From NCBI GenBank assembly GCA_008125075.1, contig VLTH01000002.1:9269-73268 (forward strand): DNA of 64,000 bases, written 5' to 3'. Every line of letters begins with the position of its first letter. Positions within the stretch are counted from its first letter, which is position 1. The DNA is from Acetivibrio alkalicellulosi (lineage in GTDB: Bacteria; Bacillota; Clostridia; Acetivibrionales; Acetivibrionaceae). Of the stretch, positions 1-64,000 are shown piece by piece. The notes beneath the pieces were generated by a model. That model was not told the origin of the DNA. It saw nothing but the letters and a program-made list of their open reading frames with translations, and made no database searches. The position numbers were made by a program, and so were the translations under genes.

Positions 1-320
1 ATTCATGCGGGGCTCCGCAGAGAGGGCAAAATGGTGCCGCTTGGAACATTATGGAGTTTGCCTTTCTGGGGCTTCACGGGCTTTGTTGCCTTTCCATAGC
101 GGAGGCGGTAGTACTCATTCCAGAGCTGCCAGTCCTGTTTAACAAAGGGCTTGATGATGGGGAGCTTGTCAGTAAGAAACTTCTGGTACTTAGGGCTGTG
201 AAGTTCATCGTGTGCCCACTGCCTGAGAGGGATGTATCTTGCAATAAAAAGAATGAGCCAGCAAATTTGTTTGTATTGGTATTGAATAATTGATAATAAT
301 TGGACAATAATTGTAATCAT
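1..320 (-). pseudogene. Transposase N-terminal part, frameshifted and cut by the window edge
   Basis: The reading frame starts at an ATG at 320 preceded by an AAGGAAG ribosome-binding site and encodes a hydrophobic start followed by a basic region rich in W, Y and K. It stops at position 3 with a tail that looks out of frame. Shifting by one base in the T-run near 30-33 gives CPLCGAPHE, a zinc-ribbon CxxC motif of the kind common in DDE transposases, which stays open to the window edge. What I see is therefore one coding region broken by a single-base frameshift. That it is a transposase is inferred from the zinc ribbon and the basic, aromatic composition; I cannot name the IS family. Programmed frameshifting is possible but less likely than decay. 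Confidence 0.55.
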
Positions 321-503
321 AAACAATGACTTCCTTTCGTAAGCTTTCGTGATTTTGTTTTGGTAATACAATTATTGACGAAAAATTAGGGGGTCATTGT
401 TTTTTTTGAAAAAAAGATGGTGTATTCCTTGAAAATACAAGGTTTAATAAAAAAAACGGGGTGTAAAACTTTACACTACCAAAAATTAAGAGGAGGAGTA
501 ATT

Positions 504-2399
504 ATGAAAAAATTTTTTTTAACAGCCTTAGTAATCAGCATGGTCTTTATCTTTACTGGAATTAATAGTTATTCAAATCCAGTACCTATTGGTGGACTGA
601 ATCTGATTGTTACAAACATTCAAACAGATGACTATTATCTGGATTTATTGGTTGATAGTAATGTTAATACTAGAATTAATTATGATAGTTTCCACACTTC
701 TTACCCTGAAAGCTATAAGGAACTGCCCTTGTATAAGTATAATAAAAATGGATGGATTGCATATTTTATCCGTAGTGTCGCTATGAATATTAGTTTTCAT
801 ACCGACACTTATAACGAAACAGAATCGACACACTATTTTATGGACCTATATGGCAATGTACCGAATAATTTCAAAGTTATAATCCAGTATAAATCAGGAG
901 AGCTTTTTGTAAGTAATAAAACTTATTCTTATGATCAGTTTGATCAGCAAACATATATAGATTTTCACAACGATATGATTAACGTAGATATGATTGAAAC
1001 AGATATCATCTACGGTGATTTAAATGGTGATGGTATTGTTAATTCAATTGACGCAGTATTAATGAGAAGATATATATTAGGTATTGCTACAAATATTGAT
1101 ATTAATACAGAGAATGCAGACATAAATGGAGACGGAAAAATAAATTCGATAGATTATGTATTATTAAAAAGGTACATCCTTGAAATAATTAATGACCTTA
1201 GTGTATATAATAATCAAAACAATCAGAATAATGATCCCGACTTGTTTAGAGCTTTCCATAAAGGAGGTTCTCGTACTCTAGTAGAAGTAATAAAATCTAA
1301 TACTCTTCTCGAAGCTGTCTTTGAAGAATATTCAATGAATAATGATATTGAAAACGTGCTAAAAAAATATACAGATGAATACCTTGAAAACAAAGGATTA
1401 GTATTTATATCTTTAGAAGAGCATAGTGGAAGTATTCGTCATGAATTTAAAAGTGTTAATTTTGATAATGGGGTATGCACCATAACAATAAATAAACACA
1501 TTCCCAAAGTTTTAACAGGTGATGTGGCACATTGGGTATTTTTAATTCCTGTAGATAAAAATGAAATTGCTAGCACTGAAAAAATTGAAATAAATATAAT
1601 AGAAGAGCACGAAGAAAAAAATATTGAGTATAAGGCAATTAAATGGGGCCAGCCTATAGCCATTGAATACACCGACTTTTTTGCTGCTACAAGAATAAAA
1701 TCAAATTCTGAGTTGGTAGATTTATTCGACGGAATTCAAATAGAAGAATTTGAAAATGCACTAAGAAAATATACAGATGAATATCTTGAAAACAACGGTC
1801 TTGTTTTATTGGCTATTGAGGAAACTAGTGGAAGTATACTACTAGACATAGAAAATATTGAAGTCAATCAAGAAGCACTAGATATAGACATGACTAGATA
1901 CATACCCCTTGAGGGTACAACTGATATGGCATATTGGGTATTCTTAATAGATGTGCCTTTAAGTATTCTTGATAAAATTTCAGAGTTTGAGCTTAAGTTT
2001 GAAGATATCCGGCAGGATGGATCTGGATACCAATTGCTTAGAACACATTCTAATGTTGTAGAGTATCCTACTATTGAAATACTAAAGTCTAATTCTCAAC
2101 TAATGGATATGTTTTCAGACAATTTAAGTGACGATGTTAAAGAAACTTTGAATAAATACAATGACCAATACTTCAAACACCGTGATTTAGTATTTATCGC
2201 GCTAGAAGAAAGTAGTGGAAGCATACGTCATGAACTTATAAGGTCAGTTCATTCTAATGGTATGCTTATAGTTGATATAGAAAGATTTGTTCCGCTTGTA
2301 GGAACTGACGATATGGCATATTGGGTGTTTTTAATAGAAGCCTTTAGAGTAAATGAAGTTAAATTAAATATAACAAGCCAATATGCAAGAGATGAATAG
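504..2399 (+). CDS. Secreted type I dockerin protein with three repeated C-terminal beta-domains
   Basis: The start at 504 is chosen because AGGAGGAG sits just upstream and the next residues form a signal peptide ([15 protein letters not shown]). Residues about 168-232 are a two-segment type I dockerin: [20 protein letters not shown] and [20 protein letters not shown] each carry a Ca-binding D-x-N-x-D-G loop and an F-like helix. The dockerin should bind a type I cohesin and dock the protein into a cellulosome. It lies internally; after it come three repeats of about 100 residues (near 245-350, 380-475 and 520-620), each with YxDxYxxxxxLV-I-LEExSGSI and a later D-A-WVFLI segment. These resemble small extracellular beta-domains of the PrcB C-terminal type, but that link is weak. 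No catalytic domain is recognised. A terminator follows at 2424-2458. Confidence 0.85.
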
Positions 2400-2423
2400 T
2401 CAACCTTTTAATATGTTTAATAG

Positions 2424-2458
2424 CCCCTTAGATATGATTTAAAGAATCATCTAAGGGG
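2424..2458 (+). terminator. Rho-independent terminator after the dockerin gene
   Basis: CCCCTTAGAT and ATCTAAGGGG form a near-perfect stem around an AT-rich loop, followed by TTTTC. It sits between the plus-strand dockerin gene and the convergent minus-strand lipoprotein gene and could serve both. Confidence 0.8.
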
Positions 2459-2476
2459 TTTTCATAAATTAAAAGG

Positions 2477-2992
2477 TTATAGTGAATTTAAATAGTTTTC
2501 GATATCTTTATCTATTTCTTCATTCAAATCATTGAATATTTTATTCTGTTCATTACTAAGTATATCACTTACTTTCTGAGGTAGATAAGGAGTGCTAAGT
2601 ACTTTATAAGTCTCAAAATTATCATATATATATAAATTATTTTCTTTTTTAAATTCAATTCTATATACATTAGATCCACCAGATACACTATTCCCACTTT
2701 TGTCTACCCACATAGAAACAATCCAAGCGTATATATTTACGCTTTCAGAAGTTTCTACTGTATCAACAATTTTATATTTTCCAGTAAAAAAGTCTCCCCT
2801 AAGCCGCTTTGAAAGCTCTCTTTCTCTCATATAATACTCCATAGCTTCATCTAAAGTTGTTCCACCATTAATTTTTACATTGTCTTCTTCAATTGCTGGT
2901 GAGTTTTCAAGTGTATTTATGTTATTACTACAAGCAGATAATAAAACCCCAAAAATAATAGTCATTACACAACACTTACATATTTTTCCCAC
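2477..2992 (-). CDS. Small lipoprotein of unknown function
   Basis: A short hydrophobic N-terminus ends in LLSAC, a good lipobox, so the mature protein should be lipidated on Cys and held on the outer face of the membrane. The remaining roughly 150 residues are hydrophilic. They contain an internal segment (about residues 70-130) resembling the beta-strands of small DUF4829-like or NTF2-like lipoproteins; I do not claim a family. The frame is open from 3001 (GTG), but GAGGAG spaces better to the GTG at 2992, which I take as the start. It converges on the dockerin gene and shares its terminator. Function is unknown. Confidence 0.7.
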   Translation of the reverse strand: MGKICKCCVMTIIFGVLLSACSNNINTLENSPAIEEDNVKINGGTTLDEAMEYYMRERELSKRLRGDFFTGKYKIVDTVETSESVNIYAWIVSMWVDKSGNSVSGGSNVYRIEFKKENNLYIYDNFETYKVLSTPYLPQKVSDILSNEQNKIFNDLNEEIDKDIENYLNSL

Positions 2993-3001
2993 ATGTGTCA
3001 C

Positions 3002-3573
3002 TCCTCACTTTTTTCTTATTTGTTTATTTTTGTTACTAAATAATTTTTATGACTATCTTATTAAACACTTTTAAAAATATACCTTCTTACCAATAGATAT
3101 TTTATATCTGTATTTTACCAAAATAGGATTTCTACTTCAATTAAAATCGCAACTTTTCAAATGGGTGCATGTTATTTAAGTAAATAAAAAAATGTAAGAA
3201 ACATTGTGAAGCAAGTTATAGAGCCTGTTAATGCGACGATGAAAGGGAAAGCTGTTTGAGCGATAGCGAGTTTTGCAAAGGCCCCGAGGAGTATTTACAG
3301 GCTCAAAACTGGGTAACTTAAGTTTCTGTAATATTTTTCTTCACTTTTGTTACACACACCTTTTTAAAATAAATTTTATAGTATATGGTATAGATTTATG
3401 ATAAAATATTTCTATGACTCTTTTCGATAGTTTCTTTAAAATGTAGAACAACCCATATGTTGTCAGTAATATATTATTAATGATTTTTGATTTTTAAAAC
3501 TTGAACTGCTTTTTTTACGAATGGCTTTACATATTAAATCAAATAAGGGTTAAAATTTTTGGAGGTGTTATGT
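3002..3573. other. Intergenic region with MITE-like element
   Basis: No credible gene lies in these 570 bases. The left part is AT-rich and must hold the promoter of the minus-strand lipoprotein. A MITE-like element occupies 3163-3360 and is listed separately. The right part leads into the ribosome-binding site of the next gene. Confidence 0.6.
3163..3360. mobile_element. MITE-like element with imperfect terminal inverted repeats
   Basis: The left end (from 3163) and the reverse complement of the right end (up to 3360) align over about 45 bases as imperfect inverted repeats with the pattern GGTG..TGT.A..AAAGT..A.AAAAAT. An inner inverted pair, GAGCCTGTTAA at 3222 and TTACAGGCTC ending at 3304, brackets a more GC-rich core. 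There is no open frame inside. Solo copies of the terminal motif GTGAAGAAAAATAT occur at 52291, 56891 and 63582, and a degraded left half at about 45600. This supports a mobilisable non-autonomous element; the mobilising transposase is not in the window. Confidence 0.6.
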
Positions 3574-6117
3574 TTGCCTTATACATTTAATGGCATTGGT
3601 AGTTGGTACTACGGAAAAAAAAATGAATATACATATACTGGCACATGTGAGTTTTGTGGTTCACATACTCACTTAATGTCTTATGATACAACAAAGTTTT
3701 TTGTATTTTTATTTATTCCTATTTTACCTTTAGGAGAAAAAAGAATACTAGATGAGTGTGTGCAATGTAAACGACATCGATATATGCCTCTTAAAGAGTG
3801 GGAAAGGTACCAGAAAGAATCAACTAATTCTCTTTATAATAATTGGCTTGAACAACCAAATAATGTTGAAAAGGCCACAGAACTTCTTCAATTAATAGTC
3901 TATTTTAAAAACACTGATTTATTAGATTCTGTTCGTAGAAACATCTACAGTAACTGTTCCTCTAATAGTGAGATACTAAATCTTTTAGGCTCGGTTCATG
4001 TTTATTTTAATCAGTTTGATGATGCAGAAACTGCATATAACGCGTCTTTGTTTGTAAAACAAGATAGAGAAGTTGGTGAAAATTTAGCAGAAGCCTTAAT
4101 GAAAAATAAAAAGCCCGACAAAGCTAAGGGGTTAATTTCTCATATTATTGAAAATAACATTAATGATAAACTATATTTTATTTTTCTACTGATTGAATCG
4201 TACCAATACATTGGAGAACATAGATTAGCACTAGAAGTAATACAAGAATGCGAAAATGCATTCCCTGAGTTAAAAAAAGATAAATCCCTAAATAAGTATC
4301 GCAAAATATCCAAACGAAGCTATGATACTGACCGTCAGGTAAAAGGCTCTCTAATTTGTGATAACCCAAGTAAAAAAAACTCTGTAAATTTCTCTTTTTT
4401 GCTTCCAAAACTTTTTTTGCCAATGCTTATTACACTTGTATTAATGGTATATGTTATAAGTTCATTTATAATAGGTTTATCTCAAAAGGTATATTTAGTA
4501 AACGGTTTGGACATATCTTACAGTGTAGAAATAAATGGTAAGAAACAAGACCTTGCTCCTATGAGCAAAACAGTAATTAGAATACCTGAAGGAAAAACCA
4601 AAGTAAATGTACTTGATTTAGACATGATTGAACCAAATTTTGAATTTCTTATTAAAACTCCATTTTGGTCTCGCCTTCAAAATAGACCAATATATATTTT
4701 AAATCCTGACAAAGTGGCTATTTTTCTTTGGCAAGAAACAATTTATGCATCAGAATATATTCTAAATAGCCTTTCTGATTACGAAATGCCTTATCGTTAC
4801 TACTCAGGTGAATTCTTTTATAATTTAGACAAGGTAGATTATCTTTTTAAAGATTTTCCTGAAAGCATTACCGTAGGGGAATATGACAAAAGGGCAAAGT
4901 CTCAATTACTTCACTTAAATGATATTGATCCAACATTATATTTCTATTTTCTACAAGATCTTAAGACTGAAAAAGCAGTTTCTTACTTAAAAACACGATT
5001 AATGTTTGCACCTGAAAATGAATTCTATATTTATATGTTTTTATCATATTCTGATATAGATAGTAGTATTGATTTCTTAAAAACTAGATTAGATGAACGT
5101 CCCTTATTAATTAATTGGCACAGGGCTTATCAAACCTATGTGGAAACACATAAACCTACATATGATTTAGTACAAGAATATTCTGTTTATCTAGAAAAAG
5201 AGAATGATAATAAACATTTGTATTATCTTCTAAGTAGAGTTGTAGATGACCCAAAAGAGGCTGAAAAATTGCTCCTAAAGTCTATTGAAGGTAGCGACCC
5301 TTGTCCCTATGGATATTATGGATTAGCCTATCAGAGTCTATCTTATGGCAACTATGAGAAGGCATTGGATTTTGCCCAAAGAGCTGTAGATGCTATGCCA
5401 ACCCAAGACTCATTTTACGGTATTTTAAATAGTGCAATGCTGGCATTAGGTGAATATGATTCTTTACTATCAAAAAATCAAGCAGCACAAAAAGATCATC
5501 CTGATAATGGTCATTTAGTAGCTGAAGAAATACGCTTACATATATCAAAGAGCGATATCAAGAGTTCAGAAAATGCTATTTCAAACTACTTAAATCGCGT
5601 TAAGTCAAATGGAGAAGACTTTGTTCAAGGTTGGAGTGATTATTTATTTGGAGTTATTGCTTATTGTTCTAATGATATAACTACATACAGCAATGCAATA
5701 GAAGAATTTGAATCCCCTGTTTTTGTATTTGAGAATGCATTTATTAGAGGAGATTTCCATCGTGCCTCAATGGTTGCACAAGAAAATGAATTAAATGCTT
5801 CGTATTTTCTCTTGCTTTATTTAGCTCAGAACAATCCTGACGAGGCATCTGAATATCTCAAAAAAGCTATTGAACGGTTTGAAACTGGAGATAAAACATC
5901 TCGTTTTCTGGCTGATTATCTTTCTGGGAGAAAAAACTGGACTCTAGAAGATGCTAAGTCCTTAATACTGCTTCCAGATTCAAAACACATTGCTATGGCT
6001 GCGTTAGCAAAAATAAAACCTGAGTACCAAAAAGAGCTCTTTGAATTGGCTCAAAAACTAAACTATGAAAAAGAATTTCCTTATCACTTTATTAAAGAAC
6101 TAGTAGAAGACAGTTAA
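3574..6117 (+). CDS. Zinc-ribbon, TPR-containing single-pass membrane protein
   Basis: The start is a TTG at 3574, six bases after GGAGGTG; an overlapping ATG is out of frame. The N-terminus carries a four-Cys zinc ribbon (CEFCG about 25 residues in, CVQCK about 35 later) framing a hydrophobic stretch FFVFLFIPILPLG. TPR-like helical repeats follow over residues 60-260, then one clear membrane segment near 280-300. An extracytoplasmic half follows with a beta-rich region (residues 310-370) and further TPR repeats to the end, including AYYNASLF- and YGNYEKALDFAQ-type units. Such proteins occur in clostridia next to membrane-stress or secretion genes, but no substrate is known. It is probably a scaffold. 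It is monocistronic here. Confidence 0.7.
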   Translation: MPYTFNGIGSWYYGKKNEYTYTGTCEFCGSHTHLMSYDTTKFFVFLFIPILPLGEKRILDECVQCKRHRYMPLKEWERYQKESTNSLYNNWLEQPNNVEKATELLQLIVYFKNTDLLDSVRRNIYSNCSSNSEILNLLGSVHVYFNQFDDAETAYNASLFVKQDREVGENLAEALMKNKKPDKAKGLISHIIENNINDKLYFIFLLIESYQYIGEHRLALEVIQECENAFPELKKDKSLNKYRKISKRSYDTDRQVKGSLICDNPSKKNSVNFSFLLPKLFLPMLITLVLMVYVISSFIIGLSQKVYLVNGLDISYSVEINGKKQDLAPMSKTVIRIPEGKTKVNVLDLDMIEPNFEFLIKTPFWSRLQNRPIYILNPDKVAIFLWQETIYASEYILNSLSDYEMPYRYYSGEFFYNLDKVDYLFKDFPESITVGEYDKRAKSQLLHLNDIDPTLYFYFLQDLKTEKAVSYLKTRLMFAPENEFYIYMFLSYSDIDSSIDFLKTRLDERPLLINWHRAYQTYVETHKPTYDLVQEYSVYLEKENDNKHLYYLLSRVVDDPKEAEKLLLKSIEGSDPCPYGYYGLAYQSLSYGNYEKALDFAQRAVDAMPTQDSFYGILNSAMLALGEYDSLLSKNQAAQKDHPDNGHLVAEEIRLHISKSDIKSSENAISNYLNRVKSNGEDFVQGWSDYLFGVIAYCSNDITTYSNAIEEFESPVFVFENAFIRGDFHRASMVAQENELNASYFLLLYLAQNNPDEASEYLKKAIERFETGDKTSRFLADYLSGRKNWTLEDAKSLILLPDSKHIAMAALAKIKPEYQKELFELAQKLNYEKEFPYHFIKELVEDS

Positions 6118-6503
6118 ATCGTTTAAGAATGCTAAACGGTGGGGCTTCATGTGGAGACTTTACTTCACTATCGCAGCGGAACTTTCTATTTTGTTTGCAA
6201 CTTTCGCTGCTATTTATTTTATTATTGAATTGAGACTATATTTTGGATAAAATAAGATATATTAATAGATTTTTATTAGGGTGTTGGCGCTTATTATTCG
6301 AGGAATAGATAGTGGACCTCCATCCTAAGCATCATAGTTGAATCATTGTTTAAAAAGATAAGTTTTTTAAGTTTATAGTGAAAGTAGTAAAATTAAGTTT
6401 TTAACTTGTTAATTTATCTTAATTTTAGTAAATTACCAAATGGTATATATTTTATATTGCTTTCATACAGCATATTATAAGGGGGTAATAATTTGAATAA
6501 AAA
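6118..6503. other. Gene-free stretch with degraded repeats
   Basis: From 6130 to 6215 there is a mosaic of two short repeat families found elsewhere. A CTAAAC...CATGTGGAGACT unit resembles those at about 16068 and 49670. Directly after it, an ATCGCAGCGGAACTT unit resembles the double-hairpin repeats at 10687 and 17647 but has a decayed second arm. The rest is plain AT-rich sequence. Confidence 0.5.
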
Positions 6504-6725
6504 TTACTTTAGGAAGATAGAGGGAAATTCATTTAATAGCTCTTGATAAATATCTACTCCATTTGATTTTATAAATTCAAAGATTTTTGATCTTTTCCCA
6601 TCAGTTTTATGTAGCAATTCAACTAAAATTACATTATTTATCTCTAAATTATTTTTTTTGTTTATCATCTCTCTGTCATCTTCATCTAGGCTTTTATCAA
6701 ATTGATCCAGCAATTCATATTTCAT
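6504..6725 (-). pseudogene. Fragment paralogous to the membrane protein at 12449-13741
   Basis: The 73 encoded residues align with the middle of the protein at 12449-13741: YELLDQFDKSLDEDDREM against YELLEQFDKILDESDRKM, then VELLHKT..KRSKIFEFIKSN against VELLYKT..KRSEIFRFIKSN. The membrane-spanning N-terminus and the C-terminal two thirds are missing. There is no good ribosome-binding site. This is most simply a truncated duplicate; an expressed mini-protein cannot be excluded. Confidence 0.65.
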
Positions 6726-6984
6726 ATAGTTTTTTACCTGCTTATACTTCTATTTTAAATATAGATAATCTTTCATTATTTATTTGCTAAAGTTCAAATA
6801 TTAAATTCATTCAAAAAAGGAGTTTCTAATTATTTGTAGAATTGGTCTATAGGCAAGTGTTCAATTATCAATATAATGGTCAACTTAACAGACTTCTAAT
6901 TAAGTTACTAGTATGACGTTAACTTTTAATAAAAGACTAAGGATTGATGAATTAATATTTATGCCATTGTTTGAAGGAGATAAA

Positions 6985-8319
6985 ATGACTAAAGGTCAAT
7001 TTAAAGAAGCTTTTAAACGAGGACTTGGAAGCGCATATTTAGAGTTGAAAAACAGCAATTGTCTTGAAGAATATCAAGATATTGTATTATGGTGCTGTCT
7101 CCATAATACCTGTTACGATATGCAATGCGAGGGAAGTAGAGGCACTTATCTATATAATGCAATTAATCTTTATGAGGATAAAAGTTTTTTTGAGATAGCA
7201 ATAATTAAGAAATTTGAAAAAAAGAACTTAGATACATGGCTATTTGACCAATTATGTGACCTTTTGTATCACTTTGCCATGGATGGCAGTAAAAGTGCAA
7301 AAGAAGCTCTTAACAAAAAATACGATATACTTTTTACTTTACTATCTAGAAAGCGTAAAATAAGTTCTATGTGTTCAGATCGTGATAACTTTGAAAGACT
7401 CTGTGTCTTTTTAACATCACTTAACGGCTTCCAAGCATTTAAGAGAATTGTTGAACAAATAGGCAAATTCTATATAGACACAAATAATCCAAATATTTTT
7501 ATTATGGATTGGTTCTATTCCAACGCTCAAAATAAATTTGGAAAAAAGCGTATTAATAATTACATGCTTGAAAATGCCAAAAAAAGCAAATCGGTTGCGA
7601 CATTTCTTCACGAAATCCAAAGATTTGATTGCGAAAAGCCACATTTAACTACTCAGCCATCTCTTAAAGAACTACTTAAGGCTTGTTATGAACAGTCAGG
7701 TTATCGTGTTAAAGGATTAGCCAACCTTTTTGCAAGAACTGCTTTACTAGAAGAATTGACCGAGCTAGCAAAGATTGCAATAACTGAAACAAATCCTGAA
7801 ATTAAAATAAATTTATTATGGTCTTTTCGTAAAAAACTCTTCCCGTTGGAGGAAAGTTACATTTTTGAACTTGCAGAAAGTAATAATGATTCTATACGTG
7901 ACATTGCATTTGAAATGATGCAGCACTTATCTTCTAATAGAATTCACGATTATGCCATATCTCTAATTAAAGAAAAAAAAGAAGTGGCCAACTCCTTGAG
8001 TCTATTATGTCGATGTTATCAGCCTAAAGATGAACCTTTGTTAGTTGAATGTGTTAAGGACCTTACTGTTTCATACAATAGTGGATTATGGCATGGTGTA
8101 CATATGGATGTAGAAGATTTGCTAAAAAAGAGTTCCTGCCGTTTTGATCCAAGTATGTTTATACATATGTACAAGAAAACTCTATGCTCCTATTGTCGCT
8201 CAAGTCTTGTTCACACTATGTACAAACGTAAAATTCTTCCAATCGAAATACTAAAAGAGTGCCTTTATGACAGCTATGATGATACAAGAAAGTTTGCTGC
8301 AAGAAAGTTAAAACGGTGA
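6985..8319 (+). CDS. Unrecognised soluble protein, possibly helical repeats
   Basis: The frame is open from 6913, but AAGGAG at 6974-6979 precedes the ATG at 6985, which is taken as the start (444 residues). There is no signal peptide or membrane segment. The second half (from about residue 230) reads like paired helices of a HEAT/ARM-type solenoid: short amphipathic segments such as KGLANLFARTALLEELTELAKIA and NDSIRDIAFEMMQHLSSN. The N-terminal half has scattered Cys residues (CCLHNTCYDMQC near residue 35). I do not recognise the family. A cytoplasmic adaptor is a guess from the fold alone. The neighbours give no functional hint. Confidence 0.6.
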   Translation: MTKGQFKEAFKRGLGSAYLELKNSNCLEEYQDIVLWCCLHNTCYDMQCEGSRGTYLYNAINLYEDKSFFEIAIIKKFEKKNLDTWLFDQLCDLLYHFAMDGSKSAKEALNKKYDILFTLLSRKRKISSMCSDRDNFERLCVFLTSLNGFQAFKRIVEQIGKFYIDTNNPNIFIMDWFYSNAQNKFGKKRINNYMLENAKKSKSVATFLHEIQRFDCEKPHLTTQPSLKELLKACYEQSGYRVKGLANLFARTALLEELTELAKIAITETNPEIKINLLWSFRKKLFPLEESYIFELAESNNDSIRDIAFEMMQHLSSNRIHDYAISLIKEKKEVANSLSLLCRCYQPKDEPLLVECVKDLTVSYNSGLWHGVHMDVEDLLKKSSCRFDPSMFIHMYKKTLCSYCRSSLVHTMYKRKILPIEILKECLYDSYDDTRKFAARKLKR

Positions 8320-8418
8320 TTTTTATCTTAACCAATTGCCATTGCTTCTTAATATAGAAAATAAACCGATTTTGAATTTCTGCAATACTTAAGAACTTAC
8401 ATAGTAAAATCCTTTTAA

Positions 8419-10653
8419 TTATATATCAATCTTAAAACAGTGTAATTGGCCATTATATTTTCTGATAAACCAGTATACTCCATCCTCAAAAATTTGGGGA
8501 ACACTATTTTGAATTGGATAATCTGAAATTTGATAAAGTATTTTTTGAGATTTTACATCTATTGCAACCATTGATTCTTTCATTCGAATAAACAATTTAT
8601 TATTAATCCTTACTGGATAAGCATATCCTCTATGCGGAAAAATATATCCCTTGTAAAGCATTTCCCATAGTATATTTTCATTTTTATCTATGCATTTTAG
8701 ATTGCTTTCTATTAAGCTATTTTGATATTCATTATAAATTATTGCAATGTCTGAAAAATAATCTTCTTTTGAAACAACGTCAAAAATAACCATATATTTA
8801 CTTTCATTAGAAAGAGTATACACTATCTTACCTGAATCCATATTAATTGCTTTTATCGTTTCATTGAAATCTGCATAAATAAGGTTGTCTTTAAATGTAC
8901 ATTCATATAAACGCCTACCACTTTCCTTAACTTCCCACACAGTATTCCCAGTGAAAAAATTAATTGACTTGATTCCTTCACCATTAGAGAATACTAATAA
9001 ATCCTTGTATTTATATATTTCTGAAAACCCATTATAATAATCTTTTTCCCAGACCAAATCTCTTTTATAAACACAATACGCAACTGTCTTTCCATATCCA
9101 GTTATTACTACGTAGTCTTTTGCAGAAATAACCCCTTTATAATTTCCAGTTTCAAAATTATCATTAATTGATTTATCCCATACAACATTACCTGTTTTTA
9201 TTTCGATACAACTTAGAATTCCAGTAATACTATTTAGTGCATATACAAATTTTTCATCTTCGCTGATATCATATGGTGTACCTTCATATCCTCCATAAAA
9301 AGACCAAATTTTTTCACCTGTCAATCTATTTATTCCATATAAAAAATCATGATCATGATGACCACTTAATCTTTCATCAGTTCCTTTGACTATAATAACA
9401 TCATCTACCCTATTATCAAATCTGTTAGAAACCACATCACCTTGAAAACACCAATTTAAAGAGAATAACTCTGTAAATTTTTTCAGTGTTAAAAACTCAG
9501 TTATTTCTTTTTTACTTAAATTAATTCTATAGTAGGATTTGTTTTTTTCTCCCTTTTTGTGTGCTATCAACAAATATACTACATCTTCTTTCAAGTCTTC
9601 ACATAAATCCCATGATATTGTATAGTATATATCTACTATTTCTTCAATTTCATCAGGTAGCTTATACCTTACTAATTTCTTTTCATTATTTCTATAAACA
9701 TAATGAGAATTGTTATTCTTAGCTATAAATGCACAAGAATAATCATAAGATATGTAATCAAGAGCTTCTATTTGAAATTCATTTAAAAAAATCATTTTAT
9801 TGTCTTTAAGAATAATTGTACCTTCTTTTTTTCCATCAGATACTCTAAAAAGAAACTCAGGCCTTAATGGAGTAATATCAATATCTTTAATATTAAATTC
9901 TAACTTATTAAAATAATTTGTTATTTCTATTTTTTCATCCCAGCGAAAGTAATAAATTTTTTCATTTTCTTTTATTTCAATTCCTTCCTGTATATATCCT
10001 GCTTCACCAATTCCCCATTTTCTGCTATTTTCATCTACTATATATAGGCTTATCCAACCATGTAACTTATCAGACTCACTCCATACATAAAAAAGATCCG
10101 ACTCAGTTTTTATCTCTTCTATAGGAGGAGTAACTTTTAACACTGTTGTTTCTAAATTTTCTACAAGATTAAGATTATATCTATCACTCAATTCATAAGC
10201 ACTTATATACCAATTGAGCCCTTCTTCTTTATGTATCTTATTCTTTTTATTCATCACATCATCACGAAAACCATCTAATTCTTGGCTCTTCAAAACATAA
10301 ATACTCTTATCATTTTTCTTTACATAAGCAAAGTCCGATTCTGAAATAGTTATATATTTATAAACATCTCCATTATTCAATTCAATCAACCATTCTGTAC
10401 CCATTGGCGTTAGTTCAATATTAACTTGGTCTAAAGGCATTATTGTTAAGCTATTAAACTCATTTACTATTCTTAAAATATCTTCATCATAATTTAATTT
10501 CACAGTATCTTTTAACCAAATTGATTTAACATCCTCAATAGCTATATTAATTGATTCTAAAATACTTTTACGATTAAAGTACCAATTGCTAATATAAATT
10601 ATTGCTCCTACAAGTATTATTAGAATTATAAATTGCAGCACTTTTCTTTTCAA
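8419..10653 (-). CDS. Membrane-anchored PQQ-type beta-propeller protein
   Basis: The start is placed at a TTG at 10653 because AAGGTG precedes it. The upstream in-frame codons run back into an interspersed hairpin repeat (10687-10802) and are unlikely to be coding. The protein begins with a basic stretch and one membrane segment (VLQFIILIILVGAIIYISNW). About 330 residues of unassigned extracellular sequence follow, then from roughly residue 420 a series of PQQ/WD40-like blades: LTGEKIWSFYGG, KTGNVVWDKS, FTGNTVWEV, DSGKIVYTL. Such propellers serve as binding scaffolds; no quinoprotein active-site residues are evident and no dehydrogenase function is implied. It is monocistronic on the minus strand. 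Confidence 0.75.
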   Translation of the reverse strand: MKRKVLQFIILIILVGAIIYISNWYFNRKSILESINIAIEDVKSIWLKDTVKLNYDEDILRIVNEFNSLTIMPLDQVNIELTPMGTEWLIELNNGDVYKYITISESDFAYVKKNDKSIYVLKSQELDGFRDDVMNKKNKIHKEEGLNWYISAYELSDRYNLNLVENLETTVLKVTPPIEEIKTESDLFYVWSESDKLHGWISLYIVDENSRKWGIGEAGYIQEGIEIKENEKIYYFRWDEKIEITNYFNKLEFNIKDIDITPLRPEFLFRVSDGKKEGTIILKDNKMIFLNEFQIEALDYISYDYSCAFIAKNNNSHYVYRNNEKKLVRYKLPDEIEEIVDIYYTISWDLCEDLKEDVVYLLIAHKKGEKNKSYYRINLSKKEITEFLTLKKFTELFSLNWCFQGDVVSNRFDNRVDDVIIVKGTDERLSGHHDHDFLYGINRLTGEKIWSFYGGYEGTPYDISEDEKFVYALNSITGILSCIEIKTGNVVWDKSINDNFETGNYKGVISAKDYVVITGYGKTVAYCVYKRDLVWEKDYYNGFSEIYKYKDLLVFSNGEGIKSINFFTGNTVWEVKESGRRLYECTFKDNLIYADFNETIKAINMDSGKIVYTLSNESKYMVIFDVVSKEDYFSDIAIIYNEYQNSLIESNLKCIDKNENILWEMLYKGYIFPHRGYAYPVRINNKLFIRMKESMVAIDVKSQKILYQISDYPIQNSVPQIFEDGVYWFIRKYNGQLHCFKIDI

Positions 10654-10686
10654 ATTATTCACCTTACTTTTATGTGTTTTTTCCTT

Positions 10687-10802
10687 ATATACTATTTTTC
10701 TCAAAAAGTTTGCTTTTTTAGCAAACTTTTCAGAAGATATAGTTCCTCTGTTTATCGCAGCGGAACTTAACTACTATGATTGCAGCTTCCGCTGCGATAT
10801 GA
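10687..10802. repeat. Interspersed double-hairpin repeat, copy 1
   Basis: This unit is about 90 percent identical over roughly 115 bases to 17647-17760. It contains two hairpins. The first has arms AAAAGTTTGC and GCAAACTTTT around a T-run. The second has arms ATCGCAGCGGAA and TTCCGCTGCGAT around a 21-base loop. It lies upstream of the PQQ-propeller gene. Confidence 0.75.
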
Positions 10803-11194
10803 TTTACTGATAAATTGATTATATCATAACCATATGATGCAGAAAACCTCAGCAATGAGATATGGCGCATAAATTAATAAATTGATAAGCCATTGCATCA
10901 TCAAAATATTGTTGAAAAAACAGACAAAAGTCACTGTATGGTAGACTCTTTCTCTTGATAAACTAATATCTTTTACTTTTAGATCTCTCTTCCAATAAAA
11001 TTCTCTTAACAAGATATTTTGTTTATGTTCTTATTCGTAATTCTCTATTTCCAAATCATTATAATAGTTTTAAAATTATTATTCTTATAGTATTTAAGTT
11101 TTTCGTAAATATCAGTAAATTTATATGCCAAAAACAAAAAATTCATTTTATAATACATGGTTAAGTGATATAATAAAAATAGGCAGGTGATGAG
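10803..11194. other. Gene-free AT-rich stretch
   Basis: There is only a short minus-strand frame without a ribosome-binding site or recognisable content. The right end must hold the promoter of the Rpn-family gene. No repeat or structured RNA was recognised. Confidence 0.4.
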
Positions 11195-12172
11195 ATGAAA
11201 ATACAAAATCCCCATGATAAATTCTTTAAAGAAGTTTTTTCAAATAAAGCAGTTGCAAAAGACTTTATTAACAATTATTTGCCACAAAGCATTATAAATA
11301 TTATAGATATAGATACACTAGAACCTCAGAAAGATAGTTTTATCAATGAAGAGCTTCAGGAAGTATTTTCAGACATGCTTTTTAGGGTAAATATTAATAA
11401 TAGAGAAGGTTATATATATTTTCTTTTTGAACACAAAAGCTACATTAGCAAAAATATAGCATTTCAACTTTTAAAGTATATGATTGAAATTTGGGAAGCA
11501 AAGATAAAGAAAGAAAAAACAGATGAACTACCTATGATAATTCCTTTAGTTATATATCATGGGATTGATGAATGGAAAGTAAAGACTAGACTAGGAGAAA
11601 TGATAACTGGCTATGATGAACTATCGGAAAGTGTAAAAAAATTTATTCCAGATTATGAGGATCTGATTTATGACTTATCAAAATATACAGATGAGCAAAT
11701 AAAAGGGGAAATTCAACTTAGAATTTTGCTTACTATTTTCAGGGATATATTTTCTAAAGATAGTAATGTTGTTAAAATGACAGTTTTAAGAGCGGTAGAA
11801 TACTTAAGAAAATTAAATGATCAACAGACAGGAATTGAATACTTTGAAACCTTTATGAGGTATATATTAAATGCTGGGCAAAGATTAACTAAAGAAGATG
11901 TTAATGATATTGTTAAAAATATTGAAAAGACTTATCCAGAAGGGAGTGAAGTTGTGATGACTTTAGCTGAACAATTAAGACAAGAAGGAAGACAAGAAGA
12001 AAAGAAAGAAACTCTTTCCAAAACAGCAATAAGACTATTGATTAAGAAATTTGGGAAATTGCCCGAAGATTTAAAGAATAAGATATTACAACTAGATACT
12101 GATATTTTAGAGGTTATAATCGACAGCATCTTTGAATGCAAGAGTTTGGATGATATAAAAAAATATATTTAG
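11195..12172 (+). CDS. Rpn-family recombination-promoting nuclease / PD-(D/E)XK transposase-like protein
   Basis: The N-terminus (KIQNPHDKFFKEVFSN) and the block ending in FLFEHKSY are hallmarks of the Rpn / Transposase_31 family, PD-(D/E)XK nucleases that cut DNA and promote RecA-independent recombination. The likely catalytic residues are D60, E79 and K81 (SDMLF then FEHK). The central region (PMIIPLVIYHG.DEWK) is also typical. The C-terminus holds a low-complexity EQLRQEGRQEEKKE segment followed by a short helical domain, the part that varies most in this family. Length (325) is normal. The protein appears intact and is alone. Such genes are often multicopy in clostridia. Confidence 0.88.
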   Translation: MKIQNPHDKFFKEVFSNKAVAKDFINNYLPQSIINIIDIDTLEPQKDSFINEELQEVFSDMLFRVNINNREGYIYFLFEHKSYISKNIAFQLLKYMIEIWEAKIKKEKTDELPMIIPLVIYHGIDEWKVKTRLGEMITGYDELSESVKKFIPDYEDLIYDLSKYTDEQIKGEIQLRILLTIFRDIFSKDSNVVKMTVLRAVEYLRKLNDQQTGIEYFETFMRYILNAGQRLTKEDVNDIVKNIEKTYPEGSEVVMTLAEQLRQEGRQEEKKETLSKTAIRLLIKKFGKLPEDLKNKILQLDTDILEVIIDSIFECKSLDDIKKYI

Positions 12173-12373
12173 CAACAGAAGTAATACTTTTGATGTTCTA
12201 ATATGGTATGGCTTTTAAAATTTATTAAATTTTGTATATAAAAGAATAAACAGTCTCTCTTTGGCCATAATTTCCAATAATTAGTGTTGCTGAGAAGATT
12301 TTATGTTAATAATAACAAAATATAATTTAAAACAGTTGATTTAATTTTTTAAAAACCTTAACATAAAAACCGC

Positions 12374-12398
12374 GTGGGAAATTTTCTACATTTCCCAC
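12374..12398 (-). terminator. Terminator of the minus-strand membrane protein gene
   Basis: GTGGGAAA and TTTCCCAC form an 8-bp stem with a 9-base loop. Read on the minus strand it is followed after a short GC stretch by a TTTTT run, just beyond the stop of the gene at 12449. Confidence 0.65.
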
Positions 12399-12448
12399 TT
12401 AACACCTCCATTTTGCAGAAATTCTAATAATCTTTTGTTACTATACTA

Positions 12449-13741
12449 CTACTTTTTAATTTTGAAAGTATACAAATCACATTTGTTAAAAAGAGTAAAT
12501 TCCAACTCAATATGCTCTGGAAAATCTTTAGTAATAATTCTTTCTCCTGTCACAAAATCTATAGGAATAACATGATAGTTCTCTTTATCCATAGCATAAA
12601 AGTATATTGAAAGTTCATTCTTTATCCTAACAGTACTTTCACATAATCCACTAAACATATTAACATTTATGTAATAAAGTATTTCGCCTATATAGTTATG
12701 AAATAATGATACACTATGCAAATTACTTTCTTCTTCAAGTTTTTTTAATTGATTATAACTATCATAAGGAACTTTAATTGATTCAACTAAAGTATAATTA
12801 AACTGGTCTATTTTTTTTAAATACTTGTTTACATCAAAAAGAGGCCATGCTTTTTCATACTTTTTATATGTTTTTTTTGAAATAATAAATTCACTTAAAA
12901 ATGCTCTTTCAAATGATTTATCCAATCCATCGAATATACTTTCTTTTAGATGAGTTACTTTTGATAAATTATAATCTGAAAAAAATTCTTGATTTTCATA
13001 AAAATACTCTCCAATAGTTTTTGTAATATTAATATATATAAGAGTCTCTATTAATCTATTTCCTTTGATTTCAACTATTTGAGCTATATTATTCCAAATA
13101 TCTAAATATTTATCTACAGCCTCTTGATGTTTTCCTTCTAATCTATAATAATTAACTTCAAGCAATTCAATATTGAATAGACTTACTAAAATTAGTAATT
13201 TATTCGAATCGTTTTCTCCTTCGATAATATTAACATTAGATAAATCCTGATAAACACATATATCATTTGATTTTATAAATCTAAAAATTTCAGATCTTTT
13301 TTCTCTAGTCTTATATAATAATTCAACAACACTTACTTTATTTAAATTTATGTTAAAATTTTTGTTTGTCATCTTTCTGTCAGATTCATCTAGAATTTTA
13401 TCAAATTGTTCCAGCAGTTCATATAAATATTGACCTGCATCGATTTCATCTTCTTTTACAACTACAAATTTAAAATTTGTTTCTGGGAAATCTCCTTTCG
13501 GATAATTAGCCACACTCAATATTATAAAAATAACAAAAGCCAAGTATGTTATTGCAACAGGTACAACAAGTACATATCTTATAATGAAGCTAATTTTTTT
13601 AAAAAAAATAGTGAATAATAAAAATACTAACGGAATTATAAATAAGTAGTATAGTTTTTGTTCAAAAACAGATGCTGCAACTATTATTTTACTACACAAT
13701 AATAGACTTATTACAAAAGAAATAAAAAAATTCACCCTCAA
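12449..13741 (-). CDS. Unrecognised membrane protein
   Basis: The start is taken at a TTG at 13741, eight bases after GGAGG; the frame is open to 13777. Three hydrophobic segments lie within the first 95 residues (FFISFVISLLLC, YYLFIIPLVFLLFTIFF, YVLVVPVAITYLAFVIFIIL). A soluble domain of roughly 330 residues follows with no recognised motif, predicted largely helical and probably extracytoplasmic. A truncated paralogue of its middle lies at 6504-6725, so the gene belongs to a small local family. No function can be assigned. Confidence 0.65.
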   Translation of the reverse strand: MRVNFFISFVISLLLCSKIIVAASVFEQKLYYLFIIPLVFLLFTIFFKKISFIIRYVLVVPVAITYLAFVIFIILSVANYPKGDFPETNFKFVVVKEDEIDAGQYLYELLEQFDKILDESDRKMTNKNFNINLNKVSVVELLYKTREKRSEIFRFIKSNDICVYQDLSNVNIIEGENDSNKLLILVSLFNIELLEVNYYRLEGKHQEAVDKYLDIWNNIAQIVEIKGNRLIETLIYINITKTIGEYFYENQEFFSDYNLSKVTHLKESIFDGLDKSFERAFLSEFIISKKTYKKYEKAWPLFDVNKYLKKIDQFNYTLVESIKVPYDSYNQLKKLEEESNLHSVSLFHNYIGEILYYINVNMFSGLCESTVRIKNELSIYFYAMDKENYHVIPIDFVTGERIITKDFPEHIELEFTLFNKCDLYTFKIKK

Positions 13742-14036
13742 TACTTTTTCCTCCAAAATAAATTTTGTACTAAACAATTTAAATTTTACATGCTTTTAAT
13801 CTATTTAACAATATAATTTAAATTTTTAAACTTACAGCTCACCAGGTTTTTTCTAAGGTTGTTTTTCTCTCTTTTTTAATGTATATTTATACTATAAAAA
13901 GCCTTTACAAAATAACTTTTCAACGAGTTAGAAGATACGCTTAATCTTCTTATTTGTAATCTGTATCAGCCATCTATAGATTTAGCAAATCTTTTGTCTC
14001 GTTATAATTAATAAAACAATTTTTAGGGGAGAAATT

Positions 14037-15425
14037 ATGTTAATAATCGGGGTTGTACTTTGGGTCATAGCTGTTTTAATACTAGTATCCGATTCAAAGT
14101 CAAGTGCTAATAAATGGGCATCAATGACACTTTTTTCTCTTGGATGTGGGCCACTTGCTAATTGGTTGAAAAATTATATACTACCTTTTATAGAATTACA
14201 CTACCCTTTTTTATTAGATACAGCACTATGCTTTAATAGATTTTTATTTGATTTGTCAGTCTATATTCCACCTTATACTCTACTTATATTTTCAGCACTT
14301 TATTCAGGGATTATCAGATTTAAATATGTTAAATCTCAAATTATGTTTAAAATCTTACTTTTAGTCCCGGCTTTTGTTATGTTTTTATTCGTTCCTAGGC
14401 TGCCACCTATACCAAGATACACAACTGATGTATTCTTGCTTTCTATTTGGGTAATACCTTACATGTTTTTATCCTTTTTTCTTCTTATAGTTGCATATTT
14501 TAAGGAAAAAAATAAATTCATCAAGTTCGAAAGGCTGTTGACAAATATTTTAATTATTCCATCCTATTCTGTTATTATCGGTTTACAAACAATACCCTAC
14601 TTCATACCCAGAGATACTCGAAATTTCCATATAGGTCTTTTTGTTTATTTGATTATTTGTTTTGTGTTTTTTTCTTTCTGTGGAAGTTTTATGGGTTTTG
14701 CAATTGTATTTGAAAAAAAGAAAAATATATATGAAAAAAGATTATTTAATTCAGGCATATCTTTTCTAAATCACTCTATTAAAAATGAAATTTCTAAAAT
14801 ATCTATTTGTGCCGATTACCTAAAGAAAGATTTACACTTAAGTAATGAAAAATCACTTGAGACAATTGATATTATATTAAAAAGCTCAAAGCATCTCTCA
14901 TGTGTAATTAATAGGATTGATTTGCAATCTAGGGATATAGTTCTTAAAAATGAATCTGTTTTACTTAAAGATTTAGTAGATAATGTACTCTTAACAAGTA
15001 AAGTTTATCTTAATGAAAAAAGAATTAACATAATAAATTCAATAGATAAAAACCTAAATATCCTTTGTGACAAAACTCATATGTGCGAGGTTTTAAACAA
15101 TATCATTTCTAATTCAATTGACGCGATAAATATTAAAGGCACTATATCTATTCAATCTTTTATCAAAAAAAAATATAATGTGATTTTGATAAGAGATGAT
15201 GGACATGGTATACTAGAAGATGATATAAAAAGAGTTACCGAGCCATTTTTCTCAACTAAGAGAGGTTCTCAAAGCACAGGTTTAGGACTTTATTACTGTA
15301 AAAAAGTAGTTGACTTACACGGGGGGTTTCTTGAAATATTTAGCAATAATGGCCTAGGTACTGAAGTATACATTTATTTGCCAACAAAAAGATTTTCAAA
15401 TGATAAGATAAATAGGAGTGTTTAA
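14037..15425 (+). CDS. Sensor histidine kinase with polytopic membrane input domain
   Basis: An ATG follows AGGGGAG. The first 235 residues form about seven membrane segments, a sensing module resembling 7TM-type receptors. The phosphoacceptor is H246 in FLNHSIKNEISK. The ATPase domain shows an N box (NNIISNSIDAI), G1 (DDGHGI), F box (EPFFSTKRG) and G2 (STGLGLYYCKK). The DHp region is short, as in kinases paired with LuxR-type regulators. The response-regulator gene begins directly after its stop codon, so the two are co-transcribed. The kinase presumably responds to a membrane or extracellular signal. The secreted B-lectin-like protein at 16321 is a candidate target. Confidence 0.92.
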   Translation: MLIIGVVLWVIAVLILVSDSKSSANKWASMTLFSLGCGPLANWLKNYILPFIELHYPFLLDTALCFNRFLFDLSVYIPPYTLLIFSALYSGIIRFKYVKSQIMFKILLLVPAFVMFLFVPRLPPIPRYTTDVFLLSIWVIPYMFLSFFLLIVAYFKEKNKFIKFERLLTNILIIPSYSVIIGLQTIPYFIPRDTRNFHIGLFVYLIICFVFFSFCGSFMGFAIVFEKKKNIYEKRLFNSGISFLNHSIKNEISKISICADYLKKDLHLSNEKSLETIDIILKSSKHLSCVINRIDLQSRDIVLKNESVLLKDLVDNVLLTSKVYLNEKRINIINSIDKNLNILCDKTHMCEVLNNIISNSIDAINIKGTISIQSFIKKKYNVILIRDDGHGILEDDIKRVTEPFFSTKRGSQSTGLGLYYCKKVVDLHGGFLEIFSNNGLGTEVYIYLPTKRFSNDKINRSV

Positions 15426-16052
15426 ATGGATATTTTTAGAATTGGAATTGTAGAAGATGATGTTCAATGGCAAAAAATTTTGTCCAATTATTTAAATTCC
15501 TATGATGACTTTCAGGTTATATGGGTTGCTTCTCAAAAAGATATGGCAGTTAATTTATTAAAAGAAACAAAAGAAACTACAGATATAATTATTATGGATA
15601 TTCATCTGAATTCAAATAAAAGAGATGGAATTTTTGCAACTTTTGATATGTGTCAACAATTTGATGGAAAAATCATAGTTTTGTCTGCATATAGTGATGG
15701 AGAAATAATCCGAGATGCTTTTTCTGCCGGAGCTGTTAATTATATTCTAAAAGAAAACTATAATGAGATTCCAAATGCTATTCGTTCAGCACTAAAAGGA
15801 AAAACTCCAATAGAAGAGGTACTATCTGAGTATAAAGAACTAAAAAAAGAATCAATACTTAATGTACTTTCACCATCAGAACGTGAAGCTTTTCAGTATC
15901 TTGAAGAGGGAAAAACCATATCTGAAATATCTAAATTACTACATAAAACAACAAGTACTATAAAATCTCAAGTAAGCAGCATTTTAAAAAAATTAAATGT
16001 TAAAACTGTTAAATATGCAATTGAAAAAGTAAATAAAAAAGGGATTGATTAA
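15426..16052 (+). CDS. NarL/LuxR-family response regulator
   Basis: The receiver domain (residues 1-120) has the acidic pair D11/D12, phosphorylation site D58 (IIMDIH), the conserved S of IVLSAYSD and the K of YILKEN. A C-terminal LuxR-type helix-turn-helix (about 142-205) carries LSPSEREAFQYLEEGKTISEISKLL, then a recognition helix in TTSTIKSQVSSILKKL. The ATG abuts the kinase stop codon, and an AGGAG ribosome-binding site lies inside the kinase 3' end. It is the cognate transcription factor of the preceding kinase. Its targets are unknown; the gene immediately downstream is the obvious candidate. Confidence 0.93.
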   Translation: MDIFRIGIVEDDVQWQKILSNYLNSYDDFQVIWVASQKDMAVNLLKETKETTDIIIMDIHLNSNKRDGIFATFDMCQQFDGKIIVLSAYSDGEIIRDAFSAGAVNYILKENYNEIPNAIRSALKGKTPIEEVLSEYKELKKESILNVLSPSEREAFQYLEEGKTISEISKLLHKTTSTIKSQVSSILKKLNVKTVKYAIEKVNKKGID

Positions 16053-16320
16053 ATTCATTTATCAAAATCTAAACGTCGACACTTCATGTGGATACTCAAC
16101 TTTACAAATCATATAACTTTTTAAATTTATAAATTCTTACCCTTTAAAAAACTTAATACTAAACATTCAATTGGTACTATAAAACTTACTCCCAAACTAA
16201 AAAAATAGCTAAGAAAGTTCGGACTATTAATATTACGCTTTTTATAATATTATTCTTAATAAGAACAATCTATTAGTTGTAAAACGGAGATTATAAAAAT
16301 TTAAAATAGGAGTGATGAAT

Positions 16321-16764
16321 ATGAATAGAGTTGGTTTTAAGAAAATAGCTGTTTTCTTTTTGGTTGTTTGTTTTATAAGTTCAATGCTTTTAGTACCTAC
16401 TTATGCTTCTGTTAGTGTTCCTAACGGAGAAATTACACCTGGTGTTACTTACCAATACTCAGATGGTCAACATCGATTAGTATTTCAACGGGATGGCAAT
16501 GTAGTTAAGTATTCCAACGCTAATGGTAGGGCTGTTTGGTCTACTGATACTCACTTTGGTTCAATTAGAAATAGATATAAGACTGAATATAACGGGAACA
16601 TCCAAACAATTTCTATTCCTCACGGCAAAATAAGGTTTATATCTAATAATGGAATTGTATCTGTTTTATCAGAAATGACTATTATCCAAATAGACATTAC
16701 TAACGGAAGAACTAGTGAAACAGTAAGTTGGGTTCAAATTTGGCGTGGGCGTATCCCTAATTAG
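16321..16764 (+). CDS. Small secreted protein with B-lectin (mannose-binding) motif
   Basis: The ATG at 16321 is eight bases from AGGAG; two earlier start codons are too close to it. A signal peptide (FFLVVCFISSMLLVPTYAS) is followed by about 115 residues. The segment RLVFQRDGNVVKYSNANGRAVWST matches the bulb-type lectin pattern QxDxNxVxY and its following V-W-ST, which binds mannose in plant lectins and in lectin-like bacteriocins. Only one full motif is evident, so this is a single-site or degenerate lectin. The second half is beta-rich without recognised motifs. It follows a two-component system by 270 bases and has its own terminator. The role is unknown; carbohydrate binding outside the cell is inferred. 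Confidence 0.7.
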   Translation: MNRVGFKKIAVFFLVVCFISSMLLVPTYASVSVPNGEITPGVTYQYSDGQHRLVFQRDGNVVKYSNANGRAVWSTDTHFGSIRNRYKTEYNGNIQTISIPHGKIRFISNNGIVSVLSEMTIIQIDITNGRTSETVSWVQIWRGRIPN

Positions 16765-16842
16765 ATGGCAATAATCCAAAGTTGATTTTATAGTAAAGTT
16801 AAAAATCTCCGTTTTATAAATGTAGTACTACTAAAATACAGT

Positions 16843-16876
16843 AGAGGTTCTTTAGAGTGTATTCTAAAGAACCTCT
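16843..16876. terminator. Strong bidirectional terminator
   Basis: A perfect 14-bp stem (AGAGGTTCTTTAGA and its complement) with a 6-base loop is followed by TTT. It lies between the plus-strand lectin-like gene and the convergent cyclophilin gene. Confidence 0.85.
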
Positions 16877-16901
16877 TTTATAAATGTAGCATATTCTAAT
16901 T

Positions 16902-17423
16902 TCATCTGATTTTTTCTACTTCTCCATACTCCTGACCAAAGGTGTCAACTTTAATGCTCTTTATTTTCTGATCTTCATGTGGTCTGTCCTGGTGATTTGT
17001 TTTTACTGACACAATTGCATCCGCTTCTTCCATTCCCTCTATCACCTTGCCAAAAGAAGCATACTGTCCATCTAGATGTGGTGACTTTTCAACCATAATA
17101 AAAAACTGAGAACCTGCAGAATCGGGTATTGAAGATCGAGCCATTGATATAACACCTCTGTCATGCTTTAGATTGTTTTCAAATCCGTTATGATTAAACT
17201 CACCTTTAATACTGTACCCTGGGCCTCCCATTCCTGTACCTTCAGGATCTCCACCCTGAATCATAAAACCTGGAATCACTCTATGAAATATAGTTCCATC
17301 ATAAAATCCCTTACTAGCTAAAGAAATAAAATTTCTTACGGTATTTGGGGCAATTTCTGGATATAGTTCAATTTTTATTTCTTTACCACTTTCCATTTCA
17401 ATTGTTACTATTGGATTTTTCAT
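16902..17423 (-). CDS. ppiB: Peptidyl-prolyl cis-trans isomerase, cyclophilin type
   Basis: This is a compact cyclophilin of 173 residues with no signal peptide, so cytoplasmic. Signature segments are FHRVIPGFMIQGGDP (with the catalytic Arg), GSQFFIMVEKSPHLDGQYASFGKVIEGM and the GVISMAR strand. It catalyses proline cis-trans isomerisation during protein folding. An AGAGG ribosome-binding site precedes the ATG. It is monocistronic and converges on the terminator at 16843. The symbol follows common usage for bacterial cyclophilins. Confidence 0.95.
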   Translation of the reverse strand: MKNPIVTIEMESGKEIKIELYPEIAPNTVRNFISLASKGFYDGTIFHRVIPGFMIQGGDPEGTGMGGPGYSIKGEFNHNGFENNLKHDRGVISMARSSIPDSAGSQFFIMVEKSPHLDGQYASFGKVIEGMEEADAIVSVKTNHQDRPHEDQKIKSIKVDTFGQEYGEVEKIR

Positions 17424-17646
17424 AAATTCTGTTCCTCTCTTTTTTTGTTTTTACTATATTATATATTACCAAATGTTAATTATAATTGCATTAGTTTTTT
17501 GTTGTTTATTTTACATATTATAAGCTTCAGCTTGGAGTTGTGTAAAGGGTGAATACAATTTATTTCAAGTATATGGAATAAGTATTGTGAAGCAAGCGAC
17601 ATGCTTTTGGGTAAAAATTACAGCACGTGTTTTGCTGATTGCCGCC

Positions 17647-17760
17647 ATATACTATTCTTCTAAAAAGTTTGCTTTTTTAGCAACTTTTTTAGAAGATATA
17701 GCTCCTCTGTTTATCGCAGCGGAACTTAACTACTATGATCGCAGCTTCCGCTGCCATATG
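17647..17760. repeat. Interspersed double-hairpin repeat, copy 2
   Basis: This is a near-identical partner of 10687-10802, with the same two hairpins: AAAAGTTTGC with a slightly decayed arm, and ATCGCAGCGGAA with TTCCGCTGCCAT. Substitutions in the arms are only partly compensated. Confidence 0.75.
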
Positions 17761-17770
17761 GTGTACATGT

Positions 17771-17810
17771 AAAATGCATTATTCAGTTATTTAACCGAAT
17801 AATGCATTTT
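17771..17810 (-). terminator. Terminator of the rhodanese gene
   Basis: A perfect 14-bp stem, AAAATGCATTATTC with GAATAATGCATTTT and a 12-base loop, lies directly after the stop codon of the minus-strand rhodanese gene. Its A/T ends supply the U-tract. Confidence 0.8.
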
Positions 17811-17833
17811 ATATTACCTATGTACTATAAAAC

Positions 17834-18769
17834 CTAATTTACTACCATATCATGATATCTGGTCCATTCTTCAGCTGATCCGTCATAAAATTTTACTTTT
17901 TTATATCCAAGAACTTCTGTAAATACAAACCAAGCCACGCTTCCATAGCCACCAACACCACAATATACTATTATATCGTCATTTTTTTTAGCTAAACTTT
18001 TAACCATTTCTCTAAGTTCATTAACACTTTTATAAGTACCATCATCATTCCACATATCTGGAACTGGCAATAACTTTGCTGTTGAAATATGGCCTGTTTG
18101 ACCTGCAAATGGGCAAACAACTTCTCCTAAATATATTTCTGCATCTCTGTTATCAATAATAACTGCTTTGCCGATATTATTTTCTACATAGTCAATAGAT
18201 GCGAAAATGTTCTTATTTACCTTTCCCTTAAAAACTTTTTCAGTTATCTCAGGAACATCTGTTGTTACAGCTTTTCCTTCTGATATCCACTTTTCATATC
18301 CACCGTTTAAAATAGAAACATTTTTAACTCCTGCATATTTTAAAGTGGTTGCTACTCTTGGGCCAGCAGCTATTGCATATGGATCTGCAACAGATGTAAC
18401 AATAACAACTTTTGATTTTTTGGTAATTCCAAAACTTCCTAATGTATCGAACAATTCGTTATCATCAGGAAGCTCAAGAAGAAGATCATCTTTTATTGTT
18501 ATCCATGCTGAAAAAGGAACAACAAAAGGAATACTGACTGAATCTGCAATATGCCCCTCTTCATATTCTTCAGAACTTCTTACATCAACAATAACAAGAT
18601 CTTTAAGATTGCCGTTAGCTTCTAGCCAATTGGTAGACACAATTGGGGCTAACTTTCCTTTACCATTAAAATTACCATTAGGGTTACACGCATAAATAAG
18701 ATTAGCAGTGAGCAATGAAGTGATAATCATCGTAATTGTGAACAGAATAAACATTTTTTTCATTTTCAA
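17834..18769 (-). CDS. Secreted tandem-domain rhodanese (sulfurtransferase)
   Basis: A signal sequence ends in LIYAC, so the protein is exported and perhaps lipidated, although Tyr at that place is unusual for a lipobox. Two rhodanese domains follow: residues about 45-165 (VIVDVRSSEEYEEGHI, lacking an active-site Cys at SVADPY) and 180-305 (VIIDNRDAEIYLGE, with catalytic C270 in VYCGVGGYG). This is the usual arrangement of thiosulfate or 3-mercaptopyruvate sulfurtransferases, where only the C-terminal domain is active. The active-site loop CGVGGYG departs from the CRxGxxR and CGSGVTA types, so the sulfur donor is open. It is monocistronic. Confidence 0.88.
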   Translation of the reverse strand: MKMKKMFILFTITMIITSLLTANLIYACNPNGNFNGKGKLAPIVSTNWLEANGNLKDLVIVDVRSSEEYEEGHIADSVSIPFVVPFSAWITIKDDLLLELPDDNELFDTLGSFGITKKSKVVIVTSVADPYAIAAGPRVATTLKYAGVKNVSILNGGYEKWISEGKAVTTDVPEITEKVFKGKVNKNIFASIDYVENNIGKAVIIDNRDAEIYLGEVVCPFAGQTGHISTAKLLPVPDMWNDDGTYKSVNELREMVKSLAKKNDDIIVYCGVGGYGSVAWFVFTEVLGYKKVKFYDGSAEEWTRYHDMVVN

Positions 18770-19277
18770 TACCTTCCCTTTCTTTTATTAACTCATTATA
18801 TTTAGTGTAAATACTAACGCCATTGTCAATATTTACTCTAAAGCATAAAAAAAAATTAAGCACCTATGGTTACTGGAATTATATTCTTATTCGTGTAATG
18901 AAAATATATCTTTGAATAATTACTTAGACCACTTCGTTGTGATTTGAAGAGATATTTAATAATTTTTGACTATAATAAAATTATAGTGTCATGTGGATGA
19001 TATTGTCAAGTACTATTTTGAAAAATATCTTTTATTATATCAAAAGAGCATATAAATAGTTATAAATATACATTATTTCGCGTTTCGTCCTGCGAAACAT
19101 ACCGTTTGTCACAAAATGTTGATTTGTTTTTATGATTTAAATAGAATTGAAACAGATGAAGCAAAACGTAAAATAAACGTTACTTCTAAAAACAAAGGAT
19201 TGAGAAAAAAATAAAGAACCAGAGTTAGTCTTAATCCATTTGTAAATATTTAATTTTAAAATCTTAGGAGGGTTTAA
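18770..19277. other. Intergenic region without an intact gene
   Basis: It is AT-rich and divergent between the rhodanese and the Ca-repeat protein. A small hairpin, GTTTCG/CGAAAC, lies at 19082-19098. An open tail at 19140-19214 (reading NRIETDEAKRKINVT then a lysine-rich end and a stop) has no start and may be debris of a lost gene. No riboswitch was recognised. Confidence 0.35.
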
Positions 19278-20513
19278 ATGATGGGTAAGAAAGTAGTATC
19301 ACTTATGGCTGTTTTAGCATTATTACTAATGGGATTGGTAAGTAATCAAGTAGTTGTGGCAGATTCCGGTGAGGATCAGTATTTAGTTGGGGACTGGAAT
19401 GGAGATGGAAAAAGTAATTTAGCTGTTAGAAGAGGCACTGCAATATACATGGATACCAATTTTGATGGTGATCATGATATTTTGCTACGTTATGGAAAAG
19501 GAAATAATGAAGACGAATATCTTGTTGGGGACTGGAATGGAGACGGAAGAGATAATATCGCTGTCAGAAGAGGTAATAAAATATATATGGATACTGATTT
19601 TGATGGTGAACATGATATATTACAAGTGTATGGAAAAGGAAATAAGGAAGATCAGTATCTCGTTGGAGATTGGAATGGAGATGGACGAGATAATATAGCT
19701 GTTAGAAGAGGCGATAAAATATATATGGATACCAACTTTGATGGTGAGCATAACATACTACAGGTGTATGGAAAAGGAAATAAAGAAGATCAGTATCTCG
19801 TTGGAGACTGGAATGGAGATGGACGAGATAATATAGCTGTTAGAAGAGGCGATAAAATATATATGGATACCAACTTTGATGGTGAGCATAACATATTACA
19901 GGTGTATGGAAAAGGAAATAAAGAAGATCAGTATCTTGTTGGAGACTGGAATGGAGATGGACGAGATAATATAGCTGTTAGAAGAGGTAATAAAATATAT
20001 ATGGATACCAATTTTGATGGTGCTCATAATATATTACAGGTGTATGGTAAAAATCCACCCAAACCTACAGAGGAACCAAAAACAGTAAAAAACCCACCCA
20101 AACCTACAAGTGCTCCAGTAGCATTTACACCTAAAGTTGTAACTTTTGCAGAAAGCAAAGTTGGTACAAGTTATGCAAACGGGTATTGCTTAAGATTTGT
20201 TAGACAATGCTTTGAGCATTGTTATGGTTTTTATAGCTCAGCTTGTTGTGCTAATAAATATGGCAACTCATATGTTAGATCTTCCTCAAAGAATAATATT
20301 CCGCTTGGTGCAGATGTATTCTTTTATGGCAGCAGCATTACTTGTAGCACTTGCAAAAATAAATGCGGACATGTTGGAATATATGTTGGTAATGGTTATA
20401 TCGTTCATGGGTGGAACGGCAAAATTGTAAAAACAACTATTGATTATGTTGTAAGTAGAGGATATCCTTACAGGGGTTGGGGATACCATGGAAACGTAGT
20501 ATTAAAAAATTAA
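19278..20513 (+). CDS. Secreted protein with five Ca-site repeats and a C-terminal NlpC/P60- or CHAP-like domain
   Basis: AGGAGGG precedes two adjacent ATGs. After a signal peptide ending near VVVADS come five 46-residue repeats (about residues 32-258), each with two acidic loops, DWNGDGRDN and DTNFDGEHN, of EF-hand or FG-GAP type, probably Ca-binding. The inner three copies are almost identical. A Pro/Thr linker (KNPPKPT twice) leads to a C-terminal domain with C304 (NGYCLRFVRQC) and H365 (CGHVGIYVGNGYIVHGW), the Cys-His arrangement of NlpC/P60 and CHAP amidases/endopeptidases that cut peptidoglycan or other amides. Extra Cys residues (CCANK, CSTCKNKC) suggest disulfides or metal binding. 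It is followed by a terminator. Confidence 0.82.
   Translation: MMGKKVVSLMAVLALLLMGLVSNQVVVADSGEDQYLVGDWNGDGKSNLAVRRGTAIYMDTNFDGDHDILLRYGKGNNEDEYLVGDWNGDGRDNIAVRRGNKIYMDTDFDGEHDILQVYGKGNKEDQYLVGDWNGDGRDNIAVRRGDKIYMDTNFDGEHNILQVYGKGNKEDQYLVGDWNGDGRDNIAVRRGDKIYMDTNFDGEHNILQVYGKGNKEDQYLVGDWNGDGRDNIAVRRGNKIYMDTNFDGAHNILQVYGKNPPKPTEEPKTVKNPPKPTSAPVAFTPKVVTFAESKVGTSYANGYCLRFVRQCFEHCYGFYSSACCANKYGNSYVRSSSKNNIPLGADVFFYGSSITCSTCKNKCGHVGIYVGNGYIVHGWNGKIVKTTIDYVVSRGYPYRGWGYHGNVVLKN
19370..20053 (+). repeat. 138-bp in-gene tandem repeat, five copies
   Basis: Units encode 46 residues each starting at (D/E)QYLVGDWNGDG. Copies 3, 4 and 5 differ at few bases, including synonymous sites, which indicates recent unequal crossing-over or gene conversion rather than old selection-maintained repeats. 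Copy 1 is the most diverged. Confidence 0.85.
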
Positions 20514-20710
20514 TATATACCGGGCAAAGCAAGGATAGAAAACATGCCCATTTTAGTTCAATTATATTTTTCTGATACACTGAACCAGTGATTCTAACAA
20601 AAAATGGCTATGGAGATATGGTTGTCATGAAGCTTTTGAGAAGTATCAATTTGAAAGTGAAATAAGTAGGCGCATATATACACTAACTCTTATTCTAAGA
20701 CTTCAAATGA

Positions 20711-20757
20711 AATAATTCCTCTATAAAGTTGTAAAAAACTTTTTTAGAGGAATTATT
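20711..20757. terminator. Bidirectional terminator between convergent genes
   Basis: AATAATTCCTCTATAAAGTT pairs with AACTTTTTTAGAGGAATTATT around a short loop. It separates the plus-strand Ca-repeat protein gene from the minus-strand LRR-dockerin gene. The preceding 90 bases (20628-20718) hold an open tail without a start, which may be remnant coding sequence. Confidence 0.75.
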
Positions 20758-20786
20758 TATGTATCATTGAATTATTTTTTTAATTT

Positions 20787-23186
20787 TTAATTGGCTTTTG
20801 GAAATTCCGAAATAACACCTAAAACATATCTGCGTAATAAAGTATAATCACTTGAATCAATATAGCCGTCACCATTTAAGTCTGCAATTCTCAATGCATC
20901 TCCATCTACTGGAAATTCATCAATAATATCTAAAAGATATCTGCTGAATAAGACAATATCAATTGAATCAATAGAACCATCACCATTTAAATCACCTATT
21001 AAATAATCTCCTGTTTCCTCAACAACCCAAACCTCATATGTTATATAATTAACTGTAAAGTCTAATTCTGATTTATGAATAGCGTTTGGCGTTTTTATAT
21101 TATTAACAGGATTGCCACTCAAATTCATATATACCAAATTCTCGAGATTAGAAAGAGATGATATATCCCTAATTTTATTATCAAATAAAAGCAGCATAGT
21201 CAAATTAGTAAGATTCGAAATTGGTGTAATATCACTTATTTCATTAGCACCTAAATCCAATTCAGTCAAATTAGTAAGATTAGATAGTGGGGTAATATCG
21301 CTTATTTCATTCAAACATAAATACAGATTGGTCAAATTAGTGAGATTAGATAGTGGGTTAATGTCCCTTATTCTATTATTAAGAATTAGATGACTCGTCG
21401 ATCTAGTAATATTAGAAAGATTCAGATAAATCAAATTAGTTAGTTTAGAAAGAGGTGTTAAATCTCCAATATCATTTTGAGTTAAATCCAGATGAGTTAA
21501 ATTAGTTAGTTCAGAAAGAGACGTTATAATTCTTATTTTATTTCCACATAAATTCAGATATGTCAAATTAGTTAGTTCAGAAAGAGATGTTATATTGAAT
21601 ATTTGATTTCCTTTTAAATTCAAATAAGTCAAATTAGTTAATCTAGAAAGAGGCAATATATCCCTTATTTCATTATTACTTAAGTCCAGCTCAGCCAATT
21701 TAGTCAGACTATAAAAAGCCGATATATCCTTTATTTCATTATTACTTAAATTCAGGCAAATCAAATTAGTCAGATTATTAAGAGCCCAAATATTGCTTAT
21801 TTTATTACCGCTTAAATCTATCTCAGTTAAATTAGTGAAATAATAAAGAGCAGATATATCTCTTATTTTATTGTCACTTAAATCCAGACTAGTTATATGT
21901 TTAACATCTCTTTCATGTATTTCACCAGATGTTATACCAATTTTATCACGTATAGCTTTTTCCAAATTATCACATCTAAAAATTATTTCCGTATTTATTT
22001 TATCTTCTGTTTCCTCAACAACCCAAACCTCATATTTTATACTTATTATTTCGTAGTGATGAAATAATCCTGTTTGAAAATATAAGTTTACTGTGAAGTC
22101 TAATTCTGACTTATGAACAGCGTTTGGTGTTGCTGAATGATTAATTGGATTATTGTATAAATACAGATTATTCTGTTGATCAGTCCATCTAGCGATTTTA
22201 GAAAGAGCTGATATATCTCTTATTTTATTGTCACTTAAATCCAGATGACTCAAATTTGTGAGATTAGTAAGAGGTGTAATGTCGCTTATTTGATTATTTC
22301 TTAAAAACAGCCTCCTCAAATTAGTGAGTTTAGAAAGAGATGTTATATCCACTACTTCATTTTCACTTAAATTCAGCTCAGTCAAATTAGTGTGATTAGT
22401 AAGAGCCGTAATGTCGCTTATTTGATTATTTCTTAAAAACAGCCTCGTCAAATTAGCAAGTTTAGAAAGAGACGATATATCCATTATTTCATTTTCACTT
22501 AAATTCAGCTCAGTCAAATTAGTGAGATTGTTAAGAGCCGATATATCTCTTATTTTATTTTGACTTAAATTCAGTGTTATTAAATTTGTGAGATTATTAA
22601 GAGAGTTAATATCCCTTATTTCATTTTGACTTAAATCCACCATATACAAATCAGTGAGATTAAAAAGAGCTGAAATGTCACTTATTTTATTGTTACTTAA
22701 ACCTATCCTACTCAAGTTAGTAAGATTAGCAACAGGTGTAATATCGCTTATTTGATTATTCCATAAAAACAGCCACGTCAAATTAGTGAGTTTAGAAAGA
22801 GACGATATATCCACTATTTCATTATCACTTAAAATTAGCTCAGTCAAATTAGTGAAATACATAAGAGGAGTAATATCGCTTATTTGCTTATCCATTAAAA
22901 TTAAAATAGTTATATGTTTAACATCACTTTCATATATATCACCAGATGTTTTGCCAATTTCATCACGAATAGCGTTTTCCAAGTTTTTGCATTCAAAAAT
23001 TATTACCTCATCTCTTTCATCTTCTATTTCCTCTGTTAAGTCTGATTCTGACGTATAAATTGCCTTTGGTGTTTCTGAAACCTTTTCGTCAATTTCCTGC
23101 TGTGCAAAAATCACAGTTCCCGTTATAAACAAAGATATCACTGTCGATACAACAGCTACAATTACAGATACTAATTTCTTTTTCAT
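20787..23186 (-). CDS. Secreted leucine-rich-repeat protein with C-terminal type I dockerin
   Basis: The ATG at 23186 follows a GGGGGGAAT stretch and starts a clear signal peptide (LVSVIVAVVSTVISLFITGTVIFA). Two internalin-like modules follow. Each begins with a cap (LENAIRDEIGKTSGDIYESD / LEKAIRDKIGITSGEIHERD), continues with eleven or twelve 22-residue LRRs of the form TNLTxLxLSxNxIxDIxxLxxL, and closes with a KSELDFTVN...YEVWVVEET cap. The C-terminal 65 residues are a dockerin with two loops, GDLNGDGSIDSIDIVLFSRY and ADLNGDGYIDSSDYTLLRRY. The protein should be displayed on a cellulosome through cohesin binding and act as a protein- or glycan-binding scaffold. No catalytic domain is present. 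One second-module LRR is expanded by about eleven residues (NITRSTSHLIL). Confidence 0.92.
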   Translation of the reverse strand: MKKKLVSVIVAVVSTVISLFITGTVIFAQQEIDEKVSETPKAIYTSESDLTEEIEDERDEVIIFECKNLENAIRDEIGKTSGDIYESDVKHITILILMDKQISDITPLMYFTNLTELILSDNEIVDISSLSKLTNLTWLFLWNNQISDITPVANLTNLSRIGLSNNKISDISALFNLTDLYMVDLSQNEIRDINSLNNLTNLITLNLSQNKIRDISALNNLTNLTELNLSENEIMDISSLSKLANLTRLFLRNNQISDITALTNHTNLTELNLSENEVVDITSLSKLTNLRRLFLRNNQISDITPLTNLTNLSHLDLSDNKIRDISALSKIARWTDQQNNLYLYNNPINHSATPNAVHKSELDFTVNLYFQTGLFHHYEIISIKYEVWVVEETEDKINTEIIFRCDNLEKAIRDKIGITSGEIHERDVKHITSLDLSDNKIRDISALYYFTNLTEIDLSGNKISNIWALNNLTNLICLNLSNNEIKDISAFYSLTKLAELDLSNNEIRDILPLSRLTNLTYLNLKGNQIFNITSLSELTNLTYLNLCGNKIRIITSLSELTNLTHLDLTQNDIGDLTPLSKLTNLIYLNLSNITRSTSHLILNNRIRDINPLSNLTNLTNLYLCLNEISDITPLSNLTNLTELDLGANEISDITPISNLTNLTMLLLFDNKIRDISSLSNLENLVYMNLSGNPVNNIKTPNAIHKSELDFTVNYITYEVWVVEETGDYLIGDLNGDGSIDSIDIVLFSRYLLDIIDEFPVDGDALRIADLNGDGYIDSSDYTLLRRYVLGVISEFPKAN

Positions 23187-23237
23187 GTTATTCCCCCCCA
23201 TTTTATATTAACATAATTATACTGCAGATGTTTTATT

Positions 23238-23474
23238 TTGTCAAATTATAAGAGTGAGCAGTGGGTTCATTTAGGAAAGTCCGATAGTGCTAGAGAAATT
23301 TGCAAGAAGGCTGAAATAATTGATCAATTAGATAAACCCTTTAGAGAAATAACATCAGTATATGAAAGAGTAAAATACGGAGATGAAGTTCCTGATATAA
23401 ATCAGCTAGATGATACTAAAAATAAAACAGTTGAAAGCATTAAAATAATAAAAAAATGGAAGATGGAATCTTAG
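23238..23474 (+). pseudogene. C-terminal fragment of a DUF4129-type protein
   Basis: The segment REICKKAEIIDQLDKPFREI followed by TSVYERVKYGDEVPD resembles the C-terminus of DUF4129 domains, which end membrane-bound transglutaminase-like proteins (pattern: helix, then PFRELT..YERARYG). The membrane and core parts are absent, and no ribosome-binding site precedes the first ATG. This is most likely the tail of a deleted gene. Confidence 0.6.
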
Positions 23475-23618
23475 ATTAATTAAAGAAATATAGAGAAGAA
23501 CGAAAGCGACGTTTTAAATAGACATTCAACATACCATGAAAAGTACTTTAAACCTATTCCTTTAGTTTTTTATAGAAATAAGGAATGCTTAATTACAAAC
23601 TAGGTGTCAAAGGCAACT
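23471..23618 (-). pseudogene. Scar of a second copy of the 24.9-33.3 kb operon (both ends fused, genes missing)
   Basis: From 23471 to about 23575 the sequence matches 24877-24977, which is the KKYREERKRRFK-encoding tail plus the last codons of the radical SAM gene (CCTTTAGTTTTTTATA). It then passes into 23589-23618, which matches the upstream core at 33314-33343 (TTAATTACAAAC..GTGTCA). In the intact locus these two parts lie 8.3 kb apart, on either side of the operon. The copy of the tail contains a stop codon, and the TGACTWWAGTCA boxes are lost. The simplest reading is a duplicated locus that lost all eight genes. Confidence 0.6.
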
Positions 23619-23699
23619 CTTTTAATCTCTAAATAATATAAATTTATGCGTTATTACCTTATTTTGCTTTTTTACTTCTGTTTTGTTTGTTTTATCTGT

Positions 23700-24581
23700 T
23701 TAATAATAAATTTCAGTGTTGGTTAAAACATCAAGTTCCGTATAGTCTTCAATTGGATTTCTGTGCAAATACAAAATCTCTAAATTAGTAAGATTCGCCA
23801 ATGGTTTTACGTCAGTTATTAGATTCACATTTAAATACAAATATTTCAAATTAGTAAGTTTGATTAAATAAGATATATCAATTATTTTGTTGGAAGTTAA
23901 ACTTAATTCCCTCAAGTTAGTAATATTAGATAGTGGTTCTATGTCGCTTATTATATTTTGATTTATCTGTAAACATTCCAAATTAGTCATTTGTGAAAGT
24001 GCATCTAAGTCGCTTATTATATTTTGATTTATCAGTAAATATTCCAAATTAGTCATTTGTGAAAGTGCATCTAAGTCACTTATTTTGTTGGCACTTAAAG
24101 CCAAATATTGTAAGTTAGTTAAATTAGATAGTGGAGATATATCACTTATATTGTTTCCAGACAAATCTAAATTTTTTAAATTAACAAGGTTAGATAGTGG
24201 AGATACTTCCTCTATCTTCATGTTATATATTGTTAAATTTTCCATTCTAGTCAATTGAGATAAAGGCTCAAAATTACTTATTACTCTAGATTTCCTCATG
24301 GCTCTGTCAAGATATAACTCCTCTAAGTTAACCAAATATTCTATTCCTTCTATGTTTTCTATTCTTTTTCCTTTTAGCTTTAGACGTGTGATATTCTTTA
24401 AATCACTTTTAAGAATATCTCCTTCAGGCTTATCTATTTTTTCTCGTACAACTTTTTCTAATTCAGAGTCTGGAAATTTAACAACATCTGGATTAATATC
24501 TGTGTCAATATCAGAGTTAAACTGACACCCTACAAACAAGACAATCATAACTGGCACTAGCATAAAAAAGACTTTTTTCAT
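23700..24581 (-). CDS. Leucine-rich-repeat lipoprotein
   Basis: GGAGAGG precedes the ATG at 24581. A short signal sequence ends in LFVGC, a good lipobox. A cap (LEKVVREKIDKPEGDILKSD) of the same type as in the LRR-dockerin protein precedes about nine 22-residue LRRs (LTNLQYLALSANKISDLDAL and variants) and a C-terminal cap. Two neighbouring repeats (QMTNLEYLLINQNIISDLDALS and the next unit) are almost identical at DNA level near 23980-24070, a recent duplication. The protein should be membrane-tethered on the outside, probably for protein binding. It lacks a dockerin, unlike its neighbour. Confidence 0.88.
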   Translation of the reverse strand: MKKVFFMLVPVMIVLFVGCQFNSDIDTDINPDVVKFPDSELEKVVREKIDKPEGDILKSDLKNITRLKLKGKRIENIEGIEYLVNLEELYLDRAMRKSRVISNFEPLSQLTRMENLTIYNMKIEEVSPLSNLVNLKNLDLSGNNISDISPLSNLTNLQYLALSANKISDLDALSQMTNLEYLLINQNIISDLDALSQMTNLECLQINQNIISDIEPLSNITNLRELSLTSNKIIDISYLIKLTNLKYLYLNVNLITDVKPLANLTNLEILYLHRNPIEDYTELDVLTNTEIYY

Positions 24582-24804
24582 ATTCACCTCTCCAATATAT
24601 TTTTATTTATTATTACTTAATGTATACTAAAAAACTGTAAACGTCAAGAATTCAAGGAATATGATGGTTATTTTTAATTCTTTTTTCACCAAGCTAGTGT
24701 ATTTTTTGAAAACTTGAGAACCTATAATTATAGCCTGAGCACTTGTTAAATGCTCAGGCATATTATATTCAATAATAGAAAAGGACTATTGAACGATAAG
24801 TTTA
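24582..24804 (-). promoter_or_regulatory. Upstream region of the LRR lipoprotein, with hairpin
   Basis: A hairpin with arms GCCTGAGCA and TGCTCAGGC at 24733-24759 stands between the end of the biosynthetic operon and the LRR lipoprotein gene. It may terminate the operon, but its U-tract is poor. Confidence 0.4.
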
Positions 24805-24927
24805 ATGGATGATTATAATATATCAAGCATTACAGTTTATTTAGATAGATTAAATCCAACTAAGTACTATGTATCATTAGATGAATTAAAGAAATATAGA
24901 GAAGAACGAAAACGACGTTTTAAATAG
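24805..24927 (+). pseudogene. 40-codon tail of an unidentified gene
   Basis: An ATG-led frame encodes MDDYNISSITVYLDRL and ends in SLDELKKYREERKRRFK. It has no good ribosome-binding site. A near copy of the last 16 codons, with an internal stop, is at 23471-23523. I read it as the C-terminal remnant of a lost gene rather than a working peptide, but I do not recognise the parent. Confidence 0.4.
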
Positions 24928-24959
24928 GCCTTCAATATCGTATAAAAAGTACTTAAAGC

Positions 24960-26246
24960 TTACTCCTTTAGTTTTTTATAAAAGTATGTCTGCTCTCCTC
25001 TATCCCAATTATTATAGATTTCTTTTGATATCTCTGGTGGAAGAGGTAGTGATTTTAAATTATACTTTTCATAAAGTCTAAGTATTTCTTTTGAGTATTT
25101 TTCACATAGCCAGCATTCACCGGGCTCTAAAAAACACTCCCTCATTTTTTTATAAGTCTCTTCAAAACTTTCCTCTTCTATGTTTCCAAAGGACATATTT
25201 AAAAATTCACATGGCTGAACATCACCTTTTGCATTAATATAAATTCTGTCTGTTCCTCCTGCTGTACATCCAAATTGACTTTTGTCCTCCTCAATTACTT
25301 GAGCTGAAATTGATGGATATGCCTTATATTTTTTATCTAAATTATATTTATTAACCAGATTTTTCACATGTATAATATCCTCTTTAGAAAACTTATCTAC
25401 CCCTTCTTTAAGCGCTCCTCCTGAAGGTTTTGGTTTTATAACTTGTATAATTGAAGCACCAAAGTCCTTTGCTTTTTCCATAATTTTTTCAAAATCTCCA
25501 TTGTAAAAACCCTCTTTTGAAATACAGCAATTAAATGCTACTGACATATCAGCCTTATGGCAAAGTTCAATAGCTTTAGCCATTGTTTGCCAAGCATTTT
25601 CATTCCCCATAAAACTATTTAGCTCTTCACTGTCAGGAGTATGCATGGAAAACATAATGGCATTTACATTGAATTTTTTAAGTTCTTTAAGCCGCTCTAG
25701 TGTAATACCATATCCTGTAGAATTAACCCATGTTTCAGAACGTTCATCAATTGACTGGCACACCTTTTTTAATCTTTCATATGTTAAAAAAGGATCTCCA
25801 CCTTCTATATTAAAAAAAGCAACCCCCATATTTTGAAGTTTTTTGACAACTTCAATAAGTCTATTTATATCCACATCTTTTCCTCTGTCATTCTTTTGAT
25901 AACAGTACTTGCAATTGAATTTACAGGCAGACGTAACAGATATTAATGCCACAGTACAAGGAAGTTTATCCTCAAACTCTCTAACTTTTTTGCAGGAAGT
26001 AAAAAAAGCCTGTGATGGAAAACCTGGTATGTATAAATCCATCCGGGTATTCTCACCTATCTTTACAAACTTATTATCCTTTACCTTTGAAAGAAAATAT
26101 AAGAGCCTTTTAACAAACTTTATAAATCTTTTAAAACTCATATTGCCCTTTAATAGCTCAGGTAAAAAGTATATAAAAACTCTCAGTTTTACCCACTGAA
26201 TAAAAGCAATTTTTCTAATCCCAGAAATGTTTTTTACTTTAATCAT
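24960..26246 (-). CDS. Radical SAM / SPASM-domain protein, last gene of the lipid-like operon
   Basis: The CxxxCxxC cluster is C108-C112-C115 (ACKFNCKYCYQ), which binds the 4Fe-4S cluster that cleaves S-adenosylmethionine. A GGDPF motif (IEGGDPF) follows as expected. The C-terminal region carries a SPASM-like Cys set: FGCTAGG, DVQPCEF and GECWLCEKY. Residues 1-65 are basic and hydrophobic, which suggests membrane association. Homologues modify peptides or small molecules by radical chemistry. In this context a lipid or acyl substrate is likely, but that is inference. It lies 14 bases after the SDR stop codon and is co-transcribed with it. Confidence 0.9.
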   Translation of the reverse strand: MIKVKNISGIRKIAFIQWVKLRVFIYFLPELLKGNMSFKRFIKFVKRLLYFLSKVKDNKFVKIGENTRMDLYIPGFPSQAFFTSCKKVREFEDKLPCTVALISVTSACKFNCKYCYQKNDRGKDVDINRLIEVVKKLQNMGVAFFNIEGGDPFLTYERLKKVCQSIDERSETWVNSTGYGITLERLKELKKFNVNAIMFSMHTPDSEELNSFMGNENAWQTMAKAIELCHKADMSVAFNCCISKEGFYNGDFEKIMEKAKDFGASIIQVIKPKPSGGALKEGVDKFSKEDIIHVKNLVNKYNLDKKYKAYPSISAQVIEEDKSQFGCTAGGTDRIYINAKGDVQPCEFLNMSFGNIEEESFEETYKKMRECFLEPGECWLCEKYSKEILRLYEKYNLKSLPLPPEISKEIYNNWDRGEQTYFYKKLKE

Positions 26247-26260
26247 ATCATATTCACTTC

Positions 26261-27292
26261 CTAAATAAACTTATTATTTTTATACCAGTTGACTGTATTT
26301 TCTATACCTTCTTCTATACTGTATTGGTTCACAAAACCAAGTATTTTTTCTGCTTTTATAGTAGAATAATTAATACTATCATAGAGCATATTTACTCTCC
26401 CCCTTGTTAACAGTGGAGGTTTTTTGGCACGTATTAGTGTATAAAATAGTTCCATCAAAAACCCAAAGGGATATACTACACATTTTGGCAGTGTCCTTGG
26501 TTTTTTTATTTTAGCTTTATCACAAAAAACTTCGTATACTTCATCTAATAATTGAACTTTTTTATTTCCTATAATGAAGGAGTTTATTCCCTCAAGTTTC
26601 TTTTCATATGCAAGTAAATAAGCTCTTGCCAAGTCTTTTGCATATATAACATGAAATTTATTTTTTTTAGAGCCTGGAAATAGTGGCAGGCCTGTTGATG
26701 CTGTTTTTATATATTCATAAAACCCTGTATTAAATTCACTTTCCCCATACACCCATACTGGCTCCATTATTGTGACATTTTGATTGTTTTCTTTAGCAAA
26801 AGCAACTGCTTTTTCTTTTGCTAAGGCCTTTGAGTTCCTGTAATAATTCATAGCACTAGGAAAAATGCTATCTAAAAAGTATCTGTAGTGAGAATTGTGT
26901 GGTGAATTTTCATCTTTTACAATGTCTGAATTTTCTTCTCCATATACAGAAATAGAAGAAGTTATAATAATGTCTTTGATATTATTTTCTTTGCATGCCT
27001 TTAGCACATTTAAAGTTCCCTCTACATTTACATTATAAAACTTCTCATAAGCCCCCCAGTCTTTTGAGAGTGCAGCCACATGTATTACAAAATTATAGTT
27101 TTTTAAAATTTCCTTTAGGCTATAAATATCTTCAATGTCGCCATATTCTATTTTTACTGATAGACCTTTTATATTATGCAGGCTACTATCTTTTCTTACA
27201 AGGCATCCCGGTTTAATTCCCTTTTTGCAAAAGGCTTCAACAATATGGCTTCCTATAAAACCTGTTGCCCCTGTAATCAATACATTATCCAT
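26261..27292 (-). CDS. NAD(P)-dependent SDR / 3-beta-HSD-like epimerase-dehydratase
   Basis: The extended SDR fold has a GATGFIG dinucleotide site (residues 8-14) and a catalytic Y151-x3-K155 pair (YRNSK), with S/T residues in TSSISVYG supplying the third catalytic position. Family members oxidise or reduce hydroxyl/keto groups on sugars, steroids and acyl chains. Bacterial ketosphinganine reductases (CerR type) belong to this extended SDR group. Given the alpha-oxoamine synthase in the same operon, reduction of a keto-amine product is a reasonable but unproven role. The gene starts 15 bases after the ketosynthase stop. Confidence 0.9.
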   Translation of the reverse strand: MDNVLITGATGFIGSHIVEAFCKKGIKPGCLVRKDSSLHNIKGLSVKIEYGDIEDIYSLKEILKNYNFVIHVAALSKDWGAYEKFYNVNVEGTLNVLKACKENNIKDIIITSSISVYGEENSDIVKDENSPHNSHYRYFLDSIFPSAMNYYRNSKALAKEKAVAFAKENNQNVTIMEPVWVYGESEFNTGFYEYIKTASTGLPLFPGSKKNKFHVIYAKDLARAYLLAYEKKLEGINSFIIGNKKVQLLDEVYEVFCDKAKIKKPRTLPKCVVYPFGFLMELFYTLIRAKKPPLLTRGRVNMLYDSINYSTIKAEKILGFVNQYSIEEGIENTVNWYKNNKFI

Positions 27293-27307
27293 ATTATTTC
27301 CTCCAGC

Positions 27308-28579
27308 TTATTTAAAGCTTTCAAGTAACAGCGCTCCATTATGTCCTCCAAATCCGTATGATGAAGATACAGCCTTTTTAATTTTTCTTTTTACAGTTTG
27401 GTGTACAAGATTTAGTTCTTCTATAGGCTCTTCTATTTTGCAGCCGTGTACAACCTCTCTATCTATTGAAAGAGCTGTAACAGCTGCTTCTAAAGCTCCA
27501 CTTGCTCCTAAGCTATGTCCAATTACTCCCTTTGTTGCACCTATTAAAGGCTGATTTTCCACGTCTCCAAATACCTCTTTTATTATATTGGCCTCTATAA
27601 AGTCATTTTGCTCTGTACCCGTTCCGTGAGTATTGAAATAATCTATTCTTTCTCCTTTAGTAATATCCTTTAGAATCTTTGCAATTTCTCTTCCTGTCTC
27701 CTCCATTTGAACTATGTTATGTGCATCACTACTGGACTTATAATCACATATTTCAGCATAAATATGAGCTCCTCTTTTTAGAGCGCTATTAAGCTCCTCA
27801 AGTATTAAGACACACCCTGCTCCCTCATTAAATAAAAATCCACTTCGCTTTTTTGAAAAAGGCATGGGCACACCGTCCTCTGCTTTAGTCAATGTATTTA
27901 GCATATCAAACCCTCTCATTATTGATCCATGTTTTTCCTTCAAACACTCCACACCACCTGTTAAAACAGATTTAGAAATGCCATTTTTAATCCTCATATA
28001 TGCCTCACCTATTGCATAGGTTCCAGATGCACATGAAGCATTTACAGTAAAATTTGTACCTTTTATGTTATATAAAACTGATATCCAAGAAGATATGGAA
28101 TTTGGCATTGATATGGGAACTAACATACGATTATATCTAGTATCCAAATGGTACTTATCTAAAATACTTTTATCCTTTGCAAAAACATGTGCAATATTTG
28201 AACTGTATGCCGCTTGGATGCTGTTTAGGCCTAAACCTATTATTATATCAGCACATTCTAATTGATTTACATTAAAATATTTATCACTAGGTTGTACATC
28301 AAGACCTGCATCGTCTATAGCTAAACTAGCAGCTACTACAGCTATCTTTGCCGCATCTCCCATAGCTTTTTCTAAAGATGAAGGCAACCCATAATCTTTT
28401 AAATCTACCTTAGGTGCAGGTGTATAATAGAGTGATTTAAAGTTGTACATATCTTTATACTCTTTTGGTATTTCACAAATATTATGTTTTTGAGATAATA
28501 AATTGTTAAAAAACTCTTCTTTCCCTATTCCAATGCTTGTAACAGGACCTATTCCGGTTATAACCACTCTATTATTCAT
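27308..28579 (-). CDS. FabF-like beta-ketoacyl-ACP synthase
   Basis: This is a full-length KAS II-type condensing enzyme of 423 residues with nucleophile C183 (NASCASGTYA), H318 (THGTGTEQND), K350 (ATKGVIGHS) and H355: the complete Cys-His-His set for decarboxylative condensation. A GGVE motif and the C-terminal SYGFGGHNGALL glycine loop are present. It should extend an acyl chain on the ACP encoded upstream. Residues 100-155 are unusual compared with housekeeping FabF (NIAHVFAKDKSILDKYHLD), which suggests a dedicated chain or acceptor. Its start overlaps the ThiL-like gene by 8 bases, indicating translational coupling. Confidence 0.93.
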   Translation of the reverse strand: MNNRVVITGIGPVTSIGIGKEEFFNNLLSQKHNICEIPKEYKDMYNFKSLYYTPAPKVDLKDYGLPSSLEKAMGDAAKIAVVAASLAIDDAGLDVQPSDKYFNVNQLECADIIIGLGLNSIQAAYSSNIAHVFAKDKSILDKYHLDTRYNRMLVPISMPNSISSWISVLYNIKGTNFTVNASCASGTYAIGEAYMRIKNGISKSVLTGGVECLKEKHGSIMRGFDMLNTLTKAEDGVPMPFSKKRSGFLFNEGAGCVLILEELNSALKRGAHIYAEICDYKSSSDAHNIVQMEETGREIAKILKDITKGERIDYFNTHGTGTEQNDFIEANIIKEVFGDVENQPLIGATKGVIGHSLGASGALEAAVTALSIDREVVHGCKIEEPIEELNLVHQTVKRKIKKAVSSSYGFGGHNGALLLESFK

Positions 28580-29588
28580 ATCTTGAATTCTCCTTTAGAT
28601 AAACTATAAGGCTTTTAATGTACTCCCTCTTGTCATCAAAGCTCCTCCCACTAATATCAAGACCTTTTAAGTCTATTGTAATGTTATCTTCAACAAGTTC
28701 TTTTTTTTCCTGCTCACACATTGTCCCTATTTTATAAAACTTAAAGCCCTTCTCTTTTGCCTCTATTATGAATTCTTTTTCATCTGACTTTTTAACAGTA
28801 AACAAAAGCTCATACTCACCACATTCTCCTAAAAACATCAAGGCCTTTGGAACTGAAGCAAATTCTGATAAAGTTACTCCTATCTTCATATAGGGAAGGT
28901 TTTTTAATATAAATCCTGTTTTACTCATATTGCTAAGATTTTGTATACCATTGAACGGTCCGTCACTTGTATCTGTGCAGGATGTAGCATATTGATTTAT
29001 GAGTTGTGATTGCTCATTTCTTATTTTAAACAAGGTTTTTAATTTATTTGCAACATCTCTTATTCTAGAATTGCCTTGATAAAGTTTAAGTAAAGCTTCC
29101 ACATTACCAGCACCAATTTCACCAGTTATGTAAATTGCATCTCCTTCATTGGCACCACTTCTTTTAATAGGATTTCCTCTGTGTTCTCCCACAACTGTTC
29201 CAGTATATCGCCAAGTCTTTGATTTTCCCATATCCCCACCTAAAAAAGCTACCCCTGTCTTATTTAGTACATCTGAAATTCCTTTTGACAAATTCTCTAT
29301 GTATTTTTTATCCCAGTAATCACAAATAGTCATGCTGTGGAGATAAAAAAGAGGCTTTCCACCTGCTGCAAGGATGTCACTTATGCTTCCTACAGCCATA
29401 TTCCATCCAAGGGCATAGGCATCATGTTCATTAAAATAATCTTCGCTGGAAAACTCGTCAATATTAAATAAAAGTTTTCTGTCTCCTAAATCAACTATTT
29501 CACAGTCAGCTTCAAATAAGCTATTTTCCTGAGTCTTAAGTTTTGGCATTACACCTGCAACTATAGTTATCAATTCTTTTTCATTCAT
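28572..29588 (-). CDS. ThiL-like kinase (AIR synthase-related fold)
   Basis: The ATG at 29588 lies one base after the stop of the kinase gene before it; a longer frame upstream overlaps that gene and is not used. The protein shows ThiL-type features: a TTD-like metal site reading NIDEFSSEDYF, then GWNMAVGSISDILAAGGKPLF, a GDMGKS motif and an SGANEGDAIYITGEIG segment. True ThiL converts thiamine monophosphate to the diphosphate using ATP. Placement inside a lipid-type operon and the altered metal motif argue for a different phosphorylated substrate. That is inference; a stray thiamine gene is the alternative. Confidence 0.82.
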   Translation of the reverse strand: MNEKELITIVAGVMPKLKTQENSLFEADCEIVDLGDRKLLFNIDEFSSEDYFNEHDAYALGWNMAVGSISDILAAGGKPLFYLHSMTICDYWDKKYIENLSKGISDVLNKTGVAFLGGDMGKSKTWRYTGTVVGEHRGNPIKRSGANEGDAIYITGEIGAGNVEALLKLYQGNSRIRDVANKLKTLFKIRNEQSQLINQYATSCTDTSDGPFNGIQNLSNMSKTGFILKNLPYMKIGVTLSEFASVPKALMFLGECGEYELLFTVKKSDEKEFIIEAKEKGFKFYKIGTMCEQEKKELVEDNITIDLKGLDISGRSFDDKREYIKSLIVYLKENSRYE

Positions 29589-29589
29589 T

Positions 29590-30561
29590 TTAATCAACCT
29601 CACAAACAATATCCAATTGACCCTTAGCAATCTCAATGGCACAAGGTAAAAATCCTGCTGGATCACCATCAAACTCAACTTCTGGATTAACCTTGTTCCC
29701 ACAAATCTCAATTTTTTTTATGTAGTCAAGTGTCAAAACTCTATTATTAACAATCTCTTTTCCCCCATAAACCCTTTGTATCACAGACAAAACATCTTTT
29801 AAGCCCATATTTTTTAAGGTGAGTCTGTAAAAGAGTCCATCTCCTTGTTTAACGCTGTTTTTTACCTTTATCCCCGATGCTATATAGAAAGTTCTACCAA
29901 TTGATATGTTATGTACTCTTTTAATTTTTTCATGGTTTCCATCTGTAATAATTTGAAAATGGCAGGGTTTGTAACAAAGAAGTGTCTTAATTAGAGCTGT
30001 AAATGTACCTATATAATCTCCCAAAACACCTCTTATTCCGCTGTTTGCCCTTCTTGCTAATTGTGCTCCAAGTCCTATGTTGGCACAGCAGGCAAAATAA
30101 CAGGTTTTAAAATTTGAGCTATTGTCTATAAGCTTATCTTCATATTCCATTTTAAATTCTTTAGCCAACACTATTTTACCAATCTGAATTCTTTTGCTCT
30201 TATTATCTAAAATTACTTCTATAGCCTTTTCGGTCTTTATTGGAATGTTATAGCTTTTACAAAAATCAGGACTTGTGCCTGTATATATAACACCCATTTT
30301 TGCATTAGAAATCTTACTACCATCCTCATTATAAAAACCAGATAAAACCCTGTTTATGGTTCCATCTCCTCCAACTGCAACAATTACATCATAGCCTTCA
30401 ATGTTAGCTGATTTAGAAAGCAAAAATGCATCCTCTAACGAGTTGGTGATTTTGTATTCATAATTAATTGATGCTTTATTTAGTAAATCAAATATCTTCT
30501 TAAATGTTTTTTTGGAAGTTCCTCCTTTAGATCCTGGATTTAAAATAAAAAAGTACTTCAT
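29590..30561 (-). CDS. Diacylglycerol-kinase-fold lipid kinase
   Basis: The N-terminal DAGK catalytic domain has NPGSKGG and the nucleotide motif GGDGT (64-68, in VAVGGDGTINRVLSGF). The C-terminal beta-sandwich has FDGDPAG, as in DgkB/YegS and sphingosine/ceramide kinases. These enzymes phosphorylate the hydroxyl of diacylglycerol, ceramide or long-chain bases. The 323-residue length is usual. Its start overlaps the alpha-oxoamine synthase stop by 4 bases (ATGA-type coupling). Together with the oxoamine synthase and ACP, a long-chain-base-like substrate is a reasonable hypothesis. Specificity within the family cannot be read from sequence. Confidence 0.9.
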   Translation of the reverse strand: MKYFFILNPGSKGGTSKKTFKKIFDLLNKASINYEYKITNSLEDAFLLSKSANIEGYDVIVAVGGDGTINRVLSGFYNEDGSKISNAKMGVIYTGTSPDFCKSYNIPIKTEKAIEVILDNKSKRIQIGKIVLAKEFKMEYEDKLIDNSSNFKTCYFACCANIGLGAQLARRANSGIRGVLGDYIGTFTALIKTLLCYKPCHFQIITDGNHEKIKRVHNISIGRTFYIASGIKVKNSVKQGDGLFYRLTLKNMGLKDVLSVIQRVYGGKEIVNNRVLTLDYIKKIEICGNKVNPEVEFDGDPAGFLPCAIEIAKGQLDIVCEVD

Positions 30562-31736
30562 ATATCTCTTCCTATCTCATCTATCAAACTAGTGACTTTA
30601 TCAATTGATTTTTTAGATAGATTAGCCCCTGCAATAAGTCTAAGTCTCCCTTCATTTGGAGGAACAGAAGGCTCAACAAATGGAGTTGTAAGTATTCTTC
30701 TGTTATAAAAACTTTTTGCTAAAAGTACAGTTCTTAATGCATCTCCTGTTTTAATAGATATTATAGGCGCCATGCCATCACATAAATCAAACCCATTTAA
30801 AACAAGTCTATTTCTGATAATATCTCTGTAATCCCAAAGCTTTTTACCTAATATGTCAAATTCCTTTTCAATAATCTCTAAAACCTTTTCCACTGCTCCC
30901 AGTAAAGCTGGAGAAATTCCAGTAGAGTATACAAGTTGAGGACAAAAGTACCTCAAGTATTCAATGATTTCCTTGTTTCCAGAAATAATTCCTCCAGATA
31001 CCCCAATTGCCTTGCCTAAAGAAGCTGTGTAAATACCTTTGAAATCTTCTATTCCACTATCTTCTAAAATCCCTCTTCCACTTTTGCCTATAACACCTAT
31101 TCCATGAGAATCGTCTACTACAGTCACTGCTCCATATTTCATACCAAGTTCATAAATTTCTTTTAGTGGCGCAATACTTCCTTCTGTAGAAAAAACAGAT
31201 TCGGTAACTATAAATATTTGCCTATACTTTGATGAATTTTTAAGAATTTTCTCTAAATGATTTGTATTGTTGTGTAAAAAGGGTCTGATTTTGCATCCTA
31301 CGCATTTAATGCCTTCTATTAGAGAAGAATGGGCATAGTGATCTACTAAAATAAGATCTTCCTTTCTGGCAATGGCTGCAAACAAGCCATTATTGGCCTG
31401 ATAGCATGATGGTAAAATAACTGTGTCTTCAAGTGTTAAAAACTTGGAAATTTCTCTTTCAACTCTTCTATATAATTCTATGTACCCTGTGGCAACAGGT
31501 GTTCCACACATGGAAATCCCATACTTTTTCACTGCATTAATTGCAGCCTTTTTTACCCTTATATCTGCACCTAGACCTAAATAATTGTTTGCTGCAAGGT
31601 TTATATACTGCTTACCATCAACAATCACTGGATCCTCAAGCCCTGATTCAATACAGTTGTAATAGGGGTTAAACTCTGCCCTTTCTATAACCTGTTTGTC
31701 CACTTTAAGTCTATTTAAGAAACTATCTACACCCAT
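30558..31736 (-). CDS. Alpha-oxoamine synthase (BioF / KBL / serine palmitoyltransferase family)
   Basis: This PLP enzyme of fold type I has H136 (DHYAHSS), D208 and H211 (VDDSHGIG) and Schiff-base lysine K242 (TASLGKAIGVSGG). It condenses an amino acid with an acyl thioester, releasing CO2, to give an alpha-amino ketone. Family members make 8-amino-7-oxononanoate, 2-amino-3-ketobutyrate, ketosphinganine and CAI-1. The motif pattern does not decide among these. The adjacent dedicated ACP (2-bp gap) suggests acyl-ACP as donor, as in bacterial sphingolipid operons. No other biotin genes are nearby, so a bioF role is unlikely. Confidence 0.9.
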   Translation of the reverse strand: MGVDSFLNRLKVDKQVIERAEFNPYYNCIESGLEDPVIVDGKQYINLAANNYLGLGADIRVKKAAINAVKKYGISMCGTPVATGYIELYRRVEREISKFLTLEDTVILPSCYQANNGLFAAIARKEDLILVDHYAHSSLIEGIKCVGCKIRPFLHNNTNHLEKILKNSSKYRQIFIVTESVFSTEGSIAPLKEIYELGMKYGAVTVVDDSHGIGVIGKSGRGILEDSGIEDFKGIYTASLGKAIGVSGGIISGNKEIIEYLRYFCPQLVYSTGISPALLGAVEKVLEIIEKEFDILGKKLWDYRDIIRNRLVLNGFDLCDGMAPIISIKTGDALRTVLLAKSFYNRRILTTPFVEPSVPPNEGRLRLIAGANLSKKSIDKVTSLIDEIGRDI

Positions 31737-31738
31737 CC

Positions 31739-31987
31739 TTACTCACCTTCTTTACATACAATAGATTTTATTTTATCTACTATGTCCCCTACTCTTTCAA
31801 TTTGGCTAAAATCATCTTCATTAATTTCTATTGAAAATTCATCTTCTAGTCCTGCAATTATCATTATTTTATTAAAAGAGTCCACTCCTAAATCCTCAAT
31901 TAGTATACTATCTGATGTTATCTCAAATTGTCCTTCAATATTTTCCCTAACAACTTTCATAACTCTCTTTTCAAAAGTCATTTTCAT
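31739..31987 (-). CDS. Dedicated acyl carrier protein
   Basis: This is an 82-residue acidic protein with phosphopantetheine attachment site S37 in EDLGVDSFNKIMI, matching the DSL/DSF carrier motif. AAGGAGG precedes two possible ATGs (31987 and 31981). The sequence differs from typical AcpP around helix II, as pathway-specific carriers do. It sits two bases before the alpha-oxoamine synthase start and 75 bases after the OYE-type reductase stop. It should carry the acyl chain built by the ketosynthase and used by the oxoamine synthase. Confidence 0.92.
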   Translation of the reverse strand: MKMTFEKRVMKVVRENIEGQFEITSDSILIEDLGVDSFNKIMIIAGLEDEFSIEINEDDFSQIERVGDIVDKIKSIVCKEGE

Positions 31988-32061
31988 ATACCTCCTTACT
32001 TTGGGAATGCCCCAAACATAGCTTTCACTACTTTTTCAGACATCCCTTAATTCTTCTTAGT

Positions 32062-33270
32062 TCAATTATATTTATAGCAATGAGTAGCTTGCTCTGAGTC
32101 ACACATTACTGCACATATATTGCAGTTTACACATTTTGAATTGTACAATTCATTCTCCATAAGTTTTTTTACAAAGTCTGGTTCACAAATAAAAGGTCTA
32201 CAAAGACTCACAAAGTCAAAGTTATGTTGTTCTACAAGGCTTTTTATCTCTTCTCCCTTTCTAACTCCTCCAACATAAATTACAGGAATATTTGTCTGAC
32301 TCTTTGCAATTTTTGCATATTCTAAGTTATAAAGAGGTGTAAATGGCTTTAGCTTATACTTTACAAAGGGATAAACTAAAGACTTCCAGAGTATCTTACC
32401 CATCCTGCTATTTACTCTATGAATTGGATTATTTGACATAACAACATCTATAGGTACATCACCTCTAAATATATTCATTGCATAATCCATTGTTCCATAG
32501 CTTATTTCAATTCCATCAACTCTTTTATAGTCTAAAAATTTGATTAGTTCTATAAATTGACGTGTATTAAATCTATTAAAGTAATCATCACTACCACTTA
32601 CTTTCACAAGTATTGCAAATTCTCTGGTACACTTTTTTCTAATTCCATCAATTATAAGCTCTAAAAACTTAGTTCCTATGCCAGTTTTTTTGTGAATACC
32701 AAACTCATCTTGTCTTTTATTAATTGATGCCAATATAAACTGGTGTATAAGATAGCCATGAGCACAATGTAGCTGTATACCATCAAAGCCTGCTTCTTGT
32801 GAATATAAAGCCGAATTTATAAATTTATCAACAATTCTCATTATCTGTATTGTGTTAAGTGTTTCAGGTTTTTCAGCAAAATAAAATGATTTTTTTCCTG
32901 TAACTCCAACTACAGGCATTCCTGTTTTATTAGCCTTAGTCTGTCTTCCTGTATGGGCTATTTGCATAAATATTTTACAATTATTTTTATGTACTATATT
33001 AGCAACTTCTCTGTAAGAGTCAATTTTTTGAGTGCTATCTATTCCAGCCTGTCCAGGATGCATAGCTTTGCCATCTCTACTTACAAATGAAAAGCCAGTT
33101 ATAATGCCACCTATATCACCTTCTGAAAGTTTTGAATAAAGTTTTACATACTCTTTATGGGGATTTCCGTTATCATCACACATTCCTTCAAAAGTAGCAG
33201 AGCGTATTATTCTATTTTTTAGTACCAAGCTTCCCATATAAGCCTTTTCAAAAACCTTCATTTTTGACAC
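32062..33270 (-). CDS. Old-yellow-enzyme-type NADH:flavin oxidoreductase, first gene of the operon
   Basis: The TIM-barrel FMN domain has QIAHTGRQT, a GIQLHCAHGYLIHQF active-site strand, and FVSLCRPFICEPD near the end. At the C-terminus CVNCNICAVMC plus a later Cys resembles the 4Fe-4S motif of 2,4-dienoyl-CoA reductases, but the following FAD/NAD(P)H domain is absent. So this is a short form that needs an external electron donor or uses pyridine nucleotide directly. It reduces activated C=C bonds (enones, enoyl thioesters). Its upstream region holds three TGACTWWAGTCA boxes. As the first gene it sets operon expression. Confidence 0.9.
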   Translation of the reverse strand: MSKMKVFEKAYMGSLVLKNRIIRSATFEGMCDDNGNPHKEYVKLYSKLSEGDIGGIITGFSFVSRDGKAMHPGQAGIDSTQKIDSYREVANIVHKNNCKIFMQIAHTGRQTKANKTGMPVVGVTGKKSFYFAEKPETLNTIQIMRIVDKFINSALYSQEAGFDGIQLHCAHGYLIHQFILASINKRQDEFGIHKKTGIGTKFLELIIDGIRKKCTREFAILVKVSGSDDYFNRFNTRQFIELIKFLDYKRVDGIEISYGTMDYAMNIFRGDVPIDVVMSNNPIHRVNSRMGKILWKSLVYPFVKYKLKPFTPLYNLEYAKIAKSQTNIPVIYVGGVRKGEEIKSLVEQHNFDFVSLCRPFICEPDFVKKLMENELYNSKCVNCNICAVMCDSEQATHCYKYN

Positions 33271-33313
33271 CTTCTTTATTTAAGCTCTTATATTTATAAT
33301 TTTATAGGAATTC

Positions 33314-33343
33314 TTAATTACAAACCAGTGTCACAGGTAACTG
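33314..33343 (-). promoter_or_regulatory. Conserved promoter core upstream of the operon
   Basis: This 30-base block is shared with 39920-39949 upstream of the UbiA gene and with 23589-23618 in the operon scar (TTAATTA.AAAC...GTGT...GG.AACT). Read on the minus strand it includes TAATTAA near a -10 position. A good -35 is not seen, so activation or another sigma factor is possible. Confidence 0.6.
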
Positions 33344-33350
33344 TTTTAAG

Positions 33351-33362
33351 TGACTAAAGTCA
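33351..33362. promoter_or_regulatory. Operator box 1, TGACTAAAGTCA
   Basis: A 12-bp inverted repeat, flanked G/C to give GTGACTAAAGTCAC, lies just upstream of the conserved core. The same sequence type is found at 33381, 33394, 39957 and 39988 and nowhere else I noticed in the window. The form suits a dimeric HTH regulator (TetR- or MarR-like), not encoded here. Confidence 0.65.
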
Positions 33363-33366
33363 CTAT

Positions 33367-33419
33367 TTTAAATAAAAACATGACTTTAGTCATTGACTAA
33401 AGTCATGTTTTTATTTAAA
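33367..33419. promoter_or_regulatory. Long perfect palindrome containing operator boxes 2 and 3
   Basis: Two 26-base arms pair perfectly around a single central T (33393). The inner ends are TGACTTTAGTCA (33381-33392) and TGACTAAAGTCA (33394-33405). The outer part, with TTTAAATAAAAACA, resembles a terminator stem flanked by T/A tracts. It may be a double operator, a bidirectional terminator, or both. Confidence 0.65.
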
Positions 33420-33530
33420 CTAGTTTAGATGAGAACAGTTTTAAAATATATCATATTTACATTACAGATGAAATGTTTTTTATTACAGAAGTAATTTAAT
33501 TATATGAAAAACAAAGGAGGTGCTTATATT

Positions 33531-33956
33531 ATGAAAAAGAAAAAGTTATTAATTACAGGTTCTTTAATTTTGGTGTTAGGTATTAGTATTTATGCATTTT
33601 ATATTATTAATTATACGTTTAGAATTAATAATAACCATATATATAAAGTTGTACTTATATTTGATGATTATGATGCAGAACCTAAAAGTGTAAGTATAGA
33701 AGATAGTCATGAGATTTCTGATGTGTTTTCCGGTATACACAAGTCAAAAAAAATAGGAGATATAACAAAATGCCCCTTTAGGAGATATAAAATAATACTT
33801 TACACTAAAAAGGGAGAAATTGAAATATTCGTTGCTGGTGATGGTTGTAATAGCTATAAACATGAACTTGACTGTTATAAATTCCCTAATCACATTAATA
33901 AAAAAATCATAGACCTATTTAAGACTCATTTTGGTGATAGCGTGTTTTTGTATTAA
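33531..33956 (+). CDS. Small membrane-anchored protein of unknown function
   Basis: AAGGAGGTG precedes the ATG at 33531. One N-terminal membrane segment (LLITGSLILVLGISIYAFYII) is followed by about 110 extracytoplasmic residues with two Cys pairs candidates (CPFRRY, GDGCNSY, LDCYKF). No family is recognised. It stands between the biosynthetic operon and the sigma/anti-sigma pair, on the opposite strand, so no operon partner suggests a role. Confidence 0.6.
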   Translation: MKKKKLLITGSLILVLGISIYAFYIINYTFRINNNHIYKVVLIFDDYDAEPKSVSIEDSHEISDVFSGIHKSKKIGDITKCPFRRYKIILYTKKGEIEIFVAGDGCNSYKHELDCYKFPNHINKKIIDLFKTHFGDSVFLY

Positions 33957-34200
33957 AGTCTTTCACCTTTTTATAAGTCCTCTAATTAAGGTCTGTAGTG
34001 AAAAAACACTATGGTAAGTTATTTTTTCATCGTTGCTTAATGTTTTTAATATAGGTACTTTCTTATTTTTCTCAATAAATTGTGTCCAAAATCCCTGATG
34101 CATACCAAAGAAACAGAGAGACAAACTGGCATCCAACACCACCAGCTAATCTAAAGGTTTTCTCTAGTCCTATAAGGGCTTGTTAATAGCTGAGTCTTTT

Positions 34201-35424
34201 TTAGTGAGTTTGCAATTCATTCAGATATCTGACAGTTTTTTCAATGATATCTTTAAATTCATTAACTTCGTATAGTTGGTCTATAGATATAAAACCAAAT
34301 TTTTCTTCGCCGGTATTTATGTCAAAACTGCTTACCATATCAATAAATTCAGCCTGATTTACATGCCTCGCCCCATATTCTGTATGCCAATAATAAAGCT
34401 CACCATCTTTTAAAAAAAAGTACTGACATTTTTTACTTGATACTACTTGGGTAACACTTGAACCATCCCTTTTAACCTTATGGATATAAGTGGGCACCAA
34501 TGGAAGTGGAGGAATGAATAAATTTGGCCTATAGTATATCCAGTCATCGTAAAAAACAGGATATAGCATTTCAATACCAGGATATTCAATTCTTTCTGAA
34601 CCATCAATTTTAACCTTGCCAAACATACCGTAATTAGGATCAAAAGGTCCCTCACCACTTCCACCACCAGAATAAACCTTTGTATAATAAAGCCATTCTC
34701 CATCACAAAAGAAAATATTACAATAACCATAATCATAACCACTCTCGTAATATGATTCAACCCTTAGACTGTGCCACTCAACATCTCCACTTTGGGTAAG
34801 CTTTTTAATACCAAAATCATAATCGATTAAATATTCTTCACCTTCATAAAAGAATGAGTGAATGTTCATTATAAGTTCTTCATCACTAAGATAATTATCA
34901 TCCTTACTGTACTCATTTGAAATATCATCTTTTTCTTCAGGTTTTAAGGTAGCTAAAGGAGTAACAGTTGAAGTATTGTCAAAAATTAAATCCTCTACAG
35001 CATTATTGCCGTTATAGTAATCGTCTGTATCCTTATTAAAAAAACTTGCCCCAGTGTTATAAATATTATAGACATGACTCAAGTTAAATAAAATAGTAGC
35101 AATTATAATTATCACAGCTGCAGCCAAAAGGGCAAATCTTAATCTCGGATAGAACCTGTTAATAGAGTAGAGAAAACTGTACTTTTTGGGATTGCCAGAG
35201 TACCTTCCTGAAGGTATGGAATTCATAAGTTTTTGTTTATGTAAATTGTTTAAAGGCTCATCAGGTGTTTTCTTGAAGTAGGAAAGCATTATTTTATCTT
35301 TAGCAAAGGCAGTGGAACATTTACTGCAGTTTCTCATATGTCTTTCAAATTCTGATTTTTCCTCTTTGCAAAGACAATTATCATTATATGATTGAATAAA
35401 TTCAATATCATACTTGCATTTCAT
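34201..35424 (-). CDS. Anti-sigma factor with zinc-binding N-terminus and large extracellular domain
   Basis: Residues 1-45 form a zf-HC2/ZAS domain with H29, C33 and C36 (ERHMRNCSKC), which binds and sequesters ECF sigma factors. One membrane segment lies near residues 92-112 (LRFALLAAAVIIIIATILF). The outer 290 residues are beta-rich with WLYYT, DWIYYRP and GELYYWH segments, of the DUF5050 / beta-propeller type common in clostridial sensors. The gene overlaps the sigma gene by 4 bases. It should hold the sigma factor at the membrane until an external signal is sensed. The signal is unknown. Confidence 0.88.
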   Translation of the reverse strand: MKCKYDIEFIQSYNDNCLCKEEKSEFERHMRNCSKCSTAFAKDKIMLSYFKKTPDEPLNNLHKQKLMNSIPSGRYSGNPKKYSFLYSINRFYPRLRFALLAAAVIIIIATILFNLSHVYNIYNTGASFFNKDTDDYYNGNNAVEDLIFDNTSTVTPLATLKPEEKDDISNEYSKDDNYLSDEELIMNIHSFFYEGEEYLIDYDFGIKKLTQSGDVEWHSLRVESYYESGYDYGYCNIFFCDGEWLYYTKVYSGGGSGEGPFDPNYGMFGKVKIDGSERIEYPGIEMLYPVFYDDWIYYRPNLFIPPLPLVPTYIHKVKRDGSSVTQVVSSKKCQYFFLKDGELYYWHTEYGARHVNQAEFIDMVSSFDINTGEEKFGFISIDQLYEVNEFKDIIEKTVRYLNELQTH

Positions 35425-35972
35425 AAAGACCTCACCCCCTTAACATTTTCTGAAAACATTTTATTTAGACGCCCTCTTTCTCTACACACTCGCATTTTAA
35501 CTGCATCCTGTGATGAGTTAACAATTACTCCTATATCCTTAAATGAAAAACTATAAAAGTATCTTAAAATCATGATTGTTTTAGTCTCATTATCCATTGA
35601 ATCCAGCATAGTCTTTACTATTATTCTATTATGTACATTATCTATGCTAAGGTCTTTAAAATTCAAGTCTGATTCTAATGTATCAACGTCAATATTCGTT
35701 GTTTTTAATCTTTTCTTTTTTAACAAGTCATTAAATGTGTTAACAGCTATTTTGTATAACCAGGTTGTAAAACACCAACCCTCATTATACTTATAAAGGT
35801 TTTTATATACTTTTATAAAAACCTCTTGGACAATGTCTTCTGCATCTTCTCTTGCCAGATTCATTTTAAAGAAAAAATAGATGAGCTTCTGGTAATAGCG
35901 GTCTACAATCAAAGAGAAGTCCTTTTCATTGCCACTTAAAATACTTCGGACTATATCTTTATCATTATTCAT
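35421..35972 (-). CDS. ECF-type RNA polymerase sigma factor
   Basis: This 183-residue protein has region 2 (DFSLIVDRYYQKLIYFF, DAEDIVQEVFIKVYKNL, FTTWLYKIAVNTFNDLLKKKR) and region 4 (NETKTIMILRYFYSFSFKDIGVIV, then NSSQDAVKMRVCRERGRL). It directs RNA polymerase to a small regulon in response to an envelope signal. Its own anti-sigma factor is encoded next, overlapping by 4 bases. ECF genes are usually autoregulated; a promoter of that type was not identifiable by eye. Confidence 0.95.
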   Translation of the reverse strand: MNNDKDIVRSILSGNEKDFSLIVDRYYQKLIYFFFKMNLAREDAEDIVQEVFIKVYKNLYKYNEGWCFTTWLYKIAVNTFNDLLKKKRLKTTNIDVDTLESDLNFKDLSIDNVHNRIIVKTMLDSMDNETKTIMILRYFYSFSFKDIGVIVNSSQDAVKMRVCRERGRLNKMFSENVKGVRSL

Positions 35973-36161
35973 CTATTAAATACTCCCCCTTAAAATTCAA
36001 ATATATATATAATGATAGCAAATAATCTCATTAAGTTATACGACACTTTATTAAGTTTGGTAACATATAAAAGTAAAATTTTTTATCTAGAATAGGTTAG
36101 TTATAGAATTTTTATCTTTTTAATTTTTTAAGTATTTACTAATATTGACCTTCTTTGTTTC

Positions 36162-36785
36162 TCATTCAAGAATGTAATCTATCAGAGATTCATATTCAGA
36201 CTTTATGTCTTTTTTGTCTTTATGTACTTTTTTGATTTCTTCTTTCATTATTTCATCTTTATTTATAAGATTTCCATTTTCATTTGCAAAGGCTCCTTGT
36301 AACCCAGCCTTCACATGAAAAGTGTTGTCTTTATCGTCCTCTTGCTTACCTAAAAATAAAACATATTCTTTATTTAATTCCAATACATCACCATGCAATA
36401 CTGTTCCATCTTCATTTACTTGACCAAATTGATATATTAGAATTTCATCAAACTCCTTACCTTTTAATGTATTTAATACAGAAACAGTTGATACCACACC
36501 AAGCTTAGGTTGATTATGTGACGTAGGCTTGCCTATTATGATTGAGTCAGATGATTTTTTCATTTCTTCCAATGAATCGGAAAAATCAGCATATAAGGCA
36601 TCAATAGCTATAGGTCTATTGATTGTATCAATTGTATCAATATCTGTAATCTCAACAATATAGTCATTACTCAGATTCTCTCCTGTGCCATTGTCAGTTT
36701 TGTTAAAATTTTGAATGCCGAAAACTCCTGCTAAAACTATTACCACTAGCCCTGTACTTAGAAGTACTGTAGGTTTTTTACTCAT
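36162..36785 (-). CDS. Exported protein of unknown function
   Basis: A single N-terminal hydrophobic segment (VLLSTGLVVIVLAGVFGI) anchors or exports the protein. The rest has the pattern SDSIIIGKPTSH, VVSTVSVLNTLKGKE, EILIYQFGQV and LNKEYVLFLGK, seen in a family of small clostridial and bacillar secreted proteins of unknown role with an OB-like beta-fold. It is upstream of the sigma/anti-sigma pair on the same strand (190 bases apart). It may belong to the same regulon, but is not clearly in the same operon. Confidence 0.7.
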   Translation of the reverse strand: MSKKPTVLLSTGLVVIVLAGVFGIQNFNKTDNGTGENLSNDYIVEITDIDTIDTINRPIAIDALYADFSDSLEEMKKSSDSIIIGKPTSHNQPKLGVVSTVSVLNTLKGKEFDEILIYQFGQVNEDGTVLHGDVLELNKEYVLFLGKQEDDKDNTFHVKAGLQGAFANENGNLINKDEIMKEEIKKVHKDKKDIKSEYESLIDYILE

Positions 36786-36999
36786 TTTTCACCCACCTTT
36801 CAATTATAACATCATTAGAACTTACTATACGTGTTATTAATATTTTTTCTATGTGTTATACACTGAATAAGTTAAAACTATAGTTTAGAATTTACTAATT
36901 TTAATAAGTTTAAATACAAAATAATTATATATAAAATCTATATCTAATTATATACATATATATAGAATTATTGTCAATAGATTTTGAAATACTAAGGAC

Positions 37000-38718
37000 T
37001 TAATTTAATTCTTCATAAAAAGTATCATTTTTCCCTATGGATATTATAATTAATTTCTTTAATGGTTTTTCCCCATCTTCTTTAATTTTATAATCTGAAA
37101 TATATCTCTCAAGTTGTCCCTTCGCTTCTTTTTTCTTTTCTTCCAGTTTTTCTTTTGTGTATTCACCTTCTTTTATATGTTTAAACTCTAACATATATCG
37201 AAAGTTAACTTCTTCTTTATAGGTTACTCCTTCTTTCAGGTATAAATCAGAATACCCGTTTCTTGTTTCTTTTTCACTCTCTAACATATATATTCCGTCG
37301 ACAAATAAGAGGGTTATAAAAATTGCCTTGCTTGTCATCTCGTTATAAAAAGTTAAGTCTCTGTTTGAAAGCTCTTTCCTGACTTCTTTATAAATCTCCA
37401 TAATTTCATTTACATTTGCATCTTTTCTCATTTTCTCAACAGCTAGAGTGATTTCTCTAGATTTTCTATGCAATCCAATTCTGTAATTATCAAACAGATA
37501 TTCCCAGTACATCATCTTGACAGAGTAATTTGGTATCCCTAAATAAACCTTCCTTGCTAAAGCCTTTTTTATTGTCAAAAGACCTAGATAATATAATAAA
37601 CTAATAAAATTTTCATCTTTTTCGGTTCCTTTATAGAGTTTGTCTATGCCAAACCTGCTTTTAATTTCTAATGGTCCAACCAATTTATCTTCTTCAATTA
37701 TACTTCTTAATTCATCTTTGCTTTCAAAGTTTTGTGCCAACACTCTTATTTTGCCATAGTCTGTTTTTATATTGTCATCAAGCATATTTATGGGATACTT
37801 TCTATTTAATTGCATTTTATTAACTATATATAGTATCATTCCCGTGTTATAGATTGTTCCTTCCGATTCTTGATTAAACTTGTATCCATTATACAAATCC
37901 TTCATCATATTCATCAGATCTTTTCTATCAACAAACTCACCCAATTTATAATGTTCTACAATTTCTTCTAACTCTTCCTCTGTTACCCCCATCATACTAT
38001 TTAGCATGTATTCATTGGTCAAATTCTCGAATATATTTGCACCACTAGTCAAATCATCTAACAGTATGGGACTTACACCTGTTATAAATACTCTTGCAAT
38101 AACACCTTCTGCCGTTCCTTCTTTTATTTCTTTGTAAAAGCTTTTAATATATCCATCAGTTTGTACAAGTTCTTTATACATGTGCTCATCTTTAATCATT
38201 AACCCATTAGCAAAATTATCGTATTCGTCTATTAACAACATTATTTTGCAGTTATTTTGTGTCAATACATTTTTTATAATTTTTAAACATTCAAGGGCTG
38301 AATTGTTTTCTACTTCTATTACACCTTTTTGTAATATACTTTTATATTTTTCCAACACCCATTTTACTGCTAATTTCACTGTTTGATCTATGCTCTTTAC
38401 AATCTCTTCTTTACCCTGATCTGTTACAACACCCGCAAAACTAATTCTTAATACTAAGTATTTGTTTGCTTCATCTGTATTATTTTTCCCTATATATAAT
38501 TCGCCAAAGTATTTGTCGAAATTCTCCTTTTCAGCAACATCATAATATGTCTCTAACATGCTTAAAAAAAGACTTTTACCAAACCTTCTTGGACGAATAA
38601 AAAACTGAAACCTTGGCATTTTTTCGAGTATTTCAATATATTTCGTCTTGTCTATATAATACATGTTGTTATTGATAATTTCTTTGTAATTACTTTCACC
38701 GTAAGGTATTTTCTTCAT
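37000..38718 (-). CDS. AAA-ATPase-like / PD-(D/E)XK nuclease fusion protein (PF09820-PF08011 type)
   Basis: The N-terminus (IPYGESNYKEI, YYIDKTKYIEIL) and RPRRFGKSLFLSML are signatures of the AAA-ATPase-like family; the P-loop GKS is at 47-49. Walker B is MLLIDEYDNF near residue 165. The C-terminus has the PDDEXK_9-type nuclease site: D in YSDLYL and E-x-K in MLEFKHIK. Length (572) and both ends look intact. Members are abundant, mobile and multicopy in clostridia and Bacteroidetes. A nuclease or anti-phage role is suspected for the wider group but unproven. It is monocistronic, with AT-rich flanks. Confidence 0.88.
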   Translation of the reverse strand: MKKIPYGESNYKEIINNNMYYIDKTKYIEILEKMPRFQFFIRPRRFGKSLFLSMLETYYDVAEKENFDKYFGELYIGKNNTDEANKYLVLRISFAGVVTDQGKEEIVKSIDQTVKLAVKWVLEKYKSILQKGVIEVENNSALECLKIIKNVLTQNNCKIMLLIDEYDNFANGLMIKDEHMYKELVQTDGYIKSFYKEIKEGTAEGVIARVFITGVSPILLDDLTSGANIFENLTNEYMLNSMMGVTEEELEEIVEHYKLGEFVDRKDLMNMMKDLYNGYKFNQESEGTIYNTGMILYIVNKMQLNRKYPINMLDDNIKTDYGKIRVLAQNFESKDELRSIIEEDKLVGPLEIKSRFGIDKLYKGTEKDENFISLLYYLGLLTIKKALARKVYLGIPNYSVKMMYWEYLFDNYRIGLHRKSREITLAVEKMRKDANVNEIMEIYKEVRKELSNRDLTFYNEMTSKAIFITLLFVDGIYMLESEKETRNGYSDLYLKEGVTYKEEVNFRYMLEFKHIKEGEYTKEKLEEKKKEAKGQLERYISDYKIKEDGEKPLKKLIIISIGKNDTFYEELN

Positions 38719-38895
38719 AGATTCTCTCCTTGGCTATTGATAGTAAACCACAATAAATTCAGCCTATATCATTTTTCTCTTTATTTTATTATACTGAATA
38801 TTTCTCTTTTTTACTATACTATTTCCAATTAGCCTTATATAAACGAGAGTTTTCCTTATTGATTTTTCAGTGGATACATTGACCTTCGTTGTTGC

Positions 38896-39855
38896 TTAGG
38901 CTTTACTGTTTGAATGCAAGTCAAACAATAGCCCTACAAATACATATGTGGCAATATAGAGCATCAGTGAAAGCTTAGTATTAAATAATGCAACTAGAGC
39001 TGCCTGTGAGCAGGCACATGTGCGAAAATTAAAAGAAAGAGAATAATATGTTTTATCACCTCTAGGATATTTGTAATATAAAAAACCAGTCCAAAGCTGT
39101 AGTATAACTGTAATTATTGAAAGGAATAAAAATGTCTCGTTAATTGTAATACCATTAAAAACCTGAGGATATAATATTGTAAAAGACAGCAAGGGTAAAA
39201 CGGTGATTAGAAGTGCAATAATACGAGCTTTTTTTATACCATACTTTACAACAATAGTTTTCTTTCCAGCTTCCCTGTCCCCTTTATAGTCTTTAAAATA
39301 TGTGTAAAAGGTCATAACTGCATTTATAACTGCTACTATGATAATTAATCCAATTAAAGTTTTTGTTAAATAAGGATATTCCAGAGATCCTGAAGCAAAA
39401 AATCCTGCTGCTAGAGGCATTGATAGCATTATTCCAAACACAATATTGCCTAAAACTCCATATCCCTTTGCATATTCATATATAACATTTAAAACTATAC
39501 CCATTGTAACTGGTATTATCGCTATTGGCTCTAAATAAAAGCCAAATATCAAAAATGTAATCAATAAAAGTATCCCCGATGTTACTAGAGCTTTTTTGTA
39601 AGGAAGCTCCCCTGTAACCATTGGTCTTAAAGGTGCATTTATTCTATCTTCTTTAAGTCCTAAGTAGTCATTAATTATTTGATTTATTCCCCAACTTAAA
39701 AATAAAATTGTCAAAATAACTGTTTTTCTTAAAAGTTCCACAGGCTCTTTCGTAACATATTCATAATATGCAACCCCCAGCCACCCAGATATGCCTGTTA
39801 CAAAACCATAATACAATCTCATTGATTTAATATACGCTTTAATAAACCTAAACAT
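38896..39855 (-). CDS. UbiA-family prenyl/alkyl transferase
   Basis: This is a polytopic membrane protein with about eight or nine helices. Motif I is NDYLGLKED (62-70), where the usual middle Asp of NDxxDxxxD is Gly. Motif II is KDYKGDREAGKKT with D189 and D193. UbiA enzymes transfer a prenyl or similar group from a diphosphate donor to an aromatic or polar acceptor, using Mg bound by these motifs. Its upstream region shares the core and the TGACTWWAGTCA boxes with the operon at 24960-33270, so it is probably in the same regulon. Donor and acceptor are unknown. Confidence 0.9.
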   Translation of the reverse strand: MFRFIKAYIKSMRLYYGFVTGISGWLGVAYYEYVTKEPVELLRKTVILTILFLSWGINQIINDYLGLKEDRINAPLRPMVTGELPYKKALVTSGILLLITFLIFGFYLEPIAIIPVTMGIVLNVIYEYAKGYGVLGNIVFGIMLSMPLAAGFFASGSLEYPYLTKTLIGLIIIVAVINAVMTFYTYFKDYKGDREAGKKTIVVKYGIKKARIIALLITVLPLLSFTILYPQVFNGITINETFLFLSIITVILQLWTGFLYYKYPRGDKTYYSLSFNFRTCACSQAALVALFNTKLSLMLYIATYVFVGLLFDLHSNSKA

Positions 39856-39919
39856 AAATACACTTCTTTCCTCTCTTTGACCAACTTAGGTCTTTATATT
39901 TATAATTTTAAACAGTTAT

Positions 39920-39949
39920 TTAATTATAAACTAGTGTAGAAGGTAACTA
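39920..39949 (-). promoter_or_regulatory. Conserved promoter core upstream of the UbiA gene
   Basis: The block aligns with 33314-33343 at most positions (TTAATTATAAACTAGTGT, then AGGTAACT). Read on the minus strand it contains TATAAT at a plausible -10. The matching spacing to the operator boxes in both loci supports shared control. Confidence 0.6.
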
Positions 39950-39956
39950 ATTTTAG

Positions 39957-39999
39957 TGACTTTAGTCATTAATTTAAAATACAAACATGACTTTAGTCA
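39957..39999. promoter_or_regulatory. Two operator boxes upstream of the UbiA gene
   Basis: TGACTTTAGTCA occurs at 39957-39968 and again at 39988-39999. The second is embedded in a longer palindrome with arms ACAAACATGACT and AGTCATGTTTGT. These are the same 12-mers as upstream of the operon at 33351-33405. Confidence 0.65.
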
Positions 40000-40135
40000 T
40001 GTTTGTTGCATATTACAATAGTCAACATTCACTATAATCCTATCTTTCTAATTGCATATTCTTACTGTTATATGATAGAATAAGTTGAGCATTTTTATAA
40101 AATATAGAAAAAAATACTGGGACGGTGAGGACTTT

Positions 40136-42664
40136 ATGTCAATGGTTAGTACCCTAAAGACTATTCTTGCAAAACAAAAGGAAAGCATGTCTGCTTTAGA
40201 AAAGGAAATTTCTCAAATAGAAAAAAGTGATTTAGTAACTGAAAATCAAAGTTTAAAAAATGAACTTTTAAAATATAAATCTGATCTTAAAAATGAAGAA
40301 ATTGAAAACAAAAAATTGTCTGATGAAAATAAAAACCTTAAAAATGCACTTTACGAGCAGCTTTATAATGAGAAAACATATATATTAAATTCAGTCAGCA
40401 AAAGAATGGACGTTTACTATAAGTCAAATATCACAGGAGAAATCAATAGGTTAGAACAACTTGAAAATTCAGTTAAAAATCGTATAGATCAAATTACGCA
40501 TATACTTAAAACAAACAGAGTAGACATTCAGGACGAAATATATGGCAAGATTGCAGAGTTGAGAAAATTGCTAAACGAAAAGGTAACTATGGCTCGCATG
40601 GAAATTGAGAGTCAAACGGTTGCTTTTAACAAAAATAGAGCAGAGGAATTATCAAAACTAAAACAGGAACAACTTACCGAAGAAGAAATAAAATCTCGTA
40701 TAAAGCAAAACAATATTGAATCTTTAATTGGACTTAGTATTATCAATAAATTAGGCATTTTCCTTCTTATTATTGGAGTGATTGCAGCCTCTCAGTTTAC
40801 ATATTATAAATTATCAGATTCACTTAAATGTGTTTTTATGTTTTCAATAGGTCTTGTGCTTCTTTTAGCTGGTGAATGGCTAAATCGTCGAAAACCAAAT
40901 ATCTTTTCTTTGGGATTAACTAGCGGAGGTATAGCAATACTATATGTGGCATTAGCACTAAGCTATTTTCGTTTTGATGTCCTTAGCATGTATCCAGCTT
41001 TAGCATTATGTGTCCTTATAACTCTAGGAGCATTTATTCTATCTCAGCGATATAACGCTCAAAATATTGCTGCTTTCGCAATGATTGGAGGATATTTACC
41101 CATCTTCTCTATAGCAGGTGATAAAACTATAGTATATGGAGCAATGGTTTATTTTGTTATCTTAAATATCCTTGCTCTTTTACAATCCTTTAATAAAAAA
41201 TGGCTGATATCGGCATTTATAGGTTATGTACTTAACGTCATAGGTTCAATATACATATCCTCAATTATGTTTTATAAAACTCCATTTTTTATTGACGGGC
41301 TAATAACAATACTTTATCTTATATTTGCATTTGTAACATATACTCTAATCCCTGTCCTTGGATCTTTTAAAAAACAGGTTGGTTTTAAAACCTCCGATAC
41401 TATTTTGTTAGCACTTAATACACTTATTAGTTCTATTATTTTATACTTTGCCTTCTATGCTTATGACCTTGAGAATTTTACTGGTCTTCTTGCATTAACC
41501 TTCTCAGTTATTTATTTATTGCTTGGAAGATTTATAGAAAAATACATGCCAAAAGAAAAAACCATAAAGTCACTATTTTATATTACAACCATAACCTTTG
41601 TAGTTCTTATAATTCCATTCCAGTTTGACGTAATGTGGCTGTCACTAGGCTGGCTTGTTGAAGGAATTGCAATTCTTATATATGGCATCTTCAAAGAAAT
41701 AAAAGGTTTTAAAAAGGCAGGTGTGGTTATTTCATCTCTATGTCTTTCATCATTTTTATTTTTTGATGTTCTAATATATCCTGATCACCTTTTTACTTAT
41801 AAATACCTTGCAATAACTTTAAGCAGCATTATTGCTTTAGCATCACTTATATATAAAAAGAACCTTGCCAATAAGCCAATAAAATTATTCAAATATGCTT
41901 CAGTTATTAATATCTGGGTTTTTTCTATATATATCCTCCAAGTTGAGTTTAGAAAGATTTTATTAATGTCTCTTTCAGAAAGCAGTTTTGATATTAACTA
42001 CATGATTACTGCAACAATAGTCATTTCGGGTTTTCTCATTGCATATATTATTCCAAGAATATCAGCTATAAGGGATAACATGGTAAAAGGTATATCAATT
42101 GCAATTTATGTGACATCCATAGTAATACTCTTTATCCTGAATTTTAATTCACCAGTAATAGGCTCATTAAATGAAGTACCCACATTGGTAAGTGTAATAG
42201 GTACCATTCAACTGGCAATGATAGCTTTGTTGTCCATTCTTGCTTTAAGGGATTTGGTATTATGCCTTGTTCTAGATAAAAAACTTGGTATACAATGGTA
42301 TCCATTTATAGTTTCATTTTATTTTGTAGTAATTCTCACACAAAATTTAATAACTCAATATAATCTGGTATTTAATAACGCTGTAATAAGTATCATATAT
42401 CTAACTACTGCTTTAATATGGATTACATTTGGTTTTATAAAACGTTATGCATTTATGAGACGATTTGGACTTGGATTATCTATTTTAGCAGCAATAAAGC
42501 TTTTTATAATTGACCTTTCATTCTTGACACAAGGATATAAAATAGTATCATATTTTGTTTTTGGCATAACACTCCTTGCAATCTCCTTTGTCTATCAGTA
42601 TTTTAGTAAAAGAATAGATACTATAAATCAAATAATACCCGACAATAACAAAAATTTTCAGTGA
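40136..42664 (+). CDS. DUF2339 polytopic membrane protein
   Basis: The start at 40136 follows GTGAGGA; the frame is open further upstream. Residues 1-190 are a long, charged coiled-coil region (KEISQIEKSDLVTENQSLKNEL and on). About 20 membrane segments follow from residue 205 to near the C-terminus, beginning LIGLSIINKLGIFLLIIGVIAA, typical of DUF2339. The function of the family is unknown; the long helix and many membrane passes suggest a cell-envelope role. A hairpin terminator follows at 42849-42886. It is monocistronic. Confidence 0.82.
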   Translation: MSMVSTLKTILAKQKESMSALEKEISQIEKSDLVTENQSLKNELLKYKSDLKNEEIENKKLSDENKNLKNALYEQLYNEKTYILNSVSKRMDVYYKSNITGEINRLEQLENSVKNRIDQITHILKTNRVDIQDEIYGKIAELRKLLNEKVTMARMEIESQTVAFNKNRAEELSKLKQEQLTEEEIKSRIKQNNIESLIGLSIINKLGIFLLIIGVIAASQFTYYKLSDSLKCVFMFSIGLVLLLAGEWLNRRKPNIFSLGLTSGGIAILYVALALSYFRFDVLSMYPALALCVLITLGAFILSQRYNAQNIAAFAMIGGYLPIFSIAGDKTIVYGAMVYFVILNILALLQSFNKKWLISAFIGYVLNVIGSIYISSIMFYKTPFFIDGLITILYLIFAFVTYTLIPVLGSFKKQVGFKTSDTILLALNTLISSIILYFAFYAYDLENFTGLLALTFSVIYLLLGRFIEKYMPKEKTIKSLFYITTITFVVLIIPFQFDVMWLSLGWLVEGIAILIYGIFKEIKGFKKAGVVISSLCLSSFLFFDVLIYPDHLFTYKYLAITLSSIIALASLIYKKNLANKPIKLFKYASVINIWVFSIYILQVEFRKILLMSLSESSFDINYMITATIVISGFLIAYIIPRISAIRDNMVKGISIAIYVTSIVILFILNFNSPVIGSLNEVPTLVSVIGTIQLAMIALLSILALRDLVLCLVLDKKLGIQWYPFIVSFYFVVILTQNLITQYNLVFNNAVISIIYLTTALIWITFGFIKRYAFMRRFGLGLSILAAIKLFIIDLSFLTQGYKIVSYFVFGITLLAISFVYQYFSKRIDTINQIIPDNNKNFQ

Positions 42665-42848
42665 ACAGATATTTTTTTAATATAGCTATTATTTTATATG
42701 TTGTTCTTTGAGGATACCCAATAGTAGGGAGTAAAGCTTGACATGAAGAACCGTCAGATTTTTGTTGCCCTTGTATTAAGTCTCAAAACATGTTCTTTCA
42801 AATATTGCATTTAATTTAGTGGAATTATCAAATCTTTTTCCCTTAAAA

Positions 42849-42886
42849 AATACAAATCCAAGAAAACTATACCTTGGATTTGTATT
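42849..42886. terminator. Bidirectional terminator between convergent genes
   Basis: AATACAAATCCAAG pairs perfectly with CTTGGATTTGTATT around a 10-base loop, between the DUF2339 gene and the minus-strand lipoprotein gene. Confidence 0.8.
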
Positions 42887-42928
42887 AAACACTAATATTA
42901 GTTTACAACTCAATCATTGCATCTTTTT

Positions 42929-43498
42929 CTATCCTTCATTATATTTGGGACCTTGCTCATATTTTTTTTCTTTATCAATTTTGTACATTTCAAATAGGCC
43001 CGAATAAAACCTTTCTGGATTATTTTCAAATGCTTCTTTTGCAAAATTCATACTAGTAGGATAAAAACTATCTTTATACTTATACAATAACGTTCCACCT
43101 CTAAATAGCTGCGGATCTGATTGATTTAAATCCAGAGGAACTGAGGCTACATCACCATAAGTACGTGATTCTTCTGGTATATCAAATATTTTGTATAATT
43201 CAGTATTAGTAAGATCACCTTCTATAATTATATTTCTTCCATCTATAAGGTATTCTTTTAAATGCATAATATAATCTTTATCTTTAATAAAGTCGTAAGA
43301 TACCCAAATATTTTGACCATTATCAGGTATGGTATCCTTAATATTATACGATACAATTTGATAACCTTTTATATTTATCTGACTTGTAAGTTCATCTTCA
43401 TAGAACCTTATTACTTTCACAGACTCAGCAGATCCCAAAGAGCACCCCATCATAATAAATATTAATAACACTATAACCAAAACATTTTTCATAATCAT
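42929..43498 (-). CDS. Lipoprotein partner of the secreted protein upstream
   Basis: A short signal sequence ends in IMMGC, a good lipobox. The mature part (about 165 residues) contains an alpha/beta pattern, with VSYDFIKDKDYIMHLKEYLIDG then NIIIEGDLTNTELYKIFDI, that I do not recognise. It starts four bases after the stop of the 459-residue secreted protein gene, so the two are co-transcribed and probably work together at the cell surface. The start may be the first ATG (43498) or the next in-frame ATG (43492). Confidence 0.65.
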   Translation of the reverse strand: MIMKNVLVIVLLIFIMMGCSLGSAESVKVIRFYEDELTSQINIKGYQIVSYNIKDTIPDNGQNIWVSYDFIKDKDYIMHLKEYLIDGRNIIIEGDLTNTELYKIFDIPEESRTYGDVASVPLDLNQSDPQLFRGGTLLYKYKDSFYPTSMNFAKEAFENNPERFYSGLFEMYKIDKEKKYEQGPKYNEG

Positions 43499-43502
43499 TT
43501 AA

Positions 43503-44882
43503 TCACGTCCCTACACAAGCATAAAGATTAGAAGTAACTTTTTCGTTTTGAAAAACAGTTATTCCAATAAACCATACTTCATAAGACATCATTTGGCCTA
43601 AATTATTTCCGTAATAACTTGAACTCTCTTGAGATGCTAGTACTGCTTGAGCATAACTTTGCCTATCAGATCCTAGATTGACCCCCGAAGGCATATATGA
43701 AATACATACGCTACTACTCCCAATACCTCCAGATTCTACTCTTGTTTTTGTCCTACCAGTTTCAAAGTTGACGGTGACACCCCATGGCAAGGATATACTA
43801 AAACTTGATCCTGTTGTATTTTTGGGACCATAATCAATAATCGAAGTTACTGATGACCAACTCCGTTGAGTTATCTCTGTACGCACTACTCTTCTAAAGC
43901 TATTTGGAACAACATCCATAAAAGTTTTCATAGTAAAATAATGGTTTCCATTTGAATCAGGATTTGCAGCGTTTTTTTCTAGTAGCATCGAAAACTCAAC
44001 ATTACCATAATTGTAGCTATCTATTGTCGAAAGAGTATCAACAGCTGACCAATTAAAACTTATTGCTTTTACAGAATTCTGTTTTATAAAATTTTTCTCT
44101 TTTTTATCTTGACGAATTCTCTCAGTGAAATTTGAACGCGTAGCAAACAGTAACGCATGATCAATTTCTTCATCACTATTAATTTCAACGTTTACTAATT
44201 TTATATCTAATCGATCATCTGTATTTTTTTGTATAAGAACACCTACATTATTTAATTGTATATTCCCCTTGTCATTTGTAATTTTACTTTTTAATAAGTC
44301 AAGGTTCAAGTCAAAAATCTCCAAAATTTCTTCTGCACTGAAATTGTCTCTTTTAATAACAATTTTATAATTATCGTTAATTAATTCCTTTATATTATCA
44401 ACAATTTCTTCGTTCTCTAAGAGTTCATCATCTATCCAAATATTATCCTGAACTTTTGTATTAAAAATCCTTTGAAAAATTCCATGTTTTCTATTGTTTA
44501 ATTTATTTATATTTTTAGAAGAAACCTTTTTAACTGCTATCTTTGATATATCTCTATCTTTTGCAACATAATTTTTTGCTTCTACGTCATTTAATATAAA
44601 TTCTTCAACATTATTATTAATACTTTTGCCTTTTAATCTATCTATGTAATCTTCTTTTAATGGTATTCCATTGTATCTAGGATGTTTACTTTTAATAGGT
44701 TTACCATCTAGTATTTCAAAATACTCTCTGACTGTGTTACTTTCATCAGTAATATAAATAATATTTCTATTATCATACTCCGATATCTCTGATGCAAAGA
44801 CTGAAAAGTCTAGTGAAATACCTAGCATTAATATACTCACAATTAATGTAAAGCTAAATATCTTCTTTTGCTTCTTAAACAT
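43503..44882 (-). CDS. Secreted protein of unknown family
   Basis: A signal peptide (FSFTLIVSILMLGISLDFSVFAS) precedes about 430 residues. The N-terminal half is charged and helical. The C-terminal 200 residues are rich in Ser, Thr, Asn and aromatic residues, with many short beta-strands (GNVEFSMLLEK, SSFSISLPWGVTVNFETGRTK) suggesting a beta-sandwich or pore-like fold. No catalytic motif or anchor is seen. The next gene, four bases downstream, is a lipoprotein that could tether or chaperone it. A toxin-like or adhesin role is conceivable but unsupported. Confidence 0.6.
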   Translation of the reverse strand: MFKKQKKIFSFTLIVSILMLGISLDFSVFASEISEYDNRNIIYITDESNTVREYFEILDGKPIKSKHPRYNGIPLKEDYIDRLKGKSINNNVEEFILNDVEAKNYVAKDRDISKIAVKKVSSKNINKLNNRKHGIFQRIFNTKVQDNIWIDDELLENEEIVDNIKELINDNYKIVIKRDNFSAEEILEIFDLNLDLLKSKITNDKGNIQLNNVGVLIQKNTDDRLDIKLVNVEINSDEEIDHALLFATRSNFTERIRQDKKEKNFIKQNSVKAISFNWSAVDTLSTIDSYNYGNVEFSMLLEKNAANPDSNGNHYFTMKTFMDVVPNSFRRVVRTEITQRSWSSVTSIIDYGPKNTTGSSFSISLPWGVTVNFETGRTKTRVESGGIGSSSVCISYMPSGVNLGSDRQSYAQAVLASQESSSYYGNNLGQMMSYEVWFIGITVFQNEKVTSNLYACVGT

Positions 44883-45825
44883 ATCACTAATCGCTCCTTT
44901 TAGTTAGAATTAAAATACATAAAAATCGTATACATACTTTAGCCATGGCGAACTTTTTATGGGATTGCTTTATATCAAAAGCATCAAATAAATAATCTTC
45001 CTTAATGATATATAAGACACATTGATATCAGATTAAAACAAGCTTTTATTTTTTGAAAATAATAATAATATTTCACTTAATTCTATATATTTATTTACTT
45101 GCAGTTATATTATATATATATATATATAATTTGTCAATAGTTATAAATAAAATAATAAAATCCTATGATTCTTTTATGATAATGTCTTACATAGAATCCT
45201 TTTGATTTTGTCCCAAATATAAAAACAAGACTTATCTATATATATTTTATAAATATATTTTAGAGTTATTTGAACAATTTTTTTTAGGAAATCAGATACA
45301 AAGTGTTAATAATGCATGAAAATTACTCAGATTGGATTTTGTTTTAAAACCTTTGAATTAAAATACTTAATGGGAATTTATATATCTATAAAATAGCTAT
45401 TTAAGGACTGCGAAACTCAAATAATTATAATTAAATACTGCAAATTCAGATATGTATAAAAGGTTTGTTTATATAAAAACATAATCAACCTTGAATTGTC
45501 TTATATACAAATAAGTCATATAATATCTTTATTTTATATTATAGAATAAAATTTAACAACATTTTACCACAAATAATTTAAAAATGGTAGTGTTTCTCCT
45601 ACATGATGATACATGCTATTTAAAAATACTATGAAAAAACATTATAAAGCAATTTGTAGAGTCTATTTATACTATGACAAAAGCAAAAGAAACCCTTGAC
45701 AAGAATGGTCAATTTATTTTCTTATTTGGAAAACGTCCAAAAGGAAGATTGTTAAAAGATTTGTAAGAATATTAGAATCTATAGTTTGCTCGAAAAAGTT
45801 TTATAATAAATTAACTCTCTTATTA
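44883..45825. other. Long AT-rich intergenic region with a degraded repeat
   Basis: There is no intact gene in 940 bases. A TA dinucleotide run lies at about 45112-45128. The left end should hold the promoter of the secreted-protein operon. From about 45595 to 45680 the sequence resembles the left half of the MITE-like element at 3163. A short open frame, MTKAKETLDKNGQFIFLFGK and on to a stop near 45765, follows it; it has no ribosome-binding site and looks like debris. Confidence 0.5.
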
Positions 45826-46230
45826 TCATAACTTTATATCCATCAACCTGTTTACAATTGGTATATCGGCTTCTGCCCAATCTAAACTGCTTAAATTGCT
45901 AGTTTTAAGCCAAATTTCTGAAATATGCTCTTTTCTATTTATTTTTCTATTAGGTGTATAACATATATAACTATGCATTGTTATCATAAAGTCAGGATAG
46001 GTATGTTCAACTGTAACAAAGTGATTTTCAGGTTTAACTTCCACAAATAGCCCTAACTCTTCAACAAGTTCTCTCTTTAAAGATTCTTCCCTTGTCTCAC
46101 CTTTCTCAACTTTTCCACCAGGAAACTCAAACTTATATGAAATATAATCATATTTACTTATTCCTCTTTGCATACATAAAATTTCATGATTATTGACAAG
46201 TATTGCAGCTGTAACTTCATAATGCTTCAT
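45826..46230 (-). CDS. NUDIX hydrolase, MutT-like
   Basis: The NUDIX box is complete: G-x5-E-x7-REL-x-EE-x-G, read in GGKVEKGETREESLKRELVE then ELGL. The preceding FEFPGGK and the length of 134 residues match the (8-oxo-)dGTP/CTP pyrophosphohydrolase group that cleans the nucleotide pool. The protein is cytoplasmic. The gene is monocistronic and divergent from the DUF350-like operon. Exact substrate is open. Confidence 0.92.
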   Translation of the reverse strand: MKHYEVTAAILVNNHEILCMQRGISKYDYISYKFEFPGGKVEKGETREESLKRELVEELGLFVEVKPENHFVTVEHTYPDFMITMHSYICYTPNRKINRKEHISEIWLKTSNLSSLDWAEADIPIVNRLMDIKL

Positions 46231-46532
46231 TTTTCCACCTCATATATTGAGCTTTTACAATTATAACTTACTATTAAAATATTATAACCATCCTTTAGTC
46301 AAAACTTCAACTTCATCAAAAAAGTGTATTGTAATTTATTTCTCCAACTGAAGATTATGGGTGAAACTCCTCCTTATAGAATGTAAAGTTTTAGAACAAG
46401 ATAAAACTCTCTAGGGTTTTACTTACTTTTTCCCATTCTCTGCCACCCCAAATAATCTGATTGAAGCTACTATGAGAATATGATATATTAAAGCTAGTTA
46501 TTTTATTTAGTTTCAACTCAAGGGGTGATATT

Positions 46533-47363
46533 ATGAGTGAAGATGAGGTTTTTATATTATTCATATGCTTTGCTGTCAGCTTATTTGGATGGTTTAACTG
46601 GTACAGACGCCTGATATATTTTTGGCCATCATGTCTAGGCAAGAAAAATCGTATTTGGCTTGGCGTAATGCCTATAATTTGCATGTTCTCTATGTTTACT
46701 GTTTTAAGTTCTCAGGCCTCATATGATGTAGTTGATAGTACAGTATATATTTTCTTTTACATAATATTCGGGATGGCGTGGCTTATTCTAGGAAGACTTA
46801 TAATGACAACTTTATTTGATATTTCATGGCTTGACGATGCAATTGAAAGAAATAATAAATCAGCAGTTTTTGTTGTTTCAGGCAGCATAATTGGACTAAC
46901 TGCAGTGTATTCAGGCGCAAACATTGGAGATGGACCTGGATGGTGGTGTGTATTAATTGCAGGAGGCCTTGCAACAATTGTATGGTTTTTACTTTTTGGG
47001 CTATTACAAATAGTTTGCGACATATCTGAGAGAATTACAATAGAACGTAATACTGCTACTGGCATTAGAATAGCATTTTACATGGTATCTAGCGGAATAA
47101 TTTTAGGCAGGGGAGCTGCTGGAGATTGGACATCTACCATGGATACAATTATTGAGTTATTTGACGCATGGCCTGTTTTAATACTGTTTGGCGTAGCTAT
47201 TTTTGTTGAAAAGTGGTTTATGTGGCAAGAGAAAAACGGATATGAAAATGAGCATATTTACTCATCTTTATTTTGGGGCTTTACTTATTTATTATTAGCT
47301 ATTATTATTTTAGTTCTATCTCCACCTTTGCCCACAAACCCCATATACTCTTTCTTGCTATAA
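46533..47363 (+). CDS. DUF350-like integral membrane protein
   Basis: A GGGGTGA ribosome-binding site precedes the ATG. Six to seven membrane segments are visible. Two internal units, IERNNKSAVFVVSGSIIGLT and IERNTATGIRIAFYMVSSGI, show the charged-Asn-then-hydrophobic helix pattern of DUF350 (E. coli YjfL type), including the G-rich helix ends. The next gene encodes a glutathionylspermidine-synthase-like ATP-grasp ligase, a known genomic partner of DUF350 proteins, which supports the assignment. Its function is unknown. It is the first gene of a three-gene operon. Confidence 0.72.
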   Translation: MSEDEVFILFICFAVSLFGWFNWYRRLIYFWPSCLGKKNRIWLGVMPIICMFSMFTVLSSQASYDVVDSTVYIFFYIIFGMAWLILGRLIMTTLFDISWLDDAIERNNKSAVFVVSGSIIGLTAVYSGANIGDGPGWWCVLIAGGLATIVWFLLFGLLQIVCDISERITIERNTATGIRIAFYMVSSGIILGRGAAGDWTSTMDTIIELFDAWPVLILFGVAIFVEKWFMWQEKNGYENEHIYSSLFWGFTYLLLAIIILVLSPPLPTNPIYSFLL

Positions 47364-47440
47364 AAATTATAGATACAAAGAGCATTTTTATTACTTATTA
47401 ATAGAATTATAGATATAAAAATTTACAAGGTGATTTTAAT

Positions 47441-48655
47441 ATGAATGATATTTCAATTTTACCCATACCAGAATCAAAATATTCTAACTATCGGTATAAT
47501 GTAATTTTTAATAGTTATAAATGGGATCCTCAGGTTGGGGATACAAATACAGTAGCCGATGAGGTAGCAGTTATAATACCTGACGCAGCAAAAAAACTTG
47601 CTCAATGGGCTGAAGAATTATCTATGGAGGTTATGCTTTTAGAAAAAGCTTTGATAAATAAGCCTTCACTATATAAAAAATTAGGGTTACCATCAGCTAT
47701 TTACAAGTCACTAAAATTGGCTGCTAATTATAATGAGAAAGATCATGTAAGACTTATGAGGTTTGATTTCCATCCTACTAAAGATGGATGGGTAATTTCA
47801 GAAGTAAACAGTGATGTCCCAGGTGGATTATCAGAAGCATCATTACTGCCAAAATTGGCGTGCGAACTTTTCAAAGATGTTAATGTTTTTGGAAATGTTG
47901 GTGATAGTTTATACAATGCATTTGTGCCTTTACTAAATAGTAATGGTAGAATAGCCTTTATACATGCTACTTCCTATTCTGATGATCGGCAAGTAATGGA
48001 ATTTTTGAGTGATCATTTTAAAAAGTGTGGATTTGAAAGTTTGCTCATTGCACCTGATCATATTAGGTGGAATAAAGATGAAGCTTTTTGTATAGTAGAC
48101 GGACAAAAAGGTAAAGTTGACGGTTTGATAAGATTTTATCCTGGCGAGTGGTTATACCAACTTCCACGAAGCTCTGGATGGAAAGGATATTTTAGTACTT
48201 CAACACCTTCTTGCAATCATCCTATTGCTTTACTAGCTCAATCTAAGCGACTTCCATTAATATGGAATGAACTTGATGTTCCCTTAAAAACTTGGCATAA
48301 GCTTTTACCTGAAACAAAAGATATAAGACAGATTAACATTGAAGATGAGAAGTGGATTCTAAAACCCGCTCTTGGACGTGTAGGAGAGGATATAACTATA
48401 AGAGAAGTAATCACTAAAAATGATTGGACTAGAATTGCAAAAAGCGCAAAAATGTTCCCTAAAGAATGGGTTGCACAGCGTAGGTTTGAGAGTTTTCCAC
48501 TAAAATCGTCAAAGGGTGAAAGACACCTATGCATTGGTGTCTTTACTGTACAAGGAAAAGCGTCAGGGTTTTATGGTAGAATAAGCTCTTTTCCTAGGAT
48601 AGATCACAAAGCTCAGGACATAGCAGTTTTAGTTTCAAATAAGGAGGAAATATAA
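47441..48655 (+). CDS. Glutathionylspermidine-synthase-like ATP-grasp ligase
   Basis: The C-terminal ATP-grasp part shows MRFDFHPTKDGWVISEVNSD, WILKPALGRVGEDITI and WVAQRRFE, matching the synthetase domain of Gss/YgiC/YjfC. The N-terminal amidase domain of E. coli Gss is absent, as in YjfC-type proteins. Members join a carboxylate to an amine (peptide or polyamine) at the cost of ATP. The true substrates of this stand-alone group are unknown. It begins 77 bases after the DUF350-like gene and ends directly at the start of the next gene, so the operon is tight. Confidence 0.85.
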   Translation: MNDISILPIPESKYSNYRYNVIFNSYKWDPQVGDTNTVADEVAVIIPDAAKKLAQWAEELSMEVMLLEKALINKPSLYKKLGLPSAIYKSLKLAANYNEKDHVRLMRFDFHPTKDGWVISEVNSDVPGGLSEASLLPKLACELFKDVNVFGNVGDSLYNAFVPLLNSNGRIAFIHATSYSDDRQVMEFLSDHFKKCGFESLLIAPDHIRWNKDEAFCIVDGQKGKVDGLIRFYPGEWLYQLPRSSGWKGYFSTSTPSCNHPIALLAQSKRLPLIWNELDVPLKTWHKLLPETKDIRQINIEDEKWILKPALGRVGEDITIREVITKNDWTRIAKSAKMFPKEWVAQRRFESFPLKSSKGERHLCIGVFTVQGKASGFYGRISSFPRIDHKAQDIAVLVSNKEEI

Positions 48656-49423
48656 ATGGATAATCTTTTAGTTTATAAAACATGGGCTCCAGAGGAATCT
48701 CCCTGGTCTTTATGGGTTAAACCTGTACTCTTTGCTTTTATGACATTGCATGACTATACTTCAAATGACAAACCTTCACTTGAGCCCCTTAAATGGGCTA
48801 GTTCTTTAAATAAATCAACAGCAGTCATACTGGATTTACCAGGTGGGGATGGAATTTTACAAGGTCTTTCCTTTGCCGTTCATAATGGTTATAGACCTAT
48901 TCCATTATATAATTGCTGTAAAGGTCATAATATGATTATTGATGTATCATGTATAACAAGTCTTCTTAATGTTGGCGGAACTATAATATCTGAAAGCAAC
49001 TTAGCTTCTGATGCCCCACCAGTTTTTATTCTTGATTCTCGAAGACTAGAACATGGATATGATTCTAATGCGGGAAAATTTGATAATCGTTGGTGTATTG
49101 TTCCACAGGATATGCCTTCAGCAAATTTTCTTAAGAATGCCGGGATAGATACTATTATATTGCGTACAGATAAGGTAAATGGAGATCTTGCACATATATT
49201 GGTAAGATATCAAAAAAGCAATATCAACATTAAGATTTGCCGTAATGATGAATTGGTTCAGGATGTTAATCTAAAAGAGCCTTCTTCTTTCCGAAGCATA
49301 TTTTACAGATCTTCAGTTTTTTTTGGATTAAAACGAAATTCTGCTGGGGGCTTTGGTGCTATTGTACCCGAAATAAATCATTCATCAAATACTTATAGTA
49401 GTTCCCGCTCAAGAATGGGTTAA
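48656..49423 (+). CDS. Unrecognised partner protein of the ATP-grasp ligase
   Basis: The ATG directly abuts the ligase stop codon, with AAGGAGG inside the ligase 3' end, so translation is coupled. The 255 residues have no signal or membrane segment. A Rossmann-like alternation (STAVILDLPGGDGILQGLSFAV, PPVFILDSRRLEH, IDTIILRTD) suggests an alpha/beta enzyme or structural partner. The last 25 residues are Ser-rich. The strict association with the ligase gene suggests it helps select or present the substrate. I do not recognise a family. Confidence 0.65.
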   Translation: MDNLLVYKTWAPEESPWSLWVKPVLFAFMTLHDYTSNDKPSLEPLKWASSLNKSTAVILDLPGGDGILQGLSFAVHNGYRPIPLYNCCKGHNMIIDVSCITSLLNVGGTIISESNLASDAPPVFILDSRRLEHGYDSNAGKFDNRWCIVPQDMPSANFLKNAGIDTIILRTDKVNGDLAHILVRYQKSNINIKICRNDELVQDVNLKEPSSFRSIFYRSSVFFGLKRNSAGGFGAIVPEINHSSNTYSSSRSRMG

Positions 49424-49772
49424 TACTCAGCTGTGAAGTGCCATGGAAAGAGATTTATTAACAATACAAGGTCAATTATCCCTATTGCCAGATAGGGTGA
49501 GTAACTTTTTTAGAGTAAATACGGCATGTAGTAAAATAGTAGTTGAAGTTATATTTTATATTTTCAGAGTTCTTAAAGGTATGTCTACTGAATCCTCTGT
49601 TCTAAATACTTGCAGCTTACCGCACTTATGATTATGTATTAGACATTGATGAGCAGTAAACTCGTTTAGCTAACGCTAAACATCCGGGCTTTAGGTGGAG
49701 ACTCTACTCCACCTAAATATTATAAGAGGCCTATAATATAGATCAGATATTGAGAAATATCTGTGTAATTTC
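49424..49772. other. Intergenic region with a hairpin
   Basis: No convincing gene is present; a 62-codon frame at 49443 has no ribosome-binding site. At 49690-49717 TTTAGGTGGAG and CTCCACCTAAA form a perfect hairpin that may end the ATP-grasp operon. The unit before it (GCTAAACATCC...) resembles 6130-6160 and 16068-16105. Confidence 0.5.
49690..49717. terminator. Hairpin, probable terminator
   Basis: An 11-bp perfect stem with a 6-base loop lies between convergent genes. There is no long U-tract on either side, so termination efficiency is uncertain; it may instead be part of a repeat family. Confidence 0.5.
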
Positions 49773-52004
49773 TTATCGTGTAAAGGTGTGTTTTGTAAAT
49801 CCTGTCTTTACATACTCCTCAATAGTTTTGGTATGTGCATTTTTAACAAATGAATATGTAGTAGTAGTACTCATTCCAAAGGAAGAAATATTCTCTATAC
49901 CTGTTCCACCACTTACCGTTGACGATGTTCCATAATCTGTAACTCTGGTGCCGTTAAGCGTCATATAAACTCCTGTTTTTCCACCTACATCTGCTACTCC
50001 TAAAGGCACACTTCCCCCAACTCCTTTAAACACCGTTAAATCTCCAGTCTTATAATCCTTCTTAACAGATGCAGCCAGGATAAAATTAATCTCTGCTTCC
50101 CAACCTGATTTGCTTTTGTCTATTTCAATAATTCCAAGTATGTTTATATTTGTAGACTTTTCAGGTTTTACGCCATCAGGTACCTCAACATCCTCTTTAC
50201 TTTCTTCAGAAGTTCCTAAAGGTTCACCATCATGGGAATATAAGGGGTACATCATTGAGATTGCAAAAGATTCTATAAATACACTCCCGATATAGGGTGT
50301 GATACTGGTATATATATTTAGTTTACGAGATTTATTAAATTCATTAAAAACATTATCGTCTCCGACATACTTAAGAATTCCTCCATAATAAAGCCAGTAT
50401 TCCTCACACAACTGCCTTGTTTCGTTATATCCTTTAGTAACAGCATAATTAAAAACAGTCATATGACCAGCAAGACTTGCTTTATTTGCGTTTACAGTAG
50501 AGTCAGAAAGGGCTAAAGAGTTGCCCAGATTTGGCGCAATAGTTTTAATAAACTGTATAGGGTCCATAGCTTCCCACTGCATCATTTCTTTCTCTGTACG
50601 GCTTTGCATAATTTCTAAAGGTTCATAGCTCTTTATTATTTGTTCATTTGCTTCACTCCATATTTTACTAGTTTTACACTGTAAGTAATCATTTAGTATG
50701 GACATAAAAAACATTTCTTTATCATATACACGTTCAAAATCAGTATTTTCATGTGGAGATTGATTATTTCCTAATCCTCCAATAATTCTCTTTAAAATAT
50801 TTTCTGCCAGAGGACCTTTGCTTTTATTGCCAAATAACCCCTCTAACTCCTTCAATGTACTATCTATTAATTCTAAGGTTTCATTAAAACCACTTAGAAA
50901 TTCTTTTGCACCTCTCTCAAGAACATTTAAAGACCATTCCATTGAAGATGCTGCATGCTCCATTGCTTTTTCAGGAGTTGAGTAAAGGGGAAGGGATGAA
51001 GGAAGGACAAGTTGTCCATCTTGTGTATCTACAAAAGGATCGTATTCCCCTCCAACTCTTTCAAATTTAACAAGATCACTCATATCAAATAGATTAAATA
51101 CATCTTCTGCTATTTCTTTATATTCTGGAAGGTTTTTTAGATAAGCATATGTTTCTGTTATAGCAGATGAAAACCCATTCCTAGAACCTTTTATCATATG
51201 ATTCATGGCTACCCTGAAATTTCTTTTTCCCATATAATAAAGCATTAATCCTTGATGTGCAGGGCCAAAGCCTTCATGTACATCAAGTGCTTGCTCAAAC
51301 CAATGTGCTGCAAGCTCTGGATTTCCAATTTCCATAGCTGCATACCCACAATTTGTTAAAAACACATCTGAATTAGGGCATAGTTGAACTGCACAGTTGA
51401 ACAGTTTGTAAGCATCCTGATTAAAGTTTAGTGATCGCATCACAACTCCGAGATTGTTTAATATATTTGGGTTTGTTGGTTCCTTCTCTGCCGCAGCAGC
51501 TGCAATTGCAGCTGCAATATCATTAAGTCCTGCTGCACTAAAAATCCCTGCATATTGTGATACAATCTCTGCATCTAAAATCTCATCTCTTTTAGATGTT
51601 TTTGGTAAATAATCACCAGTAGAGGCAATCAAAATTCCAGTATGAAAGTCATTTAGTGCATTAATATTATTCAAGCTGGAATAAATACCCTTATATAAAT
51701 CAAGTTGTTCTCCTTTAAGCCTTCTGGAATATGTCTTTCTTACTTTTTTAGCATAAGCCACTATACTTTTCTCTGCTTTTTTTGATATTTCTGGGGTATG
51801 ATCAATGATATCTCTAGGTGAAATTAATTGAAGGCTAATTCCATGTATTCTACCGTTAGTTAATCGATATGTTAAAAGAGGATAAAAAAAAGTATTTGCT
51901 AAAGTAACTACAGAAATTGAAATAATCAGCACAATAACTATACTAATTAAAAACTTATTTCTCTTTTTGGGTTTTGGTGTAATACTAACACTTTCAGATT
52001 TCAT
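49773..52004 (-). CDS. TPR-containing single-pass membrane protein
   Basis: A basic N-terminus (KPKKRNK) and one membrane segment (FLISIVIVLIISISVVTLANTFF) are followed by TPR units near residues 165-290 (NILNNLGVVMRSLNFNQDAYKLF, DVFLTNCGYAAMEIGNPELAAHWFEQAL). A long helical middle part and a beta-rich, Gly/Thr-rich end from about residue 640 follow (VSGGTGIENISSFGMSTTTTYSF). The protein should face the outside. Function is unknown. An Ala-run (AAAIAAAAAEKEP) marks one repeat boundary. It is monocistronic and converges on the ATP-grasp operon. Confidence 0.7.
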   Translation of the reverse strand: MKSESVSITPKPKKRNKFLISIVIVLIISISVVTLANTFFYPLLTYRLTNGRIHGISLQLISPRDIIDHTPEISKKAEKSIVAYAKKVRKTYSRRLKGEQLDLYKGIYSSLNNINALNDFHTGILIASTGDYLPKTSKRDEILDAEIVSQYAGIFSAAGLNDIAAAIAAAAAEKEPTNPNILNNLGVVMRSLNFNQDAYKLFNCAVQLCPNSDVFLTNCGYAAMEIGNPELAAHWFEQALDVHEGFGPAHQGLMLYYMGKRNFRVAMNHMIKGSRNGFSSAITETYAYLKNLPEYKEIAEDVFNLFDMSDLVKFERVGGEYDPFVDTQDGQLVLPSSLPLYSTPEKAMEHAASSMEWSLNVLERGAKEFLSGFNETLELIDSTLKELEGLFGNKSKGPLAENILKRIIGGLGNNQSPHENTDFERVYDKEMFFMSILNDYLQCKTSKIWSEANEQIIKSYEPLEIMQSRTEKEMMQWEAMDPIQFIKTIAPNLGNSLALSDSTVNANKASLAGHMTVFNYAVTKGYNETRQLCEEYWLYYGGILKYVGDDNVFNEFNKSRKLNIYTSITPYIGSVFIESFAISMMYPLYSHDGEPLGTSEESKEDVEVPDGVKPEKSTNINILGIIEIDKSKSGWEAEINFILAASVKKDYKTGDLTVFKGVGGSVPLGVADVGGKTGVYMTLNGTRVTDYGTSSTVSGGTGIENISSFGMSTTTTYSFVKNAHTKTIEEYVKTGFTKHTFTR

Positions 52005-52275
52005 GTTTATCCCCCTGTCTTTTTTTGTTTTTTTATGTTATATATATCTACAATTAGGCAACAGCATTTCCGCTTCAGTTTTAGTATTTACATTATACTA
52101 TTTTTAGTTATATTAGGAATATAAGTTTTTAAAGTATTTATATTTTCCTTATATACCTTTACATCCTCATTTATTACTCCTTATGTATGCTAGTTTAATT
52201 TAATTCTTTTATACTAATTATATCCATCACACAGTAAAAAAGCAATAACAAAACACATGGTCTCATTATTCCAAG

Positions 52276-52337
52276 CAAACACATAGAATTGGGTGTGGGT
52301 AACAAAAGTGAAGAAAAATATTCAAACACATAGAATT
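52276..52337. repeat. 15-bp direct repeats flanking a solo MITE terminal repeat
   Basis: CAAACACATAGAATT occurs at 52276-52290 and at 52323-52337. Exactly between them lies a 32-base copy of the MITE terminal sequence (GGGTGTGGGTAAC then AAAAGTGAAGAAAAATATT). This is what an imprecise excision or recombination between element ends could leave. Confidence 0.6.
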
Positions 52338-52578
52338 AGGCTCAGAAATAGACCAAGAGGTTTATCAGGGTTCGAAGATTTTTGGAAGTGCATCTTTTCT
52401 TCAACAAGTTAATGTTGAAAGAGTTAAACAAGGAATTTTTGCATTGCAAATTTATTCTTCAGATTTACCTGAAAACTATGAAGATTTCTTAGGTTTGATT
52501 GACTCAGTTGGGTACCTTTTTATTGAATGTATTAATAAAAATAATCATGTAGGTTGTTTTTTTGCACAGTGTACATGA
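52312..52578 (+). pseudogene. Orphan coding fragment, unidentified
   Basis: An open frame of about 88 codons without start codon or ribosome-binding site encodes KHIELGSEIDQEVYQGSKIF then VKQGIFALQIYSSDLPENYE and FLGLIDSVGYLFIECINKN. The composition is that of a real protein. The pattern VERVKQG-x-FALQIYS weakly recalls the start of membrane dipeptidases (M19), but I do not rely on it. The 5' part was probably lost in the repeat-mediated event just upstream. Confidence 0.5.
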
Positions 52579-52629
52579 TGAATGTCTCTAAAAAGTCCTT
52601 TGTCGTTTAACTTCTTGAGACTTCTAATA

Positions 52630-53856
52630 CTACGGATTGTATAATTTACCCATAAATATTACTGTATCTGTTGTATCATCAGCAATTAAAAATACAAATG
52701 GCCTGTTTGCAATAAACTTTAATGGTTCCATCACTGCTAATTCTTTCATAACAACTACAGTTACCCCTGCTGCTTCACTTCCTTCCTCGTTTACTTCGAT
52801 AATGGCTTTATGAAACACCTCATCTATATAAATATCTCTACTTCCACGCATTTTGGAAAAATCAGCTTGATCATAAAAAGGTTCTTCCATTCCCATTGAA
52901 ATTAATACATCTTTTAAGCTCTTTATACCATATTCTATGTTAAATCTAGGAATATTCACTAAAACATCTTTGGTATTGGAAACACTTTCGCGTATCTCTT
53001 CCCATTTACTTTCATTCAAATTATTAATAAACTGGTTGATTGAAATATCCTCTGAAGGAAGGATACAGTACATTGATGTTTTACCATTACCATAGGGTAA
53101 TCTTAGTACCTTAAAGTCATCTCTTATACCATATTCAAACTCACCTTTTGTTCTCATCATCATAACCTCTGTTTCGTTGCCATTACCTGTGTAAAACCTT
53201 GATTTAAATGTCTCGTTTTTGTCAAATTTATGAGTCCACTCCCCCTTAAAATAAATAGCATTAATCAGATACATTATTACACTTGGATCAATTGGAGGTT
53301 GTATCATTTCTCTTATTTTATTATTTGTAGATTTAGAAATCCAATTATTTATAGTATCTGCCGCATCTTCTCTAAAAAAGTCCACTTCATAAACAGGTGC
53401 ATTAAAGATACCCTTATTTACATTTTTAAATTCCTCCAGTATGCTTTCACCTTTTCTTAGCCAAATAGAGTTGTTGATATTAAGCTCTATTTTTTTATCA
53501 ATCTGATTCATGTATAACAATAGGTTTTTATAGCTTTCGTTAATTGTTTCTATGTCCATTCTGTCATATTTAAGAGCCTTCATCATTTCATCTAGTGTAT
53601 TTGAATTAGCTCCTTGCATAGTCATAGTAAGTGCTGTTGATATACTAAGAGGAGAAATGAAAACATTTTTATCACTATCCTCTTCATTAAGCTTTGCAAA
53701 AATATCAAAGGCAAATTGTGAATTACTACTTATAACTTCTTCTGAAATTTTTTCTTTATCAAAATTTGAACCACTTGTAATGTCTAAACCTCCACAACTT
53801 GTAAGAAGGACATTTAGAACTAAAACGCTTATTATAATATATATACATTTTTTCAC
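52630..53856 (-). CDS. Lipoprotein serpin (serine protease inhibitor)
   Basis: A signal sequence ends in LLTSC (C21), so the inhibitor is lipid-anchored outside the cell. The remaining 385 residues are a complete serpin: NVFISPLSISTALTM, NAIYFKGEW, DEVFHKAIIEVNEEGSEAAG and the C-terminal NRPFVFLIADD. The hinge EEGSEAAGVT has small residues as inhibitory serpins require. Counting from it puts P1-P1' at about Leu-Ala (KELAVMEP), which would favour chymotrypsin- or subtilisin-like targets; this is inference. Cellulosomal serpins of clostridia carry dockerins; this one does not. It may protect surface proteins from proteolysis. It is divergent from the SLH protein gene. Confidence 0.95.
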   Translation of the reverse strand: MKKCIYIIISVLVLNVLLTSCGGLDITSGSNFDKEKISEEVISSNSQFAFDIFAKLNEEDSDKNVFISPLSISTALTMTMQGANSNTLDEMMKALKYDRMDIETINESYKNLLLYMNQIDKKIELNINNSIWLRKGESILEEFKNVNKGIFNAPVYEVDFFREDAADTINNWISKSTNNKIREMIQPPIDPSVIMYLINAIYFKGEWTHKFDKNETFKSRFYTGNGNETEVMMMRTKGEFEYGIRDDFKVLRLPYGNGKTSMYCILPSEDISINQFINNLNESKWEEIRESVSNTKDVLVNIPRFNIEYGIKSLKDVLISMGMEEPFYDQADFSKMRGSRDIYIDEVFHKAIIEVNEEGSEAAGVTVVVMKELAVMEPLKFIANRPFVFLIADDTTDTVIFMGKLYNP

Positions 53857-54145
53857 ACTATCACTCCTTTTTTAAGGATTCGCTGAAATATTACTTCCAC
53901 TTTTTGTGCAAGTTATGTTTTTAGCAATCCTAATTGATTTTAATCTTTTGACGTCTTGCACTAACAATTTGTTCCCTAAGATATTTAAATAGAAGTGTTT
54001 ATTTATACTATTCAATTATTATTTTGATAATATTAGTATTTCAAAGAAAATTCTGCTTGACGATATATAAATTAAATAATATTATTACATCATATACATA
54101 AAATGTTTTAACCAATTTATTTTATTTATTTAGGAGGAGTCAAAA

Positions 54146-56866
54146 ATGGTAACTAAGAAGTTTTTATGTTTTTTTGTTGTCGTATTATTATTTATTCAGG
54201 CATTTCCTAGCTTCCTTCCATCTAACTCAGAAGTATTTGCTTCAGAGGGAATTAATTCAGGAAGTATCTACAAGATAATAGCTAAACATAGTGGAAAATG
54301 CCTAGACAGAGGAAATTCAGGAACCTCTAACGGAACATCTGTTCAACAGAATACAGATAATAATACAATCACTCAACAGTGGATGATTGAATCTGTTGAC
54401 GATAATTACTATAAAATCATAGCAATGGGAAGTGAAAAAGTATTAGATGTATCAGCAGGTTCAAATGAAAACGGTGCAAGAGTATTGACATGGGATTATA
54501 ATAATACCGACAATCAAAAATGGCAAATTGAACCTGTACAAGGTGATTTCTTTGTAATAACTGCTAAGCATAGCGGCAAATGCCTTAGCGTTAATGACGC
54601 TTCACATGAAAACGGAGCATCTATAGTTCAATCAGTTTATGAAAATGCAGACAGTCAGAAATGGACACTTCAATTAGTATCAACACCTACACCTGCTCCT
54701 ACTACACCTGCTCCTACTACAACTCCTATACCTTCTCTAACTCCTACACCAACACCAGTATCTAATGTTACTGGCATTATTGTAGATGTTTCTAGTTTAT
54801 CTTTGCAGTTAAATCAAACTCATACCCTTAGTGTTACTGCATTATTAAGTAATAACCAGACTCAGACGGTTACTAGAAATTCAAGATATGTTTCTTCAAA
54901 TACAAGAGTAGCTAGTGTTAGTGACAGAGGAGTGATTACAGGCCTACGAACAGGAAGTTCTCAAATTACAGTTACATATGATAATAAAACAGCCTATGTT
55001 ATTGTAAATGTAGTTGAAAGCACATCCGGAGTACCAACAAATTTTCAAGTAAGTTCCACAACTTCTTCTTCAATAGAGCTTCGTTGGGGTTCTGTAGCTA
55101 ATGCTACTGGCTATGATATAGAAATTGACGGAACTGTTGTTGATGGAGGCAACAGAACTACATATACCCATAGTCGTTTAAGGCCTGATACTCAATATAC
55201 ATACAGAGTCAGAGCAAGATTTGGAACCACAAGGGGAAATTGGAGCAATTCTATCAGACACTATACTCTTGTTGATGCGCCATCTAATATAAACACTAGC
55301 TCAACTACCAATCAAATAACTATAAATTGGAATTTCAAGTCAGGTATAATAAGATATGATATAGAGTTTAATGGAAGAGTTATAAACAATGGAACTTCAA
55401 CAACCTACAACCACTCTAATCTTTCTCCAAACTCTTCAAACAGATTTAGAATACGAGCAGTAACTTCAAGAGGCAACGGAGAATGGAGTAGTCTTACTAC
55501 AGTATACACACTCCTTGAAAAACCCACTAATTTCAAAGAATCTACATCCAATAATTCTGTTCAACTTTCATGGGATGCTGTAAGAGGTGCAACAAAGTAT
55601 GAAGTTGAAATAGATAATAATTCTACTTTCTCTGTTTCTGACACTAAGTTTACCCATAATGTATCTAACAATTCTAAGCATACATACAGGGTAAGGGCAT
55701 TAAACAATAATACACATGGAGAATGGAGTAATTATATTAATAGCAACAACTATCAACATCAAATAATTAGAACAATAGATCGTATACCATCAGCAAATTT
55801 ATTAAACTACAATGTAGATAAAGATGAGAAGAATAATTATGAAATCTCCTTTATGAAAAATGCTCTTGATACTATTAATAGAAACTCTTCTGACATAATA
55901 ATAGACACAGAAATAATGAAAATGAAACTAACTCTTGATATGTTGTTAAGAAACATTCCAGACGAACTAACAATAAGCATACATCCGACAGAAGAGACAA
56001 TTAGAAATACTAACATACAAAATGACGTTATACAGATTGGAAAAGTGTTTGAAGTAAAATTTATATCTAAAGATGGAAACCGACAAAACACATTAAAGGA
56101 TATAAATACACCAATAAGTATTGAAATTAACTTAAGTAATGCCCTGCTTTCTAATGTAGATAATACAAAAAAACTCGGAGTGTATTATTATGACGATACG
56201 TCCAATGCTTGGATTTACAGTGGAGGAAAATATAATAGAAACACAAGAAGTATTGAATTCAAGGCTCCATATATTACAAAATTTGTAGTTACCAATTATA
56301 TTAAGTCCTTTGCAGATGTGCCACATAATCACTGGGCTAGGGAATCTATTGAAATTCTCGCAGCAAAAAACATTGCAAAAGGTATTGATTCTACAAGATT
56401 TAGCCCTAAAGATAAAGTCACAAGAGCTCAATTTGCAGTTTTTCTTGTAAATGCACTGGATATTGATATTTCTTCATACCAGGGTACATTTGATGATTGT
56501 CCCAGAAACGCATGGTATACACCTGCTGTTGAAGCTGCTGCACGAAGGGGAATATTAAGTGGTATAGGAGGAGGTAAATTTGCACCAGATGCCTATGTTA
56601 CTAGAGAACAAATGGCAGTACTTCTAGTAAACGCATATGAGTACATGACAGCAAAAAGTACTTCCTCTGATGTCAGAAATTCATTTGTTAGCTTTAATGA
56701 CTACAATAGCATAAGCTCCTGGGCTCAGGACTCAGTAATAATATGCTACTCAAAAGGACTTATCAGAGGAATGCCAAATGGAGATTATGATCCTAAAGGA
56801 AACGCTCTTAGGGAACAAGTTGCAAGCGTTTTAGTACAACTACTTGAGCTTACAGACAAGATATAA
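54146..56866 (+). CDS. S-layer-anchored surface protein: ricin-type lectin, Big2, three FN3, three SLH domains
   Basis: TAGGAGGAG precedes the ATG. A signal peptide (residues 1-33) is followed by a ricin-type beta-trefoil (about 38-178) with three QxW-type repeats (QQWMIE, QKWQIE, QKWTLQ) that should bind carbohydrate. Then come a Pro/Thr linker (APTTPAPTTTPIPS), a Big2 domain (about 207-292), three fibronectin type III domains (about 295-545), an unassigned region (550-715) and three SLH repeats (723-905; FADVPHNHWARESIEILAAK first) that bind pyruvylated wall polymer. The protein is an adhesin or carbohydrate-binding surface protein. A strong terminator is 180 bases downstream. Confidence 0.93.
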   Translation: MVTKKFLCFFVVVLLFIQAFPSFLPSNSEVFASEGINSGSIYKIIAKHSGKCLDRGNSGTSNGTSVQQNTDNNTITQQWMIESVDDNYYKIIAMGSEKVLDVSAGSNENGARVLTWDYNNTDNQKWQIEPVQGDFFVITAKHSGKCLSVNDASHENGASIVQSVYENADSQKWTLQLVSTPTPAPTTPAPTTTPIPSLTPTPTPVSNVTGIIVDVSSLSLQLNQTHTLSVTALLSNNQTQTVTRNSRYVSSNTRVASVSDRGVITGLRTGSSQITVTYDNKTAYVIVNVVESTSGVPTNFQVSSTTSSSIELRWGSVANATGYDIEIDGTVVDGGNRTTYTHSRLRPDTQYTYRVRARFGTTRGNWSNSIRHYTLVDAPSNINTSSTTNQITINWNFKSGIIRYDIEFNGRVINNGTSTTYNHSNLSPNSSNRFRIRAVTSRGNGEWSSLTTVYTLLEKPTNFKESTSNNSVQLSWDAVRGATKYEVEIDNNSTFSVSDTKFTHNVSNNSKHTYRVRALNNNTHGEWSNYINSNNYQHQIIRTIDRIPSANLLNYNVDKDEKNNYEISFMKNALDTINRNSSDIIIDTEIMKMKLTLDMLLRNIPDELTISIHPTEETIRNTNIQNDVIQIGKVFEVKFISKDGNRQNTLKDINTPISIEINLSNALLSNVDNTKKLGVYYYDDTSNAWIYSGGKYNRNTRSIEFKAPYITKFVVTNYIKSFADVPHNHWARESIEILAAKNIAKGIDSTRFSPKDKVTRAQFAVFLVNALDIDISSYQGTFDDCPRNAWYTPAVEAAARRGILSGIGGGKFAPDAYVTREQMAVLLVNAYEYMTAKSTSSDVRNSFVSFNDYNSISSWAQDSVIICYSKGLIRGMPNGDYDPKGNALREQVASVLVQLLELTDKI

Positions 56867-56890
56867 GCTTTTGATTTTATACACGTACCA

Positions 56891-56922
56891 GGGGTGTATT
56901 TAGTAAATGTGAAGAAAAATAT
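56891..56922. repeat. Solo MITE terminal repeat
   Basis: GGGGTGTATTTAGTAAAT followed by GTGAAGAAAAATAT matches the terminal repeat of the element at 3163-3360. No partner end is nearby. Confidence 0.5.
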
Positions 56923-57044
56923 GCACCTCCTGTGCAGAGACATTCATTCTCAGTATACTTTTATCTTATTGTTAGTGAGCTTTTTGCTAATGAATGTCTA
57001 TTTAAACTACTAGAGGTCTTTAAATTCAGAAAAAAACTCATAAA

Positions 57045-57069
57045 GTGTCGGGGCTTGGTGCCCCGACAC
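57045..57069 (+). terminator. Strong terminator of the SLH protein gene
   Basis: GTGTCGGGGC and GCCCCGACAC form a perfect 10-bp GC-rich stem with a 5-base loop, followed by TTTATTTTATTTTT. Confidence 0.9.
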
Positions 57070-57207
57070 TTTATTTTATTTTTGCTTTATCTGATTTCTA
57101 TGATTTCATCTTCAATAAGTTAGAACTGCCTTTTTTAACTTCAAGTAAAGTGTGCTTCTACTTAAAGCTAAAATATTTAGCTTTAACTTCAACGAATTTA
57201 CTTAGTG

Positions 57208-57282
57208 TGGTGTCCCGGACAGGAATCGAACCCGTATCAGTAGAACCGGAATCTACCGTCTTATCCATTAGACTACCGGGAC
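57208..57282 (-). tRNA. tRNA-Arg (anticodon CCG)
   Basis: The minus strand folds as a full cloverleaf: acceptor GTCCCGG/CCGGGAC, anticodon stem GTAGA/TCTAC with loop TTCCGGT (anticodon CCG), T-arm with GGTTCGAATCC, and an encoded CCA. It stands alone, downstream of the Yip1-like gene in convergent context. Confidence 0.95.
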
Positions 57283-57341
57283 ATTTTTATCTAACCTCTA
57301 ATATTATAATCCAAACCAAGTCCATTTACAACTTAAAGTTG

Positions 57342-57971
57342 TTACTTAAATAGATGAACTATCCAGCCGTTAGTTAAAAAGCTAATCACAATACTAATTA
57401 ACATGGCCCAGGTATACACAATAGCAAATACTAGTCCTTTTAATCTTTGATGAAATGTATAAATTACATATATTCCCCGAGTAATAATTGCACATTGCCA
57501 AACAGTTAACATAATTGAAAAAATAGAAATTACATTAACATTTGCACTTACACCCTCAATTCTACCTTCATAAATCCAATTTAGCATTAAAGCAAAAGGA
57601 ACAATAGGAAAATGTGAAACTATATAAATTTTCATGAGCTTTACAAGTTGTCCCTTTACGTTGGATATTCTCTCCCTTAATGCGAATTTTTTAAATATAT
57701 CAAACATAGGAACTGCAAAAAAAACTACATCTATTAGTCCTAATAATATTATTACACAAAGAGCTAAAGATGCATTATATACAAATGTTACAGAAGGCCT
57801 TTCAAAAAAAAGCTCTGGTATTCTAGAAATAATCGACCAAGATAAATTAAACACTCCAACTAATATAAAACTTAAATACAATGTATATAGTTTATCTGTA
57901 AGTTTTTTATAAAAAGCTTTAGAAAACAACAATTTGTCAATTAAAAAATTTTTCAACTTAAAACCCCTCAA
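57342..57971 (-). CDS. Polytopic membrane protein, Yip1-like topology
   Basis: Five hydrophobic segments in 209 residues (for example LYLSFILVGVFNLSWSII, ASLALCVIILLGLIDVVFF, VISIFSIMLTVWQCAIITRGIY) fit the five-helix Yip1/DUF1700-type topology. There is no catalytic motif. The relation is by topology only. It lies between tRNA-Arg and the small membrane protein next to spoIIE. Confidence 0.6.
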   Translation of the reverse strand: MRGFKLKNFLIDKLLFSKAFYKKLTDKLYTLYLSFILVGVFNLSWSIISRIPELFFERPSVTFVYNASLALCVIILLGLIDVVFFAVPMFDIFKKFALRERISNVKGQLVKLMKIYIVSHFPIVPFALMLNWIYEGRIEGVSANVNVISIFSIMLTVWQCAIITRGIYVIYTFHQRLKGLVFAIVYTWAMLISIVISFLTNGWIVHLFK

Positions 57972-58211
57972 ACTATTAGTTGGTAAGAATAGAACCTTAT
58001 CTTATAAAACAATAATACATTATTTTTAGTTGTATGTCTATTGCCTTGAACGTTTAATTATTTATATCTAAGCTAAAGCAACTCCTCAAAAATTCACTTC
58101 TTTAACTTTTGTTATACTAGTTTCTTAAAGAGCATTTCTAGAAAAAATAAATCTCTTCTAAAATATTTTTTATACGTACTTGAAAACAAAGGTTCTTCCA
58201 TTAATGTGTTC

Positions 58212-58565
58212 CTAATTTATCCAGAATATTTTGGTAATCATAAAAATAAGAGCTGCTATACTTCCAAGCAATATAATACTTGCTAATGTATTTGCAAATA
58301 TTCCAAACTTGGAAGTATACGGTCTTAATTTTAATTCTAAAGATAAATCTTTTAAATTGCTTTTTCCCTTAACATATTTTTTTATAATATCTTCTGCTTC
58401 TTTTACAATATACTCATTTCTCTTATCCGAACTTTTGGGAAATATTGTAGTAACATTTTTTTCTCCTTTTGCAGGTCTATCCTTCAAAACTAAAATTGCT
58501 TCTTCAACAACATTAGAAGGTATATTTTTAATAATTACAATTCTTTTGGTTTCATCACATACCAT
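58212..58565 (-). CDS. Small tail-anchored protein of unknown function
   Basis: 117 residues: an N-terminal alpha/beta part (RIVIIKNIPSNVVEEAILVL) with many Lys, and one C-terminal membrane segment (ASIILLGSIAALIFMITKIF). The tail-anchor topology puts the soluble part in the cytoplasm. It lies 70 bases from the end of spoIIE on the same strand and may be read through from it. No family is recognised. Confidence 0.65.
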   Translation of the reverse strand: MVCDETKRIVIIKNIPSNVVEEAILVLKDRPAKGEKNVTTIFPKSSDKRNEYIVKEAEDIIKKYVKGKSNLKDLSLELKLRPYTSKFGIFANTLASIILLGSIAALIFMITKIFWIN

Positions 58566-58635
58566 ATAGTACCTCCGAAATATATATTCAGAGATAGTTT
58601 GTTACGAAATTGTTGGAATTATACACCTGACTTTC

Positions 58636-61041
58636 CTAAGTTGACTTTTTCCATACTTTTGCCACCAATACAGTCATATCGTCTAGAGGCTTTTTATTAC
58701 AATTAGCAAGCGCTTTACTTACAATAAAGTCAGCTATTCCCTGTGGATTGATACTTTCTATATCGTCAATATAGCTAATTAAAGCCTGTTCTCCTCCTTC
58801 CTCCTTTTCAAATGAATCTATTATTCCATCAGAAACCATTATAATAAAATCTCCATTATCTACGTTTTTACAAACAAGCTCAGTTTCAATATTGCTTAGT
58901 ATTCCAGCAGGTAATGAAATATGCCTTACAACTTCAGTCTTTTGAGGTTTCTTAATAAATGTTGGAACTGCTCCTATTTTTACAAACTCAACATTACCTT
59001 TATATAAGTCAATAACTGATAAATCAATTGTTGCAAAAGAATCTTCGTCAGACTTAAGTACAAGTATTGAATTAATAAGTTTTATTGCAGTATCTTTGTC
59101 AAATCCTGTCTCCATGAACTGTTCTAACAAACTAATCGCCGCATTGCTATGATTTGCAGCTTTTTGTCCTGTGCCCATTCCATCACTTAAAGCTAAAACA
59201 TATTTTCCCTCACCAGTGTTCATAAAAGTATAATTATCTCCACTAATCTGACCCTCATTTTTTGAAATCCTTGATACTCCAGTAGTAACATTAAAAACCT
59301 CTTCTTCAACCAACTTTAAATTACACAATTTTGATTTGTGCTCAAAATTGCATTCACTTTTGTCTTTAATCATCTTTTTTCCCAATACTTGCGAAGCCCT
59401 TTTTTCAATTATATCTACACACTTGTTACTTCCACCACATCCTTTATGAAAAATACTAACCTGATATTTACCCCATTTATTTTCATATACTACAGCATCT
59501 TTAACTTTTACACCTGCTTTATCTAAATCAATTAATAGTGCATTTTCTAAATCACTATTAAATTTAATATCGGTGCCAATCTCTAAAGCAAGATTTGATA
59601 TAACCTTTGACATACCATCAAGTTGTTGAGATACAAGTCCTCGGCTTTCCCCTATTCTGTTCTTCCATACCATATCTACTTTAAACAACTCATATATATT
59701 GTTAATCTGCTTTATAAACTCAACTGTATGCTCACATTTCCCAATAAAATATGGCGGTATATCTGTTTCATCAATCCATCCTTTTTTTTCTAGAGCCTCA
59801 ACTATTTTAAACATTACCTGATAGGTATTATAAAAATTTCTATCCCAGCAATGCATACACAAGCTACAGTTTTTACAGACCTTTTGCGCAACTCTATCAA
59901 ATAAAGATGATATGTCCTGCTTATCTGTAACCATTCTTGCTTCTGATATTTCATTAAAGGATTTTGATATTTCTCCAAATGCTCGTGCAAAGCTGTTAAG
60001 TTTCTCTATAGTTAATTCCTTTATTCTGTCAATATAACTTATCTTATCATCAATACGTTTGGCATTTTTTTCTAAGAATCCAAATGAATCATCAATAAAT
60101 CTTTTAGGAATAATCATAAAAATTGTAGCACCTATTAATATGTCTTTAATATGTATAAGAACTTCAGTAGAACCATTTATATAAAGAGTAAGCAATGCAT
60201 TTCCTGCTACAAAACCAATGCCTGCTCCTATTTTCCCAAGATTTTTAAATACACCTGTTAAAAGTCCACAAAATGCGTAAGATCCTATTATAACAGGTGT
60301 TGTTGCAGGATTAGACATGTTAATTACAAGTCCTACTATTACCCCTACAGCAGCACCAACTCCAGGCCCGGCTTTGTAACTAAACAGCAATATGGCCAAA
60401 ATCCCTAAAATATTGGTCAGCGTAAAACCAGCTAAACTTATATCACTGACACCCGACAGTGCTATTGCTGCCAGCACCGCCATGCTTATAATTTCTTCAT
60501 TAGATAATATTTGTCTCTTATTTGTGCTTTCTAATATTAAGGTACTATTTCTAAATATAAATACCAATGAAAAAACAAGTCCTGAATAAAATATAGCCAT
60601 TAGAAAATCATAAACTAGAAAACCCTGCAAATACACTAGACCTATTTGTGGAATCATTGCACTTACAAGAGCTATAGTGGCTAGTTTGTAATCTTCTTTT
60701 GTTTTAATATTCTTAAGTAGACTACTAAAGGTGCAAAATAAAACAATAAATACAATGGCGGTAAAAATCTCATTAATTGCTCCACCTGTCAGCATTCCAA
60801 ATAATACTGCCAAACCCATCAACACTTTGCTAGGAGCTTTTGTACAAGCTGCTGCAAAAAAGGCAACTCCAAAAGGCATAGAGCCTTGAAATAAGGAAAC
60901 CCTTCCTAATAAGAAGCTTGCAAGCAATAATAAAACATTGTTTTTCGAGACCATTAAATATGAAAGCATGCCTTCTTTACCTTTTGCACACATTCTTCCA
61001 ATATTAATTGCCTTCTCATAAGTAATAATTTGTGACTTCAT
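58636..61041 (-). CDS. spoIIE: Stage II sporulation protein E, SpoIIE phosphatase
   Basis: This is the full-length SpoIIE (801 residues): about ten membrane segments in residues 30-320, a central regulatory region with a Cys-rich patch (CKNCSLCMHCWDR), and a C-terminal PP2C phosphatase (about 590-800) with ALSDGMGTGQKAANHS and FIIMVSDGIIDSF holding the metal-binding Asp residues. It dephosphorylates SpoIIAA to activate sigma-F in the forespore. Upstream, a TATAAT and a TGTCAAA resembling a 0A box (61089-61105 region) fit the known Spo0A-controlled promoter, by eye only. Its presence shows the host sporulates or descends from a sporulator. Confidence 0.97.
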   Translation of the reverse strand: MKSQIITYEKAINIGRMCAKGKEGMLSYLMVSKNNVLLLLASFLLGRVSLFQGSMPFGVAFFAAACTKAPSKVLMGLAVLFGMLTGGAINEIFTAIVFIVLFCTFSSLLKNIKTKEDYKLATIALVSAMIPQIGLVYLQGFLVYDFLMAIFYSGLVFSLVFIFRNSTLILESTNKRQILSNEEIISMAVLAAIALSGVSDISLAGFTLTNILGILAILLFSYKAGPGVGAAVGVIVGLVINMSNPATTPVIIGSYAFCGLLTGVFKNLGKIGAGIGFVAGNALLTLYINGSTEVLIHIKDILIGATIFMIIPKRFIDDSFGFLEKNAKRIDDKISYIDRIKELTIEKLNSFARAFGEISKSFNEISEARMVTDKQDISSLFDRVAQKVCKNCSLCMHCWDRNFYNTYQVMFKIVEALEKKGWIDETDIPPYFIGKCEHTVEFIKQINNIYELFKVDMVWKNRIGESRGLVSQQLDGMSKVISNLALEIGTDIKFNSDLENALLIDLDKAGVKVKDAVVYENKWGKYQVSIFHKGCGGSNKCVDIIEKRASQVLGKKMIKDKSECNFEHKSKLCNLKLVEEEVFNVTTGVSRISKNEGQISGDNYTFMNTGEGKYVLALSDGMGTGQKAANHSNAAISLLEQFMETGFDKDTAIKLINSILVLKSDEDSFATIDLSVIDLYKGNVEFVKIGAVPTFIKKPQKTEVVRHISLPAGILSNIETELVCKNVDNGDFIIMVSDGIIDSFEKEEGGEQALISYIDDIESINPQGIADFIVSKALANCNKKPLDDMTVLVAKVWKKST

Positions 61042-61335
61042 CTTTTGTAACCCCCTGATTTATTTTTCCAAATGTCCTTTGGATTTCATGTCAAAACTGA
61101 TTATAAACAACCTTGTGAAATTTTTTTGTCATTTTTGGTTATGTAATTTAAAAATAATTATGACACTTATCCACAAAACTTAACTTAGGATTACATTAGA
61201 CAAACTTCAAGAAACAAGCTCAATGCATGAATTTAAGTTTGAATTGATTATGTATTATGATAATTATGTAGTATTTAGTCAAAACTTTTTTATCTGAATT
61301 TTAAGTCTTTCACGTTCTAACACTTCTATAAAATA
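61042..61335. other. Upstream region of spoIIE
   Basis: It is AT-rich, and must contain the spoIIE promoter. A perfect DnaA box, TTATCCACA, is at 61167-61175 but isolated. No gene is present. Confidence 0.4.
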
Positions 61336-61365
61336 AAAGCGACTGTACATTTGTACAGTCGCTTT
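61336..61365 (-). terminator. Terminator of the tRNA cluster
   Basis: AAAGCGACTGTACA and TGTACAGTCGCTTT form a perfect stem with a 2-base loop and a TTTTATTTTA tract on the minus strand, right after tRNA-Val. Confidence 0.9.
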
Positions 61366-61440
61366 GGTGGGCACTATAGGGCTCGAACCTATGACCCCCT
61401 GCTTGTAAGGCAGATGCTCTCCCAGCTGAGCTAAGCGCCC
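61365..61440 (-). tRNA. tRNA-Val (anticodon TAC)
   Basis: The cloverleaf has acceptor GGGCGCT/AGTGCCC (one G-T pair), anticodon loop CTTACAA (TAC), T-arm GGTTCGAGCC and an encoded CCA. It is the last gene of a three-tRNA minus-strand cluster. Confidence 0.95.
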
Positions 61441-61444
61441 ATAA

Positions 61445-61519
61445 TGGTGACCCATAGGGGAATCGAACCCCTGTTACCGCCGTGAAAGGGCGGTGTCTTA
61501 ACCGCTTGACCAATGGGCC
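61445..61519 (-). tRNA. tRNA-Glu (anticodon TTC)
   Basis: The cloverleaf has acceptor GGCCCAT/ATGGGTC, anticodon stem CGCC with loop CTTTCAC (TTC), T-arm GGTTCGATTCC and an encoded CCA. It lies four bases from tRNA-Val. Confidence 0.95.
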
Positions 61520-61544
61520 ATAATTTAATTATCAAAAATCTACT

Positions 61545-61621
61545 TGGTAGCGGCGGTCGGATTTGAACCAACGACCCTACGGGTATGAACCGTATGCTCT
61601 TGCCAACTGAGCTACGCCGCC
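61545..61621 (-). tRNA. tRNA-Met (anticodon CAT), elongator type
   Basis: Acceptor GGCGGCG/CGCCGCT and anticodon stem TACGG/CCGTA with loop TTCATAC (CAT). It lacks the C1-A72 mismatch and GGG/CCC anticodon stem of initiator tRNA, so it is elongator Met; tRNA-Ile2 is less likely. CCA is encoded. Confidence 0.93.
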
Positions 61622-61758
61622 ACATCCAATGTATGTCTCATCTCTAGCACGCTTTAATATTGTAGCAGATAAACAAACCAAAAGTCAAGCATATTTATAA
61701 AAAATTTTTTTAGTTTTTTTTGCCTTTAAAATATCTAATTTTAATATACATTTTTTGA

Positions 61759-62244
61759 CTAAATCAAAAGCTTTAACTCTAACTGACGAAGGGTATTTTT
61801 TAATCTCTTTTTCTTTTTCTTATTGTCTTCATATTTATCCTTCATTATAAACAATCTTTCTAAAACATCTGCATCTTTTACTATTTCATCATACTCAGTA
61901 CCTATATCCTTTTTATTTGAATGATTTCGTATAGCACAGGATATTATTTCAATCTCCTCCTTGGAAAATTCACCTATTTCATTTAGTAATTTTATTGCTG
62001 TTTCAGCTCCCATTGGTCCATGACCACCGTTGTGGATATTATCCACGATTCTCCCAGTATCATGTAACAATCCTGCAATAAAGGCAAGTTCCTGATCAAG
62101 ACCTCTTGCTGCTGCAATAGCCGCTGAAATGTAAGCCGTACCATAAATGTGTAACATTTCATTAAAACCAGACTCCTCGCCTTCACCTGTGATTTTTATG
62201 AGATGAGTATTCATTATTTCCATGATTTTTTTTATTCTGTCCAT
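61759..62244 (-). CDS. HD-domain phosphohydrolase
   Basis: The 161-residue protein has the HD metal motif in FIAGLLHDTGRIVDN, a first His in MLHIYGTAYISA, a further His in NGGHGPMGAE and a later KDADVLERL segment, fitting the HD superfamily that hydrolyses phosphate esters of nucleotides. There is no signal peptide, so it is cytoplasmic. The C-terminal 25 residues are Lys-rich. The substrate is unknown. The short gap to the upstream gene at 62290 suggests co-transcription. Confidence 0.88.
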   Translation of the reverse strand: MDRIKKIMEIMNTHLIKITGEGEESGFNEMLHIYGTAYISAAIAAARGLDQELAFIAGLLHDTGRIVDNIHNGGHGPMGAETAIKLLNEIGEFSKEEIEIISCAIRNHSNKKDIGTEYDEIVKDADVLERLFIMKDKYEDNKKKKKRLKNTLRQLELKLLI

Positions 62245-62289
62245 ATTCCATCCTTTCAGTTAAACAATTTTTAGAATTTGTTATTGTTG

Positions 62290-62847
62290 TTACAGCTGAG
62301 TTATACTTAAAATTCTCTCCTTTAAAATTTTGGCAAAAGCTTTTGCACTTTTAATCACATTATATTGATATTCAACATTAACAATTTCAAGTATTGTTTC
62401 CTCAAAAATTCTATCGAAAATTTCTAAATCTATACTCATGACCTCATCAAAAAAGTGCTGATGAGTCTCTATAAAATTACTTTCAAAAACATATTTCCAG
62501 GCATCGTAGCACCTTTGTTCAGCTTTATTTACTAGTTCAACAAAAACAGAGTCCACTTCTGTCAATATATATGAAGCTTCACTATATTCACTTTCATCTT
62601 CGCCACTGCCCAAGTTTATCCATATGTCAGGATGAAAATATTCCAAGCTGTCATCATACAACTCCATAACATCCTGCAGCCAACATAAATAAGACTTCAT
62701 ATCCATATACTCAGCAGTTATCATTTCGGTATAACATATAACATCTTCTGGCTTTTTTAAGTCATAAGGCTTTGTCCTATGGGAAGTCCCCATTCCCTTG
62801 TTGATCAATTCGATTTTTTTTCTGTCTTCTTTTTTGTAAAAGTTCAT
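62290..62847 (-). CDS. Unrecognised cytoplasmic protein
   Basis: A soluble, acidic, mostly helical protein of 185 residues rich in Tyr, Glu and Asp, with no signal peptide and no known motif. Its stop is 45 bases from the start of the HD phosphohydrolase gene, so the two probably share a transcript. No function is assigned. Confidence 0.6.
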   Translation of the reverse strand: MNFYKKEDRKKIELINKGMGTSHRTKPYDLKKPEDVICYTEMITAEYMDMKSYLCWLQDVMELYDDSLEYFHPDIWINLGSGEDESEYSEASYILTEVDSVFVELVNKAEQRCYDAWKYVFESNFIETHQHFFDEVMSIDLEIFDRIFEETILEIVNVEYQYNVIKSAKAFAKILKERILSITQL

Positions 62848-63116
62848 TCTTTTATTCCTTTCTATGTTTATTTGTTTACAAGGAATGCCTGTTGATGTGT
62901 TTTAATTATCCTTTAATTTTAGAAATTTAGTATAACATTAATTATATCAAAAAAACCTGCTCTTTGAAAAGAACTGCATAGTTAATAATTTAATATTTGA
63001 TCTTGGAGATGTGAAAAAAAAATGGTACAATAAATACTATACTCCCTTAGTATAGAAAAGTTTGTAAAAAACTTTTTTAGAAGAAATATATAATAAATAC
63101 AAAGGAGACTGAGGTA

Positions 63117-63467
63117 ATGAGTAGTAAAAAAATTTTTCTAGTAGTACTTGCTTTTATTTTACTTTTTTCATTTTCAGGTTGCACTGAAGACACTTCCACT
63201 ATTAGTGGTGAGTTATCAAACATTCAATTTGATGACGATGGTAATATGAATATAATTATGGTTCGACAATTCAATGAAGATGAAAACAACTATATTACTG
63301 TAGGCTTTTCAGTAAATAGTAGTACAAAGGTTTATATAGGTCCACAAGGCAAAAATGAAATGTCACTAGAAGACCTATCAAAAGGTATGAATGTGGATAT
63401 AACATACGCACATGCATCTACCGATACATTAACTACTCCAGCATTAATTATAAGAATTCGTGACTAA
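63117..63467 (+). CDS. Small lipoprotein of unknown function
   Basis: AAAGGAGACTGAGG precedes the ATG. A signal sequence ends in FSGC, a good lipobox. The mature 95 residues are beta-rich (NYITVGFSVNSSTKVYIG, KGMNVDITYAHAST) and resemble small OB-like lipoproteins that end in a TAxxIxI strand, but I do not name a family. It is monocistronic; a partial copy of the hairpin repeat (AAAGTTTGTAAAAAACTTTT) lies upstream at 63057. Confidence 0.7.
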   Translation: MSSKKIFLVVLAFILLFSFSGCTEDTSTISGELSNIQFDDDGNMNIIMVRQFNEDENNYITVGFSVNSSTKVYIGPQGKNEMSLEDLSKGMNVDITYAHASTDTLTTPALIIRIRD

Positions 63468-63921
63468 AGAATGTATAAAAGATTACTTCCCGTTTTCACG
63501 GGGTTAAATTAGGAATGCAAAATATGATTTCCACTACTATTTCTACAGGCCTTATTTGATATCAAATTATGATCATACAACGGGCTCATGTAATAAATGT
63601 GAAGAAAAATATAACCCCTCATACAACTGACCAGTATAGAATTAATATTTTGGTCAGTTTCTCATTTTTTTTATTAATAATATATATAATTTCTATTTTT
63701 TTTTATGCATAAATAACAATGGTAATTTTTATGTTTTTATTATAATATATAATTATATTGTTATATGTTCCTTCGAATACAAATATGGGTAATCTGTGCG
63801 TTATAATAATTCTATCTTCTTTGATGGGCGTTAACGTCTATTCTAGAAATACTTTTTAGATGCTTTTTAGAATATTGTGGTTTTAGACATACATAAGATA
63901 AAAGAGGTGTTAGTTAAATAA
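63468..63921. other. Intergenic region with a solo MITE end
   Basis: There is no gene in 450 bases. A solo MITE terminal repeat is at 63582-63612 (GGGCTCATGTAATAAAT then GTGAAGAAAAATAT). The remainder is AT-rich and must hold the promoter of the gene starting at 63922. Confidence 0.5.
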
Positions 63922-64000
63922 ATGACTAAATATACTGAAGAAACTGGCATAAATATAAAAGACACTCTTGACTACACTAAAAGACTTGATACTTTAGCTG
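63922..64000 (+). CDS. Start of an unidentified gene, cut by the window edge
   Basis: GAGGTG at 63903 and an ATG at 63922 open a frame that runs off the end, beginning MTKYTEETGINIKDTLDYTK. The spacing is long (about 13 bases), so the start is not certain. Too little is visible to assign a function. Confidence 0.45.
   Translation, partial: MTKYTEETGINIKDTLDYTKRLDTLA

Follow-up and report, generated by a model that had tools for sequence, protein, structure and literature searches.

The three-gene operon studied here would constitute a protein-modifying system in which a stand-alone ATP-grasp ligase joins the tail glycine of the third protein to an amine, most likely a polyamine. We put the probability of this reading, which draws on comparisons of sequences and gene neighbourhoods, at roughly 60%. 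A GGFG...G tail recurs on unrelated partners of this class of ligase, which suggests that the tail is what the ligase modifies and that it would serve as a portable recognition element. The initial annotation of the window (the whole 64,000-nucleotide stretch of DNA that was analysed) had suggested that the third protein could supply or bind a substrate; its link to the ligase stands, but the protein is probably itself the substrate, through its recurrent tail, rather than a supplier or binder of a small one. What this work adds is the third family, the tail fused to it and the recurrence of such a tail across phyla; the ligase and the DUF350 protein are ordinary.

Gene content and layout of the operon

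The three forward-strand open reading frames (ORFs) are intact and lie where the initial annotation had placed them (Table 1), and the stop codon of the ligase gene is followed with zero gap by the start codon of the third gene. The first product had been described as a DUF350 membrane protein, and it matches PF03994 in Pfam on two stretches (E 6.1e-13, 49.4 bits against a cut-off of 26); Kyte-Doolittle analysis gives nine partly overlapping hydrophobic segments, about seven of them distinct. Pairing of DUF350 with such a ligase was said to recur in bacteria, and it does. The trio as a whole is conserved in part: by phmmer, the DUF350 gene lies just upstream of the ligase and third gene in six of the seven same-type relatives of the class, L006 being the exception. 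A terminator scan downstream of the operon gave nothing credible. A defence island reading of the operon was considered and set aside.

Table 1 Features of the operon in the window
Feature	Position	Strand	Basis
DUF350 (YjfL-type) membrane protein, 276 aa, double-length	46533..47363	+	PF03994 on two stretches
Stand-alone YgiC/YjfC-class ATP-grasp amide ligase, 404 aa, without amidase domain	47441..48655	+	PF03738
AAGGAGG, likely ribosome-binding site of the third gene, within the 3' end of the ligase gene	48641..48647	+	Read from the sequence
Third protein, 255 aa, undescribed family with fused C-terminal tail; proposed ligase substrate	48656..49423	+	Family alignments
C-terminal tail of the third protein, residues 231-255, GGFG start, glycine end; last glycine is the proposed modification site	49346..49420	+	Invariant GGFG and last glycine

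The ligase

As the initial annotation had held, the ligase resembles glutathionylspermidine synthase, with a Pfam match to GSP_synth (PF03738) at E 7.9e-27 and 94.8 bits against a curated cut-off of 29.3. Searched against the PDB, a profile built from 13 such ligases, YgiC itself included, matched the E. coli proteins YgiC (7uk8, E 5e-117), YjfC (7uk6, E 1e-71) and GspSA (E 6e-38). R107, D109, E121, N123, K269, K308, R313, Q346 and R380 are identical in 14/14 aligned ligases, among them YgiC and GspSA; these nine are the presumed Mg/ATP catalytic residues of the C-N ligase, and on this alignment the catalytic residues of the ligase are intact. A fused amidase domain was not found in the protein, the synthetase part alone being matched, and the window ligase differs at the positions aligned to GspSA S335, S337, T441, T446 and W571, which presumably contact glutathione. 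Glutathionylspermidine was rejected as a candidate product on these two grounds, the absent amidase and the differing pocket residues; the product is probably something else, in line with what had been anticipated for this operon. In E. coli, the annotation of both YgiC and YjfC is peptide--spermidine ligase. A graspetide-type precursor was also rejected, given the 255-aa size of the protein and a ligase of another family.

A new protein family tied to the ligase

Pfam, DUF families included, and NCBIfam contain nothing that matches the third protein up to E 1, which agrees with its having been called unrecognised; by its alignments and gene context it is a member of a new family tied to the ligase. 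Among 18 aligned members, Pfam detected DUF3137 in three (best E 4.5e-4; none in the window protein) and NCBIfam one weak family in two, and a PDB profile search with the same alignment returned weak matches only, the best to a SAVED-domain protein (E 0.042). AlphaFold2 on a two-row alignment (window and L004) reached a mean pLDDT of 43, too poor for a fold search. Searches by tblastn against phage and plasmid collections gave no match at E 1e-3, and viral contigs held no match to the protein.

The family occurs in 15 of 291 sampled genomes of the class, 21 of which carry PF03738, and the ligase accompanies it in 14 of the 15, either adjacent or, in G081, with one small gene between. It was also found in 5/194 genomes of the phylum of G682 (a Pontiellaceae MAG, the genome of locus L004), adjoining PF03738 in 4/5, so that the ligase is adjoining or one gene off in 18/20 genomes with the family. 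Both orphan copies are broken: that of G028 has three stops within the match, and that of G1085 is split over two frames, with no ligase match in the 11 kb around it. MAG errors are a possible cause of such broken copies.

The family falls into three groups. Group A proteins have about 250 aa and a C-terminal extension (the window, L002/L005, L006, L021-L025, L004, L133 and the more divergent L134 and L135). Group B proteins have about 220 aa and no extension (L026-L030), and no DUF350 was found in their loci, whether with phmmer, with a home-made profile or with Pfam run on seven flanking genes. Group C proteins are short and divergent (L031, L064, L065, L070, L081); in their loci the ligase is double-length (822-878 aa) and a small tailed protein is encoded separately as a neighbour. 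The tail is fused to the family domain in group A and carried by a neighbour in group C (5/5), with neither arrangement in group B (0/5).

In the N-terminal domain, D60, R80, D127, R130, D143, N144, D152 and D177 are invariant in nine group A members. In the window protein the region near the N-terminus is free of hydrophobic segments, and no lipobox is present; the one borderline internal hydrophobic stretch of the protein, at residues 93-111, is absent from the other eight members. Residues 212-227, just before the tail, form a basic and partly hydrophobic stretch which, as a guess, could touch the membrane.

A C-terminal tail recurrent beside the ligase

The group A extension reads approximately RN..GGFG..IPEP..SS..G, and all nine aligned members keep GGFG and the final glycine; the divergent L134 and L135 end GGFGMLIPEPSSSGG and GGFGQLIPEPSSSAG, and the L025 gene runs off the end of its contig. 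Similar tails are found on neighbours of the ligase in strong loci, for example ...SSKSGFGG, ...SKSSGFGSFFRSSGG and ...KSGFGRAGVRSSGHGS. Recurrence was scored with criterion T, which was modelled on loci already seen and demands a last residue that is G or S, at least 30% G+S in the last 30 residues and [GS][FYIW][GS] within the last 45; the group A tails of L023 and L024 are too G/S-poor to satisfy it.

The discovery set comprised 33 further PF03738 loci (28 + 5), 23 strong and 10 weak, with eight weak PF03738 genomes (G077, G289, G353, G372, G421, G495, G629, G667) left out. A tailed neighbour on the same strand was present in 21 of the 23 strong loci, L072 and L075 being the exceptions, and in none of the ten weak ones. 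L075 contains a cut third-family gene. The weak loci represent a distinct group of ligases of about 440 aa, whose genes mostly adjoin one for a protein of about 410-460 aa.

A fresh sample, fixed along with criterion T before fetching, consisted of one locus from each of 40 unseen Bacilli genera and eight loci from G682's phylum. A neighbour satisfying T lay within 1.5 kb on the same strand in 38/48 loci (31/40 Bacilli, 7/8 in G682's phylum), compared with 0/347 other genes in the same loci, and 31 of the 38 hits are upstream of the PF03738 match at a distance of 33-104 bases. Two hits, L131 and L132, look spurious; without them the count is 36/48 (Fisher p ~4e-41 against background, for loci that are not independent by descent). 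Among the misses, L097, L107, L108, L113, L122 and L123 carry [GS][VL]G variants, in which V or L replaces the aromatic residue or I, while L134 was scored as a miss through the overlap rule though the third-family protein there ends GGFGMLIPEPSSSGG. When V and L were allowed, the relaxed recount reached 37/40 in Bacilli (exceptions L091, L112 and L115; the count at L122 rests on a different, doubtful ORF), with 0/284 background genes.

Of the 52 gene calls in the window, T picks out the third gene alone. The same holds in E. coli for yjfM (1/16) and ygiB (1/11), and no gene qualifies at the gss locus (0/11), whose ligase acts on glutathione. YgiB and YjfM are DUF1190 proteins whose genes both adjoin the YgiC or YjfC ligase; they carry the tail as RGGFG...GG or RGGYG...GG, and YjfM ends SRGGYGRSSSARGHWGG. 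Plasmids, of which 147 records hold a YgiC relative, gave a T neighbour in 9 of 12 loci taken among the 60 matches listed, with a background of 2/42. These nine loci come from Rhizobium, Sulfitobacter and Pseudomonas (all three annotated as DUF1190), Arthrobacter, two Deinococcus, Acinetobacter, Indioceanicola and Methylobacterium; a Tsukamurella neighbour ending RGGLG...GSSGS fails T, and the Photobacterium and Azospirillum loci have no tailed neighbour. Small tailed neighbours of the ligase span Bacillota, Pseudomonadota, Actinomycetota and Deinococcota. DUF350 was counted with a home-made profile built from short YjfL-type proteins, which found the long window type in only 1/7 group A loci; because it missed this type, the counts of 18/23, 29/40, 3/8 and 5/12 are lower bounds, as is the 0/10 for the weak loci.

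The position of the motif is narrowly distributed. Among 61 carriers, the ends of which are in part predetermined because the relaxed criterion selected them, the motif stops 6-13 residues from the C-terminus in 51, one residue from it in seven and farther away in three; GG is the final pair in 38 and others finish in S, compared with GG endings in 4/804 background genes. Since some carriers end in serine, a terminal glycine is not required. Across 75 carriers (64 from the relaxed criterion, nine from plasmids, YgiB and YjfM), a match to the third-family profiles is confined to L133 and L135 (E below 1e-20), the other 73 giving E above 1; it is therefore the tail that the carriers have in common and not the remaining domain. 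A lipobox-like pattern is present in 38/64 carriers, and a clear hydrophobic N-terminal segment in 22/59 only.

Polyamine context

A homospermidine-synthase-like gene adjoins the third gene in four of the five group B loci (not L028), and the protein of L030 matches solved homospermidine synthases at E 2e-37. Relatives of the L030 synthase occur in 4/51 genomes: each of the four belongs to the 15 ligase genomes (the strong subset of 21), and the 36 comparison genomes, hand-picked from those listed, have none (Fisher p 0.005). The four genomes show no spermidine synthase match at E 1e-20. Two strong spermidine synthase matches are present in the host genome, and one of them lies about 0.6 kb past the end of the window. 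Spermidine or homospermidine synthase taken together is not clearly enriched (11/15 ligase genomes vs 20/36 others). The homospermidine synthase in four loci and the two spermidine synthase matches of the host suggest that the amine is probably a polyamine, spermidine or homospermidine, an assignment that we hold less firmly than that of the tail as substrate.

Proposed reaction and alternative explanations

In the proposed reaction the GGFG...G tail of the third protein would have its final glycine activated at the alpha-carboxylate by the ligase, at the expense of ATP, and the activated carboxylate would be transferred to the amine, most likely spermidine or homospermidine. GspSA does likewise with the glycine of glutathione. 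Other bacteria would use a separate, often lipoprotein-like tailed carrier; in this operon the tail forms a fusion with a cytosolic-looking protein, and as that protein lacks an N-terminal hydrophobic segment, carrier and ligase can meet in the cytosol. A difficulty arises for the many carriers that look exported, since ATP and the ligase should be cytosolic and modification would then have to precede export.

Three other explanations have to be weighed against this one. The ligase could make a small amide (an acyl- or peptidyl-polyamine) whose acid is bound or made by the third protein, with the tail as a flexible linker docking onto the ligase, the DUF350 protein or the membrane. The eight invariant residues of the N-terminal domain would fit an enzyme or a binding site, E. 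coli GspSA acts on a tripeptide, and all five group B loci (L026-L030) retain domain and ligase without the tail, which counts against the tail glycine as substrate. However, what recurs beside the ligase is the tail and not the domain, with no match to the third family in 73 of 75 carriers, and the motif keeps a narrow distance from the extreme C-terminus, as expected of a carboxylate substrate; we therefore regard a small-amide product as doubtful. It is highly improbable that the tails are chance Gly/Ser-rich disordered ends of small surface proteins with no relation to the ligase. Other membrane proteins are indeed glycine-rich at their ends, such as those of about 700 aa near 4/5 group B loci (DUF2207 in L026), but T was found in none of the 347 other genes of the fresh loci, in none of the ten loci of weak PF03738 relatives and in only one of 38 background genes with a lipobox-like pattern, that one being the L081 carrier itself, scored as background owing to an incorrect ligase interval.

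The amine itself might instead be macromolecular, such as a protein lysine or a lipid head group, and the carrier a ubiquitin- or Atg8-like modifier. The GG ending of 38/61 carriers, the carrier genes adjoining the ligase and the membrane-stress setting of ligase-DUF350-lipoprotein operons in the available text of Ravi et al. (2024; PMC11237479) are compatible with such a modifier; the annotation of YgiC and YjfC as peptide--spermidine ligases and the homospermidine synthase in four loci speak against it, and we consider it improbable.

The preferred reading, a tail glycine coupled to a polyamine, would have consequences beyond this operon. If it is true, C-terminal amidation by an ATP-grasp ligase would be a common bacterial modification of dedicated proteins, found in four phyla or more, and would give a context to the DUF350, ion channel and PspA genes that neighbour such ligases. 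A further-reaching proposal, which we rate as rather unlikely, is a widespread system in which YgiC/YjfC-class ligases act on carriers with a portable GGFG...G(G) C-terminus and couple them to an amine, in its boldest form a protein or lipid amine with the carriers as ubiquitin- or Atg8-like modifiers; the clostridial branch would have the tail fused to a cytosolic domain.

Comparison with known systems

E. coli GspSA (EC 6.3.1.8) has in common with the window ligase the ligase family and the nine invariant residues; the window enzyme differs from it in having no amidase domain and at the five presumed glutathione contacts. Closer in gene content are the operons of Ravi et al. (PMC11237479), the available text of which describes DUF350, a GSP-synthase-like ligase and a lipoprotein, linked to PSP and tied to polyamine metabolism; the pairing of DUF350 with the GSP-synthase-like ligase is the same as in the window. 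That text mentions neither a shared C-terminal tail nor the third family, and the words 'glycine', 'GFG' and 'conjugat' are absent from its main text. Titles and abstract openings of the open-licence literature gave no prior notice of the tail or the third family, and the open-licence literature searched does not name natural substrates of YgiC or YjfC. A chemical parallel comes from eukaryotes, where the available part of PMC12270671 describes the C-terminal glycine of SUMO or ubiquitin being joined to spermidine with ATP; that conjugation employs E1/E2 enzymes, not ATP-grasp ligases, and we claim no homology.

The closest counterparts are the YgiB-YgiC and YjfL-YjfM-YjfC systems of E. coli, with a ligase of the same class, a DUF350 partner in the yjf operon and an adjacent tailed protein. 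Their carriers YgiB and YjfM belong to DUF1190, whereas the cytosolic-looking carrier of the window belongs to another family, with no DUF1190 match and no lipoprotein signal. The operon of the window has no PspA, DUF2170 or DUF2491 gene directly within it. What they have in common is the tail, and it predicts that in YgiB, YjfM and their counterparts the acceptor would be the C-terminal glycine.

Genomic setting of the operon

The proteins encoded elsewhere in the window (dockerin, serpin and S-layer/ricin-lectin proteins together with SpoIIE) suggest that the host is a cellulosome-type, spore-forming clostridium. A minus-strand gene run with products of 320–430 aa, at the end of which a radical SAM/SPASM protein is encoded, may represent a cluster for modifying peptides or sugars. 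About 270 bases 3' of the third gene of the ligase operon lies a perfect 11-bp hairpin (TTTAGGTGGAG-ACTCTA-CTCCACCTAAA), which has no T run and was absent from the output of the terminator scan. Some 0.6 kb beyond window position 64000 lies a gene for spermidine synthase (PF01564, E 3e-59), and a second strong spermidine synthase match occurs elsewhere in the genome.

Coordinates of features in and near the window
Feature	Position	Strand
Dockerin proteins (one with leucine-rich repeats), serpin, S-layer/ricin-lectin protein	417-2399, 20787-23201, 52630-53856, 54146-56866	
Minus-strand gene run	within 24960-31736	minus
Radical SAM/SPASM protein	24960-26246	minus
Hairpin	49690-49717	
SpoIIE	58636-61041	
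Spermidine synthase gene	G000:C2:73852-74388 (outside the window)	

Ligase loci in other genomes

Ligases of ~440 aa that are weakly PF03738-like form a recurrent family in the phylum (L076-L080, L082-L086); their neighbour is mostly a protein of ~410–460 aa, and at none of these ten loci was a neighbour with the glycine-rich C-terminal tail found. Short divergent third proteins accompany double-length ligases of 822–878 aa at L031, L064, L065, L070 and L081, and the ligases of L064 and L070 each carry two PF03738 matches within one frame. At the loci that have ligase and third protein but no tail (L026-L030), the operon is followed by a convergent gene for a ~700-aa protein, which in L026 matches DUF2207 and which ends in a glycine-rich C-terminus (...GGGGGGGGH) in four of the five loci. 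Genes for an ion channel or ion transporter lie near the ligase operons of L055 (RCK type), L141 and L146; a potassium channel in such operons is noted by Ravi et al. 2024 (PMC11237479).
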